This document shows, one piece after another, positions 1 to 27,293 of a DNA stretch of 27,293 bases (the stretch's first letter is position 1; the number at the start of each line of letters is the position of its first letter). The notes under the pieces were generated by a model. The model made no database searches, had not been told where the DNA came from, and was given only the letters and a program-made list of their open reading frames with translations. The translations under genes were made by a program, and so were the position numbers. Source of the stretch: a virus; the IMG/VR virus record IMGVR_UViG_3300006841_000019, positions 1-27,293 of that record. The stretch is one strand, 5' to 3'.

Positions 1-423
1 ACCTAATCCGAGATGTTCTCCGAGGTGTCCAAGTCTATTGCTATTAAATTTGAAATAACGGCGAGCTATTTTCAACGTATCGACAGAACCGAAATGACTT
101 GGTGGCCCAAGTTCGTGGTAAACAAACCTTGCATTAGCTTTCTTGATATCGAATGCGTCTGAGTTGTGACCGATCACAATGTCTGCTTCGTCGATCAGTT
201 CCCATAGTTTCTTAACTACTTCTAAATCGTTTTCAGAATCTTCGTTGTAAAGATCAAAGTCGTTTAGCGAAACGACATGGGTTTTCTTTTGGTCTTCCCA
301 CTTATATGAGAAACATAGAATATACCATTCTCGTTTGTGGTCGATGACATCTTGTTGCCATTGGCCCCACACGTATGCCAAGTTAGGTGCAGTTTCTATG
401 TCAAAGAAAAGAACTTTAGCCAT
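1..423 (-). CDS. DnaQ-like 3'-5' exonuclease, N-terminal part (runs off the left edge)
   Basis: The frame is open for 141 codons from an ATG at 423 to the window edge, so the C-terminus is missing. Residues 5-11 read LFFDIET, giving the exo I acidic pair Asp8 and Glu10. Residues 84-92 read IGHNSDAFD, a clear exo II motif with Asp92. The segment VDTLKIARRYF (114-124) followed by GHLGEHLGLG (132-141) is typical of stand-alone DEDD exonucleases of the RNase H-like (YprB/DnaQ) group. Exo III should lie beyond the edge. Such proteins remove nucleotides from DNA or RNA 3' ends and in phages may proofread or process replication ends; the exact substrate cannot be told. It begins 7 bases after the upstream stop with an AGGGG ribosome site very close to the ATG, so it is co-transcribed with the tail genes and marks the start of a replication module. 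Confidence 0.85.
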   Translation of the reverse strand, partial: MAKVLFFDIETAPNLAYVWGQWQQDVIDHKREWYILCFSYKWEDQKKTHVVSLNDFDLYNEDSENDLEVVKKLWELIDEADIVIGHNSDAFDIKKANARFVYHELGPPSHFGSVDTLKIARRYFKFNSNRLGHLGEHLGLG

Positions 424-430
424 ATCCCCT

Positions 431-2359
431 CTAGCTTGGAACTGTTAAGAGCCTGACTAAGAGAGTACCTTCCCACCAGCTTCCATCATCGGATAGGCGT
501 TCGGGTTGCATCTCTAACCGTTCAACTGTTACGTTCTCTGATCTGTCCCCTTCTTTATAATTAACAGCACCGCCGCTTTCCATTAGTGTTCTTAAACTTG
601 TGAAGGTATCACCTGCCGCTAATGTTTGAGGGGCTCCCGAGTTGCGTGCAGTTAACACGTTACGTCTAAGAACGATAGGTAGAATGACTTCATCAATTCT
701 GCGTGGCGTAGCTACTGCTGTTAGCTGCCAGTCGTGGCAGATAGGGGAAGCTGTAGTAGGAGAAGCTGATCGTTCTAACTCTACCGTTAGGTCATAAGAA
801 ATAGCGGTCGCTTCATCGCTAGGAAACACGAATGTTTCTGGGTTACCAGTAGTCAAAGTGCCAGATGAACTAGGAATATATGCTGCCGTGTTCTGTCTGT
901 TGACTGCTTTTAAACGTATCTTGCCGACTGGTGTGCTGGTTTCATTGCCTAATGTATAGGTGTTGTCGTCTTGTGCGTAGTCTGTTCCTGATTGTGGGTA
1001 CACCATTTTTATGCGTTCGAATTGTGAACGGTCGAGGTCTATCACTCCAGATCTCAGAAGCTTCGGGACTACTGTTGACCAAGTGATTTCGCCTACTATC
1101 AGAGAACCAGTAGCTAGCTTCACGTCGGTGTAGCTTTCGCGAAACAATCCTCCTGCTCCACTAGCTTTATTTACTGCGAGGAACAGCTTGGGGGATCCAT
1201 CGTTATTTAATCTACATAAAGAAACTACGTTGTCTCCGGCTGCGATAGAGCCTGTCATGTAAAGATCGGCTGCGTATGCAGGCACCAGTGTGTCTGTAAA
1301 TCTGGCTAGGTTCGCTCGGAATACTTGTGCGTTGTTGCCTCCCCACCACATAAACTCTTGGTCAGCTTCTAAACAGAACGCTTCGCCACCTGTGTCGATG
1401 GCTGGGCCTATGACAACACCAGAAGAATCTTGCTCGATGAGCCCGACTCGGAATCCTTTACTAGTGGCTATCCCTATTAGCCCTGCGTAAGCAACGATTT
1501 CGTTTATGTATTCGTTACGAGGGAGGGAAGCTGCGATTGTGGGAGCAGACAAAGTTCCGTCAGTTGCGTTGACTCCTATGTAATACAAAGATCCGGTGTT
1601 GTCTGTGTTGGCGGCAGCGTAGATACCGTTAGCTGCGGCGCTGGCAGACACCCATGTGCTAGAAGACAAAGGCAACGAATAGTCGAGGGAGGAACTGGCT
1701 TTAGCTCCAGAGGAATCCAGTTCGTAAATAGAATTAGAATCGGCAGCGATCATACGCCCGGCTGCGACATGCAAAAGATCAGGGGTTAGGCTGCCGTATC
1801 CCAAGTCTGAACTTAACCCAAGGGCGTATTTTTGTGGGACGTTTGTGGTGTCACGACCCACGTAGACTGATGCGCCATCGCTTGTCAGACTTGTGACGTT
1901 GCTTGTGGTGCTGATAGTTGTCCACGCTGTTCCACCGTTGGTGCTGAAAAACAAGCTGGAGTCCGATGCCATGTAAATGTATTCGGTGCCGTCGCTAGCT
2001 TTCGTAAACCGTTTGATGATTAGATCTTCTGTGCCTAAGGTCAGGCTTGACGCTGCGTCTTCAGTTTCGGGCAGCAAAGTAATCTGGCCCTTAGTCCACA
2101 CATCAATACCTGTTGACGAGAAGAAACGTCTACGATCAGAGTCTTCATAGTCGAGGTAAAGTTGTCCTGCACCATAAGACCAGTCAGTTTGTGAGCGTAC
2201 CCACGCACCAGTCGTATCAAGAGTGTTCTCTCCGGGTTCCCTACTGTTGTCACGTTGCTGACGCGAAACAGGAATCGTTGTACGTCGATACTCACGTGTG
2301 TCTAATAAATAAGACACACCGTTAAGTTCGATAGGTAACGATTCGGAATTAAAACTCAC
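431..2359 (-). CDS. Tail nozzle- or fibre-like structural protein, beta-propeller type (642 aa)
   Basis: This is a large beta-rich protein without signal peptide or membrane segment. Residues 50-96 (GAWVRSQTDWSYGAGQ through DVWTKGQITLL) form a Trp-rich N-terminal motif that I associate with phage tail proteins. Residues 139-146 (STNGGTAW) resemble an Asp-box (BNR) turn, and repeated short strands such as DGTEYIYMASD and GIYAAANTDN suggest a propeller-like core. The C-terminal 200 residues look like a separate beta domain. It starts at GTG 2359 in a 4-bp GTGA overlap with the upstream adaptor-like gene. The pair (316 aa then 642 aa) parallels the T7 order adaptor gp11 then nozzle gp12, where gp12 is also a beta-propeller; that parallel is inference from order and composition only. 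A host-binding tail protein is the alternative. Confidence 0.6.
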   Translation of the reverse strand: MSFNSESLPIELNGVSYLLDTREYRRTTIPVSRQQRDNSREPGENTLDTTGAWVRSQTDWSYGAGQLYLDYEDSDRRRFFSSTGIDVWTKGQITLLPETEDAASSLTLGTEDLIIKRFTKASDGTEYIYMASDSSLFFSTNGGTAWTTISTTSNVTSLTSDGASVYVGRDTTNVPQKYALGLSSDLGYGSLTPDLLHVAAGRMIAADSNSIYELDSSGAKASSSLDYSLPLSSSTWVSASAAANGIYAAANTDNTGSLYYIGVNATDGTLSAPTIAASLPRNEYINEIVAYAGLIGIATSKGFRVGLIEQDSSGVVIGPAIDTGGEAFCLEADQEFMWWGGNNAQVFRANLARFTDTLVPAYAADLYMTGSIAAGDNVVSLCRLNNDGSPKLFLAVNKASGAGGLFRESYTDVKLATGSLIVGEITWSTVVPKLLRSGVIDLDRSQFERIKMVYPQSGTDYAQDDNTYTLGNETSTPVGKIRLKAVNRQNTAAYIPSSSGTLTTGNPETFVFPSDEATAISYDLTVELERSASPTTASPICHDWQLTAVATPRRIDEVILPIVLRRNVLTARNSGAPQTLAAGDTFTSLRTLMESGGAVNYKEGDRSENVTVERLEMQPERLSDDGSWWEGTLLVRLLTVPS

Positions 2360-3306
2360 GACCAGTACCGGCCCCAGTTACCATGAGGTGTATTAGTTGA
2401 ATTGTCTTTCAAGTGTTGAGGGTACTTGGCTGCTAGCCGTGCTGCTTCCGCTGATACTCTTGCGAATCTTCTTCCCATTAGATCTTTGAACGAAGCAGCG
2501 ATAGCTCCGGGCGGTACTTCTTCTCCCATTCGAGACGTGCCTTGTGCATCTAAGAACTCTCTCCGTATGGGGCGAGTTGTCATCAACGCCATTGCTGCTC
2601 CCAAAGGCGGCAAATCATATGCGGTCGTAGGCAAACCCGTTGAAACTCTAGTCGAACTGCTATTAGTAATAGACGTAAATGGGGATTTGTAGCTGACGTT
2701 TAATTTCTTTCCCGGCCACGCAGTCCCATAAAGAACAAGTGCTAAACCACTAGCGAAGGTATCTGTATCACGGTTACGTTTAAGTTCCCATGCTCTCACG
2801 TCGGGTTCACGTGCTTCGACACCGACTTGGGCATACGTCACTGAATAGATGGACTGGACTTCTTCATCCGTTAGTCCTGTCATGTTGTATCCGTCGATAG
2901 CTGCATTGTAAGTAATGCTTTGCAAACTTTTCATTTGGAATAAACCAGAGTCAGGTGCTGACAGATCTGCCAAGTCGTCGTTGATGGCGTCGATGATCCT
3001 GTGTGTGGGAAATTTAGGTGATGTCCTCACTAAAGAATCGACTGCGTGACCCGTCGAAGAAGCCGTTGAGCCCCCATACCCACGGATAACAGAGACTTCG
3101 GTACCCGTTACAGCGGTAACGTACATAAGTTCTTCGTTGATTTCTATTATTACGCCTTTGACAATGCCGCTGCTTGAAGCGTTCTGCACATGCACAGTTG
3201 TGCCAGTAGCATCAGTCAACGCTGGGGCTATGACTAAGTTAAGTTCTTCAACATAGCCTGATAAAAGCATGTCCCTTGTCTGGTCAATCCATATTTGTGC
3301 AGGCAT
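2356..3306 (-). CDS. Head-tail adaptor-like structural protein (316 aa)
   Basis: Residues 20-90 form a beta domain of the kind that carries an IxIxxExMYVTxVxGxxVxVxRGYxGSTA pattern (here ending VIRGYGGSTASSTGHA), seen in many phage connector and tail proteins. It is followed by HRIIDAINDDLADLSA (about 102-117), an amphipathic helix like those of connector proteins that sit on the portal. The C-terminal third is helical and Ala/Arg-rich. These traits suggest a protein joining portal to tail, but no family can be assigned with certainty. The ATG at 3306 shares its A with the preceding TAA (TAATG), and the gene overlaps the next one by GTGA, so translation of the three genes is probably coupled. 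Confidence 0.5.
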   Translation of the reverse strand: MPAQIWIDQTRDMLLSGYVEELNLVIAPALTDATGTTVHVQNASSSGIVKGVIIEINEELMYVTAVTGTEVSVIRGYGGSTASSTGHAVDSLVRTSPKFPTHRIIDAINDDLADLSAPDSGLFQMKSLQSITYNAAIDGYNMTGLTDEEVQSIYSVTYAQVGVEAREPDVRAWELKRNRDTDTFASGLALVLYGTAWPGKKLNVSYKSPFTSITNSSSTRVSTGLPTTAYDLPPLGAAMALMTTRPIRREFLDAQGTSRMGEEVPPGAIAASFKDLMGRRFARVSAEAARLAAKYPQHLKDNSTNTPHGNWGRYWS

Positions 3307-3716
3307 TATGTGCTCCCAAGAACGTCGTTAAGGGCACGTTCTTTGCGTTTCTTTTCTGACTTCGGCCCTTGAAGAAGCGTCCCGGCTTTAATTTCGTGAG
3401 AGGTTGCGGCTTCTCGTTCCATTTTGGCAGCGCCGTCAATGTTCTTGGGCTGAATACCTTCAGATCGGAGGCGTTTGTAGGCTGCCATATCTCTTTCTTT
3501 GTCTCTTTCTTTAGCTTTAGATCCAGACCAATCAATCGCCTTGCCATCGTGCATACCTCTCGTTGGTGTAGCTGACGCAGCAATGTGTACTTCACCGAAG
3601 TATTTGCGAATTACTCCTTTACAGGCATCACAAACTCCATCGTAGGTTTCGTCAAACCCATGACGGATCTCATGGGTCAACCCACAATCAAGACATCGGT
3701 AACAATAAATTGGCAC
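3306..3716 (-). CDS. FmdB-type zinc ribbon protein (136 aa)
   Basis: The N-terminus MPIYCYRCLDCG with a second CDAC at residues 29-32 gives the CxxC...CxxC zinc ribbon of the FmdB family (Cys8, Cys11, Cys29, Cys32), with an additional Cys5. The family is named after a putative regulator, but its members occur widely in phages with no proven role. The remaining 100 residues are strongly charged (KAKERDKERD, KSEKKRKERA) and probably helical, which would suit nucleic-acid or protein binding. The start is GTG at 3716 in a TAGTG overlap. Its position between structural genes suggests a virion assembly or late regulatory role, but the sequence does not decide between them. Confidence 0.75.
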   Translation of the reverse strand: MPIYCYRCLDCGLTHEIRHGFDETYDGVCDACKGVIRKYFGEVHIAASATPTRGMHDGKAIDWSGSKAKERDKERDMAAYKRLRSEGIQPKNIDGAAKMEREAATSHEIKAGTLLQGPKSEKKRKERALNDVLGST

Positions 3717-4765
3717 TATTCTGGTCCTACTCTAAATGAGTAACCGGCTCCTACGAGTACGGTTTCTTCTGATTGTGTTAAGTCACGGGGGCTTTCATGT
3801 CCACCATAAATCCAGCGAGTAACTGTTGCCCAGTCTGCTGGTAAATATGTTTGTACAGTCGAGCCATTAACTATAAATACATTACTGCCTTGTGCGCCGG
3901 GTGCGAAGTGACGCATAAGAGCGCGGGCTGCAGGTGTCGAAGCTTCTGGAACTCCTATACGTGGAAGTGTATTAGCCGTTGGCATAACGAGCAGCCGATA
4001 AACTTCTTTAGCTCCCATTGTGCTAGTCGCTGCAATGGTATCTACAACTGCTGTGTAATTACCGCTCGGTGTTTCCGATGGCATCGTTGCGGTAGCTGCG
4101 ATGACTCCCGGTGTCGCATCGACAGTGATGTAGAGCGAGTGGCCGGGGAACGTCGCCGCAGTCGCCACCGTAGCCGGTGTAACGACCGCTGAGATGGTGG
4201 GTGTGGGGAGAGTAGCTGGAGCAGTGATGCCGCCGTGTACGCTGATTGAGTTGGCAGTAACTGAAGGTACAATTACTACCGGACAGGCGACTGTAGACGG
4301 AGTAACCGTCGCCGGGACCGATACGCCTGCCGAGAACGTCGTCGTAACACCGATTGTGGCTGGCGTCGCAATGACCGTAACAGTAAAACCAGTATCAACA
4401 GGCTGGGAATAGCCAACACCCGACTGGCTGTAATCCACCAAGATACGGTTGTCTGGTACCGAGGTGTCACGTTCGTTGTAATCGAACCCGGTCTTGTTGT
4501 AGTCATAACCGCTTGAATAGCCTACGCCACCCGGACGTTTCGGTGTATAAACATATGCAAACGTAAGCGACAGATCCGCCGAACACGCAATCGTGCTGAC
4601 GGATACAGTCGCATCACGTTTCTGATAAGGAAAACCGGACTCCGCATAAGCGATTCCGCTTTCGTTGTAATCGTAGCTGCCCGGATATTTCGGGGCGTAG
4701 TCGAACCCCGGCTCTTGATACTCAATCTCATCTTTGTTGTACGGATTGACGGCAGGGAGCGGCAC
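3716..4765 (-). CDS. Tyr-rich repeat protein, probable minor tail or fibre protein (349 aa)
   Basis: Three zones are visible. Residues 8-122 hold short repeats around the pattern YDYNxSGxxYxxSGxxY (for example YDYNESGIAYAESGFPY and YDYNKTGFDYNERD). Residues about 52-250 hold several copies of a strand-forming unit like VxATPATIxVTTTF. Residues 255-349 form a unique domain (RLLVMPTANTLPRI through GAGYSFRVGPE). Similar Tyr-Asn-Gly and TPATI repeats are known to me from actinobacteriophage tail-region proteins, which supports a structural, surface-exposed role. The start is GTG 4765 with GAGG 7 bases upstream; an ATG 13 bases further upstream is out of frame. It lies directly after the lysis genes. 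No enzyme motif is seen. Confidence 0.6.
   Translation of the reverse strand: MPLPAVNPYNKDEIEYQEPGFDYAPKYPGSYDYNESGIAYAESGFPYQKRDATVSVSTIACSADLSLTFAYVYTPKRPGGVGYSSGYDYNKTGFDYNERDTSVPDNRILVDYSQSGVGYSQPVDTGFTVTVIATPATIGVTTTFSAGVSVPATVTPSTVACPVVIVPSVTANSISVHGGITAPATLPTPTISAVVTPATVATAATFPGHSLYITVDATPGVIAATATMPSETPSGNYTAVVDTIAATSTMGAKEVYRLLVMPTANTLPRIGVPEASTPAARALMRHFAPGAQGSNVFIVNGSTVQTYLPADWATVTRWIYGGHESPRDLTQSEETVLVGAGYSFRVGPE
4400..4744 (-). repeat. Tyr/Gly-rich degenerate peptide repeats
   Basis: Within the 349-aa protein, residues 8-122 contain the imperfect units PYNKDEIEYQEPGFDY, SYDYNESGIAYAESGFPY, GYDYNKTGFDYNERD and VDYSQSGVGYS. They are repeated at the protein level with variable spacing and are interrupted by one beta-strand unit at about residues 52-72. 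Synonymous differences between copies indicate selection on the peptide rather than a recent DNA duplication. Confidence 0.7.
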
Positions 4766-4782
4766 CGAACAGCCTCATCTTT

Positions 4783-4986
4783 CTAGCTAGTAACCGATGC
4801 TGTTTCTGGATCTCCCACTTTTCTGGCAGCAACAGCCTTAGCAATAGCGATAAGCGCCGCAACTCCGGCGATCTTCAAGGAATCACCCCAGTCAGGTCCG
4901 GGTACAGCCATAGCTGCGGCCCATGCCTGAGCAAAGGTAGAGATTCCACGTTCCAAACTGTCTTTAATAAAACGCTGGTTGAACAA
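4783..4986 (-). CDS. Holin, r1t-like (67 aa)
   Basis: The protein reads FNQRFIKDSLERGISTFAQA, a linker, a hydrophobic segment SLKIAGVAALIAIAKAVAA and then RKVGDPETASV. The FxKDxxERxxSTFxQA head and GDPExAS tail are hallmarks of small holins of actinobacteriophages. Such holins form lesions in the cytoplasmic membrane that release the endolysin at the end of infection. The frame is open upstream, but all candidate starts are non-ATG. I chose TTG at 4986 because GGAG lies 8 bases upstream and the protein then begins at the family motif; an upstream TTG at 5031 would give 82 aa. The gene overlaps the last 23 bases of the amidase gene, pairing the two lysis functions. Confidence 0.85.
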   Translation of the reverse strand: MFNQRFIKDSLERGISTFAQAWAAAMAVPGPDWGDSLKIAGVAALIAIAKAVAARKVGDPETASVTS

Positions 4987-5776
4987 CTTCTTGTCTCCGT
5001 ATCTGCATAGCCGCCCAAGTTTTTGGACCAACTACGCCATCTGCAACAAGCCCTTTAGCTCGCTGCCATTGTTTTACTTTGGCGAGTGTACCACGCCCGA
5101 ATATTCCGTCGGCTAAAGCTCCTACTACTCGTTGAACATGAACAACTGCTTGGCTGCGTGAGCCTTTGCGGAGTGTTCCGGGGAATGGAACAAGTCCGTC
5201 CTCTGGTTCTTTAGGTAAAGTCATTACAGGAATGCTTGTAACCATGCGTCGTTGAATCATTCCTCGAAGCTCACTCATTGAGAACGAGGGGTCAACCTTG
5301 CGTGAAGTCCATTCTTTGTGGCCTATCACCGCACAGTCGGGGTTCCAGTTGTGTCCGTCGCACAGAAAGGCGCACAAATCTACGAGTGCGTCCATCTGTG
5401 CCTCGGGCACATCTTCCCCCAACCCGTCATTAATAATTGAAACACCTATTAAACGAGAGTTGGCGCTGATCTTACCGGCGCTCGAAGCGTTACCCGTAAC
5501 AGGATTATTCTGCTGCATTCGTGTCAACACTGACTGTAAGCCACGGCCAGCGTGGTTCGCTTTCACATTCTCAGCCGTCAACTTGACAATGGTGCCATCA
5601 CGTTTTATGAGGTAGTTGTATAGAGGTCCGGGTACCTTGTTCACTCCTCGAACACACATTGCGATCACGTTGTCGGGGTCTGCGTTGCGGTTGGAGGCGG
5701 TGTGGTGGACGACTATGCCGAATGGTTTGAGTGGCCGACCGGTGTTTACTTTACCGGGTGCGTCTACGATATTCAT
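4964..5776 (-). CDS. Endolysin: N-acetylmuramoyl-L-alanine amidase with peptidoglycan-binding domain (270 aa)
   Basis: This enzyme should cut the amide bond between N-acetylmuramic acid and L-alanine in peptidoglycan during lysis. Numbered from the ATG at 5776, the Amidase_2 domain spans about residues 18-170: IVVHHTAS (zinc ligand His24), YNYLIKRDGTI (52-62), NHAGRG (74-79) and GHKEWTSRKVDPSF (152-165), with His153 and Asp162 as the other ligands and Lys160 near the active site. A PG_binding_1 repeat follows at about 201-257 (LRKGSRSQAV, DGIFGRGT, DGVVGPKTW). I prefer ATG 5776 over the longer TTG-started form from 5806 because it makes the 4-bp ATGA overlap seen elsewhere in this operon. The holin gene begins inside its 3' end. 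No signal peptide is seen, consistent with holin-dependent release. Confidence 0.93.
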   Translation of the reverse strand: MNIVDAPGKVNTGRPLKPFGIVVHHTASNRNADPDNVIAMCVRGVNKVPGPLYNYLIKRDGTIVKLTAENVKANHAGRGLQSVLTRMQQNNPVTGNASSAGKISANSRLIGVSIINDGLGEDVPEAQMDALVDLCAFLCDGHNWNPDCAVIGHKEWTSRKVDPSFSMSELRGMIQRRMVTSIPVMTLPKEPEDGLVPFPGTLRKGSRSQAVVHVQRVVGALADGIFGRGTLAKVKQWQRAKGLVADGVVGPKTWAAMQIRRQEVVQPAFY

Positions 5777-6126
5777 TCTGACTCGGGTGGCGTTGCTTCT
5801 GCCCAATCTTCTATGTCATTATCCCAATATGCCAGACAAGGCGGCGCACCAAACCCTTCTGGGTAGGGCTTATCCGCTGGTGGTTGCCACTCATAGTTTT
5901 CATCTAGCACCCATCCCTTATATGGAGATGGAGGGTAAAACAACCCGAGAGGATAACCCTCTGCTTCTGGAACAAACGTCGAGCCGGGACCGGCCACGTT
6001 TTTGCGGATATTGTCTGCGGTTTCATACCAACCAGACCACCCCAAATCAACTGGGGTGAGGCCATCTTCGAACACAGCGACATTTATAACGACATCATCT
6101 TGGTTTACTTCTGCAAAAGTTCTCAC
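5773..6126 (-). CDS. Probable tail-fibre accessory protein of a common aquatic-phage type (117 aa)
   Basis: The protein starts MRTFAEVNQDDVVINVAVFEDG and then shows, in order, NIRKNVAGPGSTF (39-51), YPPSPYKGWVLDENYEWQPP (64-83) and a final YWDNDIEDW (99-107). This layout (RKNxAGxGxTF, PPxPYxxWVLDExxxWxPP, YxWDxxxxxW) is familiar from small proteins beside fibre genes in cyanophages and other aquatic phages. Their function is not established; fibre assembly or a fibre tip subunit are the usual guesses. It starts at GTG 6126 in a GTGA overlap with the glycine-rich adhesin gene, so the two are probably made together. No catalytic motif is visible. Confidence 0.6.
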   Translation of the reverse strand: MRTFAEVNQDDVVINVAVFEDGLTPVDLGWSGWYETADNIRKNVAGPGSTFVPEAEGYPLGLFYPPSPYKGWVLDENYEWQPPADKPYPEGFGAPPCLAYWDNDIEDWAEATPPESE

Positions 6127-7007
6127 GATGGATACCTGACTATGAATACACCATTTTGTGCTGCGTAGGTAGGAGTGCTATATGACTGAGATTGTGCGCC
6201 ATTGCCATAAATGCTAACGGGAGTAGAAGTTGCCCCACCACCACCATAACCGCCGCCCCCATAACGCTCACCGTCTACCCACAAATACCCGATCCCAGCA
6301 TTCATGTTCCCACTACCACCCGGCGCTGTTTGGGTGTTATCGGCACTACCACCACCAGCCCCACTCATGTTGTTATAAATGCCGTTACCGCCAGCTTGGG
6401 ACGTAAGCGTTGTCCATGTTCCACCAGCCGTAAACGGGGTTCCATCCGTACTTGGACCACCCCCAGAGCCACCAGCCCCAGCAGCATAGTTGTACCAAGT
6501 ACCGGCACCGCCGCCACCACCGTAAACATTGATGCGTTCCGATCCACTTGTGCCGAAGATCTGACCGGCACCGCCGCTATTATAAATAGCCCAGCCGCCT
6601 TGTTCCCCTATACCGCCGCCGCCACCACTGATCTGGAAATTCACTCCATTACCAGTCATTTCGATAGAAGAATTACCGCCAGAATTTTGACCGGGGCTAG
6701 CGCCGCCACTCCCTATTGTTAATCCGTAAGTCCCTGCGTCAATGGTGACACCCGTAGCAGCGACAACACCGCCGCCACCACCGCCACCACTGGACTGTTG
6801 ATACCCCGAATTAGTGCTAGTTGAACCACCGCCACCAACAATTATCAAATCGACTTCGCCACCAGTGTCACAAATAACGCTGCCACTATAGTTATATGTC
6901 ACATAAGTATAACCACCAGATGATGTTTCAGTTCCATTAGAAAACTTTGGTCCACCGCCTGCTCCGGCGGCTCCCATCATTGCGGCTTTACTCGATCCGA
7001 ACGGCAT
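6123..7007 (-). CDS. Glycine-rich tail adhesin (294 aa)
   Basis: After an N-terminal motif (MPxGxxKAxMxGAAG), residues 30-60 read GGYTYVTYNYSGS and then VDLIIVGGGGS. This is followed by many oligoglycine runs (GGGGGGG, SGGGGGI, YGGGGGAG) and the closing strand GVFIVRYPS. The arrangement of a VxxxIVGGGG opening, a TYGLTIGSGG strand in the middle and an FxVRY end is that of phage and bacterial glycine-rich domain proteins. The runs may pack as polyglycine-II-like helices, as in T-even gp38 adhesins. It therefore probably sits at a fibre tip and contacts the host surface. It starts at ATG 7007, 2 bases after the upstream stop. The low-complexity codons make the plus strand look open in places, which is an artefact. 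Confidence 0.8.
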   Translation of the reverse strand: MPFGSSKAAMMGAAGAGGGPKFSNGTETSSGGYTYVTYNYSGSVICDTGGEVDLIIVGGGGSTSTNSGYQQSSGGGGGGGVVAATGVTIDAGTYGLTIGSGGASPGQNSGGNSSIEMTGNGVNFQISGGGGGIGEQGGWAIYNSGGAGQIFGTSGSERINVYGGGGGAGTWYNYAAGAGGSGGGPSTDGTPFTAGGTWTTLTSQAGGNGIYNNMSGAGGGSADNTQTAPGGSGNMNAGIGYLWVDGERYGGGGYGGGGATSTPVSIYGNGAQSQSYSTPTYAAQNGVFIVRYPS

Positions 7008-7009
7008 AA

Positions 7010-7306
7010 CTACACTTCCTCTAACTCTTTAATCCGAGCAGCCAAAGCCTCTGCTTCAGCTATTTCAACTGCTGTCAAAGGAACTTTTTGATAAGGCATT
7101 TCATAAACAGAAAGTTGCATACGCAAATCAAAATGTTCTGGACTAAAAAACTGCCACCATTTCCCAGTCAAATGATCCCACCAATAAGAAATTCCTTCTT
7201 CTTCTGAAACTTCAGGCTGTGTCGCAGGATCTTCCCGTAACCAAAACTCTTTAACATGAGGAGGTGCGGTGGGATCTCCACGCAACCAGTTACTTGGATC
7301 ACTCAT
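7010..7306 (-). CDS. Small Trp-rich protein between fibre genes (98 aa)
   Basis: I do not recognise the family. The N-terminus carries two tandem copies of a 12-residue unit 15 residues apart: WLRGDPTAPPHV (7-18) and WLREDPATQPEV (22-33), with 7 of 12 positions identical. A Trp-rich stretch YWWDHLTGKWWQFF (41-54) follows, and the last 25 residues (VEIAEAEALAARIKELEE) form a likely coiled-coil helix. It overlaps the propeller-type fibre gene by ATGA and ends 2 bases before the adhesin gene, so a role as fibre chaperone, linker or minor fibre subunit is plausible from position only. There is no signal peptide and no enzyme motif. Confidence 0.6.
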   Translation of the reverse strand: MSDPSNWLRGDPTAPPHVKEFWLREDPATQPEVSEEEGISYWWDHLTGKWWQFFSPEHFDLRMQLSVYEMPYQKVPLTAVEIAEAEALAARIKELEEV

Positions 7307-8973
7307 GCTATGTCTCCACCATTCGTATAAAACGCACCCTGTGTGCCCCCAGTACCTATTGTCGTGGCACTCTCAAAAGCACTTATAGTTCCTGAATCTG
7401 AAGCATCGTTAGAAGTGCCTATTACCATGTCGTTACCGGCACCGCTATTAAACGTGCCAATAGCAATATTCGGTGTAGTTGTTCCGCTGTCTGCTCGATC
7501 CCAAACAAGATAGCTACTTAGATCTGTTGCGGTGAACTGCATACTATTAACAGTTGTTGTTCCAAGAGTTGTGCCATCAGTATTGAAACCGGCAACCCAA
7601 CCAGTGGTATTTGTGCCAAGTATTGGGCTCCCGTAACCAGTCATGTAAACAGTATCATCGTACTTTTCGATTCCCTGAGCATAAAAAGATTTTTCGTTGG
7701 AATCAGAATTATAAAGTTGAGTAGCCCACGTTATCTCTATGTCCGCCGATGCGTTGTCGTTGTCGATTTTGATTAACCACGGACCATTGTGGGTTCCTGA
7801 ACCGCTCACATTATCGCTATACCCAGATATGTAAATGTCTCCCCCATCACCAGTACCATCTACATAAATTCCCCCTGAATACATATTGTGTTCAACACCG
7901 TTAGCTTGCTGACGAATCACATAGGTCCAGTCCATATAACCGGAGCTATTGAACTTAGTGATAAACACATTGTTCATCGTGCCTGAACCGTCAACATTGG
8001 TTGCTGGGCCGTAACCAAGAATGTAAATATTTTTTTCGCTGTCAATATCACAACCAGTAGCGTAAATAGCGTCGCCACCCCCGGTGCTGTTGTTTTTAAC
8101 TCCAGCCAAATGTATGTCGTATTGGTTTTGGATATTTCCAGATTCGTTTTCCCAAACCATTGCAAGAGGAATAGTTCCGTAACCTGTCCAATAACCTTGG
8201 AATACTGTGCCAAAAAAATCGTCGTAAATATTTTTGGAAAATATCGGAGCACCGTTCATATAAGAATGAGGGGTACCCCAGTTAGTAATTGTGTTCGGGT
8301 AGATCTGTTTGATTGGAGAGCCTTGCGCTCCCGTGCTGTCGTTAATATCTCCTAGTTGTGTCCGTCGCCTATAACCCCCACCTTCATAGTTGTAGCTGTT
8401 AAAAGCATAAATAGTTCTACCGTTAGTGCCTTCTGTTTTAAGCATTGCGCCGTCACTAACACCATACGGGTAACCACTCGTCGTTCTCCATGCGTCATAC
8501 CAACTATTAGAGGACATAGTGTCGTTCCACTTAGTCATCATTATGTTGTCGTAATTGTAAGAAGAACCGCCGCTTGATTTACCTATTTGATAAACATTGC
8601 CTGAGCTATCAATCCATTGACCCCCACCTTGCCACGTCGTAGTAAGCATTTGCCACGTTGAAGAATCAGGAATGGCCCAAGTCCAACGACGAAAATTGTC
8701 AAAGGATGTTGGGGCAGCAGACCAACCATTAGTTATGTTGATCTCGCCACTTCCGAAACCAGAACCGTATTGTCCACCGCTTGAATTCTGTGATCGTCCA
8801 CCTAGACGAAGTTTTTTAGTGCCACCAGAAATATATTTATTGATTGCGTAAGGATAGGTTTCTATACCACTTTCTATGTCAGCTAAAGGATCGCCATACA
8901 TGGCGAACCACCCAAGCCCTGAGCCGCCACCGGCAGCACCGAACATTCCTGCTTTGAATGCGCCTAGAGGCAT
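7303..8973 (-). CDS. Beta-propeller-like tail fibre protein (556 aa)
   Basis: The protein begins with the same MPxGxxKAxMxGAAG motif as the glycine-rich adhesin downstream. The body contains spaced propeller-blade-like units: GNVYQIGKSSG (125-135), KNIYILGYGP (314-323) followed by FITKFNSSGYMDW, GDIYISGYSD (378-387) followed by WLIKIDND, and TVYMTGYGSP (441-450). This NIYxxGY...KxDxxGxxxW alternation is the pattern of SBBP-type beta-propeller repeats. The C-terminal 80 residues are Thr/Ser/Gly-rich. It is most likely a host-recognition fibre or spike; binding partners cannot be inferred. The ATG at 8973 follows a TAAGGA that serves both as the upstream stop and as ribosome site. Codon use is more AT-rich by eye than in its neighbours, which may reflect exchange of adhesin genes. 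Confidence 0.7.
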   Translation of the reverse strand: MPLGAFKAGMFGAAGGGSGLGWFAMYGDPLADIESGIETYPYAINKYISGGTKKLRLGGRSQNSSGGQYGSGFGSGEINITNGWSAAPTSFDNFRRWTWAIPDSSTWQMLTTTWQGGGQWIDSSGNVYQIGKSSGGSSYNYDNIMMTKWNDTMSSNSWYDAWRTTSGYPYGVSDGAMLKTEGTNGRTIYAFNSYNYEGGGYRRRTQLGDINDSTGAQGSPIKQIYPNTITNWGTPHSYMNGAPIFSKNIYDDFFGTVFQGYWTGYGTIPLAMVWENESGNIQNQYDIHLAGVKNNSTGGGDAIYATGCDIDSEKNIYILGYGPATNVDGSGTMNNVFITKFNSSGYMDWTYVIRQQANGVEHNMYSGGIYVDGTGDGGDIYISGYSDNVSGSGTHNGPWLIKIDNDNASADIEITWATQLYNSDSNEKSFYAQGIEKYDDTVYMTGYGSPILGTNTTGWVAGFNTDGTTLGTTTVNSMQFTATDLSSYLVWDRADSGTTTPNIAIGTFNSGAGNDMVIGTSNDASDSGTISAFESATTIGTGGTQGAFYTNGGDIA

Positions 8974-8982
8974 TATTAATCC

Positions 8983-9645
8983 TTACTGGAAGTCTTGACC
9001 AGCTACAAACCCATACCAAGTAGGAGCAGCACCGCCATCAAACGTGACGAAACAAAGAATATCGGCACCCGTAGTCGCAGTAGTCGTCAACGTCGGAGCA
9101 GTACCACCAGCCCACTTCACACTAGTAAACGCACCAGTACGAGAACCCGTACCATCCTGCGTAAGAATCAGTGTCAACGCAGTACCAGCCTGCAACCCAG
9201 CACCCGAAGGCATCGTAAACGTACAGTTACCTGTCATCGTCCACGTCTGAGTGTTGCCGTTAGTTTCGTCGAGAGTGACTGCGGTACTTGTGTTCCCACC
9301 GGCATACACCGTTTCGGCATAATCCTTGTGGACCACTGCCGACATGATCTGATCCGCACCAACAACCGTGCCAGAAAGAGTCGCACCAGCAATCGTTGAG
9401 CCAGTCAGCGTGCTAGACCACGCTGTGGTACCCGTGCCGGTGTGCTCCAAAAAGGCGTTCGTTGCCGCTGAAGCAGCAGGCGAAGCGCTAATGCCGAGCT
9501 TTGTTTCTACAGCAATCAAAGCAGTAGAAGCTGCACCATGAACTTGATCGTGTTCGTACCCTGACGCATCCAAGTCAGTTGTTGAGCTTGGAGTTACCTG
9601 CGTTGAGGTTGTGTCAAGAGATGTTGGATAGTTTGACGTTGGCAT
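8983..9645 (-). CDS. Tail fibre-like protein with Thr-rich C-terminal domain (220 aa)
   Basis: The N-terminal 60 residues (NYPTSLDT, then HDQVHGAASTALIAVETKLGI) match the short segment that opens many phage fibre proteins (xYPTSLDxxTN..., HxxxHxxxxxAIxAxExKxG). A short linker is followed by a beta-rich C-terminal domain: NGNTQTWTMTGNCTFTMP, TLILTQDGTGSRT, VKWAGGTAPTLTTT and a terminal FDGGAAPTWYGFVAGQDF. Domains ending like this occur repeatedly in fibre and baseplate-proximal proteins of aquatic phages. It is followed by the two larger adhesin genes. It starts at ATG 9645 with AGGAG 5 bases upstream and 8 bases after the preceding stop. A trimeric fibre stem or connector is plausible; no experimental role can be read from the sequence. 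Confidence 0.7.
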   Translation of the reverse strand: MPTSNYPTSLDTTSTQVTPSSTTDLDASGYEHDQVHGAASTALIAVETKLGISASPAASAATNAFLEHTGTGTTAWSSTLTGSTIAGATLSGTVVGADQIMSAVVHKDYAETVYAGGNTSTAVTLDETNGNTQTWTMTGNCTFTMPSGAGLQAGTALTLILTQDGTGSRTGAFTSVKWAGGTAPTLTTTATTGADILCFVTFDGGAAPTWYGFVAGQDFQ

Positions 9646-9653
9646 TATTGCTC

Positions 9654-10091
9654 CTATGGAACCAGATCAAGGGTGAAAATGCCAGACGCATTCCACTGTA
9701 TTTGGAATGTGCCTGACGTTGTACTGAAATCTCCCCCGAAATCTATGTACGCAATCAAACGGTCGTTCGTTACCGTGTCATCGTAGATAACTCCGGCTCG
9801 TACCGCTGACAACGTGGAACTGGTCCACGATACGTCATCTGCGTCCCATTTAATTGTGCCTGTCCCATCAGAACTACTGGTCATGGCAACACTCGTAAGA
9901 GCTTCACCACCAGCCGTGTACCCGGTACCCGAAATTTCGTTTGTTACATCTGATTTGTTTGTGTGAGTTTCAAAGTTCGGGGAGTAAGAAGCGTTGACCA
10001 ACATGCACTTAAACGTGTCATTGTCCATGTCAAGTGCGAGATCGTTCTTAAACGCAGCTTCAAAAGTCTCAACGTAAAGACCACTAGCCAT
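9654..10091 (-). CDS. Conserved phage structural protein near the capsid gene (145 aa)
   Basis: The opening MASGLYVETFEAAFKND followed by LDMDNDTFKCMLVNASYSPN and the closing FQIQWNASGIFTLDL match a widespread phage family of about 130-160 aa. The family pattern is MAxGLYxxxxxxxLxxxxDxDxDTxKxxLVxxxYxxN..., ending in WxxxGIFxL. The family is abundant beside capsid and tail genes, but its role is not firmly known to me; a capsid decoration or tail-completion protein is possible. It is predicted all-beta and has no signal peptide. It starts at ATG 10091 with AGG 8 bases upstream. It lies after the 32-aa basic peptide, downstream of the capsid hairpin. Confidence 0.7.
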   Translation of the reverse strand: MASGLYVETFEAAFKNDLALDMDNDTFKCMLVNASYSPNFETHTNKSDVTNEISGTGYTAGGEALTSVAMTSSSDGTGTIKWDADDVSWTSSTLSAVRAGVIYDDTVTNDRLIAYIDFGGDFSTTSGTFQIQWNASGIFTLDLVP

Positions 10092-10135
10092 TAGCAGTAC
10101 CTGTTCCTTGGATCGGCTTTGGCCTAATCGTTACA

Positions 10136-10234
10136 TCACCGTTTGGTTTTTGCATTCTTTTTCTTTCTTGCGGCAGCAGCAGCCTTTTTACCTTTAGGGG
10201 TATAAGGATACTTCTTTCCTTTAACGATAGGCAT
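10136..10234 (-). CDS. Very small Lys/Ala-rich basic peptide (32 aa)
   Basis: The ATG at 10234 opens 32 codons ending in TGA at 10136. The product begins MPIVKGKKYPYTPKGKKA, continues with an Ala run and ends RKKKNAKTKR, so about 40 percent of residues are Lys or Arg. Short peptides with the opening MPxVxGKKYPYTxxGxxAA are recurrent in aquatic phage structural modules, which supports this being a real gene. Its charge suggests binding to packaged DNA or to acidic capsid or scaffold surfaces; that is inference. No convincing Shine-Dalgarno sequence is visible in the 12 bases before the ATG, so it may depend on the preceding hairpin or on coupling. Confidence 0.7.
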   Translation of the reverse strand: MPIVKGKKYPYTPKGKKAAAAARKKKNAKTKR

Positions 10235-10259
10235 GATTGAAATGATAGCAGAGGATAAT

Positions 10260-10296
10260 GGAGGGACCGGGGAAAGGGGGAAAACCCGGCCCCTCC
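10260..10296 (-). terminator. Strong stem-loop after the major capsid gene
   Basis: On the minus strand the arms GGAGGGGCCGGG (10296-10285) and CCCGGTCCCTCC (10271-10260) pair over 12 positions with one G-U wobble and a 13-base loop. The same arms on the plus strand would have an A-C mismatch, so the structure favours minus-strand RNA. It lies 21 bases beyond the capsid stop codon. No T-run follows, so it is not a classical intrinsic terminator. It may be a partial terminator of the U-poor kind described for actinobacteria, or a 3' stabiliser or processing site for the capsid mRNA. Confidence 0.55.
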
Positions 10297-10317
10297 ACGC
10301 CTCTATGGCTTTAACTA

Positions 10318-11265
10318 TTAGTTATCGCCAATAGTAGAAGCTGCTTCCACACGGACCATGCATTCTTCACGGAAGATGCCGTAGCCAACAAGGTGGTACC
10401 AGCCAATTGGGTTGAACCGACGCAGAGTATCAGTCACAGGACCAACAACAATGCTTGGATCAGAACCAAATCCGGGGGCACGAGAGAACGCTTTTGCGAG
10501 CGCTTGACGGCCACAGATAAGGGTTTGGTAAACATCGACATTGCTTGTGCCACCGTCGGCAATTAAACCGGCACGTGGGTTTTCGATGTATTCGATGCCA
10601 TTGAATGTACCAATGGAACCAGCACGAACCGGTCCACCTTCTTGGTACAGTTGATACTGGATAACATCAGTAACCGCTGTATCTCCACGAAGGTCGTAGG
10701 AAACGTCAGGGTGAATGATCGCCATGTAGTTTCCATTTTCCCAACCGGGAGCGTTGGCAGTCCGCAACTTAGCTACGGCTTGCCTGCCTAACGCAGCAGT
10801 GTAGTTATCAGTAGCTGTGATTGCGCCACGGCTTGTTTGGCCCGAATAGATAATTTGGTCAGTGTCGGTGCTGCCATTGGCAACATTTGACACAATTTTA
10901 TCTAACGAGTCAGCCATGTTGTAACCAACAATGTTGGCTGCATCAGAGTCAACATTGAGGAATGAAGTTCCACGCACCAAAGCAGTTGAGATAACAGCAT
11001 TACCGTACTCAGCAAGAGTTACAGTCACTGCGCTATCAGTCAAAGCAACAGCAGTCACATCTGTAGCTTCAGTGAGAGCCGTAGTTGCCTGCGCCATGTC
11101 AGCGTAGAACGTAAATTGAACGCCAGAACCGTTATGGCTCTGAGCGGTGGACCTGACATCAGCGACCATTTCGAAAAGAGGCTGCGAACGTAAAGCAAAG
11201 TACGCAACCTGATCGAACGCCGTTTTTACCTGATCGTCAAGTGTGGTGGTAGTTGTATATGCCAC
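10318..11265 (-). CDS. Major capsid protein, N4-gp56-like (315 aa)
   Basis: The protein builds the head shell. The N-terminus TTTTTLDDQVKTAFDQVAYFALRSQPLFEMVADVRST, the strand GVQFTFYADMAQATTALTEATDV and the stretch VTVTLAEYGNAVISTALVRGTS, leading into DKIVSNVANG, follow the pattern of N4-gp56 family capsid proteins, which have the HK97 fold. The middle (YMAIIHPDVSYDLRGD, about 177-192) and the C-terminus (RRFNPIGWYHLVGYGIFREECMVRVE) also fit, as does the length of about 300-350 aa. The start is GTG 11265 with AGGA 6 bases upstream. That ribosome site is inside a hairpin (see 11268-11290). The gene directly follows the scaffold-like gene, as expected. No protease was seen, so maturation cleavage is uncertain. 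Confidence 0.88.
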   Translation of the reverse strand: MAYTTTTTLDDQVKTAFDQVAYFALRSQPLFEMVADVRSTAQSHNGSGVQFTFYADMAQATTALTEATDVTAVALTDSAVTVTLAEYGNAVISTALVRGTSFLNVDSDAANIVGYNMADSLDKIVSNVANGSTDTDQIIYSGQTSRGAITATDNYTAALGRQAVAKLRTANAPGWENGNYMAIIHPDVSYDLRGDTAVTDVIQYQLYQEGGPVRAGSIGTFNGIEYIENPRAGLIADGGTSNVDVYQTLICGRQALAKAFSRAPGFGSDPSIVVGPVTDTLRRFNPIGWYHLVGYGIFREECMVRVEAASTIGDN

Positions 11266-11267
11266 TT

Positions 11268-11290
11268 GAAATCCTAATTGTTAGGACTCC
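11268..11290 (-). promoter_or_regulatory. Hairpin overlapping the capsid-gene ribosome binding site
   Basis: On the minus strand GGAGTCCTAA (11290-11281) pairs with TTAGGATTTC (11277-11268) across a CAA loop. This gives ten base pairs, two of them G-U, and the inner six are perfect Watson-Crick pairs. The 3' arm contains the AGGA Shine-Dalgarno sequence of the capsid GTG start 2 bases beyond the stem. Folding would hide the site, and ribosomes finishing the scaffold gene 14 bases upstream could open it. Confidence 0.6.
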
Positions 11291-11304
11291 AACGAGTTAA
11301 TGAC

Positions 11305-11784
11305 TTAGGCTGTTGCCCCCCACAAGACACCTTCGCTCTCCATTAAAGCACGCAATTCATCTTGATTAGTTGTTGCTTTAATCCGAGCTTCAAGATCAGC
11401 TTGTGACACTGGATCTCCGCCTTCACCAGCATTTTGGATACGTTGTTCGGCTTGCATCGTGCTTTCCAATCTCATATCAGGTTGAGAAGAAGGAGCATTT
11501 TCTCCTAAAAACCCTGCGGCTATAGCTTCCTGACGGATAGCTTCAGCGTCGAGTTCTCCTTCGTAACCTTTTACGAAATATTTAACACGAGTATCAGCAA
11601 GATCAAGTCCTGCTGACCGAAATGTATCCTGACGTTCATAACTAGAAGCTCGTTCTTCGGCGGCAGAAGCTCTATCCTCTGCTTCCCTCAAACGATTTTC
11701 TAAATCACGTCGCCAGTTGGGCTTCGATTCAGATGTACTGGCAGCACCGCCGTCACTGTTCCCAGTGGAGTCGGAATCTGTCAT
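11305..11784 (-). CDS. Capsid scaffolding-like protein (159 aa)
   Basis: Identification rests on position and composition: it immediately precedes the major capsid gene, is acidic, and has a long charged coiled coil at about residues 24-52 (WRRDLENRLREAEDR, then ASAAEERASSYER). The first 20 residues are Ser/Gly/Asp-rich and disordered. A second helical segment with VSQADLEARIKATTNQDELRALMESEGV closes the protein, and such a short C-terminal helical tail is where many scaffolds contact the capsid protein. Scaffolds direct shell assembly and are later lost. The ATG at 11784 has GGTGAG 6 bases upstream and is preceded by about 100 non-coding bases, the larger of the two gaps that break tight coupling. 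No protease domain is seen. Confidence 0.7.
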   Translation of the reverse strand: MTDSDSTGNSDGGAASTSESKPNWRRDLENRLREAEDRASAAEERASSYERQDTFRSAGLDLADTRVKYFVKGYEGELDAEAIRQEAIAAGFLGENAPSSQPDMRLESTMQAEQRIQNAGEGGDPVSQADLEARIKATTNQDELRALMESEGVLWGATA

Positions 11785-11885
11785 ATGTCACTCACCTATC
11801 GTTACGCATCTTCAGCGGTGGTACTTCAGATGGGGGGGTATTGAATAGCTCGCCCCGGAGGGGCCAGACAACGTAACTACTATAG
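11785..11885 (-). promoter_or_regulatory. 101-bp intergenic gap before the scaffold and capsid genes
   Basis: This is one of the two largest non-coding gaps in the window. On the minus strand it holds a small GC hairpin, GCCCC-TCC-GGGGC (11864-11852), a run of seven C (11838-11832) and the scaffold ribosome site. A weak sigma70-like pair TTGTCT (11871-11866) and TATTCA (11847-11842) with 18 bases between lies across the hairpin, but the match is poor. The gap could hold a promoter or processing site that lets scaffold and capsid be expressed above the upstream genes; no element is certain. Confidence 0.35.
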
Positions 11886-13079
11886 CTAAGTTGCTGTGCC
11901 ATATCCAGTCACACCGGTTTGGGTTGTCAATAACCCTGTATCTCCTTTGAATGCTGCGCCTCGACGTTGCTGTGTTCGCCCTACCGTAGAAGGTCCGGTG
12001 CCAATACCGAATGCGCCTTCACCTATCTGGTCAGCAGTTAAACCTGTTTCGTTAAGCAAGTTAGCTGTCAAACCCTTCAACGGGGATACTCGTGCAGCTA
12101 TTTCGCGACCTTGGACATTTAAACGCTGCAACTCATCGGAAAGATCTTTACTGAATGTGTTTTGTGGACCAAGTGCTTTTTGGGATTGAGAAGCTAAACC
12201 AGCAGCACCAAATTGGCGACGGGCATCTACAATGTTTTTAGTTTTTGTTGGATCAAGCATTGCTGAAACAATGTCACCTTCACCAAATCCGTAACGTGAC
12301 TGCAACAATTCTATGGTTGTGTCATCCGCATTATTCTTTGCTTCTTCCCCAAGAGCTACACGGTCACGCCATTCAGCTAAAGAAACATCCCCACCAATTA
12401 AAGCGGTAATACCAGTCACACCTGTTTCCGCATCCATGCCAAGAAACTCATTGTCGATTCCGGCTCGATTAGCTATCTGTAAAATGCCTCGTTCAAGATC
12501 AAGGTACTCTGCTTCGTTAATTGCCCGGAACCCTCCGGCCTTACGCAACGCCATTGCAGGGAACTTAGTGTCATAAACCTGACGTACAGTTGGGTCATTA
12601 CCGTAACGCAGTTCTACAAGCATTGCTTCTTGGGACATGCCTGACTCTGCCCAACCCATAGCTATCTTTGTTAAAGCACCCAGCCCGAATCGTTCAAGGA
12701 AACTGCGGATAACTGCTTTAGCACCTTTAATGTTTTCGTCACGTTTCCATCGTTCCCATTTATCGTATGGATCTTCTTCACCGGGAAGCCGGTCTATAGG
12801 AGCAATTACTTCCCCAGAAATATAGGTATTTATTCCTGTTACTGGATCTGTCCAATAACCTGCACCAAGGTCAGGGTTTTCTTCAGAAGAAAGCGGTTCA
12901 ACCCAACCTTGTCCTGCTACCCATCGACGCATATTAGGAACAAAGGTCTGTCCGGCTTCTACGCCTCGTTCGGGAGTCCAACCAATAGCTGCTCTAGCAG
13001 CTTCCCGTTCGTCTTTTGAACCTTCTCTACGGTCTATTAGGTTGCCTTCTTCGTCTGTATCGTAATATTCAATAGCCAT
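11886..13079 (-). CDS. Putative internal virion protein (397 aa)
   Basis: I do not recognise a named domain. The N-terminal 110 residues are acidic and Trp-rich (GWTPERGVEAGQTFVPN, YWTDPVTGINTYISG). Residues 115-200 are helical: AVIRSFLERFGLGALTKIAMGWAESG, then EAMLVELRYGNDPTVRQVYDTKFPAM and AINEAEYLDLERG. A short-loop pattern of this kind (ILxxYGLxxLxxxIxxWxxxGxSxxEixxxLRxxxxYxxxFPA...LSExEY) recurs in large structural or ejection proteins of phages. The C-terminal 100 residues are Gly/Thr/Gln-rich and look disordered. It starts at ATG 13079 in a TAATG overlap with the transglycosylase-domain gene and ends before the scaffold gap. It is therefore the last of four coupled large genes, most likely ejected or inner-core proteins. 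Confidence 0.5.
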   Translation of the reverse strand: MAIEYYDTDEEGNLIDRREGSKDEREAARAAIGWTPERGVEAGQTFVPNMRRWVAGQGWVEPLSSEENPDLGAGYWTDPVTGINTYISGEVIAPIDRLPGEEDPYDKWERWKRDENIKGAKAVIRSFLERFGLGALTKIAMGWAESGMSQEAMLVELRYGNDPTVRQVYDTKFPAMALRKAGGFRAINEAEYLDLERGILQIANRAGIDNEFLGMDAETGVTGITALIGGDVSLAEWRDRVALGEEAKNNADDTTIELLQSRYGFGEGDIVSAMLDPTKTKNIVDARRQFGAAGLASQSQKALGPQNTFSKDLSDELQRLNVQGREIAARVSPLKGLTANLLNETGLTADQIGEGAFGIGTGPSTVGRTQQRRGAAFKGDTGLLTTQTGVTGYGTAT

Positions 13080-14998
13080 TACGCAACCTCTCCCATAAGC
13101 CTGCCCAATCCAGTTACAAGCTCATAAGCGTTATTAATCCCCCGTGGACTTTGATCGTATTCGTCTGTTTGTCGAAGCCAGCGAGCAAAATCCCCACCCG
13201 ACATCTCCATCGGGTGTTCTCCAACTCCAGTTAACCCACCAAGCTGGACAGCCATATCTTTGTGGCGGCCATCCCATGAGGGGTTATAACCCATCACGGA
13301 ACTAAAGATTCCGTTATAGCTAGACACAATAGAAAGCGGAGTTTTGCCAGCTTCAATGCGGTCTTTCCATGCAGGGAACAGCAAAGCTGCCTGCTCAATC
13401 ATTTCATCTTCAACCAAATCAACAGTTGTCTCACCCGTAAACAGTTGTTGAGAACGCCGTTTCAATAACTCTTCATCCGGGTCCATCAAATACTGGCGGT
13501 ACAGATCTTTGATCTCGCTTCGGAAATCCGAAATCGTTCCACCAGCAGGAGCCCCTATACCAAAATCGAAAAGAGGACTTCCTGTATCTGTTGTTGCTGT
13601 AACTAAGAAATCTTTTATTTCGGCAAGGTTTAGTCCTTGCAAATAGGATTGTTTCGCTAACTCCCAAATCTGGTTGTCGTCAAGGTTTATGTTGGCTTGC
13701 CCAAGGATCTGTTCAAGTTGTTCAACCTGAATAGAGATCAGGTCAAGACGACGAGTGGACCATTCGTCTTCGTCCTCACCGCCGCTATTCCACTTGTATT
13801 CTCTGTCTGCTCTACCAACTTCACTGTCTTGATAGTGGTCTGTTTGGTAGTAAATACTTTTGATCCATTGCTCCATTTCTGGAGTGCCATCTTCAAAGCC
13901 AAGAGGATTCTCTTCAATGAGTTCAACAAGATCAACCATTTCACCCGTAATGGGGTGTTCAACTAATACTGAAGGATTTCCCCGTAAGTACTCCCACATC
14001 AAAATATCTAGCTTGGATGTTTTGGACTCAATGCTTGCTGCTAAATCTTGTTCTGGAGTAGAGAATTGTCCTGACTCATTTGGGTCTTGGATAACTATTT
14101 CTTCTTCCTCTATGACAGGCGGAGCATCCGTGGGTGGCCCTTCAAAACTGGCTGTTTCTCCGACCATAACTTCGGGACCACCAGAAACTATGTTGCCTTG
14201 GTCATCATAAATAACTGGCTCAATATCTTCTGTTTCTGGGCCTAAATTGAACTGTCCTGTTTGCCACGGGTCAGTAACAAAATCAGGGTACATCCGTTTA
14301 TAGTCGTTAAGAACATCTCTTATATCTTCGCCGGTCGCCTCTTCCGTTTCTTCAATAGCTTCTTGCGTTTCAGGACCATCAATGCCATCAACCGTTACAC
14401 CAACAACTGCTTGTATTTCAGCAATACCAGCCGGGTTGTACCCTACGTTGTCCGGTTTAACAAATTGTTTACGACGGAAAAGCCCTAGATCATCTTCGAC
14501 ATTCCAATCCGTAGGCAAATACTTATCTGCTAGATCGCTCCACTTTTTTCGCCAATCACTTTTTTTATTATTTAATTTCGCTTCGCTATTAACCCATTCC
14601 TCATATACATCTCGCCCTGTTTGCAGTCGCTCCGAGACAACTAATGCGAGTGCACGCAAATTGTCATCGACATTATTTAGAAGTGCATCTCTCATAGCTT
14701 CTCGGGAACTAAAATCAAGTCCACCGTCGTCTGCTGTCGGAGCACCCCATCGGTAACTTAAATCAAGACCTTGTGGGTCTTTATCAGTGACATTTACTTG
14801 CCAAATCCCAAGAGAATATTCTCTGTTTGCAACATCACGAACAGTCTCATGTTGCGTATCTCTAAGATCAGTTCGCATAGGTGTCAGGAAATGCGTTTCT
14901 TCTTCAGCAAGAGCCATCAGATGAGGAATAATTTCACCACGAAATCCGAGATCGTAAAGACCCCTGATAAGAGCCTGTTTGAGTTCCTTTAGATTCAT
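13079..14998 (-). CDS. Virion protein with lytic-transglycosylase-like domain (639 aa)
   Basis: Residues about 17-160 resemble an SLT-type lysozyme fold. LMALAEEETHF (27-37) places Glu34 where the catalytic Glu of the ESG motif would be, and YSLGIWQVNV (61-70) matches the SxGLxQxN motif. Residues 188-216 (NPAGIAEIQAVVGVTVDGI and DGPETQEAI) look like a degenerate PG_binding_1 unit. The rest is a long acidic linker (230-330) and a helical C-terminal half with FxxEIKDLYRQYL repeats. Virion-borne transglycosylases such as T7 gp16 open the cell wall for DNA entry, which fits its place among the large structural genes and away from the lysis cassette. The ATG at 14998 shares its A with the preceding TGA (TGATG). 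The catalytic assignment is by motif only. Confidence 0.7.
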   Translation of the reverse strand: MNLKELKQALIRGLYDLGFRGEIIPHLMALAEEETHFLTPMRTDLRDTQHETVRDVANREYSLGIWQVNVTDKDPQGLDLSYRWGAPTADDGGLDFSSREAMRDALLNNVDDNLRALALVVSERLQTGRDVYEEWVNSEAKLNNKKSDWRKKWSDLADKYLPTDWNVEDDLGLFRRKQFVKPDNVGYNPAGIAEIQAVVGVTVDGIDGPETQEAIEETEEATGEDIRDVLNDYKRMYPDFVTDPWQTGQFNLGPETEDIEPVIYDDQGNIVSGGPEVMVGETASFEGPPTDAPPVIEEEEIVIQDPNESGQFSTPEQDLAASIESKTSKLDILMWEYLRGNPSVLVEHPITGEMVDLVELIEENPLGFEDGTPEMEQWIKSIYYQTDHYQDSEVGRADREYKWNSGGEDEDEWSTRRLDLISIQVEQLEQILGQANINLDDNQIWELAKQSYLQGLNLAEIKDFLVTATTDTGSPLFDFGIGAPAGGTISDFRSEIKDLYRQYLMDPDEELLKRRSQQLFTGETTVDLVEDEMIEQAALLFPAWKDRIEAGKTPLSIVSSYNGIFSSVMGYNPSWDGRHKDMAVQLGGLTGVGEHPMEMSGGDFARWLRQTDEYDQSPRGINNAYELVTGLGRLMGEVA

Positions 14999-16365
14999 CA
15001 GATTGTTATTCCCATCACCTTCGCCAAGGTGTTAGCTCTACTCAAATTATTACTAGCCGCAACTTCGTCAGCAAACTCACCCTCGATGCGTTCCCCGAAC
15101 ATGGTTTGCAACTCTGTTTGAGTAACATTTTTGCGACCCATTGTTTCCCTTTGAATCTCATCAGTCCACTTTGCAACGAGGTTACGGAACCTCGGATCGT
15201 CACCACTCTTACCTGTCAAGGAAGCCATAACTTTGCTAGCCACAGCATTCCCATAAGACGAACCGATAGACACTACCGCTCCAGCATTTTTAGCAAGCTG
15301 AAACAATTCATCTGAAATGTTTTGAACCTCTTCAGGATTCCAAACTTCAGGTATGTATTCATCACCTAATCCAGTGAACCCACCTTCAGTAATATTTGCC
15401 ATACTTTGTGCATACGACTGTTGCTGAATCAAAGCCCTACGAACATTCTCATCTGCATAGATGGCATCCGGGTTAGTGAACATTACGTCACCGATAGCGG
15501 AATACATGAACGAAGTATTACCCGTACCTAAAGCTAAACCTTCAGCGATACGCTTTTGATTCTCTGGTGTTTGAGCCAAATAGACTTCGTAAGCATTGGT
15601 GTAGGTAAACGGGACATCTTCGATAAGAGCCGGGGTGAAAGACATACCTGCTTCAGGATCGTCAGTCCACCGAAGAGACATATAGTCCTCACCCATAACA
15701 GATTTCATCATCGGTGACTCGGGGCGAGCTTCAAATACTTCAAGATCTTGGATACCCATTTGTCCCGTGACTGGAGCCAAGTCATATTGGCCTCGATCTA
15801 ATGCTCCTTCTGGTTCACCGAACTCAACGGGGGTCCACGCAGCCCAGTTCTCTGGGTCAATCTGAGCTTGGATGTATGTGTCGGGGACCAGTGAACGGCC
15901 AGAACCAGCAGGATCAGGGATACGTTCAAGAGAAGTGGCTTGTTCTCCAGTACGTTCCGGTAAAGGGACGACGTTGCCTTCAGCATCTCGTGGAATGTCT
16001 TGGGGAGCTACCCCTTGTTCTTCATATTCCTCTGTGATTTCTTCTACTTCGAGAGGGGTAAGCCCTTCTTCTCCCTCTCCCTCTTCTTCGTCTTCTTCTA
16101 ATGTTATGGCTGATGGGCTCATCCAATCAGGTAAAAGACTTTTAGATTTCTTGTCTGGGTCTTGTTCAACTAACTCGTAATCCCAAGCGTTCTTAAGCCA
16201 CTCCCATATACCCGAATCATCTTTTACAGCTTCGGCAATAGCTATCTGACCTTCAGCTTCAGTTATTTTTCCTTCAGCTTGTAACCGAAAAATTTCAGCG
16301 ACCGCATCAAAAAACGAAAGCACGCCTTCTTCCAAGAAATCGGGAATCCACCTGTTGCCTGCCAT
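14998..16365 (-). CDS. Putative internal virion protein, acidic (455 aa)
   Basis: No domain is recognised. Visible parts are a helical N-terminus (FFDAVAEIFRLQAEGKITEAEGQ) and a strongly acidic linker at about 89-116 (EEDEEEGEGEEG). A middle region rich in Pro and Asp follows, then a helical C-terminus (ISDELFQLAKNAGAVVSIGSSYGNAVASKVMASL). The stretch LAQTPENQKRIAEGLALGTG and the C-terminal region are predicted soluble, with no signal or membrane segment. It is coupled to the giant upstream gene by TAATG and to the transglycosylase-domain gene by TGATG, so the products are probably made in similar amounts. This supports, but does not prove, a role in the same internal or ejected complex. Confidence 0.5.
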   Translation of the reverse strand: MAGNRWIPDFLEEGVLSFFDAVAEIFRLQAEGKITEAEGQIAIAEAVKDDSGIWEWLKNAWDYELVEQDPDKKSKSLLPDWMSPSAITLEEDEEEGEGEEGLTPLEVEEITEEYEEQGVAPQDIPRDAEGNVVPLPERTGEQATSLERIPDPAGSGRSLVPDTYIQAQIDPENWAAWTPVEFGEPEGALDRGQYDLAPVTGQMGIQDLEVFEARPESPMMKSVMGEDYMSLRWTDDPEAGMSFTPALIEDVPFTYTNAYEVYLAQTPENQKRIAEGLALGTGNTSFMYSAIGDVMFTNPDAIYADENVRRALIQQQSYAQSMANITEGGFTGLGDEYIPEVWNPEEVQNISDELFQLAKNAGAVVSIGSSYGNAVASKVMASLTGKSGDDPRFRNLVAKWTDEIQRETMGRKNVTQTELQTMFGERIEGEFADEVAASNNLSRANTLAKVMGITI

Positions 16366-19300
16366 TACGCCGCTACCTCATATTCGGTCATTAAACCGGT
16401 AGGCAAATTACCTACAGAAATTGAAAGCATGTTACTAAAATACCTGTCATAGATTGGACCGAAGTTGGGGTAACTTAATACTTCCAACAAGAAAACGTCC
16501 CACTCTTGACGAATGTCTTGGTTACCAGAATAACTCATCCGCAAATAGTTACGGTTGTTAGTGCCCTCAGCACGTTTCACCATCTTCAAAGCAAGCTGGT
16601 CATGCTTACCAACAAACATTGCGATCTGGGGAATCTCAGGCCGATACGCAAACTCTTCTAAAGAAATAAACTCTCGTAAACCGGCAAGAACTTCTTTTTG
16701 TACTTGTGGTTGACTGAAAGTATTGAACTCTTCTAACCAGAAAGAATTTTCTCTCCCAAGATCTTCAATAAATTTGCGCCGATCTTTCCACAAATCAAAG
16801 TTTGAGTTAGCTAAAAGACTTGATGAGCCCCCACCCATTGCACGGTTACGAAGTTCGTCGTCCATCGAGTTTCGGAAGACACGCCATTCTCTCCAACCCA
16901 TACTGACAGACGCATCGGTAAGAATGCCTGCCGGATTCATGTAATCTCGACGGCCATCTCGTGCTTCGAGTTCTGCAACTGCACGGTTGTAATTAAATTG
17001 GACATCAAGTGCACCGTATTCGCCTCGGACTAGTGGAGCTAGTTGAGGGTTGTTTTCCATGAAGTCTTGATGTTCTTTATATTTTTGGTGGCCTTCTAAT
17101 GTGCCTGCTCTAACTCCTTGGGCCATTGTTGTGCGTGCCGTGAAGGCCCATAGATCTGGATGATTTTCGAGAAGCCATGCGGTTGCCACATCAGGGCCAT
17201 GTTCTTCTTGTACTTTCCAATACTCGTTGATGATTCCCCAATATGGTGATTGTTGACGGAACGAAACTGGGACGGCTATTGAACGAAGCATCCTTATACC
17301 AAAGATTGCTTGTGTACGCCGATAAACCTCTTCTTCGAATGCAGCTAACTCTGTCGCATTTTGTGGAAGTTCTCGTCCTTCTTCAACGTATTGGGTAATC
17401 ATGTCTTGGGTTACTCTGGCTGCGGTTTGTGCTTTACCGGCATCAGTCATACCAGTAGCTTTAGCTCCATTACGAATCCAAGACGGAGTATGCGAATTAA
17501 TGAATCGTGTGTATATCTCTTCGCCTTCTACGAATCCGTAAGGAAGCATCCAATCAAGAGATTCGTCTAGCTGTGGGTTGCTTACAATCAATTCGGAAAC
17601 GGAGAATGAAACAAGTGGACCGAAACCGGGAAGAGCGCCGATCATGGAAGCAGATTCAAGGTTAAGGTTGATCTCTTCGTTCGCTAACTGTGAAAGTTTC
17701 CCGAAGAGTTTTATGTCTCCAATGTTGGAGTCAAAGAATCCGGGCATTGGCATAACAATGCGAGGGTTACCATCTTCGTCTTCGCCAGTGACAAGGTTCC
17801 ATGCTCGTAAAGCACGGGCAATGAACACAGGGTTTTCGCCTGCTAGCCCCATCCATCGTGTCGCTACTTCTTGCCATGCTCCGAGGAACGGGAAAAGTTC
17901 TGTAACTATTTCTTCAAACCGTGTCCGGTCAGCAAGTTCATACAAAATCTTTTTAGTTTCATCTAAAGCGTAGCGGCGAGAGCGTGTAGCCATTTCTTCT
18001 AGGGCGTTACCTGCTTCGGGAATTGTGTACGATCCGTCGCTATTCCGGTACCGTTGCATCTCGATTGCCATTTGGCGTTCGTATGCTGCTTCGAACATTG
18101 TTCCACGTGAAACAACATTTTCAACTTCTGTCAGGTTTTCAAACCATGTGTCAGTTACGTGACGAATAATTTCTTTGGCTTGTTTAATTTGTGTCCCAGT
18201 TTTGAGTCCATCCAAATATGAGGAGTCATTAACTGTTTTACCAAAATCGATGAGGGGTGCAAGACGATCAGTGAAGTCAGTTCGATTGATTCCTCGTAGA
18301 TCGTCGGCATCGATTTGTTTTCCGATTCCTCGGATTAACTCAATGAATTTGAGTTGGAGTACATCTTTTGCCGCATTGGAAACTGCGCTACTTCCCTCCA
18401 AGTAAACTGCGTCATCCAACCTATTTATGACTGCATAGTAAACAGCTTGATCGACAACGGTTCCTGTCGGGATATTTCGTATATCTCCTGTGTAAGCGAC
18501 TTCGTTAAGAATTTCTTTTGATCTTGCTGCTAGCGAATCGACAATAGGTTTTATGTCCCTGTTCCATGTAATAAGTTCACCTCTGGCAAGTCGTTCTCGG
18601 ACACCTGCGAACTCAGGTAAGTCCGGTACAAGACTGTTCGCTTCGTATCGTGTACGGCGAATCAGTTCCATTCGTGCTTCTGGGCTTCGCCACTCATCAG
18701 GCAAACTATCCAGAACAGGTCGCCCTTCAGTACTCAACCATTCATAGATTTCGTCATCTGTTTTGCCGAGCCATTGTTGCCGCCAGAAATCTCTTTGGAC
18801 TGACTGACCCGGCATCCCCGGACTACTCGCATGATTTTGGATGAATGCGTCGTAAGCTCGCACGAAGGCTTCTGCTTCGTAAGGATCTGCAATGTTGTAT
18901 TGGTGAGATTCTTCCCACGCTTCAGTCCGCCGCATTTGTGCATTTGTGTCAGACCAGATTTGGCGTTTCGTGGGATTAGCACTATTGAGACGTTCGTTTA
19001 CTGCTCTGATCTGTGGGTTGTCGCCCCACGGGTTAGGCATAGCGTTCGATCCGAGCATCGACTGGCCGTACCCTATGTCTCCTAAGAGTTCGGCTGCTTC
19101 ATCAAATTTGCCTGCAATCTCTGGGTGTTCTTTCCGAAAGTTTTCAACCACCATTTTTTGGTAGCTGGTTACTCCTTCGGAACGAGCGGCCAATAGTTTC
19201 GCTGCTTCTCGTCTGTCTTTCTTTGCTTGGGCGAGAACTTCGGCCAGTGTCATATCTTCACCGAGTTTGTTTATTTCTTCAGGAGTTAGCAAATCAAGTT

Positions 19301-22300
19301 CGAGAACTGACCTGTCGTCGAGTCCTTCTAGTAATGCACGTTCAGCTTGTTCTAGTTCATCAATCATGTGTTTGGCATCAAGAAGTAACGCTTCGCCGTA
19401 TCCTGTAGCTACTTTACGTCGAGCTAAAAGAACTTGGCTTTTGCGTGCATGTCGCCCATACATTGCTCCTGATGCTGCTGCGCCTGCTGGTCCAGCGAAG
19501 AAAAGGCCGAGTCCAGACATGAATACTGTGCGACGTTTTTGTCTACCTGCTGCGTATTCTTCTCTGATGGTTTCATCCATCAAACCTTCATAGTTTGTTT
19601 CTACTATCCCTCTGTCATAACGCTTGTTGTATTCCTGAACTTTCTCTGTAAAAGTAAGCCCTACTGCATCTTCGCCTAATACTTCATCAACTTTGCCGAG
19701 AACAATTCCTTGAACGTCAGTACCGGCACGCTCCAACCAACGAGCCCGAAGCCTGTCAAGCCTCTGCCCCATACCGGCCATAGAGTTTGCTACTCCGAGA
19801 TGAGCGAAGTTACGCAACATGGAGTCAAAATTGACAACCGTTTGCCAACGTGGAGTTAAAAGAACTCCTCGTTTCCAAGCAGTACTTATCATTCGTCGTG
19901 CTGCTTGCACTTTGGCACGTTCGGGGGCTATGTTGATTTGTTTGGGGCCATCTGGTGTGGGAATGGTTTTCATGTCGCCCTCAACCATTTTGACGTAACG
20001 ATGTATAAGGTCGTAGCGTGGCACCAACGAGGCTTTACGCATTTGGCTTGGGCTGATTGGGATACGCCGCTTAATTGTTTCGCCTCTGCTTTGTTCCCAA
20101 ATAACTTCCGTGAAGTCCACGTTGCCAAAGGACCGTTGTGTTTCGTCGGCGGCTTTATTCAGAATTTCTTTTGCTTCAATGATTTGGCCGTTAAGAATTT
20201 GCCGTAAGTCATCTGCGCCTAAGGTAACTTCAACGCCGTCGTCAAGTATTGGTCCTAACTGTTCAATGATTGTGTCGTTGATTCTTTTGACAACATCATC
20301 AAAGTGTGCTGCGAGAGCATTACGGTCGTTGGATTTGTTGAGAAACTCTATGAGTACATCGTCGGCATTAAGACCAGCAGCTTCCAAAATATTTCTTTGG
20401 GCGTAAGGAACTTCTGTTGCTAGTGCCGCCGGGATGCGTTCCACATCTCGAAGCATTCGTTCAACTTGTATATAAGCAGCGCTGGGTTGTTGTAGATCAA
20501 TAATGTTTTGAGCAACTTTATCGACAATCATTTGGACAGCGTTCGTACCCCGAACATTTCGATAGGTCCCAGATTTTTCGAAGAAAGTTTTGGCTTTGTA
20601 GCCAAGTCTGTTGCTTGGACCTAGATAGGGGAGTTGTGCATCTGGAAGAGTGGGTACTTGGTGTGCGTCGAGAATTTCGTTTGCTGCTGCTTTAACAACA
20701 TTATTGCCAACTTCAGTAGCGTATTTATCTAAGACTGTGGGCGTCCCGAATCCGTTGGGGACATCTTTAATAAGTGTTTCTACGATATTGTTTTTAAGGG
20801 AAAGAATTGCGTTCCACGGTGTATTCTTTAAATCCCCGAGGTCTTTCCACATTTGGTTAAACTCGGGTGTCCCCATTTCGGGAGTGCGGAACGATGGGGT
20901 ATCTATTTGCCCCAAAAGGTTAGCGACCCCGGTTTCGCCTTGATTTAAAGCGTCAGCGACAATTTCCATAACGTCGTCTACAAGTTGAGGATTCGAATTA
21001 GCTAACGCCGCTCTTGCGCTTTCAAGTTCTATAACTCGACGACGTATCGCATCAACTTCTTGTAAATCCTCAGCATTTCTACTTCGTTGTTCAAGTTCAA
21101 GAATCTCGTCGGTCATCCTTTGCATCTCATCTACGAGCGCTCGGCCACCGCCAAGGTTGTCTACTTGGAACATGATTGAGGCAAGTAAACTAGCTTGCCG
21201 TTCCAATGCCGGGAAGCCACCAGTACCAGCTAAAGCAACCTTTATTAGATTGTCGAACGGTAACCAACTCTGATTAGTAACTGGTCCGTCGCCTATGACT
21301 TTGGCAATAGTTCGACCCCAGTTATACATGTCTTCTGCTGGTCGATCCCAGCCTTTGCCAAGGCGACCTTGTTGACCTGCGTCGATAAATGCTTTCCCGA
21401 ACTCATCTTCAAATGTTGTCGGACCTGCGACTTTGGGACTACTGGCTTTTCCTTCTGTTTCAAGTATCCAATCAATTAATTTGGCTTGATGCGCCGGGTC
21501 TTGCAAACTAGGTTCTCTAAGGGTTGACCCTTCACGCCTTTTAGGGAATTTAGCCTCGTCGTCCTTATGGTTTTTGCCTGTGGTCTTCTCTGTATTTCTA
21601 ACCTCGGCCCACAGTTCTTCTGGAGTTTTAGCTTCTAATTCCAAACGTCGAGAAGCTGCGGAGTCGGTAACAACACCGGTACGAGCAGCCCTAGTGTCTA
21701 TCACACGAAACTTATCTTTAGGGATTCTTATAAACTTGTCTGGATTATGTGGTCCTTCGAAGGCAACACGATATTCAGAAGTGAAACGAGTATCTTTAAT
21801 CGCACCAGCGTCTTCAACAACCTGAGCCATTACAGAAGCATCAATTTCAAAAATAACCCCATCCCCTGTTGATGGACCATAAAGTGAGCTTTCTGTTCTT
21901 TTGGCATAACCAATAGCAGCGTTTATGTCAGTACCAAACGAAATTCCTGATTGCCCCGGTACAGCTTCTCTAGCATAGAAAATAAGATCACCAGTTTCAG
22001 GATCAATATATGTACCCAAATTGGCAGAATCCGCATGACGTGAACCGTGGTAAAGAACTTCATCCGCAATAGGTCCACCCCCTAATTCCTGTACCTGTTT
22101 ACGAACTAAACCTTGCTGTGGCCCAAAAGTTTCTCCAATATCAAGATATACAACTGGATGAACTAAACGATTATCTGGAGCTAAAGCATCAGGATCTTCA
22201 GCCCTTTTAGCTCGAACTTCTTCGGCTATGTTCCAGATCTCTGCACGGAACTTGTCGAACCCTGCACTATTAATTACTTCATCTACGGTGGGTGCGACTG

Positions 22301-23171
22301 TTTCATTAAGGAATGTGGGTCGGTAACTCCAGTTTTCCCAGAATGCTTCGTCACGTAAACGTGGCTGGCCTTTACGGTTCGGTCTTACGTCACGAAACTC
22401 GAATGGTGCGAGACTTGTTTGCACCATTCTTGGGTCATAAACACCGGTCGCATTATAAGTTTCTTTGGCTCGTCGCATTGCATACGACCAACGTGCTGCA
22501 CGAGCAGTCAAATAGAGAGGGTCAAGCCCAATGTTCAACGCAAAGTCAATCATGCCCGACGTTGCGAAATACCAGTCAGTTCCCTTGAACTCTTCAAGAG
22601 CTTTTGGATCCATGATGTCTACATGGAAAATAGATAACGCTAACGCTTGGCCTGCGCTTCGGCTTTGTGTCACATCCCACGCTTGTTGGTATGTACTCCA
22701 GTTGTAGATTTTACTGTCACCCAAACCGGGAATGAGTTGTTCGCCAAGGTTGCCGAATCTCTCCAGAATGTTTGTATCTTCGCCACCTATTTCTGACGCA
22801 ACCATTCGTTCGACTGTGGCAAGTGTTCCGATTGGGCGGTCAATAAAGTTTTTGTAGGTGAACTGCATTGACTCCATGAACGGAGTCCAAAGAAGAGTGC
22901 TGAATGGGTCACGTACAAAACCGGGTAATGCGCCTGCTGGTGCACCGAAAACCCCTTCCGGCCCCATTAATGCACTTGCAACATTTTTTTCCCCGGTCCC
23001 AGTTTCGGACTGCTTCCCCATAATGTTGTCTTTGAAAGACTCAATGAGAGCATCTATTGGGTTAATGTTTTTTGCTGTGTGAACTGCTGCGTCTATAACA
23101 AAGTCGGCGGCTTGTGCTCCAAGATCAAAAGGAGCATCGACTATTTTGTCGAGCCGTTCGCTGAAACTCAT
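16365..23171 (-). CDS. Giant polyvalent-type virion protein with ADP-ribosyltransferase-like domain (2268 aa)
   Basis: This gene covers a quarter of the window. Residues about 365-495 (nt 21687-22079) read as an ADP-ribosyltransferase fold: VLYHGSRHA (His375), then GISFGTDINAAIGYAKR (410-426, Ser411 and Tyr422), GVIFEID (438-444), TSEYRVAFEGP (464-474, Glu466) and IRIPKDKFRVID. The His-Tyr-Glu spacing fits the PARP-like H-Y-E class. Other parts are a coiled coil (677-725), a basic segment WKRGVLLTPRWQ (1099-1110), a Gly/Ala-rich hydrophobic stretch (1216-1239) after KRR, and a helical module at about 1680-1795 with ELFPFLGAWQEVATRW and GENPVFIARAL. That module resembles segments I recall from other giant phage proteins. 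It starts at ATG 23171 (ATGA overlap). Family size, position after the portal and lack of a signal peptide suggest a packaged, ejected protein that may modify host targets; that is inference. Confidence 0.65.
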   Translation of the reverse strand: MSFSERLDKIVDAPFDLGAQAADFVIDAAVHTAKNINPIDALIESFKDNIMGKQSETGTGEKNVASALMGPEGVFGAPAGALPGFVRDPFSTLLWTPFMESMQFTYKNFIDRPIGTLATVERMVASEIGGEDTNILERFGNLGEQLIPGLGDSKIYNWSTYQQAWDVTQSRSAGQALALSIFHVDIMDPKALEEFKGTDWYFATSGMIDFALNIGLDPLYLTARAARWSYAMRRAKETYNATGVYDPRMVQTSLAPFEFRDVRPNRKGQPRLRDEAFWENWSYRPTFLNETVAPTVDEVINSAGFDKFRAEIWNIAEEVRAKRAEDPDALAPDNRLVHPVVYLDIGETFGPQQGLVRKQVQELGGGPIADEVLYHGSRHADSANLGTYIDPETGDLIFYAREAVPGQSGISFGTDINAAIGYAKRTESSLYGPSTGDGVIFEIDASVMAQVVEDAGAIKDTRFTSEYRVAFEGPHNPDKFIRIPKDKFRVIDTRAARTGVVTDSAASRRLELEAKTPEELWAEVRNTEKTTGKNHKDDEAKFPKRREGSTLREPSLQDPAHQAKLIDWILETEGKASSPKVAGPTTFEDEFGKAFIDAGQQGRLGKGWDRPAEDMYNWGRTIAKVIGDGPVTNQSWLPFDNLIKVALAGTGGFPALERQASLLASIMFQVDNLGGGRALVDEMQRMTDEILELEQRSRNAEDLQEVDAIRRRVIELESARAALANSNPQLVDDVMEIVADALNQGETGVANLLGQIDTPSFRTPEMGTPEFNQMWKDLGDLKNTPWNAILSLKNNIVETLIKDVPNGFGTPTVLDKYATEVGNNVVKAAANEILDAHQVPTLPDAQLPYLGPSNRLGYKAKTFFEKSGTYRNVRGTNAVQMIVDKVAQNIIDLQQPSAAYIQVERMLRDVERIPAALATEVPYAQRNILEAAGLNADDVLIEFLNKSNDRNALAAHFDDVVKRINDTIIEQLGPILDDGVEVTLGADDLRQILNGQIIEAKEILNKAADETQRSFGNVDFTEVIWEQSRGETIKRRIPISPSQMRKASLVPRYDLIHRYVKMVEGDMKTIPTPDGPKQINIAPERAKVQAARRMISTAWKRGVLLTPRWQTVVNFDSMLRNFAHLGVANSMAGMGQRLDRLRARWLERAGTDVQGIVLGKVDEVLGEDAVGLTFTEKVQEYNKRYDRGIVETNYEGLMDETIREEYAAGRQKRRTVFMSGLGLFFAGPAGAAASGAMYGRHARKSQVLLARRKVATGYGEALLLDAKHMIDELEQAERALLEGLDDRSVLELDLLTPEEINKLGEDMTLAEVLAQAKKDRREAAKLLAARSEGVTSYQKMVVENFRKEHPEIAGKFDEAAELLGDIGYGQSMLGSNAMPNPWGDNPQIRAVNERLNSANPTKRQIWSDTNAQMRRTEAWEESHQYNIADPYEAEAFVRAYDAFIQNHASSPGMPGQSVQRDFWRQQWLGKTDDEIYEWLSTEGRPVLDSLPDEWRSPEARMELIRRTRYEANSLVPDLPEFAGVRERLARGELITWNRDIKPIVDSLAARSKEILNEVAYTGDIRNIPTGTVVDQAVYYAVINRLDDAVYLEGSSAVSNAAKDVLQLKFIELIRGIGKQIDADDLRGINRTDFTDRLAPLIDFGKTVNDSSYLDGLKTGTQIKQAKEIIRHVTDTWFENLTEVENVVSRGTMFEAAYERQMAIEMQRYRNSDGSYTIPEAGNALEEMATRSRRYALDETKKILYELADRTRFEEIVTELFPFLGAWQEVATRWMGLAGENPVFIARALRAWNLVTGEDEDGNPRIVMPMPGFFDSNIGDIKLFGKLSQLANEEINLNLESASMIGALPGFGPLVSFSVSELIVSNPQLDESLDWMLPYGFVEGEEIYTRFINSHTPSWIRNGAKATGMTDAGKAQTAARVTQDMITQYVEEGRELPQNATELAAFEEEVYRRTQAIFGIRMLRSIAVPVSFRQQSPYWGIINEYWKVQEEHGPDVATAWLLENHPDLWAFTARTTMAQGVRAGTLEGHQKYKEHQDFMENNPQLAPLVRGEYGALDVQFNYNRAVAELEARDGRRDYMNPAGILTDASVSMGWREWRVFRNSMDDELRNRAMGGGSSSLLANSNFDLWKDRRKFIEDLGRENSFWLEEFNTFSQPQVQKEVLAGLREFISLEEFAYRPEIPQIAMFVGKHDQLALKMVKRAEGTNNRNYLRMSYSGNQDIRQEWDVFLLEVLSYPNFGPIYDRYFSNMLSISVGNLPTGLMTEYEVAA

Positions 23172-23566
23172 GGCAACGGTTCATATTTAGCTGGAATAAA
23201 GTTTTCCATACGTCGCACAAATTGGCGAAGAGCCGGATCGGAGTAAGCATTATCAGCGATGGTGTACATCATGTGCATCGCCGGAGCTATAAGCCGTGCA
23301 CGTTCAGGGGGAAGATCAGGGACAGCATCGTCTACGGGCGGTAAAGCGTTCACATCTTCGAGTGTGCGTTCCGACGGACGGAAAGGATCTCCTCGGGAAC
23401 CTGCCGGTTCTTGCCGTCGAGCCCGAGTCGGCATTTCTGTTGGACCAAGTTCGTCAGGCAAGGGTGCTATTTGTTGTGCTTGTTCCTGTTGTGTCGCTTG
23501 ACCGTATTCTTGTCCAGTGGCAGTACGGACAGCCTGTCCTTTTTGACCCATCCCTGTTCGTGGCAT
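23168..23566 (-). CDS. Small protein downstream of the portal gene (132 aa)
   Basis: The N-terminal half is disordered and rich in Gln, Gly, Thr and Pro (KGQAVRTATGQEYGQATQQ). Proteins opening MPRxGxGxxxGxxGxxYGxRxD are common just after portal genes in actinobacteriophages, but I know no function for them. The C-terminal 45 residues (PPERARLIAPAMHMMYTIADNAYSDPALRQFVRRMENF) form likely helices that could dock to another virion protein. The ATG at 23566 is in a TAATG overlap with the portal stop, and the gene overlaps the giant gene by ATGA. It may be an adaptor between portal and internal proteins, from position only. Confidence 0.6.
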   Translation of the reverse strand: MPRTGMGQKGQAVRTATGQEYGQATQQEQAQQIAPLPDELGPTEMPTRARRQEPAGSRGDPFRPSERTLEDVNALPPVDDAVPDLPPERARLIAPAMHMMYTIADNAYSDPALRQFVRRMENFIPAKYEPLP

Positions 23567-25332
23567 TATAACGCTCCGAGTAACTCTTCAAGATTTGGTT
23601 CTGCTAGGGGTGCTTCTTCAACAGCGACTGCTGCTTCTGCTCCCATTCCCGGCATCGCTAATCCCGGTTGTGCTTCGGGAGCCATAGCGTCTACCAGTTC
23701 AGCTTGTCGTTCTTGGGCTTCTCGTTGAACTTTTTCTACGGCCCCAGCGAGTTCCATTTTGTCATGCATCACAAGATCCATAATTCGTGCAAGATCCGCA
23801 GGGGGTATAGCTCCTTGGGATGCTTGCTGCTGCACCGAAGACAACAATGCTTGTTCTAATTGCTCTCCGATTACTGTATCGTGTTCAAATTCTGGGTCAT
23901 CGACAAGAGGGTCTATAGCCATGAAGGATCGTTTGGACATGGTGCCCATTCCGACACGTTGACCGCCGCCTATAACAAGGTTGTTGATGTCTGCACCCGG
24001 ATGTGAATACGAAACAACATTGTCGGTTGATTCGAAGTTGTCGTTGGGAACATAGTTCACTCGACCTTTAGCATTTTTGGTACTCACATAGAAACTGCGG
24101 CCTCGGCCACCGGCATAACGCTTCGACATATCTAACGCTAAACGGTTCTCCTCTTGCAAGGAACGAGCCAAGATTTTTTGTGCTTCTTGAACAGTGAAAT
24201 CTACAACTGCTGAAAGTACAGCGTCACCTCGTCGTCCTGTCCGAATGTTGGATGTGGACTCGCCACCAAATTCTTGTGGTATCCCAGCAGTTAAACGCTG
24301 GGCACGTTCGAGTCTGTCAATCGCTGGGTTCGTCATGTAACCGGGTTGCATCTGCATGTCTTTAAGATCGCCGCCCCGTATAACACCAACTTCGCCTGTA
24401 AGACCGTCAGCCGGGTTGACTATTTGGGGAGTTTCACCTTGTCGGCCCACGAGCCATGTGTCGGGGAACACACCTTTTTGAACAGCAATAACTTCAAGAG
24501 CCATAAGTCTGGCTTGCATCTGGTACATGCCAAGAATGCCATCAAACTGGCCTTGCGCTGCATCAAGATTTATTCGTTCTGCACAGACAACAGGAGTTTG
24601 CCCTAACCGGTTTTCGACTCGTTCAAGTTCTATTGTTACTGCACTCTTACTGTCAGTACCGCTAGTCTTAGGCCACATCCCTGAACTTATGGGTGCACGA
24701 CTACCAATAAGAACTTGTTCTTCATTATCAACATATTCAATAAGTTCTATTGGGTGATCCCAACCAAGTGTTTCACCATCAGAGAACTGTCGAGCAGCTT
24801 CGGGATACATTTCACGTACCCACCCTAACGACCGTTCGTAAGCGAATATGATGTCACGGGGACGCATATCGTCTACACCCAACATTTTTGCTGGATAGGT
24901 TGTCAGAGGATCACGAACATGCCATTGTGGTGCACCGGTTTTGTAATCCCATCGTAATTGTGTGCACGTTGTTGCGTAACCGATGAGATGTCTTGCCCGT
25001 TTTGCAAGCTGAAGATCCATGCGACTGTTTTCCCACCAACCGAATAACGCTTGCCGTGTTTTGGAAGCGTTGTCTCGTGCCCGTTTCTTGGATGGATCTG
25101 TTGGTGGACAGTAAATATCTGGTGCAGTAGACGCAATTCGCATAGCGGTTTGATCTAAACCTTGTGAAAGAAGATTAGCTACCGCAGATGTTTCGTCGGA
25201 ATTGAGTTCTGGTAATGGTACAATAACGTCACCGTTGTAGTAGTCTCGGAGGTTACGCATCCGAGCTTTTGCTCCGTCGTTAGCTCGGGAACGGGTTGTG
25301 TACAGGGAGACAATTTCATCGACTGTCTTCAC
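23566..25332 (-). CDS. Portal protein (588 aa)
   Basis: The portal forms the dodecameric ring at one head vertex through which DNA is packaged and ejected. Support comes from length, position directly after the terminase, and internal pattern. There is an N-terminal helix with RMRNLRDYYNGDVIVPL (25-41), then AMRIASTAPDIYCPP (63-77), a wing-like central region with HVRDPLTTYPAKMLG, a stem and crown region with MYQMQARLMALEVIAVQKGVFPD, a stretch GIPQEFGGESTSNIRTGRRGDAVLS typical of portals, and an acidic Ala/Pro/Glu-rich C-terminal tail. The start is GTG 25332, with GAGG 5 bases upstream inside the terminase 3' end and 2 bases between the genes; the nearby ATG would stop at once. The exact portal family cannot be named from sequence alone. 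Confidence 0.88.
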   Translation of the reverse strand: MKTVDEIVSLYTTRSRANDGAKARMRNLRDYYNGDVIVPLPELNSDETSAVANLLSQGLDQTAMRIASTAPDIYCPPTDPSKKRARDNASKTRQALFGWWENSRMDLQLAKRARHLIGYATTCTQLRWDYKTGAPQWHVRDPLTTYPAKMLGVDDMRPRDIIFAYERSLGWVREMYPEAARQFSDGETLGWDHPIELIEYVDNEEQVLIGSRAPISSGMWPKTSGTDSKSAVTIELERVENRLGQTPVVCAERINLDAAQGQFDGILGMYQMQARLMALEVIAVQKGVFPDTWLVGRQGETPQIVNPADGLTGEVGVIRGGDLKDMQMQPGYMTNPAIDRLERAQRLTAGIPQEFGGESTSNIRTGRRGDAVLSAVVDFTVQEAQKILARSLQEENRLALDMSKRYAGGRGRSFYVSTKNAKGRVNYVPNDNFESTDNVVSYSHPGADINNLVIGGGQRVGMGTMSKRSFMAIDPLVDDPEFEHDTVIGEQLEQALLSSVQQQASQGAIPPADLARIMDLVMHDKMELAGAVEKVQREAQERQAELVDAMAPEAQPGLAMPGMGAEAAVAVEEAPLAEPNLEELLGAL

Positions 25333-25334
25333 AT

Positions 25335-27257
25335 TTACCTCACCGATGCTTCGGCTGCACTAGAAATCCACGTGGGTCGCCACTGACGATTATTGATTAT
25401 ACTCGGAACATAGATCTTCTCTAAGTTATGCTCTAAGAACCATTCTGCCATAACACAGTCGTCTGTGCGAGAACCGGTTCCTTCGGGGTTCCAACGGGTT
25501 ACTTCGTTGATGAGAAGAAGCGAATGTGGGCGTGCTTCTGTGTCTCTTTTGCCGGGCAAACGCACTCGGCCAACACGCCATAACGGAGCGAGCATCTGCA
25601 CTCCATACTTCGGGTCGCCTTTATTCCGAGAATGCGTGTAATGCGGAATAAGTTGGACGTTGCGAAGCGCTGCCCAACGCCTGAAATGGTCGTATTGGAG
25701 AATAAATTTTTGGGCTGCATTCGCTTCGATAATCCAATGAGTTATTGGATGCCCCATATCGTTACTGATTTGCCACCAGTCTTCTGCGATTCCCGAGAAA
25801 GATTGCCGTTCGTGGCTCCAATCAAGGAAATCTGGGGCATCCATTTTCCTTCGATACGATTCTAACAGGTATCGAAACTCTGTTTCCGGGTTGTAAGCCC
25901 AGCATTGGATAGCCCAAAAGTTTGCTGGCGATGGGTCTGCTGTAGCTACAACAAACAAATCATCTGATATGCCGTTGGGTAATTCCCACAAATCCCGGTC
26001 GTTGTCCCAACATCCGGGGTGATGCACTCCATCGGCACCTTCTCCGCCTGATACCCACAACGGATCCACCAAAACATTGGCTGGGTTTACGTCTGATTGC
26101 TGGTAGAGGACTTCGAATCGGTCTGGTGTTTGGGCTTTGATGTGGCGGAGTCGTCGCCACGGGAGTCGGCGAGGGTAAAGTAAACACCCTTCGGGCCAAG
26201 GTGGGGCGTCAGGTTTGTGCTCGCCTTCACAATTTTCTTCATAATGCGCTTGATATTTAAGATGACTGTACTTCCGCCATTCGTCTGGTGCGTCTTCGGG
26301 ATCAAATTCGTCGAGTTCGTATTCGTCTGGCGGTGCGACCTTATCAAGTGCATACCTGTAAATGTCATCAGCGGACATTCTTTGTCCTTGTAATACAAGT
26401 AGTCCGCCGGGTTCAAGCCGGGTTTCTGCGACTTCATCCCACCATCTTCGCATATCTTCACGGGATTCCGCTGACCGCATTTTGCGTGGATCATATACGT
26501 CGTCCCATATGACTAAATCGAAACGGCCACCCAAGAAACCGGAGTCCATACCAAACGCAGACCATGTTGGTTCTTTCTGGGAGAGCGGCACATCATCTTT
26601 TTGTAAAACAGTGAACGCTTCGGCACGCCAAATCTCTGAAGAGTCTGGTTTAAACATGCCGAAGTCTTCTTGCAGCGTGGCTTCAGCATCGATCGCCAGT
26701 TTTAAACGAACATCGTTTAACTCTGCTCTAACCGGATGCGCTCGATCTAACTCGGCACGCAACCTACGACAATACCATTCCGCCAAACGCTGCGTAGAAG
26801 ACCCGATCATGCCACGAACGGCACGATTACGCACAGTCGCCCATGCAGGTAACACTTTAGCGAAAAATGTGGACTTTCCAGTACCGGGAGGGGCGTTTAT
26901 TACCACATACTCTTCGAATTCGGTTTCGAGGAGCGCCATAATCCTTTCAGTTGCTTCAATTTGCCACGGTTGTAAAATAATCCCAAAATACCTTTTGGCA
27001 AAGATTTCGATATTATCGTAAGCAGCCTGCGCCTCGGGACAAAGGTCATCATATTGGGGAACTTCCGGTTGAATTGTTTTGCCGAGGGCTTCTTGGGCGG
27101 CGATGTAGTTTCTCGGGGCTTTGCCGCTTTCTGCGTCTCGGCAAGCGTGGTAGGAGAGCCCTGTTTGTTTTGAGGATGCATAGAGAGATAGTCCTTGTCG
27201 GCGGAGTGCTTGATAATCCGCCCATTTCTCTATTGTTGTCGCTTTACCTGACGGCAT
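25335..27257 (-). CDS. terL: Terminase large subunit, with N-terminal helix-turn-helix-like segment (640 aa)
   Basis: This is the DNA-packaging motor. The ATPase shows Walker A APPGTGKS (122-129), an adenine-motif-like LQPWQIEATERIM (95-107), Walker B LVIWDD (248-253) and a coupling motif LVLQGQRMSADDI (287-299). The C-terminal RNase H-like nuclease has Asp441 in ATADPS, Glu511 in WIIEANAAQK and Asp599/Asp600 in SRTDDCVMAEWFLEHN. Before the ATPase, residues 8-45 (IEKWADYQALRRQGLSLYASSKQTGLSYHACR) look like a helix-turn-helix. That would be expected in a small subunit, none of which is seen in the window. The ATG at 27257 follows TAAGGGG with 5 bases between AGGGG and the start. The genes downstream follow the usual terminase, portal order. 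Whether packaging is headful or cos cannot be told. Confidence 0.93.
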   Translation of the reverse strand: MPSGKATTIEKWADYQALRRQGLSLYASSKQTGLSYHACRDAESGKAPRNYIAAQEALGKTIQPEVPQYDDLCPEAQAAYDNIEIFAKRYFGIILQPWQIEATERIMALLETEFEEYVVINAPPGTGKSTFFAKVLPAWATVRNRAVRGMIGSSTQRLAEWYCRRLRAELDRAHPVRAELNDVRLKLAIDAEATLQEDFGMFKPDSSEIWRAEAFTVLQKDDVPLSQKEPTWSAFGMDSGFLGGRFDLVIWDDVYDPRKMRSAESREDMRRWWDEVAETRLEPGGLLVLQGQRMSADDIYRYALDKVAPPDEYELDEFDPEDAPDEWRKYSHLKYQAHYEENCEGEHKPDAPPWPEGCLLYPRRLPWRRLRHIKAQTPDRFEVLYQQSDVNPANVLVDPLWVSGGEGADGVHHPGCWDNDRDLWELPNGISDDLFVVATADPSPANFWAIQCWAYNPETEFRYLLESYRRKMDAPDFLDWSHERQSFSGIAEDWWQISNDMGHPITHWIIEANAAQKFILQYDHFRRWAALRNVQLIPHYTHSRNKGDPKYGVQMLAPLWRVGRVRLPGKRDTEARPHSLLLINEVTRWNPEGTGSRTDDCVMAEWFLEHNLEKIYVPSIINNRQWRPTWISSAAEASVR

Positions 27258-27266
27258 ACTGGCCCC

Positions 27267-27293
27267 TTATTGGCAAGAATCACAGATCTCTGG
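27267..27293 (-). CDS. Possible 3' end of an upstream gene
   Basis: From the right edge the minus strand reads eight codons (PEICDSCQ) and a TAA at 27269-27267 that merges with the terminase ribosome site. This stop-and-site fusion is also seen at the 220-aa to 556-aa junction, which favours a real gene end. The CxxC suggests a zinc-binding tail, but the piece is too short to identify. Confidence 0.35.
   Translation of the reverse strand, partial: PEICDSCQ

Follow-up and report, generated by a model that had tools for sequence, protein, structure and literature searches.

In this marine tailed phage, the leader of the major capsid protein gene folds into a hairpin that masks the Shine-Dalgarno (SD) sequence of this gene, as is evident from its sequence, its folding, and its conservation. 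The reading that we favour, with a probability of about 65%, is that this hairpin constitutes an RNA-level translational gate on capsid synthesis, with an effect on expression that we infer from the masked site. As dozens of related phages retain the fold despite changes in its sequence, the hairpin is probably a real control point for the synthesis of the capsid protein.

The capsid leader and its genomic context

The window, which denotes the whole stretch of DNA that was analysed, is a virus record of 27.3 kb with its main genes on the minus strand. The features of the capsid region are the following:

10318..11265, minus strand: major capsid protein gene with GTG start (phrog_1357, E 7e-61; Pfam Phage_capsid_3)
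11305..11784, minus strand: probable scaffolding protein gene (phrog_7813)
11293..11304, minus strand: spacer of 12 nt between the scaffold stop and the stem
11266..11292, minus strand: stem-loop over the capsid-gene SD, 12 bp with a CAA loop, supported by fold, conservation, and covariation
11280..11281, minus strand: AC at the hairpin tip, the A being the last base of the 5' arm and the C the first base of the CAA loop
11272..11275, minus strand: SD sequence AGGA in the 3' arm, 6 nt before the GTG

The gene upstream of the capsid gene had been named as the scaffold gene in the preliminary description, which is very probably right because it shares phrog_7813 with a gene of Streptomyces phage Dennebes that is annotated as 'scaffolding protein'. 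The Kumquat copy of the phrog_7813 gene weakly matches two head-scaffolding families (E 0.002-0.005). Elsewhere on the minus strand of the window, positions 16365-23171 encode a protein of 2268 aa with a partial match to phrog_10618, a phage family of unknown function, and without a Pfam match.

The hairpin is built from the minus-strand arms UUGGAGUCCUAA and UUAGGAUUUCAA around the loop CAA (11292..11266), and contains 12 pairs of which two are G-U. Its 3' end is the base directly before the GTG (11265-11263), so that, as in SD-sequestering hairpins, the SD is paired in a stable stem that adjoins the start codon. Sequence and fold thus bear out the hairpin of the preliminary description on the minus strand, where it is part of the minimum-energy structure, while it is not the minimum-energy fold of the plus strand. 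The stem had been described as having 10 bp with the inner six perfect, which is right as far as it goes, but two further U-A pairs extend it to 12 bp. The AGGA had been placed 2 bases from the GTG, a distance that fits the end of the 10-bp stem; the actual spacing is 6 nt, and it ranges from 6 to 10 nt among the AGGA-bearing capsid leaders of set 1. The hairpin had been located just past the scaffold stop; the TAA (11307-11305) is 12 nt upstream of the stem.

Folded over 39 nt the hairpin reaches -12.2 kcal/mol with a z of -3.78, and none of 200 shuffled sequences folds as well. With longer windows the z-values are -3.1, -3.0, and -1.4 at 61, 101, and 141 nt, respectively, and the stem is still present in the minimum-energy structure. 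The stability alone is unremarkable, as 1914 of the 54508 windows of 39 nt on the two strands have a fold of equal or better energy. What is beyond chance is the position and the conservation of the hairpin, not its energy.

Several other roles for the sequence were considered and rejected. An intrinsic terminator is not predicted at 11266-11292, and the stem is followed not by a T run but by GTGGCATATA. The GGAG of the 5' arm is not a second SD, given that some relatives carry GGAA or AGAA there with the pairing kept. Pairing of the loop with the start codon, judged by eye, did not track the changes between ATG and GTG. Rfam 15 contains no match for the window at the gathering score, nor for 10092-11330 at E <= 1.

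Conservation and covariation in close relatives

IMG/VR was searched with the capsid protein, and out of 107 confirmed relatives 80 were kept, which have 60-92% identity. The window and 79 of these loci (L075 was excluded because it has no start) provide 45 distinct leaders of 45 nt. A stem of the GGAGUCC...AGGAYU type that covers the SD and closely precedes the start codon is found in 44 of them, and the odd leader (L079-L081) has another hairpin with the SD in its loop. Considered in the context from -150 to +100, the SD zone has a maximum local pairing of >0.8 in 44 of the 45 leaders.

Covariation was analysed in 43 trimmed leaders with a structure of nine pairs, which are formed to 86.3%, compared to 31-59% if the partners are slid by one to three columns. 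Changes on both sides are found in 14 cells, while shuffles have 6.6 +/- 2.1 and reach this number once in 500, and the covariation score is 0.221 versus 0.189 +/- 0.011 (2 of 500). The pairing is thus conserved by matching changes, with two of five shuffle measures not exceeded (both-side-changed pairs, 295/500; further pair types, 341/500) and with kinship among the leaders possibly inflating the others. RNAalifold alone yields five core pairs and a small covariation term. On the tree of the capsid proteins, the core pair 23/44 changed 12 times between G-C, G-U, and A-U, with a single loss of pairing; the pairs 24/43 and 25/42 are invariant and thus uninformative. The preliminary description had made its proposal depend on the covariation of the two arms in relatives, and it withstands this test in that the stem is kept in 44 of 45 leaders and matching changes are above those in shuffles.

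At two stem positions G-U pairs are frequent, being present in 22 and 17 of the 43 leaders, respectively, which speaks for an RNA rather than a DNA structure. It could be imagined that the sequence is a DNA-level inverted repeat, an operator or another protein site, because its core AGTCC...GGACT is a partial palindrome. However, G-U widely replaces G-C, the site invariably coincides with the SD and adjoins the start codon, and a differently spelled hairpin covers the SD of Streptomyces phages. We consider this explanation to be very improbable, and a reading as DNA palindrome was rejected on the frequent G-U pairs.

The dinucleotide AC at the tip is kept in 41 of 43 loops, a count that is favoured by the columns having been anchored on AC. 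In these AC-anchored loops the A and the C changed twice each on the tree, whereas the flanking positions changed 11, 14, 19, and 17 times. In a wider count AC is located near the 5' side of the loop in 45 of 52 leaders, and one of the seven misses (L055) has the AC further in. In more distant relatives the AC is lost. With the loops anchored on AC, the element resembles coat-protein operators in having a hairpin over a ribosome site whose loop bases are conserved. The conserved AC suggests that some factor recognises the loop, and its constancy fits feedback by a putative bound protein.

Specificity to the capsid gene

For a comparison, the leaders of homologous genes within the same contigs were folded. 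The 43 distinct capsid leaders have a mean MFE of -10.8 and a mean z of -2.52, and among the 42 with a scorable SD, 32 have it buried. For nine other genes of the same contigs the SD is buried in only 12 of 158 leaders with mean z-values between -0.62 and +0.06. In 46 of 53 sources a covariance model (R1) built from the capsid leaders detects a strong site, which occurs once per genome and is always the capsid leader; its only further hit has E = 2. When the window is scanned with R1 without filters, 8.5e-11 is obtained for the capsid site and E = 1.1 for the next best. The model also matches loci outside its training set, namely L206, L208, L210, L211, L212, L258, and L268. Reuse of the motif at other genes was rejected on the single strong site per genome.

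A wide distribution of the motif in other phages was rejected as well. An exact-pattern scan of IMG/VR, for which there is no chance expectation, gave 19 stretches, of which 14 are by name contigs that are already part of the capsid-leader set. The remaining five (L082, L083, L085, L087, and L089, with L083 and L085 being the same stretch) have no significant capsid match by tblastn.

Leaders in the wider capsid family

The cultured Streptomyces phages of the Beephvirinae have 37-39% capsid identity to the window. Their leader hairpin is spelled differently but is found at the same place, with a C-rich 5' arm and a GGAGG SD in the 3' arm, and adjoins the GUG. It is present in all nine annotated Streptomyces records that were folded; as these leaders are G+C-rich, their fold energy alone is not significant. 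In Streptomyces phage JXY1 (L108, 722-1590), two separate hypothetical proteins are annotated in place of the capsid gene, which is a single frame in the relatives.

The Kumquat-like set consists of 52 distinct leaders of IMG/VR contigs (79 of 80 loci), which have a mean z of -0.38; six of them beat 95% of the shuffles, and many divergent members have a plain leader. In the Bacillus phages Pascal and poppyseed the SD is paired in weaker stems, and the folded capsid leaders of Vibrio, Bacteroides, and ct7QV12 are without a convincing SD stem. The 21 distinct leaders of a third set (30 loci) were sorted by eye into ten with a GGAGUCC/GGGGUCC-GGAYU stem, five with an SD-in-loop hairpin, and six with neither. 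The five SD-in-loop hairpins have z-values of -1.0 to +0.1 and thus no statistical support. In leaders of this kind (L079, L200, L201, L202, L204, L218, and L102), the hairpin is small and extends up to the ATG or its vicinity. The SD-in-loop hairpins of these intermediate relatives hint at a second form of the capsid-leader feature. A universal presence of the hairpin in the capsid family was rejected because many divergent relatives do not have it; the element therefore belongs to a clade and not to the whole capsid family.

Geometry between scaffold and capsid gene

A ribosome reaches about 9-10 nt past the stop codon. In the 44 stem-bearing leaders, 33-49 nt separate the scaffold stop from the capsid start, and the first base of the 5' arm comes 7-19 nt after the stop (43 of 44 leaders, L057 excluded). 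Because of this start of the 5' arm a terminating scaffold ribosome would not normally melt the stem. In a termination-coupled pair the stop would overlap the start or be within about 20 nt of it, a threshold that we took from PMC10666635, or translation would enter the hairpin; none of these applies here.

The preliminary description had considered this arrangement to suit a translational coupling of capsid to scaffold synthesis, or else feedback by a bound protein. With coupling, ribosomes finishing the scaffold would open the hairpin or reinitiate, and capsid output would track scaffold output. The two genes are indeed adjacent on one strand with the capsid SD masked, and there is a precedent in the genes VII/IX of phage f1, for which PMC12548453 describes a predicted hairpin that blocks the downstream gene. 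The gap of 33-49 nt and the stem located 7-19 nt beyond the stop do not support coupling, however, if compared with the reach of the ribosome. In the six gene pairs tested in PMC10666635, termination-reinitiation was nearly abolished by a gap of about 20 nt, and in f1 coupling was abolished when the stop was shifted well upstream of the hairpin (PMC12548453). Coupling is therefore unlikely, and because both the geometry and the published limits disfavour it, a gate that is independent of scaffold translation is preferred.

A second hairpin downstream of the capsid gene

Another conserved hairpin is found at the other end of the capsid gene:

10260..10296, minus strand: second conserved hairpin just past the capsid stop, with the pyrimidine loop UUUUCCCCCUUUC

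Its sequence is GGAGGGGCCGGG-UUUUCCCCCUUUC-CCCGGUCCCUCC (window 10296..10260). The 90 nt past the capsid stop fold with -29 to -42 kcal/mol in all 42 relatives with enough sequence (43 rows). An alignment of 40 relatives shows hardly any variation in the loop, and 3' of it an unchanging CTGCTA and a short reading frame with a basic product. The exact core pattern of the second hairpin is present in 60 IMG/VR stretches with one copy per matching locus. It has no T run, and Rfam gave no match to it (10092-11330, E <= 1). At its place a terminator is annotated in Streptomyces phage Abafar, and a term search of PMC11536984, which deals with this phage, did not reveal a mention of hairpin, terminator, or translation. 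The frame 3' of the second hairpin (about 10136-10234, minus strand) is rich in Lys and Ala, comprises about 32 codons as counted by eye, has no obvious SD, and is kept in the 40 aligned relatives; it is below the ORF cut-off of 80 aa.

Because a second conserved hairpin follows the capsid gene, mRNA processing or stability is a serious rival to the gate. The 5' stem and the stronger hairpin after the capsid stop could bracket a long-lived processed message, the masking of the SD being a by-product. The presence of the second hairpin in 42 of 42 relatives, one copy at each matching locus, is in agreement with this. However, stability alone would not require a 5' stem that has the SD at its centre and its closing end at the start codon, as is the case here, and we regard this explanation as improbable.

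How the proposed gate might work

According to the gate reading, the UCCU of the 5' arm would pair with the AGGA of the capsid SD immediately upon synthesis of the scaffold-capsid message, and the stem would close up to the GTG. Loading of the 30S subunit on the capsid gene would then be held down until the stem opens. As the stem begins just past the reach of a ribosome that ends the scaffold, it would fold independently of scaffold translation. The most likely use would be a conditional control, in which a trans-acting factor recognises the stem together with the AC and keeps it closed if there is too much capsid or scaffold protein, or in which standby ribosomes settle on the spacer and open the stem at a set rate; both the factor and the direction of control are putative. 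Of the weight given to the gate reading, slightly more than half falls on control by a protein, and the remainder on a fixed brake or on tuning by standby ribosomes. Some points stand against a gate in general. As a phage requires much capsid protein, a masked SD is paradoxical unless the stem opens, and the wider family does not always keep the hairpin (6 of 52 Kumquat-like leaders beat 95% of the shuffles).

The particular proposal that capsid synthesis is shut off by free capsid or scaffold protein bound to the stem and the AC loop, by which the phage would sense the assembly of its capsid, is rather unlikely. If true, it would be the equivalent, in DNA phages, of the RNA-phage coat operators, located on the capsid gene of tailed phages. 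The ratio of capsid to scaffold protein helps to decide whether proper procapsids form, and little is understood of how tailed phages set it at the message level. A gene-specific, conserved stem that masks the SD and carries a conserved loop dinucleotide is a concrete and easily tested candidate, and the counterparts in Streptomyces phages are workable in culture.

Comparison with known systems

In the full-text literature searched, whose coverage excludes most subscription journals, a report of the capsid-leader element was not found. The element belongs to a known kind, the SD-masking control hairpins, and what is unusual is its location on the capsid gene of DNA phages. In the coat operators of the single-stranded RNA phages of the MS2/R17 type, a hairpin covers the replicase start and is bound by the coat protein. 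These operators share with the hairpin described here that it is short, covers a ribosome site of a phage message, and has conserved loop bases. They differ in acting at the replicase start through a bound coat protein, whereas here the capsid gene of a DNA phage is concerned and the binder is putative. The scaffolding protein of phage P22 exerts feedback control after transcription on the scaffold gene. Common to both would be a post-transcriptional control tied to capsid assembly, which is an assumption in our case; unlike in P22, it is the capsid gene that carries the structured site, and the scaffold SD is buried in just 4 of 46 leaders. The f1 genes VII/IX also have a hairpin that is predicted to block downstream initiation, but according to PMC12548453 these genes overlap and translation runs through the hairpin, whereas here translation stops short of it.

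What the first reader, a model, noticed from the sequence alone, without database searches (positions are those of the whole stretch)
21687..22079. ADP-ribosyltransferase-like domain embedded in a 2268-aa probable virion protein
Residues 365-495 of the giant protein contain, in the correct order and spacing, YHGS (His375), a SFGTDINAAIGYA segment (Tyr422), a beta strand VIFEID and SEYRVAF (Glu466), closing with IPKDKFRVID. This matches the H-Y-E layout of PARP-like ADP-ribosyltransferases. T4 packages and injects the ADP-ribosyltransferase Alt, and ART domains are known in MuF-type and polyvalent phage proteins. Here the domain would be delivered with the DNA in a giant internal protein of a probable actinobacterial phage, which would be a new context as far as I can tell. 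The target is unknown.
Basis: partly seen in the sequence, partly recalled or inferred. Interest (0 to 1): 0.75.

Follow-up and report, generated by a model that had tools for sequence, protein, structure and literature searches.

The report
Swappable enzyme-like cassette in phage giant
Inside a 2268-residue protein that a marine short-tailed phage probably ejects into its host, there is an exchangeable module that looks like, but is not proven to be, an enzyme that tags host molecules with ADP-ribose; near-identical phages carry a different version or none at all.

Summary
In detail: minus-strand ORF 16365..23171 encodes 2268 aa, and residues 365-495 hold YHGS (His375), SFGTDINAAIGYA (Tyr422), VIFEID, SEYRVAF (Glu466) and IPKDKFRVID. 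Three divergent versions (36-42% identical) keep His, Tyr and Glu.

The ART reading is plausible but unproven. Pfam, PHROGs and PDB sequence searches find nothing. ART-PolyVal (PF18760) does not match even at E<=10. One of two weak AlphaFold models resembles ART-superfamily folds (no E below 0.18); the other does not. Profile comparison with a phage G "YHGT" family beats 150/150 shuffles.

Two close relatives (87% and ~70% identical elsewhere) lack it cleanly. A third keeps ~90% identical flanks but only 42% in the domain, with twice the synonymous divergence, so the cassette was probably swapped by recombination. Giants of more distant relatives carry other ART domains (PF03496 above cut-off; PF18760 below it), so this giant-protein family repeatedly takes up ART cargo.

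"New context" is overstated: ARTs in giant podovirus virion proteins have been described since 2017. I read it as a diverged ART-like effector in an ejection protein related to the Streptomyces podophage giant; target unknown.

The parts
16365..23171 (-). giant protein, 2268 aa, probable internal/ejected virion protein
   Evidence: lies between portal and scaffold/capsid genes; homologous to Streptomyces podophage Immanuel3 gp9
21687..22079 (-). ART-like domain, residues 365-495
21417..22202 (-). exchangeable cassette, about residues 324-585 (ART-like domain plus variable linkers)
   Evidence: absent in L010 and L117, replaced in L009
22047..22049 (-). His375 codon (YHGS)
   Evidence: invariant in window, L002, L003, L009
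21939..21941 (-). Ser411 codon, position corresponding to the strand-2 Tyr of PARP-type ARTs
   Evidence: invariant; correspondence is my reading of the motif
21906..21908 (-). Tyr422 codon (IGYA)
   Evidence: invariant
21774..21776 (-). Glu466 codon (SEYRVAF)
   Evidence: invariant
22191..23171 (-). conserved N-terminal part of the giant, residues 1-327
16401..18251 (-). conserved C-terminal module of the giant, residues about 1641-2257
   Evidence: profile of 615 positions found in related giants including Immanuel3 (E 6e-74)
25335..27257 (-). terminase large subunit
   Evidence: PHROG 38, E 5e-48
23566..25332 (-). portal protein (by position and conservation)
   Evidence: no PHROG hit; synteny with the Immanuel3 portal; alignment
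13079..14998 (-). 639-aa protein, second large probable ejection protein; N-terminus looks lysozyme/transglycosylase-like
   Evidence: only weak PHROG endolysin matches, E 0.3; no PDB relative
10318..11265 (-). major capsid protein
   Evidence: PHROG 1357, E 7e-61

Best explanation
Residues 365-495 are a strongly diverged ADP-ribosyltransferase-superfamily domain. It sits in an exchangeable cassette (about residues 324-585) of a giant internal virion protein of a marine short-tailed phage, probably of actinobacteria. SHOWN: the domain, its conserved residues, and the cassette's presence/absence and divergence pattern. INFERRED: the giant is packaged in the head and ejected with the DNA; the domain then uses host NAD+ (His375 positioning NAD, Tyr422 stacking on nicotinamide, Glu466 catalytic) to modify a host protein or nucleic acid early in infection, as T4 Alt does, or to blunt a defence. 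Cassette turnover fits selection by changing hosts or targets. The target is unknown.
For: Motif order and spacing H...SF(x10)Y...FEID...E...RIP..FRVID, invariant (bar one S-F/S-L change) in three versions 36-42% identical. The domain is under stronger constraint (nonsyn/syn codon changes 0.52 between window and L002) than its linkers (4.0 and 2.75), as expected of a folded, functional domain. Foldseek of model 1: ranks 1, 4, 5, 10, 12 and 19 are RES, ParT and Arr-2, all ART-superfamily folds, though none is significant; the viral library gives phage G gp532, a YHGT protein of the same motif order. hhalign against the gp532 family: in-register, P 0.013-0.014, reached by 0 of 150 column shuffles. 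Other giants of the same family carry ART domains: L053 has PF03496 at E 5e-7 to 6e-9, above cut-off; L083 has a sub-threshold PF18760 at E 0.0017. Virion context: terminase, portal, giant, large proteins, scaffold, capsid. Precedent for ejected ARTs: PMC5512222, PMC9503650.
Against: No Pfam, PHROG or PDB sequence match; PF18760 absent even at E<=10, although the positive control RPP1 scores 1e-10. Comparison with the N4-type ART profile is not convincing (5-9 of 150 shuffles score as high). Both models are low confidence (pLDDT 64 and 69) and the second gives only OB-fold noise. The gp532 family used as a bridge has no Pfam or PDB ART match itself. Only four sequences of this domain are known here. 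Packaging and ejection are inferred from synteny.
Confidence: 0.6

Rival explanations
1. An unrelated, non-enzymatic folded module (structural, binding or channel-related) inserted in an ejection protein; the H, Y and E are structural residues and the ART resemblance is coincidental.
For: No family or fold hit; models of low confidence; variable cassettes occur in virion proteins for structural or receptor reasons; another relative, L122, fills the slot with unrelated sequence.
Against: Five signature positions invariant in divergent copies; ART-like folds among the top Foldseek hits of model 1; shuffle test against the gp532 family; independent ART domains in related giants; the cassette is dispensable in L010 and L117, so it is no core part of the channel.
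Confidence: 0.27
2. An ART-fold domain that has lost transferase activity or acts as NAD-hydrolase/phosphorylase (RES-like): it depletes NAD+ or binds nucleotides instead of modifying a target.
For: Top Foldseek hits are RES and ParT; strand-2 Tyr position is Ser411 in all versions.
Against: His, Tyr422 and Glu all kept; the hits are not significant; RES-type residues were not tested.
Confidence: 0.13

Closest known systems
Roseovarius Plymouth podovirus 1 vRNAP (CBX87992) N4-type ART, PF18760 ART-PolyVal
   Same: ART domain with YHGT...FFT...YA...E inside a giant (about 3760 aa) virion protein of a marine podovirus, predicted to be ejected (PMC5512222)
   Different: Carrier is an N4 virion RNA polymerase, not found here; the window domain does not match PF18760 and profile comparison is not significant
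Phage T4 Alt (Alt/VIP2 clade)
   Same: Virion-packaged ART injected with the DNA (mechanistic analogy, PMC5512222)
   Different: Alt is R-S-E type and a separate protein; no direct comparison made here
Streptomyces Beephvirinae podophage giant protein (Immanuel3 gp9, 1648 aa)
   Same: Homologous C-terminal module and similar place after the portal; relative Abafar is a podovirus by TEM (PMC11536984)
   Different: No ART-like cassette; annotated hypothetical
L053 giant with PF03496 ADPrib_exo_Tox
   Same: Homologous giant with an ART domain in its variable middle
   Different: R-S-E type ART at another position (860-995), so an independent acquisition
Bacillus phage G gp531/gp532 YHGT proteins
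   Same: Same motif order; weak profile and fold match
   Different: Small separate proteins, not inside a giant; no Pfam match
WhiB-ART fusion of a Ca. Actinomarinales phage
   Same: ART-toxin-like domain in a marine actinobacterial phage (PMC7771536)
   Different: Fused to a transcription factor, not a virion protein; not compared here

Membership tests
ADP-ribosyltransferase superfamily | Conserved catalytic positions (H-Y-E/D/Q or R-S-E) in order, kept across homologues | tested here: met
   His375, Tyr422, Glu466 invariant in four sequences; strand-2 Tyr replaced by Ser411
ADP-ribosyltransferase superfamily | ART fold (split beta-sheet NAD cleft) | tested here: inconclusive
   Model 1 weakly ART-like, model 2 not
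ADP-ribosyltransferase superfamily | Significant profile match to a known ART family (usual, not strictly defining) | tested here: not met
   weak in-register match to the gp532 family only
ADP-ribosyltransferase superfamily | NAD-dependent activity | not testable with these tools
   needs biochemistry
ART-PolyVal (PF18760) | Match to the model | tested here: not met
   no match at E<=10; control RPP1 1e-10
Polyvalent proteins (Iyer et al. 2017) | Several disparate enzymatic domains in one polypeptide | tested here: not met
   no other domain recognised in the 2268 aa
Polyvalent proteins (Iyer et al. 2017) | Large protein encoded among late virion genes, predicted to be injected | tested here: met
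   gene order terminase-portal-giant-scaffold-capsid; injection itself inferred
Beephvirinae-type podophage giant protein | Homologous conserved C-terminal module and synteny | tested here: met
   profile E 6e-74 to Immanuel3 gp9; synteny
N4 virion RNA polymerase | RNAP module | tested here: not met
   no PHROG or Pfam RNAP match in the giant

The most novel reading that the evidence does not exclude
The giant ejection protein of this podophage lineage is a cargo platform with an exchangeable effector slot: phages swap, gain and lose different ADP-ribosyltransferases (a new, Pfam-invisible family here; R-S-E and PolyVal-like types in relatives) within an otherwise conserved ejected protein, to match host targets or defences.
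Probability: 0.4. Interest if true: 0.65.

Novelty: new variant of a known kind. Interest (0 to 1): 0.47.

Why it matters
If right, near-identical marine phages differ in which enzyme their ejected giant protein brings into the cell. That gives a natural with/without comparison for what a virion-delivered ADP-ribosyltransferase does, and points to a slot from which further effectors can be mined. It also shows an ART-like family that current profile libraries miss.

Tried and rejected
Pfam on the domain: only RmuC at E 0.002-0.02, below cut-off, discarded. PDB sequence hits (ACRIIC5, TLP-IPT) are chance. tblastn of the domain against 50,697 phages: nothing for the window copy; weak hits for L003 (ACP17, Dulem virus 34) lie antisense to the annotated genes, so chance. 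Two genome-contig scans with ART queries gave nothing, so no bacterial source of the cassette was found. A second AlphaFold model on the shorter L003 copy was meant to sharpen the fold call but pointed to OB-fold noise. A stricter regular expression did not match even the window domain and was dropped. A regular expression for R-S-E motifs failed to find the L053 ART that Pfam found. Giants L014, L018, L020, L022, L045 and others were scanned for ART domains and have none recognisable.

Full report
WHAT IS THERE. The window is a 27,293-base viral contig. Its large genes are on the minus strand: terminase, portal, a 132-aa protein, the 2268-aa giant, proteins of 455, 639 and 397 aa, a probable scaffold and the major capsid protein. 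The cited stretch translates on the minus strand to residues 365-495 of the giant, exactly as described, with His375, Tyr422 and Glu466 correctly numbered.

RELATIVES. Close relatives in IMG/VR: L002 (giant 94% identical), L009 (82%), L003 (giant 36-49%, in three matched stretches). All carry the domain at the same place. The window, L003 and L009 versions are mutually 36-42% identical, yet keep YHG, the Ser of the SF motif, the Tyr, an Arg, FEID, the Glu and RIP..FRVID.

A CASSETTE. L010's giant is 87% identical on both sides but goes almost straight from EEVRAKR to FEDEFGKAF, so it lacks about 260 residues. L117 (68-75% identical) lacks it too. In L009 the flanks are about 90% identical but the domain only 42%; half of the unchanged residues there have synonymous changes against 24% elsewhere (Fisher P 6e-5). 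Fast protein evolution alone does not raise synonymous change, so the cassette was probably replaced by recombination. Between window and L002 the domain is conserved (nonsyn/syn 0.52) while its linkers are not (4.0 and 2.75). On a tree of the conserved C-terminal module, domain-bearing giants fall in two places (window/L002/L009; L003), each beside giants without it (L010, L117; L122): at least two gains or three losses at one slot.

WHAT CARRIES IT. A 615-position C-terminal profile connects the giant to the giants of many related viral contigs and to Immanuel3 gp9 of Streptomyces podophages (E 6e-74; tblastn; annotation). Abafar of that group is a podovirus by electron microscopy (PMC11536984). 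An actinobacterial host is therefore plausible but not shown; the marine origin is my reading of the metagenome numbers, not a tool result. The place between portal and capsid genes, next to large proteins, fits an internal or ejected virion protein; this is inference.

IS IT AN ART? Against: no match in Pfam, PHROGs or PDB sequences, none to ART-PolyVal at E<=10, while the known Roseovarius Plymouth podovirus ART scores 1e-10. For: model 1 (pLDDT 64) puts RES, ParT and Arr-2, all ART-superfamily folds, among its best PDB hits, though at E 0.18 or worse; the viral library lists phage G gp532, whose sequence has the same motif order. hhalign to that family is in register and beats all 150 column shuffles; to N4-type ARTs it does not. 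Model 2, on the L003 copy (pLDDT 69), gives only OB-fold noise. By hand alignment with N4-type ARTs, Tyr422 corresponds to the Tyr of RDYA after strand 2, and Ser411 takes the strand-2 position. I put an ART fold at about 0.7 and an active, delivered enzyme of that fold at 0.6.

SUPPORT FROM THE GIANT FAMILY. L053's giant, homologous over the C-terminal module, holds a PF03496 ART domain above the curated cut-off at 860-995, in a stretch its nearest relatives lack. L083, a more distant giant in the same gene position, has a sub-threshold PF18760 match, and L072 a YHGSS motif. The giant family thus takes up ART cargo repeatedly; most of the 40 giants scanned with Pfam have none recognisable.

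MECHANISM. Most likely: packaged in the head, ejected with the DNA, acting on NAD+ and a host target early in infection. Only the domain and its evolution are shown; packaging, ejection, activity and target are inferred from T4 Alt and the polyvalent-protein model (PMC5512222, PMC9503650).

KNOWN OR NEW. ARTs inside giant podovirus virion proteins, and packaged phage ARTs generally, are known (PMC5512222, PMC9503650); ART-toxin-like domains in marine actinobacterial phages too (PMC7771536). New here: an ART-like family outside current models, a non-RNAP carrier family, and clean presence/absence plus replacement of the cassette in closely related phages. Hence a new variant of a known kind, of moderate interest.

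Noticed in passing
L053: 6988-7401 (giant residues 860-995): R-S-E type ADP-ribosyltransferase (PF03496, above cut-off) inside a homologous giant protein, preceded by a YHGSP motif.
   Followed up: partly
L083 giant, residues 1026-1143: Sub-threshold ART-PolyVal match (E 0.0017) in a giant protein downstream of terminase in a distant relative.
   Followed up: partly
L072 giant, residue 759 on: YHGSS...RYAKGG motif at the place where L053 has YHGSP; may be another ART-like domain; contig ends soon after.
   Followed up: no
Bacillus phage G, L107: 1816-2886: gp531/gp532 and two further paralogues form a YHGT family with ART-like motif order but no Pfam match (tested for gp532).
   Followed up: partly
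L122 giant, residues about 370-851: The same slot holds about 480 residues of unrelated sequence with no recognisable ART motif; content unknown.
   Followed up: no
window 13079-14998 (-): 639-aa protein whose N-terminus (LMALAEEETHF...YSLGIWQVN) looks like a lysozyme/transglycosylase; candidate second ejection protein.
   Followed up: no
window 3306-3716 (-): 136-aa protein with an FmdB-like zinc-ribbon start (MPIYCYRCLDCG...CDACKG), overlapping another ORF.
   Followed up: no
window 4964-5806 (-): Probable N-acetylmuramoyl-L-alanine amidase with a peptidoglycan-binding C-terminus (endolysin), by eye.
   Followed up: no
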